A stretch of 64,000 nt of DNA, taken from assembly GCA_016795365.1 (NCBI GenBank), contig JAEUHN010000041.1, positions 62,001 through 126,000 on the forward strand. Reading direction: 5' to 3'. Under the pieces are notes generated by a model. The model worked only from the letters and a program-made list of their open reading frames with translations. It was not told the DNA's origin and did no database searches. A program made the position numbers and the translations under genes. Shown here piece by piece: positions 1 to 64,000 of this stretch; position 1 is the first letter of the stretch; every line of letters begins with the position of its first letter. The DNA is from Verrucomicrobiaceae bacterium (lineage in GTDB: Bacteria > Verrucomicrobiota > Verrucomicrobiia > Verrucomicrobiales > Verrucomicrobiaceae).

Positions 1-333
1 GATGGCCTGATACTGAGTGCCCGAGTCGCCACGCACGACGGCGGGGAAGTCAGGGGTTTGGGCTTTGACGGAAGCGAGCTTGGATTCGAGATCGGCGAGT
101 GAAGAGACGGCCGTGGCGTTGAGCTTGAGATTGCCTTGCCCATCCACCGTGATGGCCTGAATCTTCGGAGCATCCATCTTCTTTGCGGCTGCGGCACTGG
201 CCTTGGGAAGGTTCACTTTGACGCCCTGCACACCGGCGGTGGTCATGATGATGAAGATCAGCAGCAGCACCAGATACAGGTCCACCATCGGGGTGACGTT
301 GATGTCGTCGTAGCTCTTGGAATCGGCTTGCAT
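1..333 (-). CDS. exbD: ExbD/TolR biopolymer transport protein (3' end outside window)
   Basis: Inner-membrane partner of ExbB that transmits proton-motive force to the periplasm. The ATG is at 333 and 111 codons are visible; the family is usually about 135-145 residues, so only the C-terminal end is missing. The N-terminus carries the ExbD signature NVTPMVDLYLVLLLIFIMT, a single transmembrane helix with the conserved Asp near its cytoplasmic end (about residue 17), followed by a periplasmic domain with VKVNLPKA and the strand AITVDGQGNLKLN. It starts 3 bases after the ExbB stop, so the two are surely one transcript. TolR is the alternative name for the same fold; the TpsB and ExbB neighbours favour an ExbD label. 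Further genes of this operon probably lie beyond position 1. Confidence 0.93.
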   Translation of the reverse strand, partial: MQADSKSYDDINVTPMVDLYLVLLLIFIIMTTAGVQGVKVNLPKASAAAAKKMDAPKIQAITVDGQGNLKLNATAVSSLADLESKLASVKAQTPDFPAVVRGDSGTQYQAI

Positions 334-336
334 GGC

Positions 337-2193
337 TTACTCCTTGTAGTGCTCTGCCATCTTCGCGACGAACTCGTCGATGAAGGTCTCCATGTCGGTG
401 ACGGCATCCTTGATGCGGGTGGCGATGTAGCTGTAGGCAAAGAGGCAGGGAATGGCGACGGCAAGGCCGGCCACCGTGGCGAGAAGAGCACCCGCGATGC
501 CCGGTGCGATGCTGTTGACCTCCACCTGACCGCTCTTCGCGATGACGGCGAAGGTGATCATCACCCCGATCACGGTGCCCAGTAGTCCGAGGTAAGGACC
601 GCCAGCGATGCCAATGGTGAGGAAGACAAGTTTGCCATTCAACTTCTGCACCTCGCGCATCAGGCCGCCGTGCAAGGTGGCTTTGATCGCCTGGATGCTG
701 CGGCCCGAGAGCCCCTTCTGAAACTTCGGGGCGTTGGGATTCAGCGAGAGCTTCTGGAAGCTCTGCATGCGCTTCTGCACCTCCACGCATCCGAGATGGT
801 AGATGTGATAGAGCGGCGACTGATGCATGAGCTTCAGCGTCTTCTTGCTCTTGGTGGAGCCACCGAGAGACTTGATGCTGTCGTCGTCCGCATCATCCAG
901 CACGGTGAGGTCGCTGGCCACCTTCTCCCACTGCTCCAGGAAGGCTTCGCTGGCCTTGCTGATCTTGTTCAGATACAAGACTTTGCCCACGGCGATGAGT
1001 CCACCCATGATGGCCAGAATGGTGCAGGCTCCGATGACCGCCCAGCCATCCACGGTGAGATCCTTCGAGATGTCGAAGAGCAGATGAACGTGTTCCTCGA
1101 TGATGCCCGGCTTATGAATCTCTGCGGCTTCATCCATTCCGAGGCTAACAAGCTTCTGTGCATCACTCGTGATGCCCTGCGAGACAGCGGCAAACTTCAA
1201 CCAGCTCTCTGGACTTGCCGTCTTGGAGATTTGCAGTTCATCCATCTCACCCACGAAGCCAGTGCCGGTGGTGTCCTTGCCGATTTGAGACGGGCCTTTC
1301 AGCGCAGGCAAACCAGCGACGAGCGTGCCATAGGGTGTGCCATCGACGAAGACCTTGGTGTCTGTGCCATTGACGACAACGGCAAGGTGATGCCACTGGG
1401 CAGGCGTGAGCGCCGTGCCTGCCGTCGAGCGCTGTTTGTTGATCTCCACATACGGCGTGCCGTTGTCCACCAGCACCACGAAGGAGTTCGCACCATCGCG
1501 GCGACTGAAGATCGACGCGTTCGGCTGCAAGGCCGTAGGCTTGAACCAGATGGACCAGGTCAAGGCACCGCCTGCAGCCCATTCGTTGTCGGTGGTGCCT
1601 GGGATCGTGACCGGAGCCTGGCCGAGCACGCGCAGTCCACCGGCTGCGAGAGAACTGGAGACGGGTGCACCGGCTCCTTCGAGAGCGCCGCTCTTGCCCG
1701 TGGCATCGCTTGGATCATTGAAGTGATACACGGCCACCGTGGAGTCCGAGTAAGTGGCCTTGGCATCGGCGACGTTCGCCGCGTCCGTCACATTGCCGCT
1801 GTAGAGCCAGATCTCGCGACTGGCAGACCCCTTCAAATCTGGCACCTGCACCCACACGTAGGCCTCATTGAGCAGGCCATCCCACTTTTCGATGTGGTGC
1901 TTCAGCAAGGTCTTGTGATCGTCGGCGACGAAGCGCAGATCACTGCCGTCTTCCTTCGAAGAGAGAAAGGAAAAGACGCCATCGTGAAGGCGGAGCAGAA
2001 CCGCGCTTGTGCCGATATCTTCCTTGATAGCGATGCCTTTGTCTGTGGTGTCGATGACGATCTTTTTGCGCGTTGGCCACTTCTTGTCCCACCATGGTTT
2101 CGCGTTGGCGTCGTCAGCAGCATGGAGCGGGGTCACAAGCGAGAATGCCGTGACGATGATCGAGATGATGAGAGAAATGCGAGGCAGTGCCAT
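337..2193 (-). CDS. exbB: DUF2341-LamG-MotA/TolQ/ExbB proton channel fusion protein
   Basis: About 618 residues, more than twice a normal ExbB. A signal peptide (MALPRISLIISIIVTAFSL, ending near residue 25) leads into a DUF2341-like domain (about 34-140, with WWDKKWP and REIWLYSGN), then a LamG/concanavalin-like domain (about 150-330, with LTWSIWFKP and WHHLAVVVNGT). One membrane helix follows (about 385-410), then a coiled linker and the ExbB core with its two further helices (about 522-600, GLLGTVIGVMITF and GLAVAIPCL). The ExbB part should form the proton channel with ExbD. The LamG part would sit in the periplasm and may bind glycan; that role is inference. An in-frame TTG at 2211 overlaps the upstream TGA, but ATG 2193 starts a better signal peptide. 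It lies 14 bases after the TpsB gene. Confidence 0.9.
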   Translation of the reverse strand: MALPRISLIISIIVTAFSLVTPLHAADDANAKPWWDKKWPTRKKIVIDTTDKGIAIKEDIGTSAVLLRLHDGVFSFLSSKEDGSDLRFVADDHKTLLKHHIEKWDGLLNEAYVWVQVPDLKGSASREIWLYSGNVTDAANVADAKATYSDSTVAVYHFNDPSDATGKSGALEGAGAPVSSSLAAGGLRVLGQAPVTIPGTTDNEWAAGGALTWSIWFKPTALQPNASIFSRRDGANSFVVLVDNGTPYVEINKQRSTAGTALTPAQWHHLAVVVNGTDTKVFVDGTPYGTLVAGLPALKGPSQIGKDTTGTGFVGEMDELQISKTASPESWLKFAAVSQGITSDAQKLVSLGMDEAAEIHKPGIIEEHVHLLFDISKDLTVDGWAVIGACTILAIMGGLIAVGKVLYLNKISKASEAFLEQWEKVASDLTVLDDADDDSIKSLGGSTKSKKTLKLMHQSPLYHIYHLGCVEVQKRMQSFQKLSLNPNAPKFQKGLSGRSIQAIKATLHGGLMREVQKLNGKLVFLTIGIAGGPYLGLLGTVIGVMITFAVIAKSGQVEVNSIAPGIAGALLATVAGLAVAIPCLFAYSYIATRIKDAVTDMETFIDEFVAKMAEHYKE

Positions 2194-2207
2194 GAGAGGA
2201 AAGGGGA

Positions 2208-3857
2208 TCAAAAGTCAGCCCACACGCGGAAGGACAGGAAGAGTTCATCGGCTTCCGTGGAGCCCTGAGATTGAAGGGGAAGGGAGGCGTCGAGGGAGCC
2301 GTTGAAATGGTCCCAGAGTTTGATGCGTGTGCCGATGCCGTAGCTGGCGAGATCGAAGCGCTCCTCCTGCTCGGGCAGCGCATCATTCAAGGTCAGGCGA
2401 CCACCTTCGAGAAAGGCATAGACTCGCCACTCGTGTTTCCACTGGCGCGTCTTCTCGTCTGCCTTGCCGATGATGGATGGACTGCGCAGCTCGAACGTGC
2501 CGACAACACCATTGTCACCCAGCGCTGCGGATTCGAGGTAGCCGCGCACACTGCTCTGACCACCGGCGGAGAATTGCTCGCTGTTGATCAGCGGATGATT
2601 CGAGAGTTGACCCTGCACCTTGGTAAGCACCTGGAAACCGTAAGGCAGATCGTGCGTGTGAGTGACGTCGCCACGGAAGTAGAGGTAACTGCCATCTGCA
2701 TTGTAGCGCTTGTTGTCGAACTCGACGGTCTCGCTCCCCATGCCGCGGAAGTGCATGTTGGCGGACATGTTTAGTTCGGTGAAGCTCTTCTTGCCCACCC
2801 AGCCAGCCGCATACGAGAGGCTGAAAGGCCAGTAGTCGATCGGCGTCTGCAGCACCGTGTCGCCCAGCGTGACATCTTCGTCGAAGTGCTTGTAGTCCAT
2901 CCCTGCACTCAGCGAATGGTAGAAGCCTGAGCCCATCACTGGCAGTGTCACCGTTGCCCGAGCTCCGATGATGTAGCCGCGCCCCGCTACTGCCGCACCA
3001 CCGAGCGTGGAGACATTGCTGTCCTGCTTCGTGCCGGTGATCATGAGCGAGGTGTTGTCGAAGACCGGCAGCGAGTAGTAGGCCGAGAACACCTGCGCAT
3101 CCTCCATGTCCTCAGGCGCGATTTGAAAACTGAAGCCCGCAGTGTGGCCGAGTTGCCACAGATTGCCATAGCTCAGCGATCCATTAAGCCTGAGCGGCAC
3201 CGTGTTCTCGCTGTAGCGATTGTTGAGTTCAATGCTGCCGTGCAGCGGGAATTTGTCTTCGACGTTCAAAGTGATGTCCACCGTGCCCGGCTCCAGACCT
3301 GGCAGCAGTTCGGGTGTCACGCGCAGGTCGGAGGACTTGTTCAGCGCCACGATGTCGCGCTGCACGTCGTTGAAGTTCGGCACCGTGCCGGGTTGCAGCG
3401 ACTTCGCTTTGCGCATGATCTTGTTCGGCAGGAACCACCGTGCATTGCGCACCAGCAGACGGCCCACCTTGGCCTCCTCTACCTGAAGGATGATCACACC
3501 GCTCTTCGGCGATTGTGGCGGAATCGTGACGGACACCGTTTGATAGCCCTTGTCGTGAAAGGCCTTCTCCAGAGCGGCACGCGCCTTGTCCACATCTTCG
3601 GTCGTGCGCCCTGGACCCAGGAACGGATAGACGGCCTCCTCCACCTCCACGCCCGGCAACTTCGTGGCACCCTGGACCCGATACTCGCGCACGTAGAGAT
3701 TGCCGATCAGCGGCTGTTCTTCAGTCGGATCAACAGTGTCACCTGAAGGTGCAGCGGCGGCAGGCGATGGCTCGGTGGGCGGGGCAGCCGCATGGGCTCC
3801 CGTCGCTACAGTGAGCAACAAGAGAGCGAGGCAGCCATTGAGAGCGGAGGAACGCAT
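2208..3857 (-). CDS. TpsB/FhaC/ShlB-type outer-membrane transporter with POTRA domains
   Basis: Outer-membrane barrel of the Omp85/two-partner-secretion superfamily. Signal peptide MRSSALNGCLALLLLTVATG, an Ala/Pro-rich spacer, a first POTRA domain (about 55-125, YVREYRVQGATKL to GVIILQVEEAKVG) and a second (about 125-200, ending VDITLNVEDK). The 16-strand-type barrel follows, with the diagnostic GGQSSVRGY motif (the VRGY loop of FhaC) and a C-terminal Phe as expected of Bam-inserted barrels. Family length is about 550-590; this is about 549 from ATG 3857. An in-frame ATG at 3881 and GTG at 3890 are alternatives, but 3857 places the signal peptide correctly. No TpsA exoprotein is adjacent. Being first in a line with ExbB and ExbD is unusual, because TpsB proteins are normally not energised. 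Confidence 0.85.
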   Translation of the reverse strand: MRSSALNGCLALLLLTVATGAHAAAPPTEPSPAAAAPSGDTVDPTEEQPLIGNLYVREYRVQGATKLPGVEVEEAVYPFLGPGRTTEDVDKARAALEKAFHDKGYQTVSVTIPPQSPKSGVIILQVEEAKVGRLLVRNARWFLPNKIMRKAKSLQPGTVPNFNDVQRDIVALNKSSDLRVTPELLPGLEPGTVDITLNVEDKFPLHGSIELNNRYSENTVPLRLNGSLSYGNLWQLGHTAGFSFQIAPEDMEDAQVFSAYYSLPVFDNTSLMITGTKQDSNVSTLGGAAVAGRGYIIGARATVTLPVMGSGFYHSLSAGMDYKHFDEDVTLGDTVLQTPIDYWPFSLSYAAGWVGKKSFTELNMSANMHFRGMGSETVEFDNKRYNADGSYLYFRGDVTHTHDLPYGFQVLTKVQGQLSNHPLINSEQFSAGGQSSVRGYLESAALGDNGVVGTFELRSPSIIGKADEKTRQWKHEWRVYAFLEGGRLTLNDALPEQEERFDLASYGIGTRIKLWDHFNGSLDASLPLQSQGSTEADELFLSFRVWADF

Positions 3858-4114
3858 CGTGAGATGCCCGCTCCGTTCCATCGCGCTCACGCTGCCTCAA
3901 TTTCTGCTCTGTGACGATGGTGTCACAGAGCCCGGATGGGTGCATGTCGATGACAGCAGCTTCCTTCGTTCGCGATGTGGGCGAAGGAAGTCCTTCATCG
4001 TGCCACTCTTGTCACAGAGAAGCCGAGGAGCACGAGATGGCTACAGTCGTTCGTCGTTGGGGAAACGGCCTTCGATTGAGTGACATGATGGAAACGCTTG
4101 GCCGCAGCTCGATA
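3858..4114. other. Intergenic region upstream of the TpsB-ExbBD operon with inverted repeats
   Basis: I see no gene between the TpsB start and the esterase terminator. The stretch holds a 10-bp perfect inverted repeat with 6-base spacer (arms 3906-3915 and 3922-3931, GCTCTGTGAC and its complement), and a third copy of the half-site GTCACAGAG at 4011-4019. A 9-bp stem (3960-3968 with 3982-3990, CTTCCTTCG) lies between them. Since the minus-strand operon must start here, the GTCACAGAG copies are candidate operator half-sites. No convincing -35/-10 pair was identified. Confidence 0.45.
3906..3931. promoter_or_regulatory. 10-bp palindrome, candidate operator for the TpsB-ExbBD operon
   Basis: GCTCTGTGAC, six bases, GTCACAGAGC: perfect dyad symmetry about 50-75 bases before the TpsB start. 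It resembles a CRP site, but the TGTGA/TCACA halves are 8 rather than 6 bases apart. The regulator is unknown. Confidence 0.4.
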
Positions 4115-4148
4115 CAAAACAAAAAGAGCTGCTCGGAAGCAGCCCTTT
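4115..4148 (-). terminator. Intrinsic terminator of the sialate O-acetylesterase gene
   Basis: Read on the minus strand: AAAGGGCTGCT, loop TCCG, AGCAGCTCTTT, followed by TTTTGTTTTG. The stem is 6 perfect pairs extended by a G-T wobble, one G-C and three A-T pairs, with a long T tract. It lies about 175 bases after the esterase stop and before the TpsB promoter region. On the plus strand the tail is too weak to terminate. Confidence 0.8.
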
Positions 4149-4322
4149 GAGTGAGGTGGGATTGATGTCAGGGGGATGGCGGAGTGCCACTTGGTGACCG
4201 TAACTGGCTCCACGTGGCGAGCCGCGTGCATGATGCGCAGAATGCCCGATCCATCGTATTGGAAGGGGCAGCACTGATCGACCGCTGGTTCACTACAGCC
4301 TCACGAACGCTCAGGTAAGAGA

Positions 4323-5987
4323 CTACTTCTTCCCAGCTTTCGCTTTGGCTGCGGCGGCTTGTTTGGCGGCTTGCAGTTTCTTGAGGGCCTCGATCTTGGC
4401 GGCCTGTTGGGCGGCGGCGTTGTTGGGATTCTTGGGATCGGTGATCATGGGGAAGGTGTCACTGCGGAACGGGGTCACGGGCAGCCATTCCTTGCTGTAG
4501 AGATTGCACACGGGATTGTCGGACCAGGCGTAGCGGACGGCGATGGGCTTGGTGACGGTCTTGCTGGTGACCTCCACCTTGTCGGGTCCGACGATCTTGG
4601 CCTCGGCCCAGGCCCATTTCTTGTCTTCACCGCAGACGGCGAAACCGCGGGCATCCTGGACATCGAAGGGCTGGAGGCTGCTGCCGAAGGTGTCGAGGGT
4701 GACGGTGGCTTTGTTGCCTTCGAAGGCGGCCGCTTTGAACTCGGGGCTGCGATAGGCAATCTTGACGCCGTAGTCCTTGGCGAGTGCCCAACGGACGAGG
4801 CGCTCGGCCACATCGCGCTTGTTGGTGGGGTGGATGTCCTTGCCTTCGCCGATGTCGATGATGACGGCCTGGCCGCCGTTCTTGATCACGTTCTGAGTTT
4901 TGGTCTGGGATTCACGAAGCTCGGCCCAGTCGCTGTCGCCGGGCTCGGGCAGTTCGGCTTTGTAGTCGGCCAGCTGCACCCAGTAGAAGGGGAAGTCGCC
5001 GGACTTCCACTCGTCGCGCCAGTGCTGGATCATGAGCGGGAAGAGATAGCCGTATTCCATCGCGCGGCTGGCATTGCTTTCGCCCTGATACCAGATGGCG
5101 CCTTTGATGCCGTAGCCGATGATGGGGTGCAGGCAGCCGGCGTAGAGATTGCCGGGGCGATGCTGGCCGGTCATGCGATTCTGCGGAGCGCGAGGGGCGG
5201 GTTGGGTGAAGAACTGCTTGGCCTTGGCGGCGGCGATGCGGGCTTGGTTCCAGGCCTTGAGCTTTTCCTGGTGATCGGCCACCTGCTTGGCGAAGGCCTC
5301 GGGTGTGAAGGCGGCTTCTTCCTTTTTCCAGCTGGCGATGAGGTCTTTGAAACGCGCATCCTTTTCGAGCACGTCGCGGCGCACCCAGGCTTCGCAGGCG
5401 GAGCCACCCCAGGCGTTGTCGATGAGGCCGACGGGCACGTCGAGCATCTGATGCAGGAGGCGGCCGAAGAAGAAGCCGACGCTGGTGAATTCCTTCACGG
5501 TCTCGGGGGTGGCGGCCTCCCACTTGCCCACGAAGTCATTCTGTAGCTCCTGGGTTCCCACCTGAGGCACGCTGATGAGGCGGATGTTCGGATACTTGCT
5601 GGCGAGCATTTCCACGTCGGCGTCACGGGTGCGTCCGACGGTGAAGCCCATGTTGGACTGGCCGGAGCAGAGCCAGACTTCGCCCACGAGGATGTTCGAG
5701 AGGTCGCGTGAGGTGGTGCCCTGGATACTCATCGTGGCGGGCTGGAAGCTGGCGGGCACGGGGTCGAGCTTGACCGTCCACTTGCCCTTCGCGTCGGCCT
5801 CGCCGCTCTTGGTTTGAGCGCCGAACTTCACCGTTACCTTGGTGCCCGGCGTGTCCCAGCCCCAGATGGGATTGGTCTGTTTCTGCTGGAGCACCATGTT
5901 GTCGCCGATGATGGCGGGGAGTTTCAGTTCGGCTGAGGCTGCGAGCGGCAGCATGGCCAGGAGGGGAAGGAGGAATCGGGAACGCAT
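4323..5987 (-). CDS. Secreted sialate O-acetylesterase (SASA/DUF303, SGNH-hydrolase fold)
   Basis: Removes O-acetyl groups from sialic acids or from other acetylated glycans in the periplasm or outside the cell. 554 residues. Signal peptide MRSRFLLPLLAMLPLAASA; an N-terminal beta domain follows (about 20-100, IIGDNMVLQQ is typical of this family); the nucleophile block is WLCSGQSNMGF with Ser about 111; a middle block is GAIWYQGESN (about 300); the Asp-His pair is in GEGKDIHPTNKRDVAERL (about 400). The C-terminus is an Ala/Lys-rich tail (AAAKAKAGKK). Length and block order match the SIAE-type family common in Bacteroidetes and Verrucomicrobia. It stands alone, divergent from the 6144 gene. 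True substrates may be acetylated plant or algal polysaccharides rather than sialic acid. Confidence 0.9.
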   Translation of the reverse strand: MRSRFLLPLLAMLPLAASAELKLPAIIGDNMVLQQKQTNPIWGWDTPGTKVTVKFGAQTKSGEADAKGKWTVKLDPVPASFQPATMSIQGTTSRDLSNILVGEVWLCSGQSNMGFTVGRTRDADVEMLASKYPNIRLISVPQVGTQELQNDFVGKWEAATPETVKEFTSVGFFFGRLLHQMLDVPVGLIDNAWGGSACEAWVRRDVLEKDARFKDLIASWKKEEAAFTPEAFAKQVADHQEKLKAWNQARIAAAKAKQFFTQPAPRAPQNRMTGQHRPGNLYAGCLHPIIGYGIKGAIWYQGESNASRAMEYGYLFPLMIQHWRDEWKSGDFPFYWVQLADYKAELPEPGDSDWAELRESQTKTQNVIKNGGQAVIIDIGEGKDIHPTNKRDVAERLVRWALAKDYGVKIAYRSPEFKAAAFEGNKATVTLDTFGSSLQPFDVQDARGFAVCGEDKKWAWAEAKIVGPDKVEVTSKTVTKPIAVRYAWSDNPVCNLYSKEWLPVTPFRSDTFPMITDPKNPNNAAAQQAAKIEALKKLQAAKQAAAAKAKAGKK

Positions 5988-6143
5988 GATCGTGTGGATG
6001 AAGGCGGCAGGTAACGTGAAGGGCGGGGGAGTTCTTTTCGGGTGATGCAGTGCGCCTCGCGATGGCCCCCCACGAAAGTGTTAGCCAACCGGGCGTGAAA
6101 ATGGGCGGCTCGCGGCGTTTGATGGAGCAGCACTCACCTCGTC

Positions 6144-9100
6144 ATGATTCGTCGTCTCTCCACTCTCCTCGCCCTGTCACTGCCCTGCATCGTGTTCGCT
6201 CAGAACGATTCGGGAGGCAATGACACGGGCCCCGACAAATCCACGTCCAGCGCCGAGAGCGTGTGGCGGTTTGGCAGTTCGGAGTCGCCAGGGGATTGGA
6301 TTGGCAAGGCGAAGCTCAACGAGCCCGGACCGCGCGCGCCGACTTATCCAAAGTTCGCCGCTGACAACAATGCGGCCCGATTTGATGGCGATGGCACGAA
6401 GCTTGCCCTCGAGGTGAAGGACAGCAACGAACTGCGGTTCGGCCTCAACGAGACGATCACGATCGAGGCCTGGGTAAAGGTGGCAGACCTCAAGAACGGC
6501 GCGGCTCCTTACATCGTGGGCAAGGGCCGGCTGGGCACCAAGGAGTTCGGCGACAAGAACCAGAATTACTCCCTGCGCCTCAAGGGCGAGAACGGCCAGG
6601 CCTTGATCGGATTCCTCTTCGCCAGTGCTGAGGTGCCGGGCAAGAAGGGCGACTGGCATCGCTGGTGGTCGAAGGAAGGCTTCAACTGGAGCAGCGGCTG
6701 GCATCACGTGGCCGTGACCTACACCTTTGGTAAACCGAAGAGCATCAAGGGCTACATCGATGGTCGTGAAACGGACGGCGTGTGGGACATGGGCGGAGCC
6801 ACGGATCGTGCGCCAGTGACGGATGGCGATGCGCTGGTCATTGGATCGGGGTCCACGCGTGCCGCGGCGCATTCGCTCAACGGCTGGCTGGACGATGTGA
6901 CGATTCATCGCGGGCCGCTCGATGCCGAGGTGCTGAAATCGAGATACGCCTTCGTCCCGCCGCCGCCTCCGGTGAACAAGAAGATGCTCACGCCCGGCAA
7001 AGTGCTGGTGCAGATCTGTGAATCTGGCGTGCCCGAGGCCAATGCCTGGCCACCTGAGCCGCCGAAGGGCGACGAGACCTACACGGAGGATGCTTTTGGG
7101 CTCTTTGAGATCCCTTATAAATACATCGACACGGGCGTGCGCGCAGATCGTGCGAATCCCTGCATGATCCGCACTGCGGCGCTGGTGACCTTGCCCAAGG
7201 GCAAGCATCGTCTGCTGATTCGCGGTCGTGGAGCCGTGCAGCTCTTCATTGATGGCAAGACGATCCTCACCACGCCCTTCGCCAAGCCAGACACCGGTGG
7301 TCACGGCATGGTAGCGGAGCAGAAGGATTACCTCGATCTTGGGCCTGACTTCCGCTTTGCCCCTCCAGGCAATCGAGAGGCGACTTGCGAGTTCGTCAGC
7401 GATGGCAAGGAGCACTTGGTCGTGATGGAGACGATGATCGGTGGCGTCGTGGGCAAGAGCAAGCGCCGCCCGGAATTGGGCGATACGGTAGTTGCCTGGT
7501 CGCCCGAGGGCAGTGAGTCTTGGAAATTGCTTGCACCAGGCAGCCGCGAGGTGGCCTATACCGATGAAGGCTGGGCCGCTTACGAGGCCGAAGGCCGTGC
7601 GAAATTGAATTCGATGAATGCCGCCGCTCGCCAGAAGGCGATGGAGGCGAATGCGGGGTATTGGACCAAGCGTCGTGAGGCTGCCAAGCAGTGGCTGGCC
7701 AAGACCAAGGAGGTGCCCGTGCCTGCGCTTCCCGCCGGGCTGCCGCGCAACAACGACATCGACAACTTCCTCGGCGCCACCATCGCTCGCGCGAAGGAGC
7801 AGAATGATGCGGCGCACCAGGGCACGGTCGATTTCTTCAAGCAGGTGCAACCCATCTTGGAAACCAAGTGCCTGGAGTGCCATCGCGGTGGCAAGGCCAA
7901 GGGCGGGCTTCAGCTCGACACGCTGGCTGCGGCGATGAAGGGCGGCGATGACAATGGCTCGGCGATCACGCCGGGCAAACCCGACGCCAGCTCCATCATC
8001 GCCCGCGTGTCCTCACATGATGAAGACGAAGTGATGCCGCCGAAGGGCGACAAGCTGACCAAGGCGGAGATCGAAACCCTCACCACCTGGATCAAGGAAG
8101 GAGCCAAGTGGCCGGAGATTCGCGCTGATCGCCTGGAGATCACCGCCTTGACCGACGATCTGACCTTCCTCCGTCGCGCCACGCTGGACACCGTGGGCGT
8201 GGTGCCCACGCTGGCTGAGATCGAGGCCTTCCAGAAGAACCCGGACCGCGCCGCCGCCATCGACCGCCTCCTGGCCGATCCACGCTGGGCGGACCACTGG
8301 ATGGGCTACTGGCAGGACGTGCTGGCCGAGAATCCCAACATTCTCAACCCCACTCTCAACAACACCGGACCCTTCCGCTGGTGGATCTACGAGGCGCTCC
8401 TCGACAACAAACCGATGGACGTCTTCGTGACTGAACTCTGCCGCATGAAGGGCAGCGAGCGCTTCGGCGGCCCGGCTGGATTTGCCACCGCCTCCCAGAA
8501 CGATGTGCCGATGGCGGCCAAGGGCACCATCGTCTCTGCAGCCTTCCTCGGCGTGGAAATGAAGTGCGCCCGCTGCCACGACGCCCCCGCTGCAAAGAGC
8601 ACTCAGGAGGACCTCTTCAAACTGGCCGCCATGCTCAACACGAAGGAACTCGACGTGCCGATCACCAGCAGCGTCAATCCCGACCGCTTCAAGATGACGG
8701 GCCGCAAGCCACTGATCTCGATCACGCTCACGGCCGGCACCAAGGTGCAGCCGAAGTGGTCGCTCGGTGAGTTTTGTGACGAGTCCGCGATGGCCCTCGC
8801 CGAGGACCCGACCAGCACCCGTGACCAGCTCGCGGCCTTGATCACCGCTCCCCAAAACGAGCGCTTCGCCCAGGTGATGGCCAACCGCGTGTGGGCACGC
8901 TTCATGGGCCGGGGGATCGTCGATCCTGTGGCAGACTGGGAAAAAGGCAAGCCTTCGCACCCCGAGTTGCTCAAGTGGCTGGGCCGGGAGTTTGTCCGTG
9001 GCGGCTACGACATGAAGCACATCGCCCGTCTGGTGATGAACTCCCATGCCTACCAGCGCTCGACCGATGCGGCCCTCAAGGAAACCAGTCCGGTCTTCGC

Positions 9101-9836
9101 CGCCCCGGCACCGCGTCGTCTCTACGCCGAGCAGATTGTGGACAGCCTCTTCTGCGCCACTGGCAAGCCTTTCAAGACCGAAGAAGTGAGCCTCGACATC
9201 GACAACCTCCGGGATGTGAAGAACAGCATCACCCTTGGCAACCCCACCCGCTCCTGGATGCTCACCAGCACCAGCAATGAACGCGACCGGCCGAGTCTCG
9301 CCCTGCCGCGCATCCAGGCGGTGGCCGATGTGCTCGGGGCCTTCGGCTGGCGTGGTGCACGTCAGGACCCCACTACCATCCGCGATGCCGCCCCCAATGT
9401 GCTCCAGCCTGCGATTGTCAGCAATGGCACCGTCGGTGTCTGGCTCACCCGCCTCAGCGACGACCACGGCATCACCCAGCTCGCGCTGGAGTCCCAGACC
9501 GTCGATCAGCTGGTGGACAAACTGTTCCTCAAACTCCTCACCCGCCACCCGACCGAGGAAGAGAAGTCGCTTTATATCAAGCACCTGTCCGCTGGCTACG
9601 AAACCCGCGTCCAGGCACCGAAACCCCGCGAGCCCAAGTCCAACCGGGCCCCGGCGAAGTATGTCTCCTGGTCCAACCACCTCGACGCCGAGGCCACCGT
9701 TGTCCGTCAGCAGCAGGAAGCTGCGGCCCGTAAGGGCGACGCTCCCACCGAGCGGCTCGAAGCCGAATGGCGCAAGCGCCTGGAGGACATCCTCTGGGCC
9801 ATGCTCAACTCACCTGAGTGGGCGTTCAGTCCGTAG
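6144..9836 (+). CDS. LamG-PA14-like-PSCyt1-DUF1549-DUF1553 secreted protein
   Basis: 1,230 residues, exported (signal peptide MIRRLSTLLALSLPCIVFAQ). Order of parts: a LamG domain (about 50-270, ITIEAWVKV and GWHHVAVTYTFG); a beta-rich PA14/carbohydrate-binding-like segment (about 290-460, HRLLIRGRGAVQLFIDGKTI); a short Ala/Lys helical region; a planctomycete-type cytochrome c domain PSCyt1 with CLECH (about 576-580) and the distal VMPPKGDKL; DUF1549/PSCyt2 (about 665-840) including a second Cys pair CARCHD; and DUF1553/PSD1 (about 905-1225, NRVWARFMGRGIVDP). The biochemical function of the family is not established; haem binding at CLECH is expected. Most relatives are paired with a DUF1501 gene, but none is adjacent here. 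Divergent from the esterase with a 156-bp gap in which I see no clear promoter. Confidence 0.88.
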   Translation: MIRRLSTLLALSLPCIVFAQNDSGGNDTGPDKSTSSAESVWRFGSSESPGDWIGKAKLNEPGPRAPTYPKFAADNNAARFDGDGTKLALEVKDSNELRFGLNETITIEAWVKVADLKNGAAPYIVGKGRLGTKEFGDKNQNYSLRLKGENGQALIGFLFASAEVPGKKGDWHRWWSKEGFNWSSGWHHVAVTYTFGKPKSIKGYIDGRETDGVWDMGGATDRAPVTDGDALVIGSGSTRAAAHSLNGWLDDVTIHRGPLDAEVLKSRYAFVPPPPPVNKKMLTPGKVLVQICESGVPEANAWPPEPPKGDETYTEDAFGLFEIPYKYIDTGVRADRANPCMIRTAALVTLPKGKHRLLIRGRGAVQLFIDGKTILTTPFAKPDTGGHGMVAEQKDYLDLGPDFRFAPPGNREATCEFVSDGKEHLVVMETMIGGVVGKSKRRPELGDTVVAWSPEGSESWKLLAPGSREVAYTDEGWAAYEAEGRAKLNSMNAAARQKAMEANAGYWTKRREAAKQWLAKTKEVPVPALPAGLPRNNDIDNFLGATIARAKEQNDAAHQGTVDFFKQVQPILETKCLECHRGGKAKGGLQLDTLAAAMKGGDDNGSAITPGKPDASSIIARVSSHDEDEVMPPKGDKLTKAEIETLTTWIKEGAKWPEIRADRLEITALTDDLTFLRRATLDTVGVVPTLAEIEAFQKNPDRAAAIDRLLADPRWADHWMGYWQDVLAENPNILNPTLNNTGPFRWWIYEALLDNKPMDVFVTELCRMKGSERFGGPAGFATASQNDVPMAAKGTIVSAAFLGVEMKCARCHDAPAAKSTQEDLFKLAAMLNTKELDVPITSSVNPDRFKMTGRKPLISITLTAGTKVQPKWSLGEFCDESAMALAEDPTSTRDQLAALITAPQNERFAQVMANRVWARFMGRGIVDPVADWEKGKPSHPELLKWLGREFVRGGYDMKHIARLVMNSHAYQRSTDAALKETSPVFAAPAPRRLYAEQIVDSLFCATGKPFKTEEVSLDIDNLRDVKNSITLGNPTRSWMLTSTSNERDRPSLALPRIQAVADVLGAFGWRGARQDPTTIRDAAPNVLQPAIVSNGTVGVWLTRLSDDHGITQLALESQTVDQLVDKLFLKLLTRHPTEEEKSLYIKHLSAGYETRVQAPKPREPKSNRAPAKYVSWSNHLDAEATVVRQQQEAAARKGDAPTERLEAEWRKRLEDILWAMLNSPEWAFSP

Positions 9837-9880
9837 CACGAACCGCGGTCAGCGAGGAGTGGCGGCCTGGAGATGGCTTG

Positions 9881-10429
9881 TCATTCCGGCTTCCGCTCTT
9901 CCCATCGGGCTAGCAGCCACAGGGTGTCCGAGAGGCGATTGAGGAAACGAACCACCTCGGGATTCGGGAGTTCGTCTCCCGAGGTCTGGAGATCAACGAT
10001 GCATCGCTCGGCCCGTCGGCACACCGTGCGGGCAAAGTCAGCGTAAGCTCCCCCCGCCACTCCGGCGGCTCCGGGCAGCACCCAGCCCTTGAATGAAAAA
10101 TTCCCTTCGCGCTCCAGCCGCTCCACCCAGCCATCCAGCCATGCCACGTGCTCCGCTTTGATCCGCTGCGGATGGGACCCCTTGTAGCGGTCCTCGCCAC
10201 CAATCGGGGTGGCCAGTTCACCCATCAGTCCGATGAGATACTGCTGAGAATGGCTGGCTACCTCTGCGGCCTCCGTCGTGCTTGCGTGGATCCGCAGGAG
10301 CCCCAGGGCGGCATTGAATTCATCCACGGCTCCCAGGGCGGTGACCCGGGGGTGGTTCTTGGGGACGCGCTGGCCAAAGAGCAGGTCAGTGTGGCCAGAG
10401 TCACCCTGGCGGGTCGAGATAGAAGGCAT
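9881..10429 (-). CDS. Cob(I)alamin adenosyltransferase, PduO type
   Basis: Transfers the 5'-deoxyadenosyl group from ATP to cob(I)alamin, giving coenzyme B12. 182 residues, close to the family norm of about 180-190. The N-terminal ATP loop reads STRQGDSGHTDLLFGQRV, followed by AVDEFNAALGLLRIH; the C-terminal helices carry the conserved CRRAERCIVDL and FLNRLSDTLWLLARWEE. The reading frame stays open to 10621, but the family N-terminus fits ATG 10429 and no homologous sequence precedes it. It is a monocistronic gene, convergent with the 6144 gene (44 bases between stops). I looked for a cobalamin riboswitch upstream and did not find its conserved core. CobO-type corrinoid enzymes are unrelated in fold and do not match. 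Confidence 0.92.
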   Translation of the reverse strand: MPSISTRQGDSGHTDLLFGQRVPKNHPRVTALGAVDEFNAALGLLRIHASTTEAAEVASHSQQYLIGLMGELATPIGGEDRYKGSHPQRIKAEHVAWLDGWVERLEREGNFSFKGWVLPGAAGVAGGAYADFARTVCRRAERCIVDLQTSGDELPNPEVVRFLNRLSDTLWLLARWEERKPE

Positions 10430-10809
10430 GGGTCGAGCATTACGCGAGCGGCCAGCGGTTGGCGACAAAACACTGTCTGCGATGACTCTTACTATGGGGG
10501 ATTCCCCCCTCAAAAGGTCGAAGACGGCCTTCATAGAAGTCCCCACCAAAGGAGGAAGAACTGACCTCGAATAGGTGCGAAAAGCCTGATGGGCGCTCAT
10601 CCGTGGCTGACTCGGGTCCATCAGCCTTCAAGAAATCAGGCCCCCTCGTCCTCCTGCTCGCATGAGCACTGTGGCTGTGATTCGGCGGCGTAAGACTTAT
10701 GGCAGTTCCCCTGTCGGTGAAAAAGGCCTGCTTTTGAATCGACAAAAATCGGCAATTATGTAACGGTTACCGAAATTCGGGGTTAACTACTGTGAAACCA
10801 GCCACATCC
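10430..10809. other. 380-bp intergenic region with inverted repeats between divergent genes
   Basis: No gene is supported. On the cobalamin side: GGGGGA-T-TCCCCC (10496-10508) and an 11-bp stem with one mismatch (10582-10592 with 10618-10628, AAGCCTGATGG) enclosing 25 bases. On the other side, GTAACGGTTAC (10760-10770) is a perfect 5-bp dyad about 40 bases before the 10810 start. AT content rises clearly from about 10690 onward, which suggests the promoter of the 10810 gene lies there; no convincing -35/-10 pair stands out. Confidence 0.4.
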
Positions 10810-11838
10810 ATGAAAAAACTCGCACTTATTACTGCCCTTGCAGCGACATCGGTCGTCAGCTCCTTTGGCCAAGTAACCACGAAAGCCGTCGGCTTTGTCA
10901 CTCTTAACCTCCAGACCGGGAACAACTTCGTCGGTTTCAGCCTTCAGCCCTCAGCAGCCTTTAGCGGCGCGTTCACGGTATCGGCTACGGATCGCAGCCA
11001 TATCTTCCTCACGAATGCGACGGTGACAGATGATCAGTTCAATGGTGCAGCTGGAACCTACGTCATGGAAGTCACCACGGCAGGCACTAACGAAGGCCTC
11101 AATACTGTCATTACCGACACGATTGCTACCGGCGCCGAGGTCGTTCTTCAGGACGCACTGCCTGCTGGTGTTGCAGATGGAAGCACCCTAACGATTTGGA
11201 AACTCCGGACCATCGCTGATGCTTTCGGTGCGACAAATTCGGCTGGTTTGACGGCTGGAACAGCTTCGACTGCTGATTTGATTATGCTTCCCAATGGTGC
11301 TGGAGGCTTTGATCAGTATTTCTATTCAAATGGTGGTTTCACCGGAACTGGATGGAGAAAGGTGGGTGCTGGCACGGCCAATCAGGCTAATGTGGCTTTC
11401 TATTACTCAGATGGTTTCCTTATTGCCGCCAAATCCGCGAAATCGATCACGATTACTGGGGAAGTGAAAAGTGGAAAGACAAGTATCGTTTTGGAGACAG
11501 GCAACAACCTGCTTGCAAACCTTTGCCCTGTTAATGCTGGTGGAACGAGTCCATCAACTGAGGGCAGGACTCTCGGTAACTCAGGTCTCTACACAGGCAA
11601 TCCCAGCACCGGAATTTTGGGGAACACAACTGCAGCAACTGCTGATCAGGTTATGATTTGGAACGGCACTGGCTACAACCAATACTATTATTCGACTGGC
11701 GGCTTTACGGGAGTAGGTTGGCGTTTGGTGGGTGGAGGCAATACTGATAGAGCTACTGTAGCGCTTCCTGATGGTTGTTATCTTGTTCTTCGTCGCGGTG
11801 CCCCGGTGACCGTGCAACTCGCTCAAGGTGCATTTTAA
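10810..11838 (+). CDS. Exported protein with duplicated GGFTGxGW module (TIGR02597-like)
   Basis: 342 residues from ATG 10810 (an in-frame GTG at 10792 would add six). Signal peptide MKKLALITALAATSVVSSFG, then VTTKAVGFVTLNLQTGNNFVGF. Two similar modules follow: one with FDQYFYSNGGFTGTGWRKVG (about 175-195) and one with YNQYYYSTGGFTGVGWRLVG (about 290-310). Each is preceded by an ADLIMLPNG/ADQVMIWNG strand and followed by a putative strand ending the module. The pattern resembles proteins annotated as TIGR02597 in Verrucomicrobia; that is from memory, not a search. Function unknown. It is 45 bases before a PEP-CTERM gene and shares that gene's lower GC, so they may be co-expressed and exported together. 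Confidence 0.75.
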   Translation: MKKLALITALAATSVVSSFGQVTTKAVGFVTLNLQTGNNFVGFSLQPSAAFSGAFTVSATDRSHIFLTNATVTDDQFNGAAGTYVMEVTTAGTNEGLNTVITDTIATGAEVVLQDALPAGVADGSTLTIWKLRTIADAFGATNSAGLTAGTASTADLIMLPNGAGGFDQYFYSNGGFTGTGWRKVGAGTANQANVAFYYSDGFLIAAKSAKSITITGEVKSGKTSIVLETGNNLLANLCPVNAGGTSPSTEGRTLGNSGLYTGNPSTGILGNTTAATADQVMIWNGTGYNQYYYSTGGFTGVGWRLVGGGNTDRATVALPDGCYLVLRRGAPVTVQLAQGAF

Positions 11839-11883
11839 CGTAATTATTTTTCGGCCACAAAAATTCATTCTCCGATTCGATTT

Positions 11884-12552
11884 ATGCGTTTAAGTTTTGC
11901 CCTTTCTGTTCTTCTCGCAGTTGCCAGTGTTGCACCTGCGGCCACCGTAACATTTGACAATTTGAATGGAGGCGGTGATGCCGCTTATGGAGTTCGTGAT
12001 GCCGCAGGAACTCTGATTTCCGGTTCTGGTTTCAGTGGCGTCATGGGACGGTTTACCATTTCCGATTCCACGATTCAGTCCAACTTTGCTTCGGGAAACG
12101 TTGCTGCTATTTCCACCGGATTCTCGGCTTTCGATCCCGTTGGTGGAACTTTCGCTCTTGACTCCCTCGCGGCAGGTGCATTTCAAACAAGTGAGAGTTT
12201 TGATACAAAGGCCTCCACAAACACATTCGGTGGTTCTTCTATCTATGCAGTGTTTTATAAAGGTGCGTCAATCGCAACAGCCACAGAGCTGCTGATTGCG
12301 AAGCTAAGTTCAGCTTTCCCAACTGACCCGGAAGTTGGTCTTGCTTTAACTGGAGCCGCTTCTTTCTCGCCATCAGGAATTACCTCGTTGCTGGTTGGCA
12401 CATCAGGCGGTGCACCCCACGATTATGGAATCGGTGGCGGTGCCCTCCCAACATACGGCTTGTCATTGGTCAATGCGGCTCCCGAGCCGTCACGCGCGAT
12501 GCTTGCCGGTCTTGGCTTGATGGGCTTGGTGATTCGTCGCCGTCGCAAGTAA
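11884..12552 (+). CDS. PEP-CTERM sorting-domain protein
   Basis: 222 residues, exported and probably anchored by the exosortase/PEP-CTERM system. Signal peptide MRLSFALSVLLAVASVAPAA; the body is a Ser/Gly/Ala/Thr-rich beta protein opening with TVTFDNLNGGGDAAYGVRDA. The C-terminus is a textbook PEP-CTERM: APEPSRAML, a hydrophobic stretch AGLGLMGLVI, and the basic end RRRRK. The body has no function I recognise; proteins of this kind are usually linked to extracellular matrix or surface structures. Codon use is more AT-rich than flanking housekeeping genes. It ends 26 bases before a strong terminator. Confidence 0.9.
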   Translation: MRLSFALSVLLAVASVAPAATVTFDNLNGGGDAAYGVRDAAGTLISGSGFSGVMGRFTISDSTIQSNFASGNVAAISTGFSAFDPVGGTFALDSLAAGAFQTSESFDTKASTNTFGGSSIYAVFYKGASIATATELLIAKLSSAFPTDPEVGLALTGAASFSPSGITSLLVGTSGGAPHDYGIGGGALPTYGLSLVNAAPEPSRAMLAGLGLMGLVIRRRRK

Positions 12553-12578
12553 TTCGTTTCCTTCAGTTTGTGATGAAG

Positions 12579-12614
12579 ACATGGCTGCCGGGTTCGGCAG
12601 CCATGTTTGTTTTT
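12579..12614 (+). terminator. Strong intrinsic terminator after the PEP-CTERM gene
   Basis: A perfect 12-bp stem (12579-12590 ACATGGCTGCCG with 12595-12606) with a GGTT loop, followed by TTTGTTTTT. It separates the surface-protein genes from miaA. Confidence 0.92.
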
Positions 12615-12648
12615 AGCAGAGTGACGATTTGAAGCTGTCAGCCACGTG

Positions 12649-13584
12649 ATGGGATCGGTCTTTTATCTGGTGGGCCCGACGGCTTCAGGGAAGTCGGCGG
12701 TGGCCTTTCATCTGGCGCAGGCGGTGGGTGGGGAGCTGATCAATGCGGATGCCTTCCAGTTGTATTCAGGGCTCCCTATTTGCACGGCCCAGCCTTCGAT
12801 GGTCGAGCAGGCAGAGGTGCCTCATCATCTTTACGGCTGCCTCCCGGTCACGGAGAGCTGTGATGCGCAGACGTTCTGTGACCGTGCCAGCCGGGTGATG
12901 GATGAAGTGTGGCAGCGTGGCCGCTGGCCTATCGTGGTGGGCGGGAGCGGGCTCTACATCAAGTCGTTGACGCACGGGTTGGCTCCGTTGCCGAAGGGTG
13001 ATCCGGCGATTCGTGAGCGGCTGGCGATGCTGACCGCAGCGGAACGGGTGGGGGAGTTGCTGCGCCTTGATCCCCAAGCGCCTGAGAATGTGGCGCTGGC
13101 CAATGATCGCTACGTGACCCGAGCGCTGGAGATCTGTCTGCTCACGGGGCGTCCGCAGTCTGAGTTGCGTCGTGAGTGGGCGAGCCATGAGCCGCAGTTC
13201 ATGGGCGTGTTTTTGCAGCGTGAGAGGGGGGACCTTTACCAACGGATCAATGCGCGGGTGCTGGCCATGGTGAAGCAGGGGTTGATCGACGAAGTGCAAG
13301 CCTTGGGCGACATGTCCATGACAGCGGAGAAGGCGATCGGGGTGGGGGAGGTGCGGGCCTTCCTCCGGGGCGAAGTGACGCTGGAGGAGGCGGTGAGCGC
13401 CATTCAGCAGGCATCGCGCCGATACGCCAAACGACAGCTGACGTGGTTCAAGCGTGAACGAGGATTTCAAACGGTTTGCCTGGATGCTGATTCGACGGCA
13501 ACGTTCGCCGTCGAACGTATTCTCGAACTGTTTCCATGCCTCCAAAGCCCGCCGCCCCCATTCGTCCCGTCTTCGTCAACCTAG
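12649..13584 (+). CDS. miaA: tRNA dimethylallyltransferase
   Basis: Adds a dimethylallyl group to N6 of A37 in tRNAs that read codons starting with U. 311 residues, normal for the family. Walker A GPTASGKS is at residues 9-16; the substrate loop NADAFQLYSGL replaces the common DSMQVYRGL; VVGGSGLYIKSL and the tRNA-binding TRALEICLLTGRP are present; the C-terminal helical region ends in RRYAKRQLTWFKRE, as in MiaA. A GTG lies 3 bases before the ATG at 12649; the ATG gives the normal N-terminus. Its last 49 bases overlap the start of aroB, so the two are translationally linked. Confidence 0.96.
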   Translation: MGSVFYLVGPTASGKSAVAFHLAQAVGGELINADAFQLYSGLPICTAQPSMVEQAEVPHHLYGCLPVTESCDAQTFCDRASRVMDEVWQRGRWPIVVGGSGLYIKSLTHGLAPLPKGDPAIRERLAMLTAAERVGELLRLDPQAPENVALANDRYVTRALEICLLTGRPQSELRREWASHEPQFMGVFLQRERGDLYQRINARVLAMVKQGLIDEVQALGDMSMTAEKAIGVGEVRAFLRGEVTLEEAVSAIQQASRRYAKRQLTWFKRERGFQTVCLDADSTATFAVERILELFPCLQSPPPPFVPSSST

Positions 13585-14636
13585 GTCCGCGAAGCTACAC
13601 CGTTCAGGTGGGCAGTGGTTTGCTGGCGGGCATGGGGGCGGAGCTGGCGAAGAAGATGATGGGGACCAAGGTGGCGGTCATCACCGACTCGAATGTGGGT
13701 CCGCTCTACGCCGAGCAGGTGATGGACAGCCTGCGTCAGGGAGGCAAGGAGCCCACGCTGATCACGGTGCCCGCTGGCGAGGAGTCCAAGTCCTTGTCCT
13801 GTCTTGATACCGTGTGCGGTGAGATGGCCGCTGCTGGCCTGGATCGGAAGAGTTTTGTCGTGGCTCTCGGCGGTGGTGTGATCGGCGACCTCGGGGGCTT
13901 TGCGGCCTCGGTTTACCAGCGTGGCATCCCGTATGTGCAAGTGCCCACGACGGTGCTTTCGCAGGTCGATAGTTCTGTGGGTGGCAAGACGGGTGTTAAT
14001 CTAAAGGATGCCAAGAACATGGTGGGCACCTTTCACCAGCCATCACACGTCTTTGCCGACGTGGACACGCTCAAGTCCCTGCCCAAACGCGAGTGGAACG
14101 AGGGCTTTGCTGAGATCATCAAACATGCAGCCATTCGTGACGCTTCGATGTTCGATGTGATCGATCAAGTGGCGCAAGGCAAGGGTGACCTTGTGGCGCT
14201 GATCCGCCGCAACATCGCCATCAAGGCCTCGGTGGTGGAGAGCGATGAATTCGAGCGCACCGGCACACGTGCGATTCTCAACTTTGGACACACCATTGGC
14301 CATGCCATCGAGTCGGCAGCGGGCTATGGCAAGCTGCTCCATGGCGAGGCCATTTCCATGGGGCTCAATGCTGCCGCCTGGCTGGCCTCGAAGGTCTCGG
14401 GGCTCACCTCGGTGGAGCTGGAACGCATCCGCGCATCCCTGGCGGCCTTCGATCTGCCGCTGAAGCTCACCGACGACATCACGGACGAGGAGATTCTGCG
14501 CCGGATGAAGATGGACAAGAAGTTTGACCAGGGAGCCATTCGCTTTGTGCTCATCAAGAAGTTAGGCGAAGCATTCGTGAGCACGGATGTGCATGAAGGG
14601 CACATCAAACAGGCGCTTGAAGAATTGCGGAGGTAG
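13536..14636 (+). CDS. aroB: 3-dehydroquinate synthase
   Basis: Second step of the shikimate pathway, converting DAHP to 3-dehydroquinate with NAD and a divalent metal. 366 residues. The NAD site is VALGGGVIGDLGGFAASVY and the phosphate-binding stretch PTTVLSQVDSSVGGKTGVN; metal ligands are expected in the Glu of NEGFAEIIKHA and the His residues of NFGHTIGHAIE and LLHGEAISMG. All are intact. The start overlaps the end of miaA by 49 bases in another frame; no downstream start keeps the family N-terminus (VNLGPRSYTVQVGSG), so the overlap appears real. dprA starts 6 bases after the stop. Confidence 0.97.
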   Translation: MPPKPAAPIRPVFVNLGPRSYTVQVGSGLLAGMGAELAKKMMGTKVAVITDSNVGPLYAEQVMDSLRQGGKEPTLITVPAGEESKSLSCLDTVCGEMAAAGLDRKSFVVALGGGVIGDLGGFAASVYQRGIPYVQVPTTVLSQVDSSVGGKTGVNLKDAKNMVGTFHQPSHVFADVDTLKSLPKREWNEGFAEIIKHAAIRDASMFDVIDQVAQGKGDLVALIRRNIAIKASVVESDEFERTGTRAILNFGHTIGHAIESAAGYGKLLHGEAISMGLNAAAWLASKVSGLTSVELERIRASLAAFDLPLKLTDDITDEEILRRMKMDKKFDQGAIRFVLIKKLGEAFVSTDVHEGHIKQALEELRR

Positions 14637-14642
14637 TCAGGG

Positions 14643-15743
14643 ATGACGACATCCGAAGCTTTTCTCGCACTGAACCTGCTGCCCAATGTGGGGCCGGTGC
14701 GCGTGAAGAGGCTGATGGAAGTGTTTGGTTCCCCCGAGGCTATCCTGCGAGCGAAGGCGTCGCAGATTCTGCAAGTGGATGGCTTTGGACGAGAGCTGGC
14801 GGAGACCATCGCGTCCTGGGAGGACAAGGTGGATCTTCAGCGCGAGTTGCGCCGGGTGGCGGAGATGGAGTTGACCTTGCTGACGCAGGAAAGCCCGAAC
14901 TACCCGCCCCTGCTTCGCGAGACCCATGCTCCGCCTTTGGTTTTGTATGTATGGGGTGAAGTCATTCCACGTGACTTCAATGCCATCGGAGTCGTGGGAT
15001 CGAGGCAGGCGACGCACTATGGTCTTCAGTGCGCGAAGAAGATGAGCTTTCAGATCGCTTTTGCCGGGTTCACGGTGATCAGCGGCCTGGCACGAGGGAT
15101 CGACACTGCGGCCCACGAGGGAGCGCTGGCATCGAAGGGTCGGACCATCGCGGTGATTGGCTCAGGTATGGGGCAACTTTATCCGCCTGAGAACATGGCG
15201 CTCGCGGAGAAGATCGCGAAGCAAGGAGCGGTGGTGTCGCAGTTCCCGGTGGACTACCCGCCTGATAAGCAAAGCTTTCCCTTGCGCAATCGAGTGGTCG
15301 CAGGCTGGTCCACGGGCATCCTCGTGGTGGAAGCTCCGGCACGGAGTGGTTCTCTCATCACGGCCCAACAGGCCACCGATATGGGCCGGACGATCTATGC
15401 AGTGCCCGGCAGCATCGACCGGCCGACATCTGCGGGCTGTAATCGTCTGATTCAGCAGGGGGCCAAGCTGGTGATGGATGGGAGCGAGATCATCGATGAC
15501 TTGCTCGTGCTGTTCCCGACCGCGCCCAAGGCTCCGACCTTGCCCGACATGCCGGCACCCGTGGCGTTGTCTGCTGATGAGCAGACAGTTTTTGATGCCT
15601 TGGGGGCAGACACGCGGCACGTGGACGAGATCACAGCTCAATGCGGGCTGCCCAGTCACGTGGTGGCGACTACCTTGATGCGCCTGGAGATGAAGCGGCT
15701 GGTCAGGCCGCTGCCGGGCCTTCGGTATGTCCGGCTTGTGTGA
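14643..15743 (+). CDS. dprA: DNA-processing protein A, RecA loader for incoming ssDNA
   Basis: Binds single-stranded DNA entering during natural transformation and loads RecA. 366 residues. An N-terminal helix-hairpin-helix/SAM-like region (LLPNVGPVRVKRLMEVFG) is followed by the Rossmann-type DprA core: VVGSRQATHYG, ISGLARGIDTAAHEGAL, GSGMGQLYPPEN, FPLRNRVVAGWS and EAPARSGSLITAQQA. The C-terminal 65 residues form a winged helix (EQTVFDALGADTRHVDEI) like that of DprA C-domains. An AGG-containing ribosome site overlaps the aroB end. Third gene of the miaA-aroB-dprA operon. A hairpin immediately follows its TGA. Confidence 0.96.
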   Translation: MTTSEAFLALNLLPNVGPVRVKRLMEVFGSPEAILRAKASQILQVDGFGRELAETIASWEDKVDLQRELRRVAEMELTLLTQESPNYPPLLRETHAPPLVLYVWGEVIPRDFNAIGVVGSRQATHYGLQCAKKMSFQIAFAGFTVISGLARGIDTAAHEGALASKGRTIAVIGSGMGQLYPPENMALAEKIAKQGAVVSQFPVDYPPDKQSFPLRNRVVAGWSTGILVVEAPARSGSLITAQQATDMGRTIYAVPGSIDRPTSAGCNRLIQQGAKLVMDGSEIIDDLLVLFPTAPKAPTLPDMPAPVALSADEQTVFDALGADTRHVDEITAQCGLPSHVVATTLMRLEMKRLVRPLPGLRYVRLV

Positions 15744-15775
15744 TCGCGCGAACAATAGTGGGCCTGTTCACGCGA
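15744..15775. other. Hairpin directly after the dprA stop
   Basis: TCGCGCGAACA (15744-15754) and TGTTCACGCGA (15765-15775) pair at 10 of 11 positions. There is no T tract on the plus side, so it is at most a weak terminator or transcript-end stabiliser. Confidence 0.5.
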
Positions 15776-15917
15776 GAAGGGCTCACAACTTTCATCAGCA
15801 GGGAGGGTTCGTGCTTGACCCTCGTCGGCGAACTCCCGTAATCTCGTTAAATCTCTGCAATCTTTGCATGCGCAAAGTAGTGCCAACAGGCGCTGGGTTT
15901 CCCATTCTCCACTTCTT
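15776..15917 (+). promoter_or_regulatory. Candidate promoter region of the giant DUF1800 gene
   Basis: TTGACC at 15815-15820 is a good -35 match; a weak -10 (GTAATC at 15838 or TAATCT one base later) follows at 17-18 bases. The start codon at 15918 has no obvious Shine-Dalgarno sequence. Weak support only. Confidence 0.3.
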
Positions 15918-18900
15918 ATGAGACATACACTTGTCCTCTTCTTCGCACTGGCCTTCACATGCCTGAGTCCCGATGCATTTGGAATCACTGACAATTACTC
16001 GACAGGCCCGGCGACGGGCGGTCCTGATACCCTCGATGACGTGTGGCAGTCGATTCACAATGCGTGGGGTCTCAGTGCTTCGGGAGATGAGGACTATGAT
16101 GGATGCTCGAACTATGTTGAAAGCCTTGCGGGAACGGATCCGCGCAATTCCACCGACTGTCTTGCCGTCGGCAACATGGCCATCAGCGCAGGCTCGGTGG
16201 TGGTGACGTTCAAAGCCGAAAAGGGCAAGAAGTATCAGGTGTGGGAGTCGGATACTCCGGTGGGTGCTCCGCCTGCCTCAGGCTGGACCATGGTGTCAGG
16301 GGCTTCCAAGATCAGCACGCAGGATCACGCGAATGACACGATCGTATTCACGAAGCCTGTGAACAGTCGCAAGTTCTACCGCCTTGAGTCCCTGGATGCG
16401 GACTCCGACGGTGATGGAGTTTCAGACTGGGCGGAGAACAAGCTGGGCATGGATCCCGCGATCGCGAGTTCCACGGGTAATGGGGCAACGGACGGTGACA
16501 CGCTGGCATCGCTTCTGTCTTTGACCGTTCAGTCGACGACGAATGGTTTTGAAAAAGATGACAAGACGGCTCCGAGTCCCGCTGCGGTTCCTGGCAAGCT
16601 GAAGCTGGTGCGCACGGTGGGCACGATGGCGCTCAATGGATTATCTTTGATCGGAGCTCCAGGAGCGCCCGCTGCTGAGAAGTCCAGTGCAACCCCACCT
16701 GGGACGGGTGCTGATTATACCTTGGCGACCTTCAGCATTCCTGCGGGGCAAGGTGTGCCAGGCACGCCATACGATGCGGCGGTGACTCCGGTGCAGGATG
16801 CTTTGGATGAGGTTCCCGAGTATGCCAAGATCACGGTGGACCTGCCGGGCAGCATCACTGCTGCTGGACCATCTGGAACGCTGTGCATCTGTGATTCGGA
16901 TCCTGCCAACCCGGCCAATAACCAGCTCTACGTGGCCTACCTCGGACATGAAGCTGGGCAGGCCACTACAGCTAGCGGCTATGCCACGGCCCTTGTGAAG
17001 GGAGATAATACCAGTGCCTCGATTTCCATCGTGTTCAGCAACCTGTCATCCGAGCAGAACACGGCCTACATCCGATCAGGGCCAAATTCGGATCTGGCTC
17101 CCGCGCTCCCGAATGGGCAGGTGTCCGGCACGACCTACAACATCGAATACAAGCCGGGCTTCTATTCCACCGACCAAGGCTTCCTTGACGCCCTGCGCAC
17201 GTCCAACATCTGGTGCGCGATTACCTCCGCGAACTTTACCGGCAAGGAGATTGCCGGACCGTTCAACAAGGCAACAGGCTCCATCACCTTCGATCCCGAT
17301 AATCCAACACTTGACGCTCCGGTCACAGGTTCGTCCAGCTGGCAGACGGCGACTAACGAGCAGATCGAGCGCGACATCTGGCGCTTCATGAACCAGTGCA
17401 CCTGGGGCGGCACGCAGGCGATGTATATTGCGATTCGCGGGAAGGTCGATGCGCGTATCGGGGCACTGAGCGGCACGCCCACGGCGGCTCAGATCACAGA
17501 TGCTTACATCCAGGGATTGAGCGACTGGCTCGACGAGCAGATGAATCCGGCGCTGACTCCAACCGTAAACTTCCGCACGCTGGTTATGGCGGCGGACAAT
17601 GAGGAGTTCGAAATGCGAGGGAACAAGCCCTATACCTATTCGAACGACCCGAGCTTCAACGGAACCCGGTATGCGGTGACCTTTGACAATGCGGGTAATC
17701 CTACGGTGAGCACCACGGCGGACAATAACTTCGCGGGCAACAACTACCCGCAGAGCGGACCGAATCGCCGCCGCGAGTGGTGGTCCATCATGCTCCAGGG
17801 CAAAGATCAGGTGCGTCAGCGCTTCACTCAGGCGCTGAGCGAAATTGTCATTATCTCTGAGGCTGACCAGACCGTTCTGGACCGTCACTACGGCTGCGCG
17901 AACTACTGGGACATGCTGGCGGAGAATGCCTTTGGCAAGTATCGCACGCTCCTGGAGAAGGTGACCTACAGCCCAATGATGGGCGTTTATCTCTCGCACA
18001 TGGCCAATCGTGCTGCGTATGATGCAGGCGGTGGCATCATCGTTAGCCCTGATGAAAACTATGCGCGTGAGATCATGCAGTTGTTCTCCATCGGCCTCGT
18101 CCTGCGCCACCCCGATGGCAGTCTCCAGTTGGATTCGGCTGGTCTTCCCATCCCGACTTACGATCAGCGGGACATCACCGAATTGGCCCGCGTGATGACC
18201 GGCTTCTCACACGGTGCTCGCCATGCGATTGGCTACACCTCTAGCTGGAACAGCTCGACCTTGTTGTTCAATAACAGCAGCAACAACCGCGTGAGCGACC
18301 TGGTGGTGTTCAACTACAACTCGTCGGTCACAGCCGCAAACTTCTCGAATGGCAACAACAACTGGTTTGGTCGCGCTGATGATCACCTTTTCTGGGCAGC
18401 CCCGTGGACCACGCCGATGAAAGTCATTGGTCGTATTAGCGACGCCACACCCACGACTGTCGGCTCGATCTATTACCATGACTTCAATCAGTATGTGGAC
18501 CCTGATACGGGCGATCCAGTGGCCAACGTTTCCAAGCGCTTGCTGGCTGGCAAGCATGGCCAGTATGACATTCCCATGCGCTCGCTGCCTGCGCTTGGAC
18601 GCGGTGCCAATGACATCACCTGTCACAACCTTGCCGATCTGGATCTGACCGCTGCTCACAATGCGCTCGCTGGTGATCCCACGCAAAGCACCTATGGTGC
18701 AGGCACGCAGGCCAGCCCAGGACATACCAATACGCCGGTCAACATGTGCCGCTGGCTGATCCAGCGCCTAGTGACTTCCAATCCGTCCGCAGGCTATATC
18801 TTCCGTGTGCAGGAAGTGTATCGTAATACTAATGGCAACCTGGGGGCTGTGCTCAAGGCGATGCTGCTGGACTACGAGGCGCGCTCCTTGCAGCTCGCAG

Positions 18901-21900
18901 ACAGTTCGATCTCGCACGGGAAGGTGAAGGAGCCTCTCGTGGCCTTCACTCAGATGTTGCGCACGCTTCGCGCTTTCTCAGGGGCTCCGATTTCCATCCT
19001 CAAGGATCAGGTCCCCAACATGTCCGGCACAGATACGCCGATGCCCACGGCCTACCCGCTGAGCGAGTATAACAAGTTCTCAATAGACAACGCGAACCCT
19101 CCTTCGCTGCCGACTGGCTGGGCCACGGGTCCGTTCCGCTATCGTTTCGGCGATCTTACGAGCAATATCGGTCAGAGCCCGCAGCGTCCGCCCTCGGTCT
19201 TCAATTGGTTCCTGCCTGACTATGTGGTGCCAGGTCCTATGGCAGAGGCTGGGCTGTTCGCACCTGAACTTCAGATCAACACCGAGGCCAGTGTCGTGGC
19301 CAAGGCCAACATGTTCTACGCCTACACCTGGAGCAACCTCACCGGTATGAGCACGCAGCCAGGAGCAGACACCAATGTTTCTGACTTTATTCTGAACAAT
19401 GGGAACGCCACACCTGCGGTGCGCTTGTCCTTGGATGGTGGCGTCACTTTTGTGAACTCGATCACCTTCACGCCTACTGACTTCTCTGCCAAGACGGTCA
19501 CGGTGGTGGGTGGCAATACCAACTGGCTGAGCAACGTGGACAATAGTCTGCTGCGTTTCAGCGTGAGTGGTGCGGCGGGCTATGATGCCCTCCCGGTCGC
19601 TCCCATGACTATCGGATTCCAGGACACGGACAGCGCTAATGAAGGCATTCGCGCCGAGCACACGTCGTTCAATACGTGGGTGCAGGAAGGTGTTGGAGGG
19701 AAGACGGACATTGTGAACGTCCGCCTTCACTCACCGCCGCCTGCTGGCAGCACTGTGGACGTGAACATCACTACAGGCGGTCAGGTTTCAGTTTCACCCA
19801 CCACCGTGTCCTTCAACGACACCGATTGGAATACGGTCAAGACGGTGACGGTGAGTGCGGTGGAAGATGCTGTCACGGAAGCTCCGAGCGCCGTGGGTGA
19901 CACGCTCACCTTCACCGCCAGCAGCGCTGCTGCCAGTTACAATGGCCTGACGGCTACACTGCCTGTCGGTGTCGTGGATAACGACGATGGGGCGAGCAGC
20001 TTCCATGTTCTTGTAACGGAAGTGGGTAGTGACACCGTGGTCGGTGAATCCAGCACGCAGACCACCGTGCTTGCCAATGTGGTGGACAACTTCAACATCG
20101 TCCTTACCAGGCAGCCTAGTGCGAACGTGACGGTGACCATCACCCCGTCCAACACTCAGGTGCAGCTCAATACTACTACTGGCGGCACGACCTATGGCGC
20201 TGCGGGTGCTGCCGTGACGCGCACATTCACTAACGTCAACTGGGCCACCGCTCAGGAAGTGCGCGTGCGTGGCAATGCTGACACCACTGCCGAGGGCTCC
20301 TTCGAGCAGAACCCCACCAACAATGCCATCATCACCATCACGGCCAATGGGGGCGGCTACCTCACGGCCAATCCGGTGCAGCAGGTGGTGGCGAAGATTC
20401 TGGATGACGACAATCGCATCATCATGACCCCTAGCGGTGGTGAAACGATCGTTCAGGAAGGCGGTATCGCGGATACCTTCACCGTCCAGTTGCGCGTGAA
20501 TCCGACGGTGCCGGTGACGGTGAACCTGGGTTCCAATCATGTCCGCTGCACGCCCACGAATCTCGTGTTCCACCCCACCGGGGGCACGCCCGGACCGGGT
20601 GAAACCATCTGGAACGTGGCGCAAACGGTGACGGTTACCGCCATTGATGATCACCTCAATGAAGGCCGCATGATGCCGCTGACTCCGAATGCAATTCCCA
20701 CGGTGGCAACGGCGACGAGCACGGTCGCCAGTGGTGCCCTCACGGCCCTCACGATGACCAATCAGGGTGCCGGCTACACCGTGCCGCCCATCGTGAGCTT
20801 CAGCGGCGGCGGTGGCAGCGGTGCCGCTGCGTCTCCGGTTCTATCTGCTGACGGCAGAATCACCGGCCTCACTATCACGGCGGCCGGATCGGCCTACACT
20901 TCGGCTCCCACGGTGACCATTACTCCGCCGTTCTCAGGTAATGCAGCCATTGTGGCCAGCGCTACTTCGGCAGGCGTGGCGGACACGGGTTACAACAACT
21001 ACTGGAGCGTCACGCACAGTTCCCTGGGCGTCACGATCATCGACAACGACAACGCAGGCGTGAATGTCGTCGCCACTGGCGGTGACACGACTGTGGTCGA
21101 AGGTGGTGCCACGGACACCGTGGACATCTCCTTGCGTCAGCAGCCTGCGGCGAATGTGACGGTTAACCTTACTGCCAGCACCCAGGCGTTGGTTTTCCCC
21201 ACGACTCTGACCTTCACGCCTGCCAACTGGAACAATGCCCAGACGGTGACCGTTACCGCTATCAACGACACCTCGGTCGAGGCGGACACGCTGACCAATA
21301 TCGGGGTTGTTGTTGATTCGAACGATATTGCCTATGACGGCGTTAAGACGAAGTCGATCGCAGCGACGGTGATCGATAACGACTTTGTGCCCCTTGGCAT
21401 TGGTCACTCCAATGGCTGGACTACGGTGGCAGAGGGTGGTGCTGTGGGTAATAGCACGGATACCCTGGTTCGTGCTTCGGACACCTTTACCGTGAATCTG
21501 GGCCGCACTCCCACCGCGAATGTGACGGTGACACTCGTGACTGATGGTCAGATTTCGGTCTCCCCATCGACGCTGACCTTCACCACCAGCAACAGTGGCA
21601 CCAACCAAACGGTGACGGTAACCGCCGTGGACGATGGGGTAGCAGAGACTGCGATGCACAACAGTCTGCTGCGCTTCGTCATCAGCAGCGCGGATCCCTT
21701 TTACAACAATCCACGCAACACCCCGATGAATATCCCGGTGCGGGACAATGACGCCAATGGTATTGCGTTGTTTGAAACCAACGGCAGCACGCAGCCAACA
21801 GAAGGCGGCACGGATGCAGTCTCGGTGGTGCTCACCAAGGCCCCGACCAGCAGTGTGATTGTGGACTTGGTCTCCAGCAACACCGCCGAAGCGACGGTGC

Positions 21901-24638
21901 CTGCTTCGCTGACTTTCACGACTGCCAACTGGAGCACGCCGCAAAGCTTCAATGTCACCGCCATCGGTGACATGATCAATGAGGGTCGTGAGGTGTATAA
22001 CGTCAGTGTCACCGCGCGCACCACCGGGTCTGATGCTGCCTATGCCGGTCTCACTGGCTGGACTTATGACGGATTTAAAGCCGTTAACAACCAGGTGATT
22101 AACTACATCACGGACAATCATCGCCGTAACGAGAACCTGATTATCGTGCCGAGTGGTGGGTCCATTCGCAGCAATGACGCACAGCCTACAGGGGGCAATA
22201 CCTGGGTGACGGAAGGCAGCAGCGAAACCGACAGCGTGGAAATCTACCTCGCCAGCCCACCCGTGATTCCCGTGACCGTCACGCTGGATGCAAATTCCCA
22301 GATGGCCTTCAATCAGAGCGTGTTCTACTTCGATAGCACGAACTGGAATGTGCCGCAGACTGTAGTCATTAGCGCGATTGATGACGCCTTTAATGACGTT
22401 GCTCTCGCCGCCGCTGGCAATACGGCTTACAACCAGGCGCAGAACATCCAGTTCCGATGCTTCGGCGATCCCACCTACCTGGGCATCGCACCCACGCATA
22501 CAGTGAACATCCTGGACAATGATGCGCCTGCCGTGAGCATTTCCCAGACGGGTGGCATCACGAGCACCGTGGAAGGCGGGGCCACAGACACCTACAGCAT
22601 CGTGCTCACCACGCCCCCCAATGGTGATGTGGTGATCACTGCCACGCCTGCCAATACCGGCACCACGCTGAACAATGTGACCACGGGTGCCAAGAGCTTC
22701 ACCTTCAATGCATCGAACTGGAATGTGCCGCAGGTCGTCACGGTCCTGGCCGCTCAGGACACGACGGTCGAGGGCAATCATCAGGTGAACGTCACTCATG
22801 CCATCAACGTGGCGCTGACCACTGACACCACCGGCTATGCCGCGAACACCTCGGGCACCTCCACCTTGAGCCTCCAGACCGTGGTGAACAACATCTCGGA
22901 CGATGACAACCGCATCATCGTCAACGTTACGGGCCTTGAAACGCGCGTGCATGAAGATGGCTCGAAGAGTGACACCTATAGCATTGTGCTGCGCAGCGCT
23001 CCATCAGGTGCGAACACAGTCACCATCACCCCGAGTGTCACGGGTGGATTCGCTGCCTCTGGACTCTCGATTAGCCCCGCGACGCTGATCTTCAATAGCA
23101 GCAACTTCAGCACCCCTCAGTTCTTCACTCTTACGGGTGTGAACAACAGCATTGATGCCGAGCGCGCTCGCACGGTCACGATCAGCCACACATCCGCGAG
23201 CGGTGACGCGAACTTCAATGCCCAGACCATCCACCAGGTGGCCGTGAGCCAGCTGTCCACGGACACGCCGCGCATCATGTTTGTGGGCAGCCCGAACATC
23301 CATGAGAACGGCAACACCGGCACTTACACCGTGGCGCTCAATCGAGCACCCACGGCGGATGTGACTGTGGTGGCCACGGCCAACAGCCAGCTGGAGATTG
23401 CTCCGCCTGTGCCAGCTGGCGGCACCCTGGTTTATGGACCGACGGCGACGTTGACCTTCACCTCGGCAAACTGGATGACACATCAAACAGTCACCATTCG
23501 TGCGATCGATGACTCGCTCGTGGAGTCCTACATCCATTACAGTGGCGAGGTGACTCATACCTCCAGCAGCACGGATGCGACCTACAACAACGTGTCTCCG
23601 CTTTACAAAGTGGTGCCGCTCATAACGGACAATGAGTTCCCTGCCGTCCGGATCATTCCATCGGGGGGCACCACCGTGATTACCGAGTCTGGCACGTCTG
23701 ATACCTATGATATCGTCCTCAGCCAGGCACCCACGGCAGATGTGACGGTGACCATCACACCTGATGCCCAGAGCACCGTTTCTTCTTCCAGTGTGACGTT
23801 TACTTCAGGCAACTGGAATGTGCCGCAGCCCATCACGGTAACGGCGATGAACGACACCGCTACGGAAGTGAATCACACCAGCACCATTACCCATGGCAAT
23901 GCGACGAGCGCAGATCCTGCGTTCAATGGCTTGCCGGTGCCGCTGCTCATCGCCAGCATCACAGATGATGATGGTCCGCAGGTGCAGCTCGTTGAATCTG
24001 GTGGCAATACTACGGTGGTTGAGGCCGGTGCCAATGACACCTTCACCATTGGTCTCAGCCAGGCTCCGACCGCCAACGTCACCGTCACCTTCAGTCCGCC
24101 GGTGTATATCATCCCGCCCCCTGCTTATTCCAAGCAAGTCGGTTACTTCACCAGTGACCTGAGCGGTTCAAATCAGCAAAAGGATCGTATCGTTCTGGAC
24201 TACACCGAGCTGATTCAGCTCTATCGGGACACCTTCTATGATCACCTCGAAAGCGTCTATGGCACCGGAGCTATTCCGATCGTTCCGAGTGATGTGAATT
24301 TGCAGAATGCTCACTGGGCAGCCAGCAAGGCGATTGTGGATAAGACCGACCTTTGGTGGTGCGGTGGTAGCCTGAAGGCCAGGAACCCGGTGCTCATCGA
24401 GCCAAATCAACCTGCTCCAGTTCCGCTGCCACCGGCCAATCCTCGCCAGGTGCTCATGGAGTGCATCTATCAGATCAATGGTGGCGCGAACAGCCTGGGC
24501 ACCACACGGTATGAGCCCGAGATCGTTTTCGATCCGAAAAACCCGCCGAACACGACCTTTGCCAATGAGATCCGGGACCGCTGCCGTTGGATTGGCTACC
24601 TCAACTCCACAGTGATGCCAGGCTTTGTGCAGCACTAA
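15918..24638 (+). CDS. Giant exported DUF1800 protein with a Calx-beta-like repeat array
   Basis: 2,906 residues from ATG 15918; the signal peptide is MRHTLVLFFALAFTCLSPDA (an upstream TTG at 15864 would spoil it). Two Asp-rich calcium-type motifs (DEDYDGCSNYVESLAGTDP and DADSDGDGVSDWAENKLGMD) precede a DUF1800 domain (about 475-1115): RRREWWSIMLQGKDQVRQR, YAREIMQLFSIGL, and SPQRPPSVFNWFLPDYVVPG. Then come about 12 Calx-beta-like repeats of 110-140 residues, each roughly GG.T.V.EGG..DT..I.L...P...V.V, an NW..(P/A)Q.VTV.A.DD strand, and a closing I.D(N/D)D. The last repeat breaks off and a unique tail of about 170 residues ends in DRCRWIGYLNSTVMPGFVQH. DUF1800 function is unknown; relatives pair with DUF1501, as here. 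Probably a cell-surface or secreted calcium-binding protein; that is inference. Confidence 0.88.
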   Translation: MRHTLVLFFALAFTCLSPDAFGITDNYSTGPATGGPDTLDDVWQSIHNAWGLSASGDEDYDGCSNYVESLAGTDPRNSTDCLAVGNMAISAGSVVVTFKAEKGKKYQVWESDTPVGAPPASGWTMVSGASKISTQDHANDTIVFTKPVNSRKFYRLESLDADSDGDGVSDWAENKLGMDPAIASSTGNGATDGDTLASLLSLTVQSTTNGFEKDDKTAPSPAAVPGKLKLVRTVGTMALNGLSLIGAPGAPAAEKSSATPPGTGADYTLATFSIPAGQGVPGTPYDAAVTPVQDALDEVPEYAKITVDLPGSITAAGPSGTLCICDSDPANPANNQLYVAYLGHEAGQATTASGYATALVKGDNTSASISIVFSNLSSEQNTAYIRSGPNSDLAPALPNGQVSGTTYNIEYKPGFYSTDQGFLDALRTSNIWCAITSANFTGKEIAGPFNKATGSITFDPDNPTLDAPVTGSSSWQTATNEQIERDIWRFMNQCTWGGTQAMYIAIRGKVDARIGALSGTPTAAQITDAYIQGLSDWLDEQMNPALTPTVNFRTLVMAADNEEFEMRGNKPYTYSNDPSFNGTRYAVTFDNAGNPTVSTTADNNFAGNNYPQSGPNRRREWWSIMLQGKDQVRQRFTQALSEIVIISEADQTVLDRHYGCANYWDMLAENAFGKYRTLLEKVTYSPMMGVYLSHMANRAAYDAGGGIIVSPDENYAREIMQLFSIGLVLRHPDGSLQLDSAGLPIPTYDQRDITELARVMTGFSHGARHAIGYTSSWNSSTLLFNNSSNNRVSDLVVFNYNSSVTAANFSNGNNNWFGRADDHLFWAAPWTTPMKVIGRISDATPTTVGSIYYHDFNQYVDPDTGDPVANVSKRLLAGKHGQYDIPMRSLPALGRGANDITCHNLADLDLTAAHNALAGDPTQSTYGAGTQASPGHTNTPVNMCRWLIQRLVTSNPSAGYIFRVQEVYRNTNGNLGAVLKAMLLDYEARSLQLADSSISHGKVKEPLVAFTQMLRTLRAFSGAPISILKDQVPNMSGTDTPMPTAYPLSEYNKFSIDNANPPSLPTGWATGPFRYRFGDLTSNIGQSPQRPPSVFNWFLPDYVVPGPMAEAGLFAPELQINTEASVVAKANMFYAYTWSNLTGMSTQPGADTNVSDFILNNGNATPAVRLSLDGGVTFVNSITFTPTDFSAKTVTVVGGNTNWLSNVDNSLLRFSVSGAAGYDALPVAPMTIGFQDTDSANEGIRAEHTSFNTWVQEGVGGKTDIVNVRLHSPPPAGSTVDVNITTGGQVSVSPTTVSFNDTDWNTVKTVTVSAVEDAVTEAPSAVGDTLTFTASSAAASYNGLTATLPVGVVDNDDGASSFHVLVTEVGSDTVVGESSTQTTVLANVVDNFNIVLTRQPSANVTVTITPSNTQVQLNTTTGGTTYGAAGAAVTRTFTNVNWATAQEVRVRGNADTTAEGSFEQNPTNNAIITITANGGGYLTANPVQQVVAKILDDDNRIIMTPSGGETIVQEGGIADTFTVQLRVNPTVPVTVNLGSNHVRCTPTNLVFHPTGGTPGPGETIWNVAQTVTVTAIDDHLNEGRMMPLTPNAIPTVATATSTVASGALTALTMTNQGAGYTVPPIVSFSGGGGSGAAASPVLSADGRITGLTITAAGSAYTSAPTVTITPPFSGNAAIVASATSAGVADTGYNNYWSVTHSSLGVTIIDNDNAGVNVVATGGDTTVVEGGATDTVDISLRQQPAANVTVNLTASTQALVFPTTLTFTPANWNNAQTVTVTAINDTSVEADTLTNIGVVVDSNDIAYDGVKTKSIAATVIDNDFVPLGIGHSNGWTTVAEGGAVGNSTDTLVRASDTFTVNLGRTPTANVTVTLVTDGQISVSPSTLTFTTSNSGTNQTVTVTAVDDGVAETAMHNSLLRFVISSADPFYNNPRNTPMNIPVRDNDANGIALFETNGSTQPTEGGTDAVSVVLTKAPTSSVIVDLVSSNTAEATVPASLTFTTANWSTPQSFNVTAIGDMINEGREVYNVSVTARTTGSDAAYAGLTGWTYDGFKAVNNQVINYITDNHRRNENLIIVPSGGSIRSNDAQPTGGNTWVTEGSSETDSVEIYLASPPVIPVTVTLDANSQMAFNQSVFYFDSTNWNVPQTVVISAIDDAFNDVALAAAGNTAYNQAQNIQFRCFGDPTYLGIAPTHTVNILDNDAPAVSISQTGGITSTVEGGATDTYSIVLTTPPNGDVVITATPANTGTTLNNVTTGAKSFTFNASNWNVPQVVTVLAAQDTTVEGNHQVNVTHAINVALTTDTTGYAANTSGTSTLSLQTVVNNISDDDNRIIVNVTGLETRVHEDGSKSDTYSIVLRSAPSGANTVTITPSVTGGFAASGLSISPATLIFNSSNFSTPQFFTLTGVNNSIDAERARTVTISHTSASGDANFNAQTIHQVAVSQLSTDTPRIMFVGSPNIHENGNTGTYTVALNRAPTADVTVVATANSQLEIAPPVPAGGTLVYGPTATLTFTSANWMTHQTVTIRAIDDSLVESYIHYSGEVTHTSSSTDATYNNVSPLYKVVPLITDNEFPAVRIIPSGGTTVITESGTSDTYDIVLSQAPTADVTVTITPDAQSTVSSSSVTFTSGNWNVPQPITVTAMNDTATEVNHTSTITHGNATSADPAFNGLPVPLLIASITDDDGPQVQLVESGGNTTVVEAGANDTFTIGLSQAPTANVTVTFSPPVYIIPPPAYSKQVGYFTSDLSGSNQQKDRIVLDYTELIQLYRDTFYDHLESVYGTGAIPIVPSDVNLQNAHWAASKAIVDKTDLWWCGGSLKARNPVLIEPNQPAPVPLPPANPRQVLMECIYQINGGANSLGTTRYEPEIVFDPKNPPNTTFANEIRDRCRWIGYLNSTVMPGFVQH
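19375..24105 (+). repeat. Array of about 12 Calx-beta-like protein repeats
   Basis: Coding repeats inside the giant gene. Recognisable repeat ends with DNDD/DDDN/DNDA type turns occur near 19985, 20410, 21050, 21385, 21755, 22520, 22910, 23635 and 23970. The DNA copies have diverged strongly, so this is old duplication rather than recent slippage. The third- and fourth-from-last units (22905-23640) lack the full EGG motif. The first unit (about 19375-19630) lacks the N-terminal strand and the last (about 23975-24105) lacks the C-terminal half. Confidence 0.8.
20730..20945 (+). repeat. GxGYxxxPxV-type insert within one Calx-beta-like repeat
   Basis: In-frame segment of about 70 residues interrupting a repeat: LTMTNQGAGYTVPPIVSF, a GGGGSGAAA turn, then a second half LTITAAGSAYTSAPTVTITP. 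The paired GxGY...P.V / GSxYxxxP.V pattern is a small beta module also seen in phage and planctomycete/verrucomicrobial structural proteins (family recalled, not searched). Confidence 0.6.
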
Positions 24639-24686
24639 TCTAAGGCCTTTTACATTAGAATCAGCAATCACAACTCAGGAATCACC

Positions 24687-26456
24687 ATGAACCTTCTCCT
24701 CCGACGCAACGAAGATCGCTCGAAGCCCAACCGTCGCGACTTCCTGCTCCAGAGCAGTGCCGCCTCTCTGGGCCTGACCTCCATCGTCAACAGCCTCGCA
24801 CAGCTCAAGCTGATCGGGTCCGCAGCTGCTCAGGGAGCTGGCGACTACAAAGCCCTGGTCTGCTTCTTCCTCAACGGAGGCAATGATTCTAACAACCTAC
24901 TCATTCCAGCTGGCTCTACCAGCGCTGCGCGCACGGCTTATGTCAATGGACGTGGTGCCACGGTGCTGGCTATTCCTGATGCCAGTTTTGACTTCACGCC
25001 AGCGAATGCTGCCAATGGTTACTGGAACGGCACGGCGAACAGCACGGCTGCTGTCACCTCCCGTATCACGCCGAGCAATAGTGGGGCCTATGATCCAAGC
25101 ACTGGATACACAGGCAATGAGATGGCGCTCCATCCCGGTGCCTACCCACTGAAGACTATGTTTGATGCTGGTGACCTGAGTTTCATCGCCAATGTAGGCA
25201 CGCTGGTCGGCACTACGGCTGTGACGCGTTCGAACTTCAATACCCTCCCTGCAGCCGCCAAGCCACCGCAACTCTTCTCTCACTCCGACCAGCAGGTGCA
25301 GTGGCAGTCCTCTTTGCCAGACCAGCCCTTCTCACGTGGCTGGGGGGGGAAGATCGCCGATCTTCTGTCGGGCTTGAACACGGGCGACCTGAGTATGTCG
25401 GTCTCGATCGCCGGAGTGAACAGCTTCCAGGTGGCCTTTGACCAGCCGGCCTACTTCATGAACAGCTCGGGTGCCGTGTCGGCGCTCAGCGGCTTCAATA
25501 CGACGGCCCACCCATACGGCAGCAGCCTCCGCAACACGTCGTTGCAACCCATTTACACCAATCCGGTCACCACTCCTGCAAACAAATACAATCCCATGGC
25601 GGGCCTCCGCACCGGAGGTGACCCGCTGTCAGGAACGAACTACCAGCACAGTGCCGCCGGATGGAGGTTGAGGGCCATTGAGCAGATTATGGCCATGCAG
25701 CACGCCAGCCTGTTAGACACCGGCTACAACACCGCTCCCGAGAGCGCTCGCATCACCGAAGGTCTCGTGGGTAACGCCTTGGCGCAGACGGCCAACAGCG
25801 ACGGCACTAGCACCTTGGACTTGCATTGGAACAACTGGTTCCAGAACGGACTGTTCAATCCCCGTATTCCCGACATCGCGAATCAGATGAAGGTGGTGGC
25901 CCGCCTCATTGCCGGACGAAGCCAGCTGTCCAACAACCGGCAAATCTTCTTCGTGCAACTGGGCGGCTGGGACACGCACACCACTCAAATCCCGGGCCAG
26001 ACCACCGCAGGCCACTACGGGCTCGTGAATCAGATGAGCCGTGCGATTCGTGCGTTCAAGGACGCCATGGTGCAGATCGGCATGTGGAACAACGTGCTGC
26101 TATTCAGCGCATCGGATTTCAACCGCACATTGACCCCGAACAAGAGCGACAACAGCGCGGGCTCTGACCATGCGTGGGGTGGCCACATGTTCGTGGCGGG
26201 TGGTGCTGTCAAAGGTGGCAAGATTTGCGGGCAGTTCCCCAATCTCACCGTCAATGGAGGCATCGATTGCACTGGCAATCGCGGGCGTTGGATTCCCAGC
26301 ACGGCAACGGATCAGGTCTTTGCAAGCGTTGCGAAATGGTTCGGCTGCTCGGATGGGCAGATTTCGACGGTTTTGCCTAATTTCACCCGTTTCCAGAGTG
26401 ACCTCACGAGCGGCACACTCATCGCGAAGAACCTGGACTTCCTGAACTTCACTTAG
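24687..26456 (+). CDS. DUF1501 protein, partner of the DUF1800 gene
   Basis: 589 residues, exported by a Tat-like signal (NRRDFLLQSSAASLGLTSIV). DUF1501 proteins have an alkaline-phosphatase/sulfatase-like fold. Visible landmarks: LVCFFLNGGNDSNNLLIP near residue 55 (the first metal-site region of the fold), ALHPGAYPLKTMFDAGDLSFIANVGTL, LFSHSDQQVQWQSS, FFVQLGGWDTHTTQ (about 415), and SDFNRTLTPNKSDNSAGSDHAWG (about 475-500), where Asp and His residues align with the metal ligands of the fold. It begins 48 bases after the DUF1800 stop, the usual DUF1800-DUF1501 order, so the pair likely acts together outside the cytoplasm. Substrate unknown. Confidence 0.9.
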   Translation: MNLLLRRNEDRSKPNRRDFLLQSSAASLGLTSIVNSLAQLKLIGSAAAQGAGDYKALVCFFLNGGNDSNNLLIPAGSTSAARTAYVNGRGATVLAIPDASFDFTPANAANGYWNGTANSTAAVTSRITPSNSGAYDPSTGYTGNEMALHPGAYPLKTMFDAGDLSFIANVGTLVGTTAVTRSNFNTLPAAAKPPQLFSHSDQQVQWQSSLPDQPFSRGWGGKIADLLSGLNTGDLSMSVSIAGVNSFQVAFDQPAYFMNSSGAVSALSGFNTTAHPYGSSLRNTSLQPIYTNPVTTPANKYNPMAGLRTGGDPLSGTNYQHSAAGWRLRAIEQIMAMQHASLLDTGYNTAPESARITEGLVGNALAQTANSDGTSTLDLHWNNWFQNGLFNPRIPDIANQMKVVARLIAGRSQLSNNRQIFFVQLGGWDTHTTQIPGQTTAGHYGLVNQMSRAIRAFKDAMVQIGMWNNVLLFSASDFNRTLTPNKSDNSAGSDHAWGGHMFVAGGAVKGGKICGQFPNLTVNGGIDCTGNRGRWIPSTATDQVFASVAKWFGCSDGQISTVLPNFTRFQSDLTSGTLIAKNLDFLNFT

Positions 26457-26524
26457 TGCAGAGCGCTCGCGCGGCTTCTGGTTGAACTGTGCTCAGGGAT
26501 GGTTTGCTTCCTGACTATCCTTTC

Positions 26525-27070
26525 ATGCCCAAGCGCCTCTCGTCCTACATTCTTGCGATTCTGTTGCTCGCTCTTCTGGCGGTCACCTACTACCTCACGC
26601 GCGCCGTGAACTCGCCGGAGTTGCAGAAGGCCATCGAGAAAAAGAAGGAACAGATGAATTCGAATCCGGCTGCGGTGCCGGTTTCATCCGTGTCCTCACA
26701 GATTCCTTCCCCGGCACCCATCGATCCGGCGAACATGGAAAAAGCGGGTCGTCTCAACTCGGCGGAGACGACCGTCACGGATGATCTCCATGTCGTGCAT
26801 GATTTTGTGGAGCTTTATCGCCGCGCGTTTGGCGGCAATCCTGTGGGCCTGAATGAGGACATCACGGCAGCTCTCACTGGCACCGCGAATCCGGCTCAGC
26901 GGGGGAGACTGTTTCCTCAGAACAGTCCGGCGATTCGGAATGGCCAGTTGGTGGATCGTTGGGGCACGCCATTTTGGTTTCACCCGGAGTCTGGGACCAG
27001 GATGGAGGTGCGATCGGCGGGACCTGACAAGGAGCTTTTCACGCCCGATGATGTGATTCTGGTCCAGTGA
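26525..27070 (+). CDS. Membrane-anchored protein with type II secretion GspG-like C-terminal domain
   Basis: 181 residues from ATG 26525 (an in-frame upstream start at 26489 adds 12 residues before the basic MPKRLSS start and is less likely). One N-terminal transmembrane helix (about 6-25, YILAILLLALLAVTYYLT), a helical linker ELQKAIEKKKEQMNS, a Pro/Ser-rich stretch, then a domain ending in DRWGTPFWFHPESGTRMEV and AGPDKELFTPDDVILV. This ending matches the calcium-binding beta region of GspG pseudopilins (DPWGNPY...SGPDG..GTxDD). The typical prepilin cleavage site is absent, so it is probably not a pilin subunit. It follows the DUF1501 gene by 68 bases and may belong to that transcript. Confidence 0.65.
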   Translation: MPKRLSSYILAILLLALLAVTYYLTRAVNSPELQKAIEKKKEQMNSNPAAVPVSSVSSQIPSPAPIDPANMEKAGRLNSAETTVTDDLHVVHDFVELYRRAFGGNPVGLNEDITAALTGTANPAQRGRLFPQNSPAIRNGQLVDRWGTPFWFHPESGTRMEVRSAGPDKELFTPDDVILVQ

Positions 27071-27198
27071 CGCCTTGAGGGGACGCAGATTCTGTGTGGG
27101 AACGATGCTTGCCAGAGCGGCGAACCTTCGCACAGTTTCATCATCGCAGTGATTCGTCTCCTTTGAGCAAAATCACGCGTATCCCTCTCAAATCCCCC

Positions 27199-28329
27199 AT
27201 GATGCGTTTCACCACCCTCATCAAAAACCCGGCCGACTGGATGCGCGGCAGCGGGCCGCATTCGGACATCGTCATGACGAGCCGGGTCCGCCTTGCCCGC
27301 AACTTGCGCAATTATCCCTTCCCTGGTTGGAGCCAGGAGAAGCAAAGGCAGGATTTGCTGCAGCTTGCGCGACCTTTTGTCGAAGCTCTTCCAGAAATGA
27401 AGGACGGCTACAGCGAGGAATACGCGACGCTGAGCAAGATCAAGAAGCAGGTGCTCGTCGAGCGTCATCTCATCAGTCGCGAACACGCGGCCCGCTCGTC
27501 GGGTTGTGCGGTCGTGGTGGATCGGAAGCAAAGCGTTTCCATCATGATCAATGAGGAGGATCATTTCCGCATGCAGGGCATTCGTCCCGGACTGAGCCTG
27601 CGGGCTGCCTTCGAAGCGATCGACCGGGTGGACACGGAGCTGGAGGAAAAGCTTCCGTATGCCTTCGATTCAAAGCTGGGTTACCTCACGGCGTGCCCCA
27701 CCAACTTGGGCACAGGCATGAGGGCTTCCGTGATGGTGCATTTGCCGGGCTTGGTCCTGACGGATCAGGTCAGCCAGGTGATGAAGGCGGTGACGAAAAT
27801 CGGGCTCGCTGTGCGTGGCCTCTATGGCGAGGGCACCGAAGCGCTGGGCAATTTGTTCCAGATCTCCAATCAGAAAACCTTGGGCGAGAAGGAATCAGAC
27901 ATTATCTCGGAAATCGAGACGGTGGTCCAGGGCGTGCTGAAGTCCGAAGAGCAGGCGCGGGTGCGTTTGCGTGAGGATCATTTCACCATGCTCAGCGATC
28001 AGGTGGGCCGCGCGTATGCGATCCTCCGCCACGCTCACATCTTGAACTCGAAAGAGGCGCTCAATCTGCTCTCCATGCTTCGCCTGGGAGCGGACCTGGA
28101 CATTGTGCCTCAATGCGATCGGAGCATCCTCGACATGCTCCTTTTGGAGATCCAGCCTGCGCATCTGCAGATGCGCGCTGGACGCGAACTTTCACCTGAA
28201 GACCGGGATGTCCTGCGCGCGGAAATTACACGCCAGCGTTTGCAATCAATCGGCGGTCCCACTAACGTTTCACAAATCGATTCGCCAACCCCCACGGAAG
28301 GCACCCAACCGGAGCAGAATGATGAATAA
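27199..28329 (+). CDS. mcsB: Protein-arginine kinase McsB
   Basis: Phosphorylates arginine on damaged proteins, marking them for ClpC-ClpP. 376 residues, ATP:guanido phosphotransferase fold. Conserved blocks are intact: MTSRVRLARNLRNYPFP near residue 26; VERHLISREHA; IMINEEDHFRMQ; the catalytic Cys region TACPTNLGTGMRASVMVHLP; and GEGTEALGNLFQISNQ. The allosteric phosphoarginine-site motif RDxxRA is present as RDVLRA (336-341), which argues for true McsB rather than a creatine-kinase relative. Two ATGs (27199, 27202) are possible; an upstream in-frame start at 27094 adds non-homologous sequence. mcsB ends inside the clpC start region. No mcsA or ctsR is nearby, unlike Firmicutes. Confidence 0.94.
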   Translation: MMRFTTLIKNPADWMRGSGPHSDIVMTSRVRLARNLRNYPFPGWSQEKQRQDLLQLARPFVEALPEMKDGYSEEYATLSKIKKQVLVERHLISREHAARSSGCAVVVDRKQSVSIMINEEDHFRMQGIRPGLSLRAAFEAIDRVDTELEEKLPYAFDSKLGYLTACPTNLGTGMRASVMVHLPGLVLTDQVSQVMKAVTKIGLAVRGLYGEGTEALGNLFQISNQKTLGEKESDIISEIETVVQGVLKSEEQARVRLREDHFTMLSDQVGRAYAILRHAHILNSKEALNLLSMLRLGADLDIVPQCDRSILDMLLLEIQPAHLQMRAGRELSPEDRDVLRAEITRQRLQSIGGPTNVSQIDSPTPTEGTQPEQNDE

Positions 28330-30841
28330 CTTTACCCCCAGAGCCCAGCAAGTCCTAGCCCTCGCGAGAAAAGAAGCTGATCGCTTCAACCACAACTATG
28401 TTGGCACGGAGCACGTGCTCCTCGGCCTGATCAAATTGGGCCAGGGCGTCGCCGTGAACGTGCTCCAAAAGTTGAGCCTCGACCTCGACACGGTGCGCAT
28501 GCAGGTGGAGCAACAGGTGGGCTCCGGTCCCGAGACCAAGAGCGTGGGCAATATCCCTTACACCCCGCGTGTGAAAAAGGTGCTGGCACTTGCTTCCAAG
28601 GAGGCCAAGCAACTCAATCACAGCTACGTGGGCACCGAGCACATCCTGCTTGGTCTGCTCCGCGAAGGCGAAGGTGTGGCTGCCCAGGTGCTGCGTAACC
28701 TGGACATCAATCTTGAAAAGGCTCGCAACGAGATCCTCAAGGAACTCGACCCCAACTTCGCTTCGGAAGACAGCGATGAAGAGGAAGAAGAGGCCGAGGA
28801 AGGCGCACAGCCAGTGTCATCGGGTGGCAAGAGCAAGGAGAACAAGACTCCTGCGCTCAAGGCCTTTGGTCGTGACCTCACGGAACTCGCTCAGAAGAAC
28901 GAACTCGATCCTGTGATCGGTCGTTCCGAAGAAATCGCCCGCGTGATTCAGATTCTCTGCCGTCGCACGAAGAACAATCCTGTCCTCATCGGTGAAGCCG
29001 GTGTGGGCAAGACCGCTATTGCTGAAGGCTTGGCCCAGGAGATCTCGAATGGCACCGTGCCGGAGATCCTGCGTGAGAAGCGGGTCATCACCTTGGACCT
29101 TGCTCTCATGGTGGCAGGCACCAAGTATCGTGGTCAATTCGAAGAGCGCATCAAGGCGGTGATGGACGAGATTCGTCGCACCAAGAACGTGATCCTCTTC
29201 ATTGATGAACTCCACACCATCGTGGGTGCTGGTTCGGCTGAAGGCGCAATGGATGCGTCGAACATCATCAAGCCCGCGCTTAGCCGTGGCGAGCTTCAGT
29301 GCATCGGAGCCACGACGCTCAATGAGTATCGCAAATACATCGAGAAGGATGCCGCTCTCGAGCGTCGCTTCCAGACCGTGAAGGTCGAAGAGCCGAGCGT
29401 TGAAGATGCGATCAAGATCCTCCAGGGCTTGAAGAGCAAATACGAGCTGCACCACAAGGCCGTCTATTCGGACAAGGCGATCGAGCAGGCTGTCCAACTC
29501 TCCTCACGCTACCTCCCTGCGCGTTTCCTTCCCGACAAGGCGATCGACGTCATGGATGAAGCCGGAGCCAAGGCCCGCATTGGTGCCATGACTCGTCCGC
29601 CTGTGCTCAAGGACATCGAGAAGGAGATCGACGATATTCGCATCGAGAAAGAGACCGCCATCAAGGAGCAGGACTTCGAGAAGGCTGCTGCTCTTCGTGA
29701 CAAGGAGAAGGACGCCAAGAAGCGCTACGATGACACGCTGGAAAACTGGCGTGCCAACAACACCGAGCGCATCGTGGACGTCGGTGAAGACGACATTATG
29801 TCTGTGGTCTCCAAGTGGACGGGCGTGCCGCTTCAGCGCATGGAGCAGGCCGAAACGCAGAAGCTCCTCAAGATGGAGGAGGAACTCAAGAAGCGCGTCA
29901 TTGGTCAGGACGAAGCGGTCACCGCCATCAGCAAGGCGCTGCGTCGTTCGCGAGCGGACCTCAAGGATCCTCGCCGCCCGATCGGCACGTTCATCTTCCT
30001 CGGCCCCACGGGCGTCGGCAAAACGTTCCTCGCGAAGAACCTCGCCGAGTTCATGTTCGGCAGTGCTGATTCGTTGATCCAGATCGACATGTCCGAATAC
30101 ATGGAGAAGCACACGGCTTCACGCCTCATTGGTGCGCCTCCAGGATATGTGGGTTACGAAGAAGGCGGTCAGCTCAGCGAGCAGGTGCGTCGTCGTCCTT
30201 ACAGTGTGGTGCTCTTCGACGAAGTCGAGAAGGCTCACCCGGATGTGATGCACCTCCTGCTTCAGATCCTCGAAGAAGGCCAGGTCACGGACAACTTCGG
30301 TCGCAAGATCGACTTCCGTAACACCATCGTCATCATGACATCGAACGTGGGTGCTGAGAGCATCAAGCGCCAGACCACGCTTGGGTTCAATGCCATTACC
30401 GTGGACAGCGCGGACAACGATGCCATCAAGGGCAAGGTGATGGAAGCGGCGAAGAAGTGGTTCAAGCCAGAGTTCATCAACCGTCTCGATGAACTGGTGG
30501 TGTTCCGCATGCTGGAGCGCACGGACCTCAATCGCATTGTCGATCTCGAAGTTTCCAAGGTCACCGCCCGCCTCAAGAACAAGAAAATCACCGTCACCCT
30601 CAATGATGCGGCTCGTGAGTTCTTGATGAAGGAAGGTTATGATCCTCAGTATGGCGCTCGTCCGATGCGGCGTGCGGTTGAGAAGAACATCGAGGATCCC
30701 TTGGCGGAACTTCTGCTCCGCGCCGAGATCAAGGAAGGCGATCATGTCACGGTGGTGATGGACGAGGACACGAAGAAGCTGAAGTTCCGAGCGGAACCTA
30801 CAGGTTCGGCCCCTCTGCCTGAATCCGCTGCGCAGTCCTAG
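28322..30841 (+). CDS. clpC: ClpC AAA+ unfoldase, ATPase subunit of ClpCP
   Basis: 839 residues. Two Clp-N repeats (about 4-65 and 79-140, [15 protein letters not shown] and [15 protein letters not shown]), an acidic linker, and D1 with Walker [14 protein letters not shown]-domain coiled coil follows ([19 protein letters not shown]), then D2 with GPTGVGKT and the ClpP-docking loop TLGF. The C-terminal ClpB D2-small domain ends with [15 protein letters not shown]. It hands unfolded substrates, including arginine-phosphorylated ones, to ClpP. GGAG at 28311-28314 lies 7 bases before ATG 28322 (an ATG at 28319 is only 4 away). The start overlaps the mcsB end by 8 bases, so translation is coupled. 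It ends before a strong bidirectional terminator. Confidence 0.97.
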
Positions 30842-30865
30842 TCGAGCGTGCTCAAACTCTAAATG

Positions 30866-30904
30866 AACAAAGCCCAAGGTTCATCACCTTGGGCTTTGTT
30901 GTTT
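30866..30904. terminator. Bidirectional terminator between clpC and the GDSL esterase
   Basis: A perfect 15-bp stem, AACAAAGCCCAAGGT (30866-30880) with its complement at 30886-30900 and loop TCATC. It ends in T-rich sequence on the plus strand and T-rich sequence from the mirrored arm on the minus strand, serving two convergent genes. Confidence 0.9.
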
Positions 30905-30913
30905 GGACGGTGG

Positions 30914-31846
30914 CTATTTGCCTTTGGCGAGACCACGAGCAGCAGCGTCTGCTTCGATGGCTTTGGCATTGGCTTCGGCCAAGGGCAGGCCCGCCTTGAC
31001 GCCTGGGCGCTTGTGCCCGGTTTCGGTGAGCCAGGCGTCGCGCAGGACTTCGGTCTTTTGCCTGATGAGCTTGAGCACCTCGGTGCCCTGAGGGTGAAGG
31101 CGGAAGTCGCGAGCCTTGGGGGCAATGCCCCAGGCATCGAGCACAGCCGCTGCCATCAAGGCGTGACCTTCGTCGCCTGGATGAACGCCATCTTTGGAGA
31201 ACAAGAACTTCGGATTGCTGGTGCGACCTGCGGCCAGAGCGCTTTTCATCGGTCCATGCAGATCAATGACGTCCCATCCCTTCTTGCGCTGTTCGATGAG
31301 CCAGTCGGAGTAGCGGTCGAGCACCTCGTTATACTTCGCATACATTTTGCCAGGCTCGCCGCTCATGTCCACGCGCTGGGGGATGGCCTCGGGATCAAAG
31401 ACCGGAGGCGTGAGATGGTTGATCTTCGCACCCGTGGCGGTGACCTTGTCATGCAGCTTCGTTATGCCATCGCGGAACGCCTTGAATCGCTCTTCGGCTA
31501 GGGGCATGTAGATACCATCGTTCATCCCGTAGCAGGCGAGCACGAGGTCGGGCTTCGTTTTGGAAAGCACGCGATCCAGACGCTCATGAACGTCCGGGCG
31601 CTCGAACTTGCCGCCCGCGTGTCCAGGTTCGGACAGGCCGGAAGTGGTCTCGCTGCTCAGGCCGGCGCTGATCACGTCATACTTGGTGTCAGGATCGGAG
31701 AGCACCAGTCCGGTATCGACCATCGCGATATAGCCTGCTCCGTAGGTGATGCTGTCGCCGATGAAGAGGATGCGTTGTCCAGGGGCCACGGGCGGGGCGG
31801 CCAAGACGGCAGAGGCAAAGAAAAGTGATGCGAGGAGGCGTAGCAT
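30914..31846 (-). CDS. Secreted SGNH/GDSL hydrolase (esterase/lipase)
   Basis: 310 residues with a signal peptide (MLRLLASLFFASAVLA). SGNH landmarks: block I FIGDSITYGAGY with Ser about 32; block II Gly in ISAGLSSETTSG; block III CYGMNDGIYMPL (Asn); block V SKDGVHPGDEGH with the catalytic Asp and His. Likely acts on acylated sugars or other esters in the periplasm or outside. The C-terminal 70 residues (about 240-310) are helical and Ala/Lys-rich. It is the last gene on this strand before the shared terminator, 79 bases after the Feo cluster. Exact substrate unknown. Confidence 0.88.
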   Translation of the reverse strand: MLRLLASLFFASAVLAAPPVAPGQRILFIGDSITYGAGYIAMVDTGLVLSDPDTKYDVISAGLSSETTSGLSEPGHAGGKFERPDVHERLDRVLSKTKPDLVLACYGMNDGIYMPLAEERFKAFRDGITKLHDKVTATGAKINHLTPPVFDPEAIPQRVDMSGEPGKMYAKYNEVLDRYSDWLIEQRKKGWDVIDLHGPMKSALAAGRTSNPKFLFSKDGVHPGDEGHALMAAAVLDAWGIAPKARDFRLHPQGTEVLKLIRQKTEVLRDAWLTETGHKRPGVKAGLPLAEANAKAIEADAAARGLAKGK

Positions 31847-31925
31847 AGGTGGTCAAGGTTGGGTTGCAGGGCAGGGGAGACAAGCACGTTCCCCGGCGGA
31901 GCAACTTTCACCTCGCCACGGTGGA

Positions 31926-32078
31926 TCAGCCTTGCTTGCGCAGCTTGTTCTTCACATCGCAGCCGCAACTACCGCCGCAGCCTCCGGGCTCGCCTTTGCG
32001 GGCCGCACGCACGGCGAACACCAGCATCGTGATCCCCACGACGATCAGCGCAGCCCAGGATTGCCAGTCGGTTTGCAT
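31926..32078 (-). CDS. FeoB-associated Cys-rich membrane protein
   Basis: 50 residues. It starts MQTDWQSWAALIVVGITML, with one transmembrane helix (about 7-26), followed by a basic RAARKGEP and a Cys-rich tail GGCGGSCGCDVKNKLRKQG. Small proteins of this form, a helix plus a Cys cluster directly after FeoB, are called FeoB-associated Cys-rich membrane proteins and probably play the part of FeoC. The start lies 15 bases after the FeoB stop. Four Cys residues could bind iron or a metal sensor cluster. Confidence 0.82.
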   Translation of the reverse strand: MQTDWQSWAALIVVGITMLVFAVRAARKGEPGGCGGSCGCDVKNKLRKQG

Positions 32079-32093
32079 AACCTGGATTACGCT

Positions 32094-34175
32094 TCAGTAG
32101 CCGAGCCAGGTGCCGACTTGATAGACCACGAGGGCAAGAAGGTAGGCGGTGCCCGTGAGATAGCCGAGCTGGAACAGCGGCCATTTCCACGAGTTGGTCT
32201 CACGACGGACGATGGCGATGGTGCTCACGCATTGCATCGCGAAGACGTAAAACACCATCAGGCTGAGGCAGACGAGCGGTGAGTAAATCGGGCGACCATC
32301 GGGCCAGCGCTCTTCGGCCAGGCGATTCCGCAGTGGCTGCACATCCTCATCGTCACCGCTCTCGACTGCATACACGACCGACATGGTGTTCACGAAGACC
32401 TCGCGGGCGGCGAAGCTGCTGATCAAGCCGATGCCGATTTTCCAATCGTAGCCCAGGGGCTTAACGACCGGCTCAATGAGATGGCCGGCGCGGCCCGCGA
32501 TGCTATTGGCCAGTTGGGTGGAGTCGTCAGCTCCTGGCGTCTTCGGGTAGGTGGACGCTGCCCAGATCAAGATCGAGAGACCGAGGATCACCGTGCCCGC
32601 ACGCTTCACGAACAGATTCGCGCGTTCCCAGACATGCAGCAGCACGCCTTTCATCGCGGGCAGCTTGTAGTCAGGCATCTCCAGGATCATCGGCGACGAG
32701 GCACCGCGCATGATCGTTTTGTTGAACAACCAAGCAAAAAAGAAGGCTCCGAATGTTCCGATCGCATACATGGCGAGCATCAGGCCTGCCTTGACCCAGG
32801 CGCTGGCCAGATGGGCGGGCAGCAGTGCCGGAATCAGCAGGCCATAGACCGGCAATCGTGCCGAGCAACTGGCCAGGGGCGCGATCAAGATGGTGATAAG
32901 GCGATCCTTCGGGCTGTCGATGGTGCGAGTGGCCATGATGCCGGGGACTGCGCAGGCGTAGGAGCTAAGGAAGGGCAGGAAGGCTTTCCCATTCAGCCCC
33001 ACGGTGCTCATGAGACGATCCACGACAAACGCGATCCGGGACATGTAGCCGGTGTCTTCCATCAGCCCGATGAAGAAGAACAAGATGAGAATCTGCGGCA
33101 GGAACACCAGCACTCCCGCCACGCCAGCAATGACGCCATTGACGATGAGGTCGCGTAGGTCACCAGGAGCCATCTCGGACTGCACCCAGTTCCCCAGAGC
33201 ACTGAAAGCACTCTCAATCCATCCTTGAGGCACCTGAGCGAGACTGAAGATCAGGTAAAAAAGCACGCTCATGACTGCCAGCATCGAGAGGCCACCCCAG
33301 ATCGGATGGAGGAACACAGCATCCAGCTTGTCCGTGATCGTCACCCCCGGCTGATCCGGGCGTTTGAGCACCTCAGCACATAGCTCTGAAATGGCCGCGT
33401 AGCGTGCATTGACCAGTTCATCCTCCCAGCCCGGGAAGCTGGCCTCCAGAGCCTTTCGGCACTCCACGATGCGTTCGAGGTGGGCAGCGTCGATGCCGTA
33501 GTGTGAGGGATCGTGATCGCTGATGAGGTAGAGCGGTTCCAGCAGGGCCGCCTCCGTTCTCACCGCACCCGCTTGGCACAGCAGGCCCCGGCTTCGTGCG
33601 AGTTCCGCCTTCAGAGGTTCGGGCAGGGGAGGGGAGTGCCACTTCGGAGATTCGGGGGCGCTTTGGCTCATGGCCAGCTTCAGCTCGATCAATCCCTGAC
33701 CGCTTGTGGCCTGCATGGGGATCACCGGAATCCCGAGCAAGGCTGAGAGCTTGGGCACGTCGATGTGCCATTCGCGGGCTTCGGCCACGTCGATCATGTT
33801 GAGCACCAGGATGACCGGCAGGCCGAGTTCCAGCACTTGGGTGAGCAGGTAGAGATTGCGCTCCAGATTGGCAGCGTCCGCGATGCAAATCACCCGATCA
33901 GGGCGAGGGGTGTCGGTGCGGCGACCCAGCAGCACATCGCGCAGGACCGCCTCGTCGGGCGAGCGTGCGTTCAGACTGTATGCCCCCGGCAGATCAATTA
34001 GACGCAGCTTCTTGCCGTGCTGGGAAATGCACTCGCCGACCTTTTTTTCCACCGTGACACCGGGGTAATTCGCCACCTTCTGGCGCAAACCGGTGAGGGC
34101 ATTGAAGATCGTTGTCTTGCCGCAGTTGGGGTTCCCCACCAGGGCGAAGAGTGGCTCAGGGTTTGATTCACTCAT
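32094..34175 (-). CDS. feoB: Ferrous iron transport protein B
   Basis: GTPase-coupled Fe(II) importer in the inner membrane, 693 residues (family 650-780). The N-terminal G domain has G1 GNPNCGKT (14-21), G2 YPGVTVEKK, G3 DLPGAY and G4 NMID. A helical GDI-like domain follows (about 180-270), then the transmembrane core with gate motifs SYACAVPGIMATRTI and LIAPLASCSARLPVY, whose Cys residues are the usual iron-path residues. The start overlaps the feoA stop by 4 bases (ATGA). The small Cys-rich gene lies directly after it. Complete and apparently functional. Confidence 0.97.
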   Translation of the reverse strand: MSESNPEPLFALVGNPNCGKTTIFNALTGLRQKVANYPGVTVEKKVGECISQHGKKLRLIDLPGAYSLNARSPDEAVLRDVLLGRRTDTPRPDRVICIADAANLERNLYLLTQVLELGLPVILVLNMIDVAEAREWHIDVPKLSALLGIPVIPMQATSGQGLIELKLAMSQSAPESPKWHSPPLPEPLKAELARSRGLLCQAGAVRTEAALLEPLYLISDHDPSHYGIDAAHLERIVECRKALEASFPGWEDELVNARYAAISELCAEVLKRPDQPGVTITDKLDAVFLHPIWGGLSMLAVMSVLFYLIFSLAQVPQGWIESAFSALGNWVQSEMAPGDLRDLIVNGVIAGVAGVLVFLPQILILFFFIGLMEDTGYMSRIAFVVDRLMSTVGLNGKAFLPFLSSYACAVPGIMATRTIDSPKDRLITILIAPLASCSARLPVYGLLIPALLPAHLASAWVKAGLMLAMYAIGTFGAFFFAWLFNKTIMRGASSPMILEMPDYKLPAMKGVLLHVWERANLFVKRAGTVILGLSILIWAASTYPKTPGADDSTQLANSIAGRAGHLIEPVVKPLGYDWKIGIGLISSFAAREVFVNTMSVVYAVESGDDEDVQPLRNRLAEERWPDGRPIYSPLVCLSLMVFYVFAMQCVSTIAIVRRETNSWKWPLFQLGYLTGTAYLLALVVYQVGTWLGY

Positions 34176-34408
34176 GAGGCGGCAAGCTCGATGAACGCAG
34201 CTTCATGATTGCGCATGGCCAGTCGGGAGCCACGGACACAAATCTCGATTGGCTCGCCGAGTGGAGCCCTCCGCACAACCTTGACCCGCGTGCCTGGCAC
34301 CAACCCCAGCTCGCGCAACCGGGTCAGCGCCGGTCGACCACAAGGCATGGCTGCGATAATGGCCGAGTCGCCTGCGGGCAGTTCGGAGAGCTTAGGGGCG
34401 GGAAGCAT
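34172..34408 (-). CDS. feoA: Ferrous iron transport protein A
   Basis: Small SH3-like cytoplasmic protein needed for FeoB function. 78 residues from ATG 34408 (LSELPAGDSAIIAAM, TRLRELGLVPGTRVKVVRRAPLGEPIEICVRGSRLAMR), typical length 75-85. In-frame starts at 34450 and 34471 would add up to 21 residues outside the family. It overlaps feoB by 4 bases. I see no convincing Fur box in the 113 bases between it and the DUF47 gene. Confidence 0.93.
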   Translation of the reverse strand: MLPAPKLSELPAGDSAIIAAMPCGRPALTRLRELGLVPGTRVKVVRRAPLGEPIEICVRGSRLAMRNHEAAFIELAAS

Positions 34409-34521
34409 GTTTGGGGATGCTATTGAGAACGCGTCGCAAAACAAGGACATTTCAGCCGACTTCTCATCCAAGGTTGCGCCGGAGTCCGTCGCGATTGGTC
34501 CTCGGGCAGCGAGTCCCTTGG

Positions 34522-35163
34522 CTAGACCAGTTTGACCACGATGTCCTGGAGAGTGAAACCCGCTGCCGAGATTCGGTCGGCAGCATTCGACAGATGCCGG
34601 TAGATCTCCCGGCGCTTGAACATATTGATGTAGTCCGTGCCCTGAAAAAGCGCGGCCAGGGCGCGTCGATAGGACTTCTCGGCCTTGCGTTCTGCCTTGC
34701 GTGCCCGGTCTGCATCCGATGCCGCATGCCCAGGGTGGGTGGCGAGCTTGCTGAATCCAGCCGCCAGCGCGTCGGCCCCCTCCTTGATGTGCATGGCGAT
34801 CTCAAGCGTGAACTGGTCGGGACCTACCCCCAGCATCTCCATCTCGCGGATCGTCGTCTTGCAATAGTTCACCACCTCGTCCAGCGACACGATCGCCCGG
34901 TAGATGTCCTCGCGATCCATCGGCGTGGCGAAGGCCGCATTCAGCAGTTGGATGTTCTTTGCCTTGAAGTCATCCTGATCGTGCTCGTCCTGCACGATGA
35001 GCAAGGTAATGCTGCTCGCATTGGTCTCCATGAAATCGACGAGCAAACTGGTCGTCTTTGCCACCATCGCGCTCTGGTCCGCCAGGATCCCGAAGAAGTC
35101 CGGCATCTTGGGGAACAAGCGGTCACGCAGGCGTCGAAAGAAGGAAGGGCGTTTCGTGTCCAT
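34522..35163 (-). CDS. DUF47 PhoU-like regulator of Pit phosphate transport
   Basis: 213 residues, PhoU-like helical fold. It begins MDTKRPSFFRRLRDRLFPKM and continues with FFGILADQSAMVAKTTSLLV, DEHDQDDFKAKNIQLLNAAFATPMDREDIYRAI and DEVVNYCK, the DUF47 signatures (E/DH..D, TPfdREDI). The frame is open upstream to 35520 but that part is opposite-frame sequence of the transporter gene. It starts 14 bases after the Pit stop; the pit-DUF47 pair is common, and DUF47 proteins are thought to restrain or tune Pit activity. Confidence 0.9.
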   Translation of the reverse strand: MDTKRPSFFRRLRDRLFPKMPDFFGILADQSAMVAKTTSLLVDFMETNASSITLLIVQDEHDQDDFKAKNIQLLNAAFATPMDREDIYRAIVSLDEVVNYCKTTIREMEMLGVGPDQFTLEIAMHIKEGADALAAGFSKLATHPGHAASDADRARKAERKAEKSYRRALAALFQGTDYINMFKRREIYRHLSNAADRISAAGFTLQDIVVKLV

Positions 35164-35177
35164 GAGGGTGTGTCGAT

Positions 35178-36221
35178 TCAATGAAACAGGCCGATAGCTG
35201 CGTGGAAGAGCGCGCCGATGCTGACTGCCATGACGGCGGCACCAGGGATGGTAATGACCCAAGTCCAGCCAATCTCCTCCGCCTTCTTCCAGCGCACAGC
35301 ACGAGGGCGCTCGGCAGCACCGATGCCCATGATCGAGGTGGTCACCACATGCGTCGTCGAGACCGGTGCTCCCAGAACGGAGGCGGCCATGATCACCGCT
35401 GCTGAGGTCAACTGCGAGTCCAGCGCATGAATCGGACGCACTCGATAGATGGAGAAACCCATCGTTCGAACGATGCGCCATCCGCCGCTGAGCACACCGC
35501 ACGTGAGCGCCAGCGCACACGCGATCATCACCCAGAATGGAACATGGAAACCGGTCTGCCAGCCCGCGAGCACCAGCACCATCGAGATGATGCCCATGCT
35601 CTTCTGCGCATCATTGGCCCCATGAGAAAAGGCAAGGCCGATGGAGGTAAAGAACTGTGCGCCACGCAACCAACGGTTCGCACTGGGAGAAGCTCGATAC
35701 AGCACCGCGAGCATGACCTTCTGAATCACGTAGCCGACGACAAACCCTGCCACCGGTGACAATAGCAGTGCCAGGAGCACCTTGGTGACGCCGTGCACCC
35801 GACCTTGCATCAATTCACCGAACCCCCAAACAACATGATGTCCACCAACACTCGCCGCGACAGCGCCGACTAGTCCACCCACCAGCGCGTGCGAGGACGA
35901 TGAAGGCAGGCCTTTCCACCACGTGATCAAGTTCCAAGACAAGGCTCCCGCCACACCTGCGAGCACGATTTTCACCGCCTGGACACGGTCCACTTCGGTG
36001 AGGTCGATGAATGAACCGATGGTATTTGCCACTGCCGTGCCGCCGAGCAGGGGCCCGAGGAACTCGAAGACGCCGACGATCAGCACTGCCATCATCGGCG
36101 ACATGGCGCGTGAAGCGATGACCGTGGCAATGATGTTCGCGGCGTCGTGAAAGCCGTTGGAAAGGTCAAAGATCAGGACCAGGACGATCGCCAGCACAGC
36201 GATGAGTGAGAGCGCATCCAC
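35178..36221 (-). CDS. pit: Inorganic phosphate transporter, PiT family
   Basis: Low-affinity metal-phosphate:proton symporter. About 347 residues from GTG 36221. The first helix reads DALSLIAVLAIVLVLIFDL, followed by the PiT signature SNGFHDAANIIAT; a second signature copy is SHGANDAQKSMGI in the C-terminal half, giving the inverted-repeat topology. Starting at GTG 36221 matches the usual PiT N-terminus and lies 16 bases after the ppk2 stop; a GTG at 36260 would overlap ppk2 and add 13 polar residues. About 10 transmembrane helices. Middle gene of ppk2-pit-DUF47. Confidence 0.93.
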   Translation of the reverse strand: MDALSLIAVLAIVLVLIFDLSNGFHDAANIIATVIASRAMSPMMAVLIVGVFEFLGPLLGGTAVANTIGSFIDLTEVDRVQAVKIVLAGVAGALSWNLITWWKGLPSSSSHALVGGLVGAVAASVGGHHVVWGFGELMQGRVHGVTKVLLALLLSPVAGFVVGYVIQKVMLAVLYRASPSANRWLRGAQFFTSIGLAFSHGANDAQKSMGIISMVLVLAGWQTGFHVPFWVMIACALALTCGVLSGGWRIVRTMGFSIYRVRPIHALDSQLTSAAVIMAASVLGAPVSTTHVVTTSIMGIGAAERPRAVRWKKAEEIGWTWVITIPGAAVMAVSIGALFHAAIGLFH

Positions 36222-36237
36222 TGGAGTAAAGTTGGGA

Positions 36238-37245
36238 TCAATCCAGCGTCGTGGTCGCACGATGGAAGCGTGTGATCACATTCGGATCAGGGGTGAGATT
36301 GACGGGCGGATCTTCGGCCGAACGATAAGGCATCGAGTTCAAAACGTGCCGGATGCTCTCCAGGCGGGCCTTTTTCTTGTCATTCGCGCGCACAATGATC
36401 CATGGGCTGAACGAGGTGTGCGTCTTCGAGAACATCTGCTCCTTGAAGTGCGTGTAGCGATCCCACTGTTCCTGCGCTTTCATGTCGATCGGGCTTAGTT
36501 TCCATTGCTTGAGCGGATTATGACGGCGGGATTCGAAACGGCGCAACTGCTCCTCCTTCGAAATCGAGAACCAGAACTTGATGATCGTCACACCATCTTC
36601 ATAGAGCATGTGCTCGAACTCCGGCACTTGCTGGAGAAAACGCTGATACTCCCTGTCCGAGCAGAAGCCATTCACCGGCTCCACCACCGCACGATTATAC
36701 CAGCTGCGATCAAAGAACACGATCTCCCCGGCATTCGGAAGCTGACGCACGTAGCGCTGAAAATACCACTGGCCGCGCTCCTGATCTGTGGGCTTGGGCA
36801 AAGCCACCACACGCATTGCGCGCGGATTCAGATGCTCGGTGAAACGGCGAATCGCACCGCCCTTTCCGGCAGCGTCACGACCTTCGAATAGGATGGCAAT
36901 GCGCTTGCCCTTCTCCTGCACCCAGCGCTGGAGTCGCACCAACTCCACCTGCAAGCGCTCCAGCTCCGCCTCGTAGCGCAGTGTCTCCATCACGGAGCCC
37001 ACTTTGATCTTGTTGCCTCGCAACAACTGAATGAGGCCATCGCGTGTGTTGATGCGGCGGATGTCTTCTTCCGAGAGGCGGAAGTCTGAGCGTTCGATGG
37101 GCAACTTTCTCAACTCCATGCCCATCGCGGGGTCTGGGACCGAAACAGGTGTATCGGTGGCTGGTGCCTTGATCGACGGCTGAGTTGACTTGGTGACAGG
37201 GCCCTTGCGAGCAGCGGTTTTGCGAGAGAGAGGAAGTCTTGCCAT
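36238..37245 (-). CDS. ppk2: Polyphosphate kinase 2
   Basis: Transfers phosphate between polyphosphate and nucleotides. 335 residues from ATG 37245; upstream in-frame starts to 37308 add non-homologous sequence. A basic N-terminal extension (about 1-60), then the PPK2 domain: Walker A FEGRDAAGKGG, the lid-forming PTDQERGQWYFQRY, Walker B EIVFFDRSWYNRAVVEPV, and QEQWDRYTHFKEQMF. It has a single PPK2 domain with an Ala/Asp-Ala-Ala loop, typical of class I. Followed by the phosphate transporter, so imported phosphate and polyphosphate metabolism are linked in one transcript. Confidence 0.94.
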   Translation of the reverse strand: MARLPLSRKTAARKGPVTKSTQPSIKAPATDTPVSVPDPAMGMELRKLPIERSDFRLSEEDIRRINTRDGLIQLLRGNKIKVGSVMETLRYEAELERLQVELVRLQRWVQEKGKRIAILFEGRDAAGKGGAIRRFTEHLNPRAMRVVALPKPTDQERGQWYFQRYVRQLPNAGEIVFFDRSWYNRAVVEPVNGFCSDREYQRFLQQVPEFEHMLYEDGVTIIKFWFSISKEEQLRRFESRRHNPLKQWKLSPIDMKAQEQWDRYTHFKEQMFSKTHTSFSPWIIVRANDKKKARLESIRHVLNSMPYRSAEDPPVNLTPDPNVITRFHRATTTLD

Positions 37246-37258
37246 GGTTGGATGCGAT

Positions 37259-37274
37259 GTGACAGAACTGTAAC
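37259..37274. promoter_or_regulatory. Imperfect 7-2-7 palindrome before ppk2
   Basis: GTGACAG-AA-CTGTAAC, 6 of 7 pairs, ending 13 bases before the ppk2 start. It contains one CTGTCA, as in Pho-box half-sites, but no second half at 11 bases. Candidate operator only. Confidence 0.3.
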
Positions 37275-37356
37275 GTCCTGCGTTCAGGCCAACCATGCCA
37301 AGCATCACGCGGCGATTGGCACAGGTTGCGCCAATCTTGCAAATGGGTCCGCCGCC

Positions 37357-38781
37357 TCAGGTCAGAATGCCCTTGAGCACCTTGGCCGGATCGACTCCGG
37401 TGAGCCTGAAGTCCAGGCCCTGTGATCGCACCGTGAGGCGTTCATGCTCAATGCCCAACTGATGCAGAATCGTGGCATGAATGTCATGCACGTGGGCCGG
37501 ATTCTCCACAGCGCCAAACCCAAACTCATCAGTCTGGCCATAGACCGTGCCACCTTTGAATCCACCACCGGCGAACCACATGGTGAAGGCATCAATGTGG
37601 TGATTGCGCCCCGTCGATTCACGCACCTCGCCCATCGGTGTGCGCCCAAATTCGCCGCCCCAGATCACAATCGTGTCATCCAGCAATCCGCGTTGCTTGA
37701 GATCCTTCACCAGCGCAGCGCAGGCCTGGTCGATATCCATGGTCTTCATGGGCAAGTGCTTCTCCAGGTTCTCCGTCGGGCCACCGTGGTGATCCCAGTT
37801 GGTATCGTAGAGCTGGACGAAACGAACTCCGCGTTCGACAAGACGGCGGGCTAACAGGCAGTTGCGGGCAAAGCTGGCTTCCTTGGGGTCTTTGATTCCA
37901 TACATGTCCAGCGTCGCTTGGCTTTCCCCTGAAGTGTCCATCAGCTCCGGGGCACTCGTCTGCATGCTGTAGGCCATCTCATAAGCATTGATGCGCGTGG
38001 CAATCTCGTCATCACCTGTCTCGACCAGACGCTTGAGGTTCAACTCACGAACCGAATCCACCACCTGACGCTGCTGCGCTATGCTGATGTCCTTCGGAGT
38101 CGAGAGGTTCACAATAGGATCGCCTTGATTGCGCAGCGGCACGCCCTGGTAAGTCGTGGGTAGCACGCCGCTGCCCCAGAGCACCGCGCCACCGCGAGGT
38201 CCACGAGGTCCGCTTTGGAGCACGACGAATCCAGGCAAGTCATCGCACTCACTGCCGAGGCCATACGTCACCCAGGCACCCATGCTCGGACGTCCAAACA
38301 GGCCGCTGCCTGTGTTCATGTAGAGCTTGGCGGGCGCATGATTGAAGAGGTCCGTCTTGCAGGTGGTGACGATGCTCAGTTCATCCACGATCTTGGCTGT
38401 GTGGGGCAATAAATCGCTCACCCAGGCTCCCGACTGACCATGCTGCTTGAACTGGATTTTCGAACCCAGCAAGTCACTGCGATGGCTGCTGTCCATGAAG
38501 GCGAAGCGTTTGCCCTTCGTGTAGCTCTCGGGGATGGGCTTGCCATTGAGCTTGGTCAGCGCGGGCTTGTGCTCGAAGAGTTCCAGCTGCGAAGGACCAC
38601 CCGCCATGAAGAGGAAGATCACATTCTTCGCGCGTGCTGGAATATGAGGTTTCTTCGGCTCAAGTGGGTTGCGCATCTTGGGCGCCGGCGCAGCCATGAG
38701 CGAGCCCAAGGCAATGGAGCCGAGTCCCACGGAGCAACGGCTGAAAAAGTGACGACGAGTTTGATGAAGAAGGTTGTTCAT
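37357..38781 (-). CDS. DUF1501 protein (sulfatase-like), partner of DUF1553
   Basis: 474 residues with a Tat-type signal (TRRHFFSRCSVGLGSIALGS). Sulfatase/alkaline-phosphatase-like fold: NVIFLFMAGGPSQLELFEHKP near residue 54, LLPHTAKIVDELSIV, LYDTNWDHHGG (about 325), IVIWGGEFGRTPMGE and RNHHIDAFTMWFAGGG (about 375-410), which carry the expected metal-ligand Asp/His residues. C-terminal HVHDIHATILHQLGIEHERLT is also typical. It starts 6 bases after the DUF1553 stop; this gene order is nearly universal in Planctomycetes and Verrucomicrobia. Substrate not established. Confidence 0.92.
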   Translation of the reverse strand: MNNLLHQTRRHFFSRCSVGLGSIALGSLMAAPAPKMRNPLEPKKPHIPARAKNVIFLFMAGGPSQLELFEHKPALTKLNGKPIPESYTKGKRFAFMDSSHRSDLLGSKIQFKQHGQSGAWVSDLLPHTAKIVDELSIVTTCKTDLFNHAPAKLYMNTGSGLFGRPSMGAWVTYGLGSECDDLPGFVVLQSGPRGPRGGAVLWGSGVLPTTYQGVPLRNQGDPIVNLSTPKDISIAQQRQVVDSVRELNLKRLVETGDDEIATRINAYEMAYSMQTSAPELMDTSGESQATLDMYGIKDPKEASFARNCLLARRLVERGVRFVQLYDTNWDHHGGPTENLEKHLPMKTMDIDQACAALVKDLKQRGLLDDTIVIWGGEFGRTPMGEVRESTGRNHHIDAFTMWFAGGGFKGGTVYGQTDEFGFGAVENPAHVHDIHATILHQLGIEHERLTVRSQGLDFRLTGVDPAKVLKGILT

Positions 38782-38787
38782 GGCGGG

Positions 38788-41118
38788 CTATTCGCGGGTC
38801 ACAGTTTCATCCAGATTCAGAAGAGTGCGGGCTTGGTTGAGCGAGTCCAACTTGTTCAGCACGGCGAGTTCGTCCGGTTTCGGATCACGAGCGGTGCAGC
38901 GTTTGAAGGCGGTCTCCAGGCCATCTTTTTTGATGACCTTTTCCAGGGCGGTGGCGAACTCATAGAAGCCGCTGTCGTTCATCAGCGTGAGAGCTTGCAG
39001 CGGGGTGTTGCTGCGGATGCGGCGGGTGCAGGAACTGAACCCCTCCGGGGCATCGAAGACGGTGAGCGAAGGGGGCGGCGAGGCGCGATAGACGAAGGTG
39101 TAGAGCCCGCGGCGATACTTGTCCTCGCCTTTGCTCACGGCCCAGACGCGCTTCACCTGGCCCTGACCCATGACGCCATCAGGGATAGGTGGATAGACGG
39201 GAGGTCCGCCGAGCTTGGGAGACAGCAGTCCGCTGGCAGTGAGGCACACATCGCGCACGACTTCGGCATCGAGGCGAAGTCGTGTCTGACGAGCGAGCAG
39301 ATAGTTGTTCGGGTCTTGCTCGCGCAACTCAGGCCGGGTGGCGGAGCTTTGACGATAGGTGTGCGAAGTGACGATGAGCTTGTGCATCGCCTTGAGGCTC
39401 CACTTTTGAGCAAGCATTTCCATGGCCAGCCAGTCGAGCAGTTCAGGGTGCGAAGGCAGTGTGCCTTGGGAACCAAAGTCGTTCTCGGTCTCGACGATGC
39501 CGCGACCGAAATACTGCTGCCAGATGCGGTTTACGATCACGCGTGCGGTGAGCGGATTCTGCGGGCTCGTCAGCCATCGGGCGAGATCGAGTCGGTTCGG
39601 CTGCTGGCTGGGCGATTCAAAAGCATGAAGCACTTTCGGAGTGCCTGGAGTGACTTCGTCGGCAGGGCGGGTGAAGTCACCTTTGATGAAGACGTTGGTC
39701 TTGCGTGGCTTCGGCAGTTCCTTCATCACCATGGTGGTGACGCCTTGGTTGAGGAGCGTGTCGAGTTCCTTGTGGCGGTCATTCAGCTCACGGAACGGAC
39801 CCACACCGCCCACGCCGGCAGCGAAGAGGGTCTGTTTTTGCTCGATCGTGCGCTTGGCCTTGGGCACGGCGAGGATCTTGTTCACGGCACCATTGAGGCT
39901 CTTCTTGATCGCGGGAGTGATGCCCGCTTCCCAGGCATCGAGATCGGCCTGGTGATCCTTGATGTAGGCCTTGAGCTTGGCATCGACTTCTTTGAATTCG
40001 GCGGTGAGTCCGCTGACATCGACATGCGGGTCAAAGACCTTGAGCGTGGGTTCATCCTGGTTGTTCAGGAAGGCGAAGAGGCGGTAGTATTCCTTCTGCT
40101 CGATGGGATCAAACTTGTGATCATGGCACTGTGCGCAGCCAATGGTCAGCCCTAGCCACACACTGCCGGTCGTCGCCACACGATCGAAGACGCTGTCGAT
40201 GCGGAACTGTTCCTTGTCGATACCGCCCTCTTGATTGATCTGCGTGTTGCGATGGAAGCCAGTGGCGATCTTCTGGTTCTCCGTGGCATTTGGCAGCAGA
40301 TCACCCGCGAGCTGTTCGATGGTGAATTGATCGAAGGGCATGTCCTTGTTCAGAGCCTCGATCACCCAGTCGCGGAACTTCCAGATCTGTCGCGGCGCAT
40401 CAATCGAGTAGCCATTGCTGTCGGCATAACGCGCCTGATCCAGCCACCAGCGGCCCCAGCGTTCGCCGTAGTGCGGGCTCTTCAGCAAACGATCCACCAG
40501 CGCGCCATACGCGGCCTCGGAGTCCTTCGCTGAGGCTTGGACAAAGGCATCCACCTCGGCGGGTGTGGGAGGCAAGCCCGTGAGATCGAGCGACACCCGG
40601 CGAATCAGCGTGGCACTGTCGGCGAGAGGTGATGGCTTGAGCTTGGCCGCAGCCAGACGGTCTTGAATGAAGCGATCGATGGGATGCTCAGCACCTGCCA
40701 CGGTAGGCGGCGTGACGCGCTTGGGCGATTCGAAGGACCAGTGACGCTCATACTTCGCGCCTTGCTCGATCCAGGTCTTGATCACCTCGCGCTGGCGTGC
40801 CGAGAGCGGTGGTTTGTGCGACTTCGGCGGCGGCATCAACTCATCCTTGTCCTCGCTGATGATGCGCTGCCAGACGTCCGAGTCCTTCAGGTTTCCTGGC
40901 ACGATGCCGCGAGAACCCTGGCGATTCTCCGTGGCACCTTCGAAGGTGTCCAGCCGCAGTTTGGCTTCACGATGCTTCGGATCGAATCCATGACAGGCAA
41001 AGCAGTTCTCCGAGAGGATCGGACGCACATCGCGGTTGAACTGAATCTGCACAGCAGAATCAGCGGCGTGGGCCACATGCAGGGAGGCAAGGGTGAGGGG
41101 CAGGAGAAGACGTTTCAT
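38788..41118 (-). CDS. PSCyt1-DUF1549-DUF1553 exported protein
   Basis: 776 residues from ATG 41118 (AAGG a few bases upstream); longer in-frame starts to 41223 would bury the signal peptide MKRLLLPLTLASLHVAHAA. PSCyt1 with haem motif CFACH (about 39-43) and MPPPKSHKP; DUF1549 (about 145-350: SLDLTGLPPTPAEVDAFV, YGERWGRWWLDQARYADSNG, FDQFTIEQLAGDLLP) with a second pair CAQCHDHKFDP; then DUF1553 (about 480-750: NPLTARVIVNRIWQQYFG, LPSHPELLDWLA). No LamG domain, in contrast to the 6144 gene. Forms a two-gene unit with the DUF1501 gene and is divergent from the Rrf2 regulator. Confidence 0.93.
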   Translation of the reverse strand: MKRLLLPLTLASLHVAHAADSAVQIQFNRDVRPILSENCFACHGFDPKHREAKLRLDTFEGATENRQGSRGIVPGNLKDSDVWQRIISEDKDELMPPPKSHKPPLSARQREVIKTWIEQGAKYERHWSFESPKRVTPPTVAGAEHPIDRFIQDRLAAAKLKPSPLADSATLIRRVSLDLTGLPPTPAEVDAFVQASAKDSEAAYGALVDRLLKSPHYGERWGRWWLDQARYADSNGYSIDAPRQIWKFRDWVIEALNKDMPFDQFTIEQLAGDLLPNATENQKIATGFHRNTQINQEGGIDKEQFRIDSVFDRVATTGSVWLGLTIGCAQCHDHKFDPIEQKEYYRLFAFLNNQDEPTLKVFDPHVDVSGLTAEFKEVDAKLKAYIKDHQADLDAWEAGITPAIKKSLNGAVNKILAVPKAKRTIEQKQTLFAAGVGGVGPFRELNDRHKELDTLLNQGVTTMVMKELPKPRKTNVFIKGDFTRPADEVTPGTPKVLHAFESPSQQPNRLDLARWLTSPQNPLTARVIVNRIWQQYFGRGIVETENDFGSQGTLPSHPELLDWLAMEMLAQKWSLKAMHKLIVTSHTYRQSSATRPELREQDPNNYLLARQTRLRLDAEVVRDVCLTASGLLSPKLGGPPVYPPIPDGVMGQGQVKRVWAVSKGEDKYRRGLYTFVYRASPPPSLTVFDAPEGFSSCTRRIRSNTPLQALTLMNDSGFYEFATALEKVIKKDGLETAFKRCTARDPKPDELAVLNKLDSLNQARTLLNLDETVTRE

Positions 41119-41294
41119 TGAGCCTTGAGGCATTCGTAGATACGTCTGAAACAAGCCATCTTTGGCTGCCATGTGCGAGCTGGAAAATCCAGCTCTCCAC
41201 GCCTGGAAAAAGATGGCAGGCAAGAGCGGAGCGCCGCTGTCATTTTGGTGGCGCTCTCACCCATGCTGCGGCATGAGCGATGTGTTCCCGATCT
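41119..41294. promoter_or_regulatory. Divergent intergenic region with three inverted repeats
   Basis: Between the PSCyt1/DUF1553 gene and the Rrf2 regulator. Holds GAGCTGGA-AAA-TCCAGCTC (41177-41195, perfect 8-bp arms), GAGCGCC/GGCGCTC (41229-41235 and 41250-41256) and CATGC-TGCG-GCATG (41262-41275). The first is the best candidate for an operator of the divergent Rrf2 protein. No clear -35/-10 boxes. Confidence 0.4.
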
Positions 41295-41744
41295 ATGAAA
41301 CTCAGCCTCTTCAGCGACTATGCTCTGCGCGTTCTCATGTATGCCGCGCTGAAGGGCAGTTCATTCCAGCTGGACGAGGTGACCGAGGCTTACAATATCT
41401 CGCGCAATCACTTGGCGAAGGTGGTGAACAGCCTTTCGAAACTAGGCTACCTCGATACGCGACGCGGACGTGGTGGTGGCATCCAGCTGGGCATGAAGCC
41501 TGAGGAGATTCGCATCGGTGTGCTGGTGCGAAAGACCGAGGACCAGCCGGTGATCGTCGAGTGCTTCGATGCGGCCACCAACACCTGCCGGCTGAATGGC
41601 AACTGCCGTCTCAAAGGCGTGCTCGCCGAGGCGATGAATGCCTTTTACGCGACGCTCGATCAGCAGACTCTGAGCGATCTCATCGCGGGTGCTCCAGGAT
41701 CCCGGATGAAGAAGGTGCTCATGAGTGCTGGCACCGAAGGCTAA
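41295..41744 (+). CDS. Rrf2-family transcriptional regulator, NsrR-like
   Basis: 149 residues from ATG 41295. Winged helix MKLSLFSDYALRVLMYAAL with the recognition helix NISRNHLAKVVNSLSKLGYL and wing RRGRGGGIQLG; three Cys at 90, 98 and 104 (ECFDAATNTC and CRLKG) with the spacing of Rrf2 [Fe-S] sensors such as NsrR. Probably a nitric-oxide or redox/iron sensor. Divergent from the PSCyt1/DUF1553-DUF1501 pair and convergent with dnaE2; its TAA stop is the outer edge of the palindromic element. Confidence 0.92.
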   Translation: MKLSLFSDYALRVLMYAALKGSSFQLDEVTEAYNISRNHLAKVVNSLSKLGYLDTRRGRGGGIQLGMKPEEIRIGVLVRKTEDQPVIVECFDAATNTCRLNGNCRLKGVLAEAMNAFYATLDQQTLSDLIAGAPGSRMKKVLMSAGTEG

Positions 41745-41827
41745 CAGGCTGCTGAAAAACGCATGTAACGCATCTTCGGGCGGGGCGGCACGATTTGCTG
41801 ATACGGCCGTTTTTCAGCAGCCTGCTA
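41742..41827. repeat. 86-bp palindromic mini-element with 20-bp terminal inverted repeats
   Basis: Left end TAACAGGCTGCTGAAAAACG (41742-41761) and right end at 41808-41827, whose complement reads TAGCAGGCTGCTGAAAAACG, matching at 19 of 20 positions. The 46-bp core is GC-rich with no open frame. The outer bases form the TAA stop of the Rrf2 gene and the TAG stop of dnaE2. Looks like a REP- or MITE-like element, or a bidirectional terminator: each side shows GTTTTT after the stem base. Confidence 0.75.
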
Positions 41828-44800
41828 ATGAAAGTCATGCGAGTGCGAGCTGATCGCCGCCTCAAAGTGGAGCGGCTCCACTTTGAGTGAGTAAACGGAG
41901 ATCACGTTGTCAACGTTTTGCAGCCGACCGGTGATTTGCAAAAAACGCTCCTGCGTGATGACCAGTCGCCGGGCTTCAAACAAAGCGGAGGGCACGAAGG
42001 CATTGGCGATGCCGGTTTCATCTTCCAGGCTGATGAAGACGTGGCCTTTCGCCGTGCCAGGGCGCTGGCGGCAGATGACCTGGCCTGCGATGATCACATG
42101 CTGGCCATTCTGGCCGAGGGCGAGATCGCTGGCACGCCACACATCGGGCACTTGGGCACGCGCATACGCCATCGGGTGCGGGCCGATGGTGAGGCTGACG
42201 GTTTGGTAGTCCGCCTCAAGACGTTCGGTGGGGGACATGGGCGCGAGTGCGGAGAGCTTGCTCGTGGCGGCTGCGGCATACGTGAACAAGTCCGGCTCGC
42301 GCACCTCCTCCACCTCCCACAGGGCGCTGCGGCGATGGTGCCCCAGCGCATTGAGGACGCCGGAGCTGGCGAGCACGCGGCGCTCATCCTTGGATAAAAA
42401 GCAGCGCAGCAGGAAGTCATTCAAGTCGCGCCACGGATGACGCTCGCGCTCGCTGATGATGCGATGGAGCGCGTGCCGGCTGATGCCATTGAGCTGGTTG
42501 AGGCCCAGGCGCAGCACGTTGTCCGCCTCCACGGTGCAGACGAGTGAGGACTGCACGATGCAGACGGGGCGAACGGTGATGCCGCGCAGTTTCGCATCAC
42601 GCACCAGGGTGGCGCGTGAGTAGAAACCCATCGGCTGATTGTTCAGCAGCGCAGCGTAGAACTCGACAGCGCGATGCACCTTCAGCCACACGCTGGCATA
42701 CGCGAGCAGGGCGAAGCTGATGGCGTGGGATTCCGGGAACCCATACAAAGCGAAGGACTGGATCGAGAGCACCACGCGCTCCTGCACTTCCAGCGCCACG
42801 CCTTTGCGATTCATTGCGGCGCGGAGCTTGGCCATCACCTTGGCCATGCGTTCATCGGAGCGGTGGAAGCTCATCGCTCGACGCAGCTCCTCCGCCTCGC
42901 TGCCGTTGAAGTCGGCGATCAGCATGGCCATCTGCAAGACCTGCTCCTGGAACAAGGGCACGCCGAGGGTGCGCTTCAAGATGGGCTCAAAGCAATCCGC
43001 GATGTAGTCGATCTTCTCCTTGCCGCTGCGGCGGTTCAGATATGGATGCACCATCTTGCCCACGATGGGGCCGGGGCGGATGATGGCCACCTCGATGACC
43101 ACATCATAGAAGTCGCGAGGTTTCATGCGTGGCAGCGTGGCCATCTGTGCGCGGCTCTCGATCTGGAAGACCCCGACCGTGTCTGCCACCTGCATCATTT
43201 CATACGTGGCGACATCGTCTTTCGGGATCGTCGCCAGATCCACGGGATGTCCGCGTTCCGAGCACAGCTTGAGCGTGTCTTCGATGGCGGCCATCATGCC
43301 GAGGCCGAGCAGGTCCACCTTGATGATGCCGAGGTCTTCGCAGTCATCCTTGTCCCACTGCACCACCACGCGGCCGGGCATGGAGGCGGGCTCCAGCGGC
43401 ACGATTTTGTGCAAGCCCTTGGTGCACAGCACCATGCCGCCGCTGTGCTGGCCAAGGTGGCGCGGCAGCCCATACACGAGGTGATAAAGGCGCAGGAGCG
43501 AGGCCATGCGTGGATGCTCGCCTGGCATGCCGGCACGGTGCAGTTGATCCTGGAGTTCCAACGTGTGCTTGTAGTCGCCATACGGGTAGAGGTCGCTGAA
43601 GCGTGCGATGACATCCTCTGGCAGGCTGAGCACCTTGCCCATCTCGCGCATGGCACTGCGACCGCGATAGGTGATCACGTTCGCCGTCATCGCTGCGCCG
43701 TAGGGAGCAAAGCGGCGATACATCTCCTGGATGACGGCCTCGCGCCGCTCGCCACTGGGCAGATCGAGGTCGATGTCGGGCCAGGAGTTGCGTCCTTCGC
43801 TGAGGAAGCGCTCGAAGAGCAGCTTGCCTTTGATCCCGGCGATGGGGTCAAACTTAGTGATGTCCAGGCAGTAGCAGACGGCACTGTTGGCGGCGCTGCC
43901 GCGACCTTGCACCAGGATGCCCTGGGCCTTGGCAAAGCGCACGATGTCCCACACGACGAGGAAGTAGCCGCTGAATCCCAGCTTGCTGATGAGGCGGAGT
44001 TCATGCTCCAACTGCTTCACGATCTCGGGAGTCAGCACGCCATACCTTTCGCGTGCGCCTTCAAAGGTGCGCTCCCGCAAAAACGAGTCCTGATCATGCC
44101 CGTCGTCCACGGCATACTGGGGGAACTCATAGCCGAGATGGGTCAGTGAGAACTCGACCTGCTCGACCACGCGCTGTGTGTTGTCGATCAGGTGTGGCAG
44201 GTCGGCGAACAGCTCGCGCAGATGGGGCTCGCTCTTTAGATGGCGCTGTGAGTTCGCTGCGAGCAGCAGCCCCGCGTTGTCGAGGTTCGTGTGATGGCGC
44301 AGGGCGGTGAAGGTATCCTGGAGCAGGCGGCCTTCGCGTTTGGCATAGCTGGGGCCATTGCTGGCGATGAGGGGCAGGGCATGGCGTTCGGCGAGTTCCA
44401 TGAGCTGGCGATTGCGCACGGTCTCACCTCGAATGCGGTGGCGCTGCAATTCCATGAAAACGCGATCCTTGCCGAAGATGCGGGTGAGCTGCCCGATCAC
44501 CTCGGGCGCTGCGCTAGCATCACGCGCGAGAGTTTGATGCAAAGGCGAGTCCTCATCTCCGCTCAGAGCGATGAGGCCCTCCGCATGTGCTTCCAGCTCA
44601 TGCCACTCGATGCGGCTCTGGTTCTTCGGTGCGCGCAGCTTGGCTAGCGTGAGGAGCTGGCAGAGATTCTGATAACCCGTGCGCGTGGTCACCAGCACCG
44701 GCTGCGCGGAGCCATCCGTCATCGTCAGCTCCGCGCCGACGATGGACTGGAGGCCGAGTTCCTTCGCCTTGTGATGCGCACGTGCGGAGCCATACACGCC

Positions 44801-44926
44801 ATCGCGATCGGTGATGGCGATGTGACTCATGCCGAGTTCCGCCGCACGAGTGACGAGTTCCTCGGGAGAGGACGCACCGCGCAGGAAACTGAAGGCGCTG
44901 TGAGTGTGGAGTTCCGCGAAGCTCAT
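41825..44926 (-). CDS. dnaE2: Error-prone DNA polymerase III alpha subunit DnaE2 (ImuC)
   Basis: 1,033 residues, the usual length for DnaE2. N-terminal PHP domain (LHTHSAFSFLRGASSPEEL), polymerase core with the catalytic Asp pair in WPDIDLDLPSGERREAVI, YRGRSAMREMGKVL, and the beta-binding/OB C-terminal region GQVICRQRPGTAKGHVFISL. Belongs to the SOS-inducible imuA-imuB-dnaE2 translesion cassette. Starts 3 bases after imuB; its TAG stop is inside the palindromic element. Error-prone rather than replicative because it is shorter than DnaE and sits in the cassette. Confidence 0.95.
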   Translation of the reverse strand: MSFAELHTHSAFSFLRGASSPEELVTRAAELGMSHIAITDRDGVYGSARAHHKAKELGLQSIVGAELTMTDGSAQPVLVTTRTGYQNLCQLLTLAKLRAPKNQSRIEWHELEAHAEGLIALSGDEDSPLHQTLARDASAAPEVIGQLTRIFGKDRVFMELQRHRIRGETVRNRQLMELAERHALPLIASNGPSYAKREGRLLQDTFTALRHHTNLDNAGLLLAANSQRHLKSEPHLRELFADLPHLIDNTQRVVEQVEFSLTHLGYEFPQYAVDDGHDQDSFLRERTFEGARERYGVLTPEIVKQLEHELRLISKLGFSGYFLVVWDIVRFAKAQGILVQGRGSAANSAVCYCLDITKFDPIAGIKGKLLFERFLSEGRNSWPDIDLDLPSGERREAVIQEMYRRFAPYGAAMTANVITYRGRSAMREMGKVLSLPEDVIARFSDLYPYGDYKHTLELQDQLHRAGMPGEHPRMASLLRLYHLVYGLPRHLGQHSGGMVLCTKGLHKIVPLEPASMPGRVVVQWDKDDCEDLGIIKVDLLGLGMMAAIEDTLKLCSERGHPVDLATIPKDDVATYEMMQVADTVGVFQIESRAQMATLPRMKPRDFYDVVIEVAIIRPGPIVGKMVHPYLNRRSGKEKIDYIADCFEPILKRTLGVPLFQEQVLQMAMLIADFNGSEAEELRRAMSFHRSDERMAKVMAKLRAAMNRKGVALEVQERVVLSIQSFALYGFPESHAISFALLAYASVWLKVHRAVEFYAALLNNQPMGFYSRATLVRDAKLRGITVRPVCIVQSSLVCTVEADNVLRLGLNQLNGISRHALHRIISERERHPWRDLNDFLLRCFLSKDERRVLASSGVLNALGHHRRSALWEVEEVREPDLFTYAAAATSKLSALAPMSPTERLEADYQTVSLTIGPHPMAYARAQVPDVWRASDLALGQNGQHVIIAGQVICRQRPGTAKGHVFISLEDETGIANAFVPSALFEARRLVITQERFLQITGRLQNVDNVISVYSLKVEPLHFEAAISSHSHDFH

Positions 44927-44929
44927 GAC

Positions 44930-46408
44930 TCACCCGAGCGTGCCCTCCAGGACCCAGTGCTGGTTTTGTCGCGCGAGCTGATACAGCACGCCATCGTCCG
45001 TCTGCACGGTCCACACTTCCTTGTCCCAGCGCGAGTTTGCATCCCACCAGTCACCGGAGAGCAGCCAAGGGCCTTCGGCTTGGGTGATGAGGTGCTGCTG
45101 CCGCCCTTGCCGGAAGCTGTCTGGCCTGCCGTGGGTGAGGGTCACCTGCACTGATGGCGATGGACGCAGGCGACGCAGCGGCAGTGAGAACGGCGTGTGC
45201 GCGATGAGTGCGGCGGGTGTGCTGGGGGCATTGAATCCGACGACGGCAAACGCATCGGTGCGCCGACTGGGCAGCAAGGTGGCGCGGCCCACGCGTGCGG
45301 TGCCGAGCAGGGCCTGGAGCTGGGTCAGCGTCTCGGCGAAGCGATTCGGATCACGCAGCGCACGCTCGAAGAGCTGGCATTGATTGCCCGCCGGACGTGC
45401 GGGCACGATCTCCAGGGCGACGAACTTGATCGGAGCGGCCGCGCTCTGGCTCTCGAGGTGCGTGTGCAGCACGCGAAACAACAGCTCCACATCACGCGTG
45501 GGCTCCGCCACATGCAGCGCGCGCTGGTGCTCGCCTTGATCCTCAAAGCGTAGCGTGAGCAGCAGCGAGGCGGCCACCAGCCACACATCGGCCAGCCGCT
45601 CGCACAGGCTCTGCAACATCCGCCGCAGGATGAACATGAGCGGCTCCAGGCACTCGATGGGATGCTCCAACTCCAGTTCATCACGGAAGCCAAGCGGCTG
45701 GCGCACGAGACGCAGCAACCGCTCGCGACCGCCCGCAGCGATGTCCCAGAGCAGCATTCCCTCGCGCCCCAGGCGTGAGGTGATTTCCGCGCGCGGAAGC
45801 TTAATCAGATCACCCAGCGTGCGCACGCCCCAGAGCGTGAGGACGTGCAGCTTCTCCATCGAAGGGCGCAGCGTGCTCACGGGCAGATGATGCAGGAAGT
45901 GCGTGGCCTCCTTCTCATCGCGCAGCACGAGCACGGGCTGGGCGGCCTGGGCGGCGAGGATGGCGAGGTCGGCATTCGTGGCAAAGCCGATGCGCGCATC
46001 AAGCACGCGCGCCTGGAGGTGCTCATGCATCTTCAGGCCCGTGGCGGATTCATGCCCTGCAATCCGCAGGTGATGACTCAGATTGAGCACGCAGCAGCCC
46101 GGCAGGGTGGACTCGTAGTCAGGCGTCCAGAGCGAGGCGCAGTGCAAAAGCTCGCGCTGCGCTTCGCCTTCCAGCCTGGCATCCCGATGCAGAAAGACCA
46201 GCGCTGCGCAGCGAGCCTGCGCCTGGGACGCCGTCATGCCTGCACACACGCCCTGGCGCTCCGCGGCTTCGCTGGCATGAAGCACTCGCGCCTTGTCCTT
46301 CGCATGGGTTGACGTCTCATCCAGCACCGCGAGCCATGCCTTTCCCAGCGGCTGGGTGCGATGCACCGCCTGAAGCTGGAAACGTGGAAGCCAGATCGCT
46401 GCATGCAT
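44930..46408 (-). CDS. imuB: ImuB, inactive Y-family polymerase-like protein
   Basis: 492 residues, Y-family polymerase fold (AAIWLPRFQLQAVHRTQP at the start instead of a catalytic MDAFYASVE-type block). The metal-binding acidic residues are missing (VLNLSHHLRIAG where polymerases have the SIDE block), so it is non-catalytic and serves as a scaffold binding DnaE2 and the beta clamp. KLHVLTLWGVRTLGDLIKLP is the helix-hairpin-helix. Starts 12 bases after imuA; the cassette is translated as a unit. Confidence 0.92.
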   Translation of the reverse strand: MHAAIWLPRFQLQAVHRTQPLGKAWLAVLDETSTHAKDKARVLHASEAAERQGVCAGMTASQAQARCAALVFLHRDARLEGEAQRELLHCASLWTPDYESTLPGCCVLNLSHHLRIAGHESATGLKMHEHLQARVLDARIGFATNADLAILAAQAAQPVLVLRDEKEATHFLHHLPVSTLRPSMEKLHVLTLWGVRTLGDLIKLPRAEITSRLGREGMLLWDIAAGGRERLLRLVRQPLGFRDELELEHPIECLEPLMFILRRMLQSLCERLADVWLVAASLLLTLRFEDQGEHQRALHVAEPTRDVELLFRVLHTHLESQSAAAPIKFVALEIVPARPAGNQCQLFERALRDPNRFAETLTQLQALLGTARVGRATLLPSRRTDAFAVVGFNAPSTPAALIAHTPFSLPLRRLRPSPSVQVTLTHGRPDSFRQGRQQHLITQAEGPWLLSGDWWDANSRWDKEVWTVQTDDGVLYQLARQNQHWVLEGTLG

Positions 46409-46420
46409 GGCACCCCGTCC

Positions 46421-47095
46421 TCACGCAATGGCTTTGGCCGCCGCAGGCAGCACAAGGGGCTGTCTCTGCCGCTCCACCTGCACGGGCAGACTGCGCAGCA
46501 GCACGCTGCGATCTTGAAACTGATCCGCCAGCCCGAAGCGATGATCCAGACGCACTCGTGCCCGGGCACACGGCACCGTGCGCACAGGCGTGAAGGCACA
46601 GAGCATGGCACCACTCTTCTCGGCCAGCATTCGCAGCCGGTGCCACACGCTGGAGGGCAGGCTCTGCACAGCACGCGGGGCTTGCATTTGCAGATCCAGC
46701 AGCACCAGCGGGACATTGCCATCGCGCAGCAGCAGATCGGTGGCGCGGATGGCCTCGTCCGGTGCACGGCAGCGCACCCACAACAGCCGCTCCAGTGCAC
46801 CGGCCTCAATGCTCCACGGGTCAAAGGCATCGCTGCCATCCACCAGGGCGGTCAGTTCACGACACGGTCCCTCGCGTTGCAGCAATCCGCTGATGAGCAA
46901 TCCCGTGCCCGCACTGGCCGAGGCTGCGGTGACCTCCGTGATCGCCCCCCGGCTCAATTGCAACGACTCCACACACGTCAGTGAACTCGCCACCGGAGCC
47001 ACCTCAGGCACCTGCGGTGCATGGGCCTCAGGGAACCGGGCGCGGAGGAAGTCCCGAAAAGCCACGATGTTGGGCGGAGAAGGTAATGTGTTCAC
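46421..47095 (-). CDS. imuA: ImuA, RecA/SulA-like component of the SOS mutagenesis cassette
   Basis: 224 residues from GTG 47095. RecA-like core (GAITEVTAASASAGTGLLIS, LERLLWVRCRAPDEAIRATDLLLRDGN, VLLDLQMQAPRAVQS). The P-loop is degenerate: no GKT/S is seen where ImuA and RecA have one. The first codon is doubtful: GTG 47095 lies inside the LexA box and GTG 47065 (VAFRDFLRARFPE) would give a normal leader. The first ATG in the area (47097, other frame) meets TGA at once. Regulated by LexA by context. Confidence 0.85.
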   Translation of the reverse strand: MNTLPSPPNIVAFRDFLRARFPEAHAPQVPEVAPVASSLTCVESLQLSRGAITEVTAASASAGTGLLISGLLQREGPCRELTALVDGSDAFDPWSIEAGALERLLWVRCRAPDEAIRATDLLLRDGNVPLVLLDLQMQAPRAVQSLPSSVWHRLRMLAEKSGAMLCAFTPVRTVPCARARVRLDHRFGLADQFQDRSVLLRSLPVQVERQRQPLVLPAAAKAIA

Positions 47096-47129
47096 ATGAA
47101 CATGTTACTAGTCCGCAGCTGACTGGCAA
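47089..47129 (-). promoter_or_regulatory. SOS promoter with LexA box for imuA-imuB-dnaE2
   Basis: Minus strand: -35 TTGCCA (47124-47129), 16 bases, -10 TAACAT (47102-47107), overlapping TGTTCATGTGAACA (47089-47102), i.e. TGTTC-N4-GAACA with perfect arms. This matches the LexA motif reported for Verrucomicrobia as I recall it. The box covers the expected transcription start. Confidence 0.8.
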
Positions 47130-47222
47130 GTCGGATGACGATTCCTGAGCCAATAACCAATAACCAATGACCAACGGCGCGGCTCGCTGCACCAAGTGGT
47201 CACGCGATTCTTTGACGAGCGC
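47130..47222. other. Intergenic spacer with three CCAATAA-type tandem units
   Basis: CCAATAA CCAATAA CCAATGA CCA at about 47150-47174, between the imuA promoter and the end of the convergent-strand propeller gene. Three 7-base units; too short to be a CRISPR or a meaningful satellite. Confidence 0.4.
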
Positions 47223-48479
47223 CTACGTCAGCAGCCCCTGAATGTCGATGAGGTGAAGCTGGCGGCCATTCTTGCCATCGGGCGCGTCGATGCAGACCAG
47301 CTTCTCGTCGCGGCTGCTGCGCGGATGGCAGTCCACGCGCCACTCGCCTTTGTATTCCGGCGGCTGGACGAAGTTGCCCAGGTCGATGCGTTTCTTCGAC
47401 GCGATGTGATACAGGTGCGGCGTCTGGATGCGACGAATGCCCTGCGGATACGTGTCGTTCAGAATCCACTCGTTGTTCTTCAGGTAAGTGAGGTGGCCGC
47501 CTTTATCGAGGATGCCGTGGCCGATCTCCTCCACGATGCCGCTGTCCTTGTCCTCAAAGAGGAAGTCGCCCCAGTCATTGTTGCCGAGCCAGCCCTTCGC
47601 CTGCGAGAGGATGTGCGTCGCATCGCGCCAGATGAAGTGCGAGGCGTAGCCATTCGGGATCACGATGCGCAGATCACTGCCGTCCATGTTCGCCGTGATC
47701 AGGCGCGTGAGATGCCCGCCCTTCGGCTGCGTCCAGCGATGCAGCATGATGAAGCGTTTCCCATCCGGCCCCACGAGCAAGTGATACGCATGATGCTTCG
47801 AGTCCGGGTGGTTCTCCATCACCGTGCCCGTGTTCGCGAGCGTCTTGTGCGACACGATGAGCTTCTCCGCGCCCGTCTCCAGATTCACATGCGTCACGCC
47901 CGATCCCTCAGGTGCCATGTCGTCAAAGAACTTGTCGCGGATGCCTGCGTAGCCATAGCCAGGTCGGCAGTCCGCCACACGTGAGAAGTCGCAGCTCACC
48001 GCCTCCTTGCCGTTCGGCGCGAGCGCATAGATTGGAGCCGGCAGCGTGTGCTTCTCACCCGTCTTCACATCCATGATGTGACTCACGAACTTGTCTTTCT
48101 CCCGATCATTCCAGATCACCTTCGACTCCGTGCCGGGAATCCATTGCAACATGCAGCCCTGCTGCCAGCACCAAGCGCTCGACTTGCCCAGCGGAATCCA
48201 TTTGTCCCCATCCTGGATGTCCACCATGCCCACCTCGATCACATCATCCGCCGTCGGTGAGCGATGCTCGAAGTTTGCCTTGTTCGAAAGCACGAAGCGA
48301 TTGTCCGGCGAGAACTGCAGCTTGTCGTAGTAAGCGAACCAGTGAAAGCCCGGCCCCTTCGTGATCATGCGAGTCGGCGGGAAGCTCGGCTGCGCTCCGT
48401 CTTGTGCCCGAGCCGCAACGGCTCCCAGGGCGAGGGTGGAAAGAAAGTGACGACGAGTGGGATGCGATGGATGGAGCAT
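47223..48479 (-). CDS. Exported beta-propeller protein with Tat-like signal
   Basis: 418 residues from ATG 48479; a longer in-frame extension to 48965 is antisense to the next gene and is not used. Signal [18 protein letters not shown]. The rest is a repetitive beta-propeller-like protein ([77 protein letters not shown]), resembling TolB/oligogalacturonate-lyase-like propellers that use His ligands. Enzymatic role not proven. Divergent from the DUF1080 gene (109 bp). Confidence 0.7.
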
Positions 48480-48588
48480 GGGAACGTTACGCGATGCGCG
48501 GCGGACTATTGCGTGGCAATGCCCGGGCTCCAGACGGTTTTTCCATGGTGAGACAAGACCCCGCCGCCAGTCTTCGTTTGTCATCGTG

Positions 48589-49293
48589 ATGAAACACCTG
48601 CTCGCCTGCCTCTTCCTCTCCACCGCTGTCATTGCCGAAGACACGCTGGTCTTCAAAGATCTCTTCAATGGCAAGGACCTCACTGGTTGGGTGGATGTGA
48701 ACACCTCGAAGGAAACCTGGAGTGTGAAGGATGGTCTCCTCGTGTGCAGCGGACTGCCCATTGGCGTGATGCGCAGCGAGAAGCAGTATGAGAACTTCAT
48801 CCTGCACATCGAGTGGCGGCACATGAAGCCCGGTGGCAACAGCGGCGTGTTTCTCTGGAGCGATGCCACGCCCGCGCCAGGCAAAGATCTGCCGAAGGGA
48901 CTCGAGGTGCAGATGCTGGAACTGCAATGGCCCGCCTTGCATCCGACCAAAGATGGCAAGCCCAATCATCCCGGCTACGTGAGCGGTGAACTCTTCGGAG
49001 CGAATGGCTTGGAGATCATCCCCGAGAACCCGCGCGGGAAGCGCAGCATGGCCTACGAGTTTCGCTGCAAAGGCGCGGGCGAGTGGAACACTTATGATGT
49101 CGTCGCCGTCGATGGTGTGGTGAAGCTGAGCATCAACGGCAAGTTCGTGAACGGCGTGAGCCAGTCCACCGTGCGCAAAGGCTACCTCTGCCTCGAATCC
49201 GAAGGCAGCGAGATCCACTTCCGCAACATTCGACTGCTGGAATTGCCCGCAGGTCGTGTGACGCCTGAGCAGACGGCACCGCTGTTGAAGTAA
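48589..49293 (+). CDS. DUF1080 (3-keto-disaccharide hydrolase) domain protein
   Basis: 234 residues from ATG 48589. Signal [16 protein letters not shown], then [50 protein letters not shown] and a conserved GLEVQMLE. A concanavalin-like beta-sandwich, common in Planctomycetes and Verrucomicrobia; family members include beta-elimination-type glycoside lyases. Followed after 21 bases by the YjbR gene. Confidence 0.9.
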
Positions 49294-49314
49294 TCATCCT
49301 CTCATCCACCACTC

Positions 49315-49671
49315 ATGGTCCTCGCCGACTTTTGCGCCCACTGCCTCGCCCTGCCCGGCGTCGAAGAAACCACGCCCTTCGGTCCCGAGGTGCTGGTTTA
49401 TAAAGTGGCGGGCAAGATGTTCGCACTGGCCACGCCTGATGAGCACCCCCACCGCGTCAATCTCAAGTGCGATCCTGAACGCGCGCTCAATCTGCGAGAT
49501 CGCTTCGAGGACATCACGCCCGGCTACCACATGAACAAGAAGCACTGGAACACGCTCAACCTCGGAGGCCGCCTGCCCAGCGCACTCGTGCGTGAACTCA
49601 TCGATCACTCGTATCAGCTAGTGGTCGCATCCCTGCCCAAGAAGACACGGGACGCGCTGCCTGGTCGCTGA
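49315..49671 (+). CDS. MmcQ/YjbR family protein
   Basis: 118 residues. Typical YjbR fold: LPGVEETTPFGPEVLVYKVAGKMFAL, VNLKCDPERALNLRDRF, GYHMNKKHWNTLNLGG, LIDHSYQLVVASLPKK. A CyaY-like fold of unknown function, often described as DNA-binding. 21 bases after the DUF1080 stop; the next gene starts 45 bases later. Confidence 0.9.
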   Translation: MVLADFCAHCLALPGVEETTPFGPEVLVYKVAGKMFALATPDEHPHRVNLKCDPERALNLRDRFEDITPGYHMNKKHWNTLNLGGRLPSALVRELIDHSYQLVVASLPKKTRDALPGR

Positions 49672-49716
49672 GCCGAATCGGCTGTGAGTTCATCGTTTGG
49701 TCGTCGTATCAGACGC

Positions 49717-52467
49717 ATGAAGCTCTCGCTCATCGCTTTTGTTTGCCTCGCTAGCGCCGCTCTCGCCGAAGACTGGCCGCAGTTCATGTTCAACTCGGCG
49801 CACTCCGGCAACGCAGCGGATCGGGACATCGACGTGGAGCATCTCGGCCTGCAAGGCGCGGTGGCGATGAGCGATGGCATTTACACGTCGCCCGTCGTCG
49901 CGGATGGCAAGGTGTTCGTCGTCGATGGCTCGGGGCTGTGCGCGTGCTTCGATGCGGCGACGCTGAAGGAAGTGTGGAAGTTCCAGAGCAAGGGCGGCAA
50001 GCAGAACGTCAACAACGTCAGCTCACCGGCTATCGTCGGGAAGTATCTGCACTTCGGCACCACGGCGGGGATTTATTATGTGCTGGATCGCGCGACGGGC
50101 GCGGTGGTGAAGGAGATCGACGTGCATGAGCCGATCTTCAGCACGCCGGTCATCGGGAAGGATCGCGTGTATTTCGCCACGCTCGGCGCGCAGGTGTTTG
50201 CGATCACGAACGACGGCGAGGTGAAGTGGCAGTGGGACTTCGTGAAGGAATTGGTCGGCTTCGATGGCAACCGCTGGAGCGGCGAGCAGTGGGCGAGGTT
50301 CTGCGAGGCGCGCATGTTGAAGACGCTGAAACCCGGCGCGAAACCGACCTCCAGCGATGGTCGCGTGACGTGGAAGGATCACTTCGTCTGCTCGCGCGAC
50401 ATCTGCCTCATCAAGGGCAATGTGGTCGTCGTGCCTGCGGGCGGTCGCACCTTGTTCATCGAAGACACCGGCGCGTCGCCGAAGCTGAAGGCCACGGGCG
50501 AGATCCCCGAGTGGTCAGGCAAAGAGTTCCCCGCCACCTTCGGCCAAAGCGCGGACGACGAAGGCAACGTCTATGTCCAATGGCATCGCCGCGACAACGC
50601 AGGCCGCGTGGACATCATGCGTCTCGACGGCGACAAGCTCAAGACGGGCGAGTTCGTCCCCGGCACGGACACGAACATCCGCATGGATGGCCTGCTGAGT
50701 TTCTCGCCGGTGGCGATTCGGGGGAACGAGGTGTTTCGCGTGAAGCCGGAGTCGGGGCGTGGATTGATCAAGCACAGTCTTGCTGCTGCGACTGCACAAG
50801 GGGTAGCTGAACAGCCTGAAGTCCTCAGCCAAAAAGGTGGCATCGCACCACCAGTGCTGACCAAGAAGCATGTCATTACGGGTAGCTTAGATGGCAATCT
50901 CGTCATTTCACTCTGCGACGATGGACTGGAGTATACGCGAGTCTTTCGCCTTCAAAACGAACGAAAGGCGCAAGCGCCAGTTACAGCACCAGTTGCAGTG
51001 GCTAACGGCCAAATCTTTGTGCCAACTGAGAGTGGTATTCTTTTTGTCATGGGACCGAAACTCTCAGGCAGTGCGTCCACGATGATCTTTGGAACTGCGA
51101 GGCTTCCTGATTCTGAACTCCGCGCCCCCCTCACCGGCCCGCGCGCCGACGCCAAATACGACTGGTTCACCAACTACGGCAACTTCGCCGGGCAGAACTC
51201 GAACAACCAGGACCTCGCGCCGCCGTTGCGGATGCGCTGGGCGCGTCGTCTCGAAGGCACCGTCAAGCATCTGCCCGTGTGCGGCGGCGGTCGGCTTTAC
51301 ACGCACACCGCCGAGGGCCAGATCATCGCCTGCGAGCAGGACACCGGACGACTCCTGTGGCGCAAGTGGTGGCCGGATGTGTATTTGAGCTTCACCTCGC
51401 CGCTCTACATCGACGGCAAACTTTTGGTGCCGCAGGCAGGCATCAAGAAATCGTTCGTGCGTTGCCTCGATGCCGCCACGGGCAAGATGCTCTGGGAAGC
51501 GCCCTTCACCGGATCGCCGAGCTGGAGCCGACAGTTCCCGCCTGTCGTCGTCGGCAAGGTCGCCATCTACGCCAGCGGCACCGGCGAGTATGGACCGCAG
51601 GGCAGCGAGAAGTTCTTCACCTTCGGCGGCGATCCCATCAAGGTGCCCGAGGGCAAGGAGGTGATGAGTTTCATCTATTCCAACGACAACCCCTACTACC
51701 CCAAGGATCACCACCCGCGCGTCTGGGCCTGGGACCTCGACACTGGCAAGCTCGTGTGGGAGAAGGACTTCGTCGATCTCGGGCGCGGCGGCAACGACTG
51801 CGGCATCTGCGTGCTCGATGGCAAGCTCTACTACAGCGTCTTCTTCGGCTACGACGCCGACGCGAAGAAGCGCCGCGGTTTGCCCGTGGAAAACAACGGC
51901 GTCACCATGTGCATCGAGCCCACCAGCGGGAAGATCATCTGGCAGACGAACGAATACTACGTCACCAGCAAATGCACGCTCAGCGCCCGCGACGGCAAAC
52001 TCTACATCGGCGGCGCGAACAAGGCCCAGCTCGGCACCGACGACCGCTTCGTCTGGTGCCTCGATGCCAGCACCGGCAAGCTCATCTGGAAGAGCGATGC
52101 CGTGACCAGCGCGCTCAATTGCGTGAGCGTCGGCGAGAAGTTCATCTTCTCTAACGCCCTGCGCGGCAAAGGCAACGTCTTCGACCGCGACACCGGCAAG
52201 GTGGTTTACAGCATCCAGACCAACTACGCCTGCTGCCGCTTCACCATGAGCGAGCCCTATGTCCTCGGAGCCAACATGGACATGATCGACCTCAGCCAGG
52301 ACGGCAAACTCGTCAGCACCGGCCCCGCGATTGATTCGCGCGAATGCCTCGGAGCTGTCGTGAGCAACGGCCGCATCTTCTACACCTCGCAGGCGAGTGG
52401 CTTTGTTGTTTCGCAGACGTATGGGCCTGAGTCGATGGATTTGCCGCCCGCATGGGAGGTGAGGTGA
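49717..52467 (+). CDS. PQQ-type beta-propeller protein
   Basis: 916 residues from ATG 49717 (an in-frame start at 49684 lies ahead of the signal). Signal MKLSLIAFVCLASAALA. PQQ/WD-like repeats with WPQFMFNSAHSGNAADR, GLCACFDAATLKEVWKFQSK, QIIACEQDTGRLLWRKWW, VRCLDAATGKMLWEAPF, VWAWDLDTGKLVWEKDF, CIEPTSGKIIWQTNEYY and VWCLDASTGKLIWKSD; each unit ends in the DxxTGKxxW tryptophan motif. Dehydrogenase-like architecture but the active-site residues for PQQ were not identified. Positions about 50785-51115 have clearly lower GC than the rest (see findings). Confidence 0.88.
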   Translation: MKLSLIAFVCLASAALAEDWPQFMFNSAHSGNAADRDIDVEHLGLQGAVAMSDGIYTSPVVADGKVFVVDGSGLCACFDAATLKEVWKFQSKGGKQNVNNVSSPAIVGKYLHFGTTAGIYYVLDRATGAVVKEIDVHEPIFSTPVIGKDRVYFATLGAQVFAITNDGEVKWQWDFVKELVGFDGNRWSGEQWARFCEARMLKTLKPGAKPTSSDGRVTWKDHFVCSRDICLIKGNVVVVPAGGRTLFIEDTGASPKLKATGEIPEWSGKEFPATFGQSADDEGNVYVQWHRRDNAGRVDIMRLDGDKLKTGEFVPGTDTNIRMDGLLSFSPVAIRGNEVFRVKPESGRGLIKHSLAAATAQGVAEQPEVLSQKGGIAPPVLTKKHVITGSLDGNLVISLCDDGLEYTRVFRLQNERKAQAPVTAPVAVANGQIFVPTESGILFVMGPKLSGSASTMIFGTARLPDSELRAPLTGPRADAKYDWFTNYGNFAGQNSNNQDLAPPLRMRWARRLEGTVKHLPVCGGGRLYTHTAEGQIIACEQDTGRLLWRKWWPDVYLSFTSPLYIDGKLLVPQAGIKKSFVRCLDAATGKMLWEAPFTGSPSWSRQFPPVVVGKVAIYASGTGEYGPQGSEKFFTFGGDPIKVPEGKEVMSFIYSNDNPYYPKDHHPRVWAWDLDTGKLVWEKDFVDLGRGGNDCGICVLDGKLYYSVFFGYDADAKKRRGLPVENNGVTMCIEPTSGKIIWQTNEYYVTSKCTLSARDGKLYIGGANKAQLGTDDRFVWCLDASTGKLIWKSDAVTSALNCVSVGEKFIFSNALRGKGNVFDRDTGKVVYSIQTNYACCRFTMSEPYVLGANMDMIDLSQDGKLVSTGPAIDSRECLGAVVSNGRIFYTSQASGFVVSQTYGPESMDLPPAWEVR

Positions 52468-52792
52468 AAGGAGCGCGGGCGTTGCCTCACTTCGTTCGCC
52501 CTTCGGGCAGCCTGTGGCTGGCTATCTCCGCTTCGTTACGGTTCTTGCCCGCAACGCCGGAGCCGCAGACTCTCGAAGATCAAAGTGTTCTCTGACCGCT
52601 CCACGCAGGGCTACGCACTTCGCGAGACGAAGAAACGTGGAGTGGTCAGGAAAGGCTTGTCAGATGACATGGAACAGGGAGCGAAACTTGCCCAGCCTTT
52701 CGAACTCCCCGTGATGGAAGCGTTGTTCCATCACAGGAGAGCCATGTCTGGCTCTCACACGCTGTGGGAGCCAGACGTCGGAGTGGTGGGGA
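52468..52792. other. Hairpin-rich 325-bp region between convergent genes
   Basis: No gene seen. Perfect 9-bp stem-loop GTGATGGAA-GCGTTG-TTCCATCAC (52711-52734). A longer hairpin at 52746-52776: 9-bp arms GTCTGGCTC/GAGCCAGAC, then a T-G wobble and CACA/TGTG around CGC, 14 pairs in total. The first half (52475-52560) is GC-rich with small stems (GCCCTTCGGGC; GGCGTTGC...GCAACGCC). Neither hairpin has a T tract, so they are not standard terminators. Confidence 0.55.
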
Positions 52793-53824
52793 CTACCACT
52801 GGATGCTGATCGACGCGTTGAGCGTCTGAGAGCGGCCGAATTCTTGCTTCAGCTCGGGGAAGGCGTTGTTTTGGTAGGCGAGGTCGATGAAGACGTTCTT
52901 GCTGGGGTAGAAGCCGATGCCGCTGCTCCAGGTGATGTTGCTGTAGGAATCGATGGCGGTGCCGGCGTGGATGAAGACGCCTTTCAGGATGGGGATGTCG
53001 GTGCCGATGGACCAGCGCTGGATGTCGAGGGTGGTGTCGCCATTGGAGATCCAGCCGGCTTCGAAGTCGGCGTGGACGAGGGCGTTCTCAGCAAATTCAT
53101 AGGCGATGCCGGGATGAATGAGCCACTGCTCGACGGTGTCGGACGTGGTGCCGCGAAGGATGCCGAGCGGAGTGGGCAGATTGAGGGCGGTGTCGGCGGA
53201 GCCATTGATGTAGTCGCCATACAGACCGACGAACCACTTCTCAGCGGGATGCCACTGGCCGCCCACGCGGAAGCTCCAGGAGTCTTTGTCGGTGTTGGCC
53301 ACGTCGAAGCCGGGTCCCTTGAAGATGGTCTCACTCTGAGACAGGCCCACCTCGGCACCGATGGCGAACTCCTTGTTGAGCTTCTTGCCCCAGCTGAGCT
53401 GGTAGGCGTCGAGGTCGAACTCATAGGGCAGTGGCAGCAAGCCGCGGGCGGTGCGCTCGTTGCTGGAGGCGTTGAGGTAGGCGAGGCGGAAGACACCGGC
53501 GGCTCCGGCATCGAAGGTGAAGGACTCGGAGACGAAGTCGATGCGGGTGTCGTTGTCGAAGGTGACGTTGCTGTATTGGACGCTCACTCGCCAGTCGTAG
53601 AGGTCGGGGAAGGTCCAGCTTTTGTTCGAGGGGTTGGGGGAGGACTCCCACTTGCTGGCGCCTGCGGAGCCGCTCATGGCGGCCACGTCGCCATAGAAAC
53701 TAAGGTGTCCGAGGGCGGTGGGAAACCGGATGGCCAGGGGGGCGGAATCGAGGTCATTGGCCAGCGTGGACGCTGATACGAGGGTCGCTAGAGCGAGGCA
53801 GAGAGGGAGGGGAGCAGCTTTCAT
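52793..53824 (-). CDS. Outer-membrane beta-barrel protein
   Basis: 343 residues from ATG 53824. Signal MKAAPLPLCLALATLVSAS, then alternating-strand sequence with many aromatic and acidic loops (DWRVSVQYSNVTFDND, DLDAYQLSWGKKLNKEFAIGAEVGLS, SWSFRVGGQWHPAEKWFVGLYGDYING, WLIHPGIAYEFAENALVHADFEAGW, FIDLAYQNNAF). The C-terminus is SISIQW with an aromatic last residue, as Bam-recognised barrels have. Family not recognised; an OmpA/porin-like barrel is likely. Transcribed alone, divergent from mlaE. Confidence 0.8.
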   Translation of the reverse strand: MKAAPLPLCLALATLVSASTLANDLDSAPLAIRFPTALGHLSFYGDVAAMSGSAGASKWESSPNPSNKSWTFPDLYDWRVSVQYSNVTFDNDTRIDFVSESFTFDAGAAGVFRLAYLNASSNERTARGLLPLPYEFDLDAYQLSWGKKLNKEFAIGAEVGLSQSETIFKGPGFDVANTDKDSWSFRVGGQWHPAEKWFVGLYGDYINGSADTALNLPTPLGILRGTTSDTVEQWLIHPGIAYEFAENALVHADFEAGWISNGDTTLDIQRWSIGTDIPILKGVFIHAGTAIDSYSNITWSSGIGFYPSKNVFIDLAYQNNAFPELKQEFGRSQTLNASISIQW

Positions 53825-54058
53825 AAGGCAATCCGAAGAGCGAAGCATGAACCGGCGAGCCATGACAAGGCTAAAGTTTTTACCCAGAAACTTTTTGCTC
53901 AGGGGGGCGCGTCTTCTTTTCAGGCATGACGCTCAGCGAGGCTCGTTTGGAGGAGGGGCAGAGAGGTGACTCGGAGTGCGTGGTAGTCTGTCTAATGGGC
54001 GAAGTCTGTGCTTTGCCGTTGCAAAAACCCAGCGCTGCGCGAGGAGCTACGGCCTTTC
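53825..54058. promoter_or_regulatory. Divergent promoter region, barrel gene and mla operon
   Basis: AAAGTTT-TTACCCAG-AAACTTT (53873-53894) is an AT-rich 7-bp inverted repeat just before the barrel gene and may mark its promoter or a repressor site. A purine-rich GAGGAG at 54041-54046 precedes the mlaE ATG by 12 bases. Confidence 0.35.
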
Positions 54059-54835
54059 ATGGTTCACAGCATTGGCAGAAGCACCCTCTCATTCGTCCAG
54101 GCTCTGGGCGATCTTGCCTTGTTTATCGGGCAGTCGTTCCGTGCGGCGCTGGGATCGAAGAAACTTTTCCGGCGTGTGGTGCGGGCGATGTTTGAGCAAG
54201 GGGTGCGATGCCTGCCGGTGATCCTCATTGTGGGGATGTTCACGGGACTGGTGCTGGGCCTACAGGGCTACTACGTCCTGAACCGCTTTGGGTCTGAGAG
54301 TCTGCTGGGCACGCTGGTGTCGCTGAGCATCGTGCGCGAGCTGGGGCCGGTGCTTGCCGCTCTGATGCTCGTCGGTCAGGCAGGGTCGGCGCTCGCAGCC
54401 GAGCTGGGCATTCAGCGGAACACGGAGCAGATCGCCGCTCTCGAAACGATGGGCGTGAGCAGTCATGGCTACCTCGTGGCTCCGCGATTGATTGCGTCGC
54501 TATTCGTCTATCCTATGCAGACGGCGTTGTTTTGCTGCATCGGTCTCTGGGGCGGCAGCGTCTCGGGCTCGATGCTGCTGGGACTGGAACCCGGAATCTA
54601 TTGGTCGGCGGTGGAGCGTGCGGTCGAAACGGCCGATGTGCGCGAGTGCATGATCAAGGCGCTCACCTTTGGCCTCCTTACCGTCGCCTTGTGCGCCTAC
54701 CACGGGTTCAATGCGCATCGCAATCGAGCGTCCACCGGGGCGCGTGCGGTGAGCGCCTCTACCACACGGGCGGTCGTGCAGTCGAGCATCATCGTGCTGG
54801 CGGCGGACTATGTCATTACCTCGTTCCTCATCTGA
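54059..54835 (+). CDS. mlaE: Mla-type phospholipid ABC transporter permease
   Basis: 258 residues from ATG 54059 (an in-frame ATG at 54008 adds 17 polar residues). MlaE/YrbE permease: FEQGVRCLPVILIVGMFTGLVLGLQGYY, SLLGTLVSLSIVRELGPVLAALMLVGQAGSALAAELG with the conserved EQIAALETMG loop, and a C-terminal set of helices. Inner-membrane part of the retrograde phospholipid system that keeps the outer leaflet free of phospholipid. First gene of mlaEFDCA; ends 3 bases before mlaF. Confidence 0.95.
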   Translation: MVHSIGRSTLSFVQALGDLALFIGQSFRAALGSKKLFRRVVRAMFEQGVRCLPVILIVGMFTGLVLGLQGYYVLNRFGSESLLGTLVSLSIVRELGPVLAALMLVGQAGSALAAELGIQRNTEQIAALETMGVSSHGYLVAPRLIASLFVYPMQTALFCCIGLWGGSVSGSMLLGLEPGIYWSAVERAVETADVRECMIKALTFGLLTVALCAYHGFNAHRNRASTGARAVSASTTRAVVQSSIIVLAADYVITSFLI

Positions 54836-54838
54836 CCC

Positions 54839-55639
54839 ATGGCTGACGACTTCCTGCTCAAGGTGGAGAACCTGCATAAGCGCTTCGGCGCGAATGCCGT
54901 GCTCGCGGGTGCCTCGCTCGATGTGCCGCGCGGCAGCCTGATCGCGGTGCTTGGCCGCAGCGGCGCGGGCAAGTCCGTTTTCCTCAAGTGCCTGGCCGAT
55001 GTGATCGAGCCCGACAGCGGCACCATCAGCTTCGACGGTCACGTCTTGACCAAGGACCAGCCTGCCGCACGCGCCGAGTTCCGCCGCCGGTGCAGCTTCC
55101 TGTTTCAAAGCAATGCGCTCTTCGACTCGCTCACCGCGCTCGAGAATGTGGCTCTGCCCCTGGAGCAAACGACCAGCCTCCCGGAGAAAGAGGTGATCGC
55201 CCGCAGCATGGAAGCACTGAAGCAGCTCGAACTCGAGGCCCACGCTGAGCGCTATCCCAGCCAGCTCTCGGGCGGCATGCAGAAGCGTCTCGCCCTCGCA
55301 CGAGCCATCGTCACGAGGCCTGAGCTGGTGCTCTTTGATGAGCCCACCGCCGGTCTCGACCCGCTGCGGCGCAATGCCGTCTTCACGATGATCGCGAAGT
55401 ATCAGCGTCAGTTCGGCTTCACCGCGCTCGTGGTTACGCACGATGTGCCGGAGGCGTTGGTAGCCAGTGATCGCGTGGCCTTGCTGGACAGCGGTGTGAT
55501 GTGCTTCCAGGGCACCCCGGACGAGTTTGCCACTTCTACCAACACCATCGTGCGTGACTTCCGTGACAGCGAAGCCGCACTCACTCAGACGCTCGGCTCC
55601 ATCCGGCGTGGCGAGACCATTCAATCCGAAGACTCATGA
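54839..55639 (+). CDS. mlaF: Mla-type ABC transporter ATPase
   Basis: 266 residues. Walker A GRSGAGKS (about 40-47), Q-loop FLFQSNALFDSLTALENVALPLEQ, signature LSGGMQKRLALARAI, Walker B LVLFDEPTAGLDP, H-loop VVTHDVPEAL. The FQSNALFDSLTALENV segment is typical of MlaF. Overlaps mlaD by 4 bases. Confidence 0.96.
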   Translation: MADDFLLKVENLHKRFGANAVLAGASLDVPRGSLIAVLGRSGAGKSVFLKCLADVIEPDSGTISFDGHVLTKDQPAARAEFRRRCSFLFQSNALFDSLTALENVALPLEQTTSLPEKEVIARSMEALKQLELEAHAERYPSQLSGGMQKRLALARAIVTRPELVLFDEPTAGLDPLRRNAVFTMIAKYQRQFGFTALVVTHDVPEALVASDRVALLDSGVMCFQGTPDEFATSTNTIVRDFRDSEAALTQTLGSIRRGETIQSEDS

Positions 55640-56133
55640 AACAAACCAAGTTGGAATTCCTCGTCGGCAGCTTCGTGCTGCTTGGACTCGTCGCCATCGT
55701 TTACCTCACGGTGAAGCTCGGCTCCGGCTCCCTCGTCGGCGGTGACACTTACAGCCTCGAGGCGCGGTTCGACAATGCCAGCGGGCTCAACGTCGGCGGC
55801 AGCGTGCACGTCGCCGGTGTGCCCGTCGGGCGCGTGGAAGGCATCCGCGTTGATCCCAAGGACTACAGCGCCATCGTCACGATCAGCGTTCTCTCGGGAC
55901 TGAACCTCCCGACCGACTCGATGGCCTCGATCAAGACCACCGGACTGATTGGCGACAAATACATTTCTCTCGCTCCTGGCGCGGATGAAACATCTCTCAA
56001 GCCCGGTGAGCGTATCACCATGACGGAATCCTCCGTGGACATCGAGTCCCTCATTGGCAAGATGGCCTTCGGCTCGGTGGACAAAGAAAAAGACAGCACT
56101 ACCAATAACGCCGCCAAGCCCCTTACTCCATGA
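55636..56133 (+). CDS. mlaD: MCE-family periplasmic lipid-binding subunit
   Basis: 165 residues, one transmembrane helix (about 6-28, LEFLVGSFVLLGLVAIVYLTV), one MCE domain (about 38-115, YSLEARFDNASGLNVGGSVH, VAGVPVGRVEGIRV, LIGDKYISLAPG). Comparable to E. coli MlaD in length. Overlaps both neighbours by 4 bases. Confidence 0.95.
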   Translation: MKQTKLEFLVGSFVLLGLVAIVYLTVKLGSGSLVGGDTYSLEARFDNASGLNVGGSVHVAGVPVGRVEGIRVDPKDYSAIVTISVLSGLNLPTDSMASIKTTGLIGDKYISLAPGADETSLKPGERITMTESSVDIESLIGKMAFGSVDKEKDSTTNNAAKPLTP

Positions 56134-56711
56134 CTCGCCGTTTGCTCATCGCCCTTGTTGCCCTGCTCTCGCTTCCAGCCTTTGCTGCTACCACTCTTGA
56201 GGAAGCCCAGCAGCGGCTGCATTCCGCGATCGATGAAGTGCTCGCTCTCGCTGACAAGGCGCCCAATCGTGAGACGCTCGTTCAGCGCATCGGACCCGTG
56301 CTCGACAAGCACATCAGCTTCCCGGTGATGACGCGTCGTGCCGTGGGCCCCGGCTGGCGCTCCTTCAACGAGGCACAGCAGAAGAAAACGATCGAGCTGT
56401 TCTCCAAGCTCATCATCCGCTCCTACTCCAACAAATTCACGATCGGCGAGCACCCGGAGATCAAGTATCACTCGGCCGCCCAGCCGGCTGCAGGTCGAGT
56501 GGACGTCACCACGACCACCGTGTATCAAGGCAATCGTTACGCCGTGATCTACCGCCTTGAAGAAGCCGAAGCCTGGCGCACCTGCGATGTGGTCATCGAA
56601 GGCGTCAGCATGGTGGCCAATTACCGCAGCCAGCTCGATCCTGTCTTCAAAAGAGGCGGCGCTGCCGCCGTCCTCAGCTCCCTCGAACAATCCGTCGCCC
56701 GCCCGCAATGA
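56130..56711 (+). CDS. mlaC: Periplasmic phospholipid carrier MlaC/Ttg2D
   Basis: 193 residues, signal MTRRLLIALVALLSLPAFA, then the Ttg2D/MlaC fold: RIGPVLDKHISFPVMTRRAVG, QKKTIELFSKLIIRSYSNKF, VDVTTTTVYQG, WRTCDVVIEGVSMVANYRSQL. Shuttles phospholipid between MlaA and the inner-membrane complex. Confidence 0.94.
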   Translation: MTRRLLIALVALLSLPAFAATTLEEAQQRLHSAIDEVLALADKAPNRETLVQRIGPVLDKHISFPVMTRRAVGPGWRSFNEAQQKKTIELFSKLIIRSYSNKFTIGEHPEIKYHSAAQPAAGRVDVTTTTVYQGNRYAVIYRLEEAEAWRTCDVVIEGVSMVANYRSQLDPVFKRGGAAAVLSSLEQSVARPQ

Positions 56712-57517
56712 AATCGCTCTTCCGTCTCGCCCTCGTGGCAGCCCTCCCGCTGCTGAGCCAGTGCACTTCCAGCGCTCGCAAGGCCAGTGCTTCGGCTTCC
56801 ACCATCCCAGCTGCCAAGGCTGGCACGGAGTCGAAGAAAACCCAGGAAGCAGCGACCAAAGCGGAGCCCAAGGATGACCTTGAGGAGTATGCGGTGGTCG
56901 AGATCCATGATCCTCTCGAGAAGCTCAATCGCGGCACTTTCTGGGTCAACGACAAGCTCTACCTCGTCATCTTCCGTCCAATCTCCAAGGGCTACGAGGC
57001 CATCACACCGAAGCGTTTACGCAAAGGTATCTACAATGCGTTCGAGAACGCGAAGTTCCCAGTGCGCCTCGTGAACAGCTTGCTGCAAGGCAAGGTGAAA
57101 GGCGCAGGCCTTCAGACCGAAAAATTCCTCGTCGATACCGTGGCTGGCCTCGGTGGCATGATTCGCGTCTCGGACAAGATCGAGTCCCTTTCCAGCCTGC
57201 CTGATGAGGACACTGGCAAGACCTTCGCCCGCTGGGGCATGGGCCACGGTGCTTACATCGTGCTGCCTTTCCTGGGACCTAGCAGCGTGCGCGATGGCAT
57301 CGGCCTCGCTGGCGACTATGCCATGAACCCCGTGAACTGGGGCTACTTCTGGAATGGCGAGCACGACTGGACACTGATCCCGCCCTATGCCAACACGCTC
57401 CGCGCCCTGCCCGGCCAGCTCGGCACTTACGACGACGCCAAGCGTGATGCCATTGACCCCTACATCTCGATTCGCGCTGCGTATGTGCAGTTCCGCGATG
57501 AAGCGGTGAAGAAGTAG
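56708..57517 (+). CDS. mlaA: Outer-membrane lipoprotein MlaA (VacJ)
   Basis: 269 residues. Lipoprotein signal with lipobox LLSQC (Cys about 19), then a Lys/Ala-rich spacer and the MlaA core: IHDPLEKLNRGTFWVNDKLYL, RKGIYNAFENAKFPVRLVNSLLQGK, TGKTFARWGMGHGAYIVLPFLGPSSVRDGIG. Takes phospholipid out of the outer leaflet with an OmpC/F-type trimer. Joined to the mla operon here by a 4-base overlap, whereas in E. coli it is a separate gene. Confidence 0.95.
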   Translation: MKSLFRLALVAALPLLSQCTSSARKASASASTIPAAKAGTESKKTQEAATKAEPKDDLEEYAVVEIHDPLEKLNRGTFWVNDKLYLVIFRPISKGYEAITPKRLRKGIYNAFENAKFPVRLVNSLLQGKVKGAGLQTEKFLVDTVAGLGGMIRVSDKIESLSSLPDEDTGKTFARWGMGHGAYIVLPFLGPSSVRDGIGLAGDYAMNPVNWGYFWNGEHDWTLIPPYANTLRALPGQLGTYDDAKRDAIDPYISIRAAYVQFRDEAVKK

Positions 57518-57595
57518 TCCGAGGTGGTGCCGGGCTTGCGGGGGCGTGATGAAGTGAATTACGCTTCCGCCTTCATGAGGACCAGGCCGCCGAGC

Positions 57596-57928
57596 TCAGC
57601 GTGGGCTCTCGAAGAAGATGTAGTTTGATGAGTAGTCGCTGAACTCGAAATACACCCGCTTCTCACCGGGCGACTTCACACCGTCGAGATTCTCATCAAG
57701 CACGCCATAACCGAATCGATACGGGCGGGCTTGGTTGCCTCCGGTGGAGGAGGCCGTGGTGAGCTTGTCCACCTGGATGAAGCGCTTCACTAGCTTATCG
57801 CCAGCGTAGAGTTCCAGCACGCCATTGACGCCCGTCCAGTTCTGGATGCTGCGCCCAATTTGGTTCTGTGTCTCCTGTGTGCAGGAGGCGAGGATGATGA
57901 CGAGGGGAATGAGGAAGAGCGTTTTCAT
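57596..57928 (-). CDS. Small lipoprotein, unknown function
   Basis: 110 residues from ATG 57928 (longer in-frame start at 58051 lacks a signal). Lipobox IILASC (Cys about 16), then QETQNQIGRSIQNWTGVNGVLELYAGDKLVKRFIQVDKLTTA and a beta-rich end YVYFEFSDYSSNYIFFES-like tail. No family recognised. Divergent from the 58060 gene. Confidence 0.7.
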   Translation of the reverse strand: MKTLFLIPLVIILASCTQETQNQIGRSIQNWTGVNGVLELYAGDKLVKRFIQVDKLTTASSTGGNQARPYRFGYGVLDENLDGVKSPGEKRVYFEFSDYSSNYIFFESPR

Positions 57929-58059
57929 CGTTGGTGTTGGTAGCTGTGGTTGGGTTGGGAGGCGAGTTGGAAACGGAGGCAGAAATGAAATGGCTCGCGA
58001 GAGCGCTGAAAAACAGTTCCCCGGTTGACTAGGACGAAGGGTCAGGTGCATGTGTGAGC

Positions 58060-61000
58060 ATGAACAGTTCTCTCACTCTCTCGAGAATGGGTAGGCCAGC
58101 GGCTATCGGGCGTAGCGTGGTGTTAACCGCCGCCATCGTTCTCGGAATGGCAATGAACAACGCCAGTGGTCTCGAGGTCACCTTCAGCCATTCCAACAAG
58201 TCGTTTTCTGGCCAGACTGGGTCAAGTAGCACGAGTGTCCGGTTCTATGTGGAGCCGACCGGGCATTCGGTTTCTGCGACCATGAGCTTTGATGGCAAAA
58301 CGGTGAAGGCCACCTCGGGGACTCTGGTGATCAACACCCGGCGAGTATTGGAACGGACGAGCGACTATGCTGTGCTCTCCGATTCTCCTTACACCATCAC
58401 CGCGACTGCGACCCTTCAGCCCAAGAACGATGGTTTCGGAGGAACCGTCTGGTGGGGCTGGGCGCATTTGGGGGGCGAGCTTGCCGGGATGTCAGTCGAT
58501 ATTGGCGTCGCGCGGTCCCCGAACGACGGACCCTACATGTATTCGTTGGGTGGGTCGGTGGGCACGTTTGCTACCGACCCTCCGCAGTATAGTTTCGCCT
58601 TGGGTAACTTCGTCAGTGATGCGGGTGGAGGAGGACTCGCCTCCTACCATCCAGTGATCGATGCGGCACCTGTGGTAACGATTAGCAAACCGGTCGCCAG
58701 TTCGGTCTTGAGCACGTATGTGGAAATCGCTGGCACGGCCTCAGACTACCAGGGTGTTTTGCGAGTGAACTACGTTGTCACCAATGCTGCCGGCGTTGAG
58801 GTGAAGACTGGGGCAGCCAATCTGGTGACCGTGAAGCCGGGCCAGATGGATGTAAGCCCGAATGTGGTGAACTGGAGCACTGGCGAGCTGTTCCTTCCGC
58901 CCGGCACGTTCACGGTGTCGGTGATCGCAGACGATACGAAGGGCCATTCATCAACTCCCTCGCTGAGAACGTTCAGCGTCACCCCGTCGAGCCTAACTGC
59001 CGGCGATTACATCCCGCTGACGCCAACGCTAAGTTACTACGATCCGTATGTATCTCCAGCGCCAAAAGCGTTTCGTGCAGCAATCTCTGGAACCTTCGAA
59101 GGCACGATCACGAAGGCCAGACTCATCGCTGGAAACACCGTGGCGGGTGACAATAAGAAGGCCTCCGGCTGGTGGGTGGCGAGCGAGATCACTCCTGCGG
59201 GCACACCTGTCGTGATCGAACCGGGTGGACTTTCATACTACAGCGCTTCGGCGATGACCGTGGATGCCACGCTTATCAATTTGCTGGGCGGGCCAATCAA
59301 GCAGCCTTCGCCCGCTGGCATGTTGATCTCACCTTTGATCCTCGCTGCTCCACCCTTGCTCCATCCTGATGGCTTCGCATTGGTGTATAACTTCTCGATG
59401 CAGTTCTACCAACCTCCGGGCTGGGATACGCGAGGTGTGAGCCATTCGACGGTGCCGTTGCAGTTGCGACTTCTCTATGAGCGAAAAGAGCCGGGCTCGC
59501 CTGTGCTGCACCGCCTTCCATCGAACCGTGCTCTTCTGGTGGATCTTAGCCAGGGTGACATGGCAGACATCATGGCGCTGAAGAGCGCGCTCATTTACCC
59601 CACCAGTCCATCCACCTTTGCGTCTGGCTGGACGACTCACGAGCCCAAGAACGGTCCTGTGGATCTGACGCAGCAGGGCAAATGGAACAGCGTGTTTTCC
59701 GAGACCGACCGCCTGTCGAACAATCTGGTGTCCCTGGCACCCGGGCAGGTTAAACCGCAGGGAAATGGCTCCCTGTCGAACTTCACCTTTGTCGCGAGGA
59801 ACCGGCCGGATGATTTCATCAAGCCGGTGGCCAGTGATCCTGCCATGCAATGGCGGCAGCGGGATGAGGAACAGATCCTCGACAAGCGTGCAGTGATCAG
59901 CCTCCAGCTGTGGGCAGCCGTGAGGCCGGAGATCTATGGTGCTGCCGTGGTGCAAGGGACCAATGGAACGGGCGCGCCAGTGGTGGGTGCTGACCGTGCG
60001 GCTCCTGTGGTGAAAGTGACGTCTCCAGCCAATGGTGCCCGCATCAACTTCGTCGGCACAGTGACCATCAATGGCACTGCCTCGGATGCGGTGGGGGTGA
60101 CAGCAGTTGAGCTTCGGAAGGAATCCAGCACTTCCTGGACTCCCGCCACGATCACTCCAGCAGGTGCCAAGAACGTGACGTGGACAATGAACCAGGACAA
60201 TCTGCCCGCAGGGCTCACGACTTTCTATGTTCGCTGTCGCGATGCTGCGGGCAATCAGTCCGCCGAGGTGAAGTGGAGTCTCACTCTGGTGCGCAACCGC
60301 ACCCTGACGATTGCTAAAACCGGAAGTGGTATGGTCACTGTCGGCTTTGACCCCACCAGCGTGCGCGAGGCGGGAAAGACCTACACGATTGTCGCCACTC
60401 CCGCTCAGGGCTGGCGATTTTCGAAGTGGGAGGGAAGCGCAATCGTAGCCAACGATGCTCAATCGACTACGACCTTCGTGATGCCTGACGCCGATGTGAC
60501 GCTGGAGCCGGTGTTCGTGACTACAACGCTTTCTTCCCTTGTCGGGGCCTACAATGCGGCGGTGGGTATCAGCGTTGCTCCCGATGGCGCCAGTGCATAC
60601 CAGATGCCGAATGACATGGGCAAGTTGAGCGTGGTGGTCACGCCCACGGGGACGTTCAGCGGCACACTGACTTTAGCGTCTCAGTATCCGGCTCCGAGAG
60701 CAGTTGTGGTCTTCCGGTTGGCGGGTGTCTTGGATGGCAATGACAGCTATTCGACCATGCTTGCCCGGACGGGCAAACCTCCGGTTCAGTTAAGCTTTGG
60801 CCTTGGCTACGATCCTTCGGGGCGTCCGGTTTGTTCGGGTAGCGTCAAGTGTGGAAGCAATCCTCGCGCGACCTTCTCAGGGATCCGTCAGACTGTCTTC
60901 ACCAGCGCGAATCCATGCTGGAGACAGGGGCGTTATCCGTTTCGCTTGATCAGTCCCACGTCCGCAACGGCCTTGCCTCTGGTTCCTTGTGATGGCTGGG

Positions 61001-62166
61001 GCACTCTCTCGGTCGATTCCCTCGGGCGGCTGAGCATGGTGGTGCGCGGCCCCTTGCAGAGCGCCGCTGTCACGATTGCCAGCAACGTGGACGAGGCAGA
61101 GCATGCGGTGGTTGCTGCGTCCATGACACTTGGAGCTAAGACGAGTGCGATGGGCGTCGTCAGTGGCTATCTGACCGGGGATCTGGCTTTCTTGGCCAAC
61201 CCAGATTTCGGTTGTTCCATTTACTGGTTGCCGCTGTCTGCGCCTACTCCCGCTTTCTCCGATGATCAATCGCTGGGATTCTATGCGACGGGAGGGCTAT
61301 ATGTTCCGCCGGGAATTGGCTTCCCGATGCTGCAGTGGACGCTGAACGGCATGCCGAATGTCGTGATGAATTGCTGGGCGGACGAGCGGGTGTCGGATGT
61401 CTTCAAGCATTTGACCATGACCGCCAACAACACGGTGCAGGCGATGGATCCTCTGGGTGGTAGCTTTACCCTCAAGCTCGACCAGTTAACGGGCAACCTG
61501 TCAGGGACGGTCGTGATTCCGGGGCGCGTCGGAGTGCAGTCCTTTGGCGGCGTGGTCCTTCGCAATGAAAATTTTGCCATAGGTTCGTTTCCCGGAGGGT
61601 TTGTGCGGCTGAAACACCTGGGTCGGATGGATCAGGGACGCAGCTTTCAGATTCAGCGCCGACTATTGACGACTACCGCGAGCATTCCGGAGGCCGTGGT
61701 TCCAGCATGGCGGACTGCTTCAGGCGTTCCGGTGCCTACGGGGCCTTTCAGCATCGCCACCTCGGTCTTCAGTTCCTATCGCCCTGGATTCAAGCAGGTC
61801 ATGCTGCGACAAGGCACTGCTGGCGTGCGTGGCTGGCAGCTTGTCTATGATGACAGGACTCAGACTGTGCGCTGTGAGTTGAGCGGGCCTGGGATTCCGA
61901 CTGGAACAGCGCTGTCGGGCACGACCACTGGGCCCGATTTGATTGTGGATGTAAAGCTCGTCGCGGAGCCAGCCCCTGTGGGATACACCTTGAAGCTTTA
62001 TCTGTCGGGTGTGCTCAAGAGTTCCTACAACCTGCAGGATCTGAGTGCCTTCCAAACGACCTCACCTCTAGTGATCGCCGACAAGTTCGACGGCACGTTC
62101 TACTTCATCCGCATGTGGAATCGGGCACTTTCATCGACGGAAGCGGGTGATCTGTGGTCGGAGTAG
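58060..62166 (+). CDS. Large secreted multidomain protein with Ig-like and InlB-type repeats
   Basis: 1,368 residues from ATG 58060 (GTG 58054 adds two). Signal SVVLTAAIVLGMAMNNASG. Beta-rich N-terminal domain; two Ig-like domains (about 205-305, APVVTISKPVASSVLSTYVE; and about 645-745, APVVKVTSPANGARINFVGTV); an InlB B-repeat-like unit (about 746-815, TLTIAKTGSGMVTV to MPDADVTLEPVFV with WRFSKWEGSA); then long beta regions with GTFSGTLTL and SFTLKLDQLTGNLSGTVV; and a LamG-like tail ending RMWNRALSSTEAGDLWSE. No enzyme domain recognised. Probably surface-exposed or adhesive (inference). Confidence 0.8.
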   Translation: MNSSLTLSRMGRPAAIGRSVVLTAAIVLGMAMNNASGLEVTFSHSNKSFSGQTGSSSTSVRFYVEPTGHSVSATMSFDGKTVKATSGTLVINTRRVLERTSDYAVLSDSPYTITATATLQPKNDGFGGTVWWGWAHLGGELAGMSVDIGVARSPNDGPYMYSLGGSVGTFATDPPQYSFALGNFVSDAGGGGLASYHPVIDAAPVVTISKPVASSVLSTYVEIAGTASDYQGVLRVNYVVTNAAGVEVKTGAANLVTVKPGQMDVSPNVVNWSTGELFLPPGTFTVSVIADDTKGHSSTPSLRTFSVTPSSLTAGDYIPLTPTLSYYDPYVSPAPKAFRAAISGTFEGTITKARLIAGNTVAGDNKKASGWWVASEITPAGTPVVIEPGGLSYYSASAMTVDATLINLLGGPIKQPSPAGMLISPLILAAPPLLHPDGFALVYNFSMQFYQPPGWDTRGVSHSTVPLQLRLLYERKEPGSPVLHRLPSNRALLVDLSQGDMADIMALKSALIYPTSPSTFASGWTTHEPKNGPVDLTQQGKWNSVFSETDRLSNNLVSLAPGQVKPQGNGSLSNFTFVARNRPDDFIKPVASDPAMQWRQRDEEQILDKRAVISLQLWAAVRPEIYGAAVVQGTNGTGAPVVGADRAAPVVKVTSPANGARINFVGTVTINGTASDAVGVTAVELRKESSTSWTPATITPAGAKNVTWTMNQDNLPAGLTTFYVRCRDAAGNQSAEVKWSLTLVRNRTLTIAKTGSGMVTVGFDPTSVREAGKTYTIVATPAQGWRFSKWEGSAIVANDAQSTTTFVMPDADVTLEPVFVTTTLSSLVGAYNAAVGISVAPDGASAYQMPNDMGKLSVVVTPTGTFSGTLTLASQYPAPRAVVVFRLAGVLDGNDSYSTMLARTGKPPVQLSFGLGYDPSGRPVCSGSVKCGSNPRATFSGIRQTVFTSANPCWRQGRYPFRLISPTSATALPLVPCDGWGTLSVDSLGRLSMVVRGPLQSAAVTIASNVDEAEHAVVAASMTLGAKTSAMGVVSGYLTGDLAFLANPDFGCSIYWLPLSAPTPAFSDDQSLGFYATGGLYVPPGIGFPMLQWTLNGMPNVVMNCWADERVSDVFKHLTMTANNTVQAMDPLGGSFTLKLDQLTGNLSGTVVIPGRVGVQSFGGVVLRNENFAIGSFPGGFVRLKHLGRMDQGRSFQIQRRLLTTTASIPEAVVPAWRTASGVPVPTGPFSIATSVFSSYRPGFKQVMLRQGTAGVRGWQLVYDDRTQTVRCELSGPGIPTGTALSGTTTGPDLIVDVKLVAEPAPVGYTLKLYLSGVLKSSYNLQDLSAFQTTSPLVIADKFDGTFYFIRMWNRALSSTEAGDLWSE

Positions 62167-62194
62167 CCTGGCACCATCACACTTGCCGGGCTAC
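62163..62194. terminator. Hairpin over both stop codons of convergent genes
   Basis: GTAGCCTGGCA (62163-62173) with TGCCGGGCTAC (62184-62194), 11 pairs including one wobble, loop CCATCACACT. The TAG of the secreted-protein gene is in the left arm and the MATE stop (62177-62179) is in the loop. No T tract, so termination strength is uncertain. Confidence 0.55.
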
Positions 62195-63520
62195 GGCATC
62201 CTTGAGTGTTCGCGCTCCCCACCACAGGGTGAACAGCGCGGCGCTCCAGGTGACGAGGCTGATGCCCCACCAGATGCCCCACAAGCCCCAGCCGAGCGTG
62301 AAGGCGAGCAGGTGGAAGACGATTCGGGGCGCAATGATCTGCCGATAGAGACCAATCCAGAGTCCGTAGGCCGGGCGTTTCAGGCCTTGGAGGAGGAAGA
62401 CCGTTTGGAACAGGATGGGATAGGCGCAGAGGGTGAGGGACGCGATGAGGAGGTAGTCGCTGCCGTGCTCGATTACGGCTTGATCCTTGGTGAACCAGCT
62501 CATCGCGAGGTGGCGCATGGCGAAGACCAGGGCACCGCCCGCAAGCATGAGACCTGCTCCGTAGCGGAGACAGGTGTGCCAGGCTTCACGCACGCGATCG
62601 GGACGACCAGCGCCATTGTTTTGCCCCACCAAACTGAGCACGGCAAAGTTCAGGCCGATGGTGGGCATGAGCACGATCTGCTCAATGCGCGTGGCGATGC
62701 CATAGGCGGCGACGGCTTCCTTGCCGAAATGCTTCACGAACCAAGTGATGACAAAGATGCCGAGGGCAACGGTCAGCATGTTGAGCGCAGCGGGAATCGC
62801 CTGGGCGGCAATCTGACGGATGAGTGCGGGATCGGGGGCGAAGCTGGCGAACGTGAAGTCCTCCACGTAGCGCCTGCGCCGGATGCCGTTCCAGAGAAAG
62901 ATGGTGCCGCCGATCTGAACGAGCACCGTTGCCAGCGCGATGCCTGCCACACCCATCGGCGGCAGGCCGGTCCATCCAAACATGAGCACGGGATTGAGCA
63001 CACAGTTGGCGAAGAAGCTGGTGATCAGAAAGTTTCGGTAGAGCTTCGTGTCACCATGGGCATTGAGCGCGGCGTTGAGCGCCATTTGCAGGATGAAAAA
63101 CACACCTCCATACAAGGTGACGCGCATGTAGCTCATGGCGGTCTCCAGGTAACTGTCGCTGGCACCGAGGACGCCGAACAACCATCGTGCGGACAACAAA
63201 CCTGCAATGCTGAGCAACACGCCACCCGTGACGGCGAGCGACACGGCTTGCAGGAAGATGCGTTGGGCCTCCGCTTTGTCCTTCCGTCCCAGGGCATTCG
63301 CCATGAGGGCGGTGGTGCCTTGAGACAGGCCGCTGCCCGCCGAAAGGAGGATGAAGAACACCGGGAACGACAGCGACAGGGCAGCCTGAGCGTCGGTGCT
63401 GATCAAGCCTGCGCACCACGTGTCCACGACGTTGAACATCGTGTTGAAGAAGAAACCAACGCTCGCGGGAATGGCGATGCGTCGGACAAGGACGGGGATG
63501 GGGTCGGTAGTGAGAGACAC
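62177..63520 (-). CDS. MATE-family efflux transporter
   Basis: 447 residues from GTG 63520 (SLTTDPIPVLVRRIAIPASVGFFFNTMFNVVDTWCAG). The reading frame is open to an ATG at 63580, but that codon sits in the loop of the trxB terminator, so the GTG is preferred. About 12 transmembrane helices in two bundles; SQGTTALMANALGRKDKAEAQR and GIALATVLVQIGGTIFLWNGI are typical. Exports cationic drugs or metabolites by Na+ or H+ antiport. Stands alone; convergent with the 58060 gene. Confidence 0.9.
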   Translation of the reverse strand: MSLTTDPIPVLVRRIAIPASVGFFFNTMFNVVDTWCAGLISTDAQAALSLSFPVFFILLSAGSGLSQGTTALMANALGRKDKAEAQRIFLQAVSLAVTGGVLLSIAGLLSARWLFGVLGASDSYLETAMSYMRVTLYGGVFFILQMALNAALNAHGDTKLYRNFLITSFFANCVLNPVLMFGWTGLPPMGVAGIALATVLVQIGGTIFLWNGIRRRRYVEDFTFASFAPDPALIRQIAAQAIPAALNMLTVALGIFVITWFVKHFGKEAVAAYGIATRIEQIVLMPTIGLNFAVLSLVGQNNGAGRPDRVREAWHTCLRYGAGLMLAGGALVFAMRHLAMSWFTKDQAVIEHGSDYLLIASLTLCAYPILFQTVFLLQGLKRPAYGLWIGLYRQIIAPRIVFHLLAFTLGWGLWGIWWGISLVTWSAALFTLWWGARTLKDAVARQV

Positions 63521-63559
63521 GGAGATGAGGAAACGCAGCGACTCAGGGCGAGGGCGGCA

Positions 63560-63593
63560 AAAGAAAAGGGCGAGAGACATCCGCCTCTCGCCC
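63560..63593 (-). terminator. Intrinsic terminator of trxB
   Basis: Minus strand: GGGCGAGAG, loop GCGGATGT, CTCTCGCCC, then TTTTCTTTT. Perfect 9-bp stem (63568-63576 with 63585-63593), 20 bases after the trxB stop. Confidence 0.85.
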
Positions 63594-63612
63594 TCGTGAA
63601 CTTTTTGAAGTC

Positions 63613-64000
63613 TTAATGCACGCCGTGCTCGGACAGGTAACGCTCGGCCTCAAGGGCGGAGGCGCAGCCTTGGCCGGCGGCGGTGATGGCCTGGCGATAG
63701 ACATGATCCGCCACGTCGCCAGCGGCGAAGAGGCCTTCCGTCTTGGTGCGCGTGCCTTTGGTCTGGATGATGTAGCCGTTCTCGTCCTTGTCGACGAGGT
63801 CGCCGAGGAACTGAGCATTCGGCACGTGGCCGATGGCAACGAAGACGCACTTGAGTTCGAGCTCGCTCTTCTCGCCAGTGACGAGGTTCTCCAAGGTCAC
63901 CGCGCGGACTTCGCCTTTCTCGTCGGTCAAGTATTCGGCCACCGTGCTGTTCCACACGGGCTTGATCTTCGGATTGGCCAGGGCTCGGTCGGCCATGATC
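63613..64000 (-). CDS. trxB: Thioredoxin reductase, C-terminal part (5' end outside window)
   Basis: About 129 residues visible. End of the NAD(P)H domain (VLFVAIGHVPNAQFLGDLV) and the C-terminal FAD motif GLFAAGDVADHVYRQAITAA, then GQGCASALEAERYLSEHGVH. Reduces thioredoxin with NADPH. The CxxC active site lies outside the window. Confidence 0.93.
   Translation of the reverse strand, partial: IMADRALANPKIKPVWNSTVAEYLTDEKGEVRAVTLENLVTGEKSELELKCVFVAIGHVPNAQFLGDLVDKDENGYIIQTKGTRTKTEGLFAAGDVADHVYRQAITAAGQGCASALEAERYLSEHGVH

Follow-up and report, generated by a model that had tools for sequence, protein, structure and literature searches.

In the window, a stretch of 64,000 nucleotides from a Verrucomicrobiaceae bacterium, positions 15864-24638 form one stop-free reading frame, whose best start, an ATG at 15918, gives a protein of 2906 amino acids. 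The protein matches DUF1800 (PF08811) well above the curated cut-off (E=3e-56; 191.8 bits against a cut-off of 26.1), and a Pfam search of its full length returned no domain above cut-off besides DUF1800; NCBIfam gave no match. Its parts are listed in Table 1: two segments of DUF1800 are separated by an array of about 1,560 residues, comprising about 13 Ig-like modules (repeat counts are HMM matches, and diverged units may be missed). The N-terminal region before DUF1800 has a weak CHRD-like match at window 16956-17258 (E=0.042, below cut-off). The Gly-rich segment that breaks one of the repeats (GAGYTVPPIVSFSGGGGSGAAASPVL...) is an insertion within the insertion, and the array of the homologue that carries a similar segment (L050, in genome G031) holds more foreign segments breaking repeats, with GIPAGTTVxSIxxGTxFxxS-like motifs.

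Table 1. Features of the DUF1800 protein and its downstream partner, in window coordinates.
Feature	Position	Strand	Basis or remark
Secreted protein of 2906 aa, DUF1800 split by an Ig-like (Calx-beta-like) repeat array	15918..24638	+	
Signal-peptide-like leader, residues 1-22	15918..15983	+	read from the sequence alone
DUF1800 first segment, residues 478-1166, ending at the loop where array-less homologues continue	17349..19415	+	Pfam and alignments
GQSPQRPPSVFNWF motif, conserved across homologues	19170..19211	+	
Cut first repeat, represented by its C-terminal half (repeat HMM positions 39-113 of 113)	19416..19631	+	
Internal repeats, 12 HMM matches, some partial	19644..23972	+	
Foreign Gly-rich segment nested in one repeat	20715..20957	+	similar segment in homologue L050
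Cut last repeat, represented by its N-terminal half (repeat HMM positions 3-41)	23979..24101	+	
DUF1800 second segment (tail), residues 2729-2906; the L086 model suggests about five helices	24102..24635	+	
DUF1501 partner, twin-arginine leader (SKPNRRDFLLQ)	24687..26456	+	Pfam and leader

A DUF1501 gene (PF07394, E=7e-28), whose product begins with a twin-arginine leader containing NRRDF, lies 48 bases downstream. Most homologues, array-bearing or array-less, have a DUF1501-like neighbour with a twin-arginine leader; these were called by position, length and leader, Pfam being applied to the window's own gene only. Since the partner accompanies both kinds of homologue, the array alters a pair that already existed and does not define it. 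DUF1800 and DUF1501 are reported to form a conserved pair without an assigned function and to have been co-transferred with chitin synthase genes (PMC5122149), and our literature search found no paper on DUF1800 function. The proteins described here resemble the pair elsewhere in bacteria in having the core, the C-terminal block, and a downstream DUF1501 gene with a Tat leader, but in their case Ig-like repeats totalling about 390 to 1850 residues interrupt DUF1800. Elsewhere in the window are two PSCyt1/PSCyt2/PSD1 (DUF1549/DUF1553) proteins (6144-9836, plus strand, and 38788-41223, minus strand), one with a Laminin_G-like domain, and a protein of 1370 aa that combines a bacterial Ig domain with a divergent InlB B-repeat domain (58054-62166).

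A contiguous domain is usual in the DUF1800 family, although it is no requirement for membership. In the window protein the domain is not contiguous: about 1,560 residues lie between profile position ~377 and the tail. The match found in the genome search falls into two pieces (profile positions 10-194 and 238-376 of 419), so that the last forty or so positions are missing ahead of the array, while array-less members from Verrucomicrobiota span the profile from 1 to 418. The missing block lies beyond the array. The 178-residue tail is matched (47 bits, E=3e-14) by a profile of the C-terminal block of array-less homologues from outside Verrucomicrobiaceae, the nearest rows from that family having been left out, and none of 200 shuffled tails scored below E=2. 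By this match the domain is complete, including its C-terminal helices, and the tail is identified from its sequence as the C-terminus of DUF1800. If the tail were instead an unrelated C-terminal domain, the array would merely follow DUF1800, and one could point to the lack of a Pfam match to the tail alone and to the mere 4 bits gained when core and tail are joined and scored against Pfam DUF1800, a check suggested in the preliminary description that is weak taken alone. The match to the array-less profile refutes this reading, which the contiguous core and tail of array-less homologues also contradict, and we regard it as highly improbable. Forty-eight array-less homologues can be aligned from the conserved motif through to their ends, and the comparison that had likewise been proposed finds array-less members within Verrucomicrobiaceae itself whose core is directly continuous with the tail. 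DUF1800 is interrupted by an Ig-like repeat array, as the preliminary description had proposed, and its view that the unique end resembles the DUF1800 C-terminus also holds. Its placement of the insertion just before the last helix was slightly off: the array precedes about five helices, corresponding to roughly the final 40 Pfam profile positions, and not the last helix alone.

Within Verrucomicrobiaceae, the tail was detected in 32 of 68 genomes, and named relatives include Prosthecobacter, Brevifollis gellanilyticus, and Verrucomicrobium. Array-less homologues, among them one from Verrucomicrobium sp. BvORR106, are 1218-1293 aa long; in their size class of full frames, about 1220-1280 aa, a loop of ~40 residues connects core and tail. 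Array-bearing frames fall into size classes of 1610-1720 aa (short array), about 2400-2560 aa, and 2940-3270 aa; across paralogue clades the array has about 3 to 15 units and the insert about 390 to 1850 residues. The window's own genome encodes a 2510-aa paralogue with the same order of parts and a tail 52% identical. The genome is a 6.7 Mb draft in 55 contigs, which might raise the suspicion of a sequencing or assembly artefact, or of a recent chance fusion in one genome, but this is refuted by the same architecture in many independent genomes, including the isolate Brevifollis gellanilyticus. Their cores are tens of percent diverged with low dN/dS, and the paralogue repeats the architecture within the genome itself; the chance of such an error is negligible.

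When the whole order was searched, long frames with strong tail matches were confined to Verrucomicrobiaceae. The tail-bearing frames found outside the family encode 1060-1293 aa, with the sole exception of one of 1727 aa, which is array-less, and no further array insertions were found in the four frames of 1650-1727 aa with weak tail matches that were fetched. In a maximum-likelihood tree of the DUF1800 core, the array-bearers form one clade (100% SH-aLRT) nested among array-less lineages, with the array-less L102 as its sister, and the array label requires one change. On this tree, then, the array was inserted once, in an ancestor of part of Verrucomicrobiaceae. The root is drawn at the midpoint, but Proteobacteria and the other array-less Verrucomicrobiota fall outside the array clade, and absence of the array is therefore likely to be the ancestral state. 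Three DUF1800 genes among the Verrucomicrobiota rows of the tree (L128, L129, and L143) come from Anaerolineales (Chloroflexota) MAGs, a placement that reflects either horizontal transfer or a binning error.

The array begins and ends within a repeat. A repeat HMM (113 positions) was made from whole internal repeats; against it, the first repeat in all 36 distinct complete arrays starts at position 19-52 (mean 41) and reaches 112-113, and the last repeat in the same 36 ends at 40-52 (mean 44). The register of the array is thus permuted: it starts with a C-terminal half and ends with an N-terminal half, which in every clade sum to about one whole repeat. In the window protein, the cut in the last repeat seen in the preliminary description is borne out by the HMM, which matches over positions 3-41 of 113 only, and to this we add that the first repeat is cut too, in a manner complementary to the last. 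Against the repeat profile, the last half reaches 44 bits and the first half 49 bits, compared with 52 and 76 bits for internal halves and about 0 bits for the wrong-half control. All segments, including both halves and the tail, are under purifying selection relative to the nearest relative (dN/dS 0.02-0.08, rough values since dS, at 1.2-1.5, is high, and for the last half, of 40 codons, it is saturated). Units are collinear within the window's clade, and between the two paralogues the array ends are collinear and differences in unit number lie mid-array. A single origin followed by expansion in whole units would be expected to leave one shared phase, so phase alone is no proof that the halves pair, and the argument for pairing has to be carried by structure.

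Structure was predicted with AlphaFold2 for a natural short-array homologue, L086 (residues 506-1646, 1141 residues with both DUF1800 segments; pLDDT 80, pTM 0.70), with pairing of the halves read from DSSP strands and from changes in confidence between models. The alignment behind the first model was three rows deep over the last half and included 16 misaligned tail fragments. The repeats are modelled as Ig-like sandwiches and the tail helices mostly have pLDDT 75-96. The last half contributes strands A, A', B, and C and the first half D', D, E, F, and G, which add up to the strands of one whole repeat. With the last half and the tail removed, the first half falls by 8.1 pLDDT, loses strand D, and has a shortened strand E, while whole repeats are unchanged (-0.8 and +0.4 pLDDT). 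The loop before the first half falls by 12.3 and the adjoining part of DUF1800 by 4.6, which would fit packing of the tail in this region; since the truncation took out the tail along with the last half, the test of pairing is partly confounded.

It is possible that the array was inserted into DUF1800 but that its end halves do not pair, being remnants of an insertion in arbitrary register that DUF1800 or adjacent repeats cap, with the array forming a flexible hairpin. One insertion followed by duplication of whole units would preserve any initial phase, and the loops beside the split are poorly predicted in the L086 model. Arguing for pairing, on the other hand, in every clade the two halves total about one repeat and each still matches the repeat profile. 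Removing the last half and tail, moreover, costs the first half strands and confidence but leaves whole repeats as they were, and we therefore consider unpaired halves rather unlikely. Pairing of the halves, and with it closure of the array into a loop, seems to us an even bet or slightly better.

The label 'Calx-beta-like' given to the repeats in the preliminary description is supported by their predicted fold and only weakly by their sequence. The window repeats have no match to Pfam Calx-beta (PF03160), a repeat of one homologue scores below the cut-off (18.5 bits against 27; E=0.0022), and a PDB sequence search with DUF1800 and with the repeats gave no credible relative. Predicted repeat structures match, among others, the CBD12 region of the Na-Ca exchanger NCX (3us9 and 3rb7), with a Foldseek E-value of 1.9e-5 and a Z-score of 8.7 over two domains for 3us9. 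PapD-like chaperones match as well or better (up to Z 11), so the Calx-beta match is not specific, and C5 and CD109 are unspecific fold matches as well. 'Calx-beta' is a fold-level label here, given to predicted models: like Calx-beta and CBD12 the repeats are modelled as Ig-like beta-sandwiches, and their sequence match to that family is below the Pfam cut-off. Judged by eye, the repeats have acidic ends, DND and VDD, which we take to resemble Calx-beta calcium loops.

Our preferred explanation, to which we give a probability of about 0.72, combines a single insertion, a permuted register, paired halves, and an array looped out at the surface of DUF1800 in a spacer or scaffold role. A tandem Ig-like, Calx-beta-like array entered a loop of a secreted DUF1800 protein once; after export, the two DUF1800 segments would assemble into one fold despite the intervening array, and the half repeats may pair to form one complete beta-sandwich beside the insertion site. 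The ends of the array would in this way be clasped at the DUF1800 surface and the array closed into a loop, in the middle of which whole units could be gained or lost with neither fold disturbed. The loop might then act outside the cell as a spacer or adhesive scaffold that the DUF1800/DUF1501 pair holds in place, and a surface scaffold or spacer would be the most likely role for the array protein. Whether the array is in full a closed, expandable ring of Ig-like domains, whose ends are the halves of one domain clasped on the surface of the interrupted host domain, we put at even odds. If it is, the ring would let a long domain array expand within another fold and put no strain on it.

Rings of Ig-like domains that include a split domain occur in macroglobulins, such as complement C3/C5 and alpha-2-macroglobulin, and the likeness to the arrangement proposed here is one of architecture. 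Other comparisons can be made with split Ig-like domains in RTX adhesins (PMC10865825). There, too, an Ig-like domain is interrupted by other sequence, both chain ends of the insert lying on the same side, but the insert is a ligand-binding domain within a single split Ig-like domain, whereas here the split unit consists of the first and last pieces of a long array, which in turn interrupts DUF1800. In tandem domain swapping, a 'terminal domain' is similarly formed from both ends of a tandem sequence, but as a misfolded state (PMC6863430), whereas here the sequence itself sets the register. Our literature searches found no paper on Calx-beta arrays in a DUF1800 setting and none on nested tandem arrays.

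Further implications concern how such an array grows and where it sits. In bacterial surface proteins, long Ig-like arrays are normally stalks, placed between domains or at a terminus. Here an entire array of variable length lies inside another domain, and array-less relatives provide a natural before-state, so that both the tolerance of a fold for a giant insertion and the growth of such an array become testable; the 3-unit version is of a size suited to structural work. The large loop also gives a concrete clue to which side of DUF1800 is exposed. In a separate DUF1800 protein (L166; G137:C112:12800-18600), a different segment with a carbohydrate-binding-like appearance lies elsewhere in the domain, which suggests that DUF1800 may tolerate insertions at several loops.
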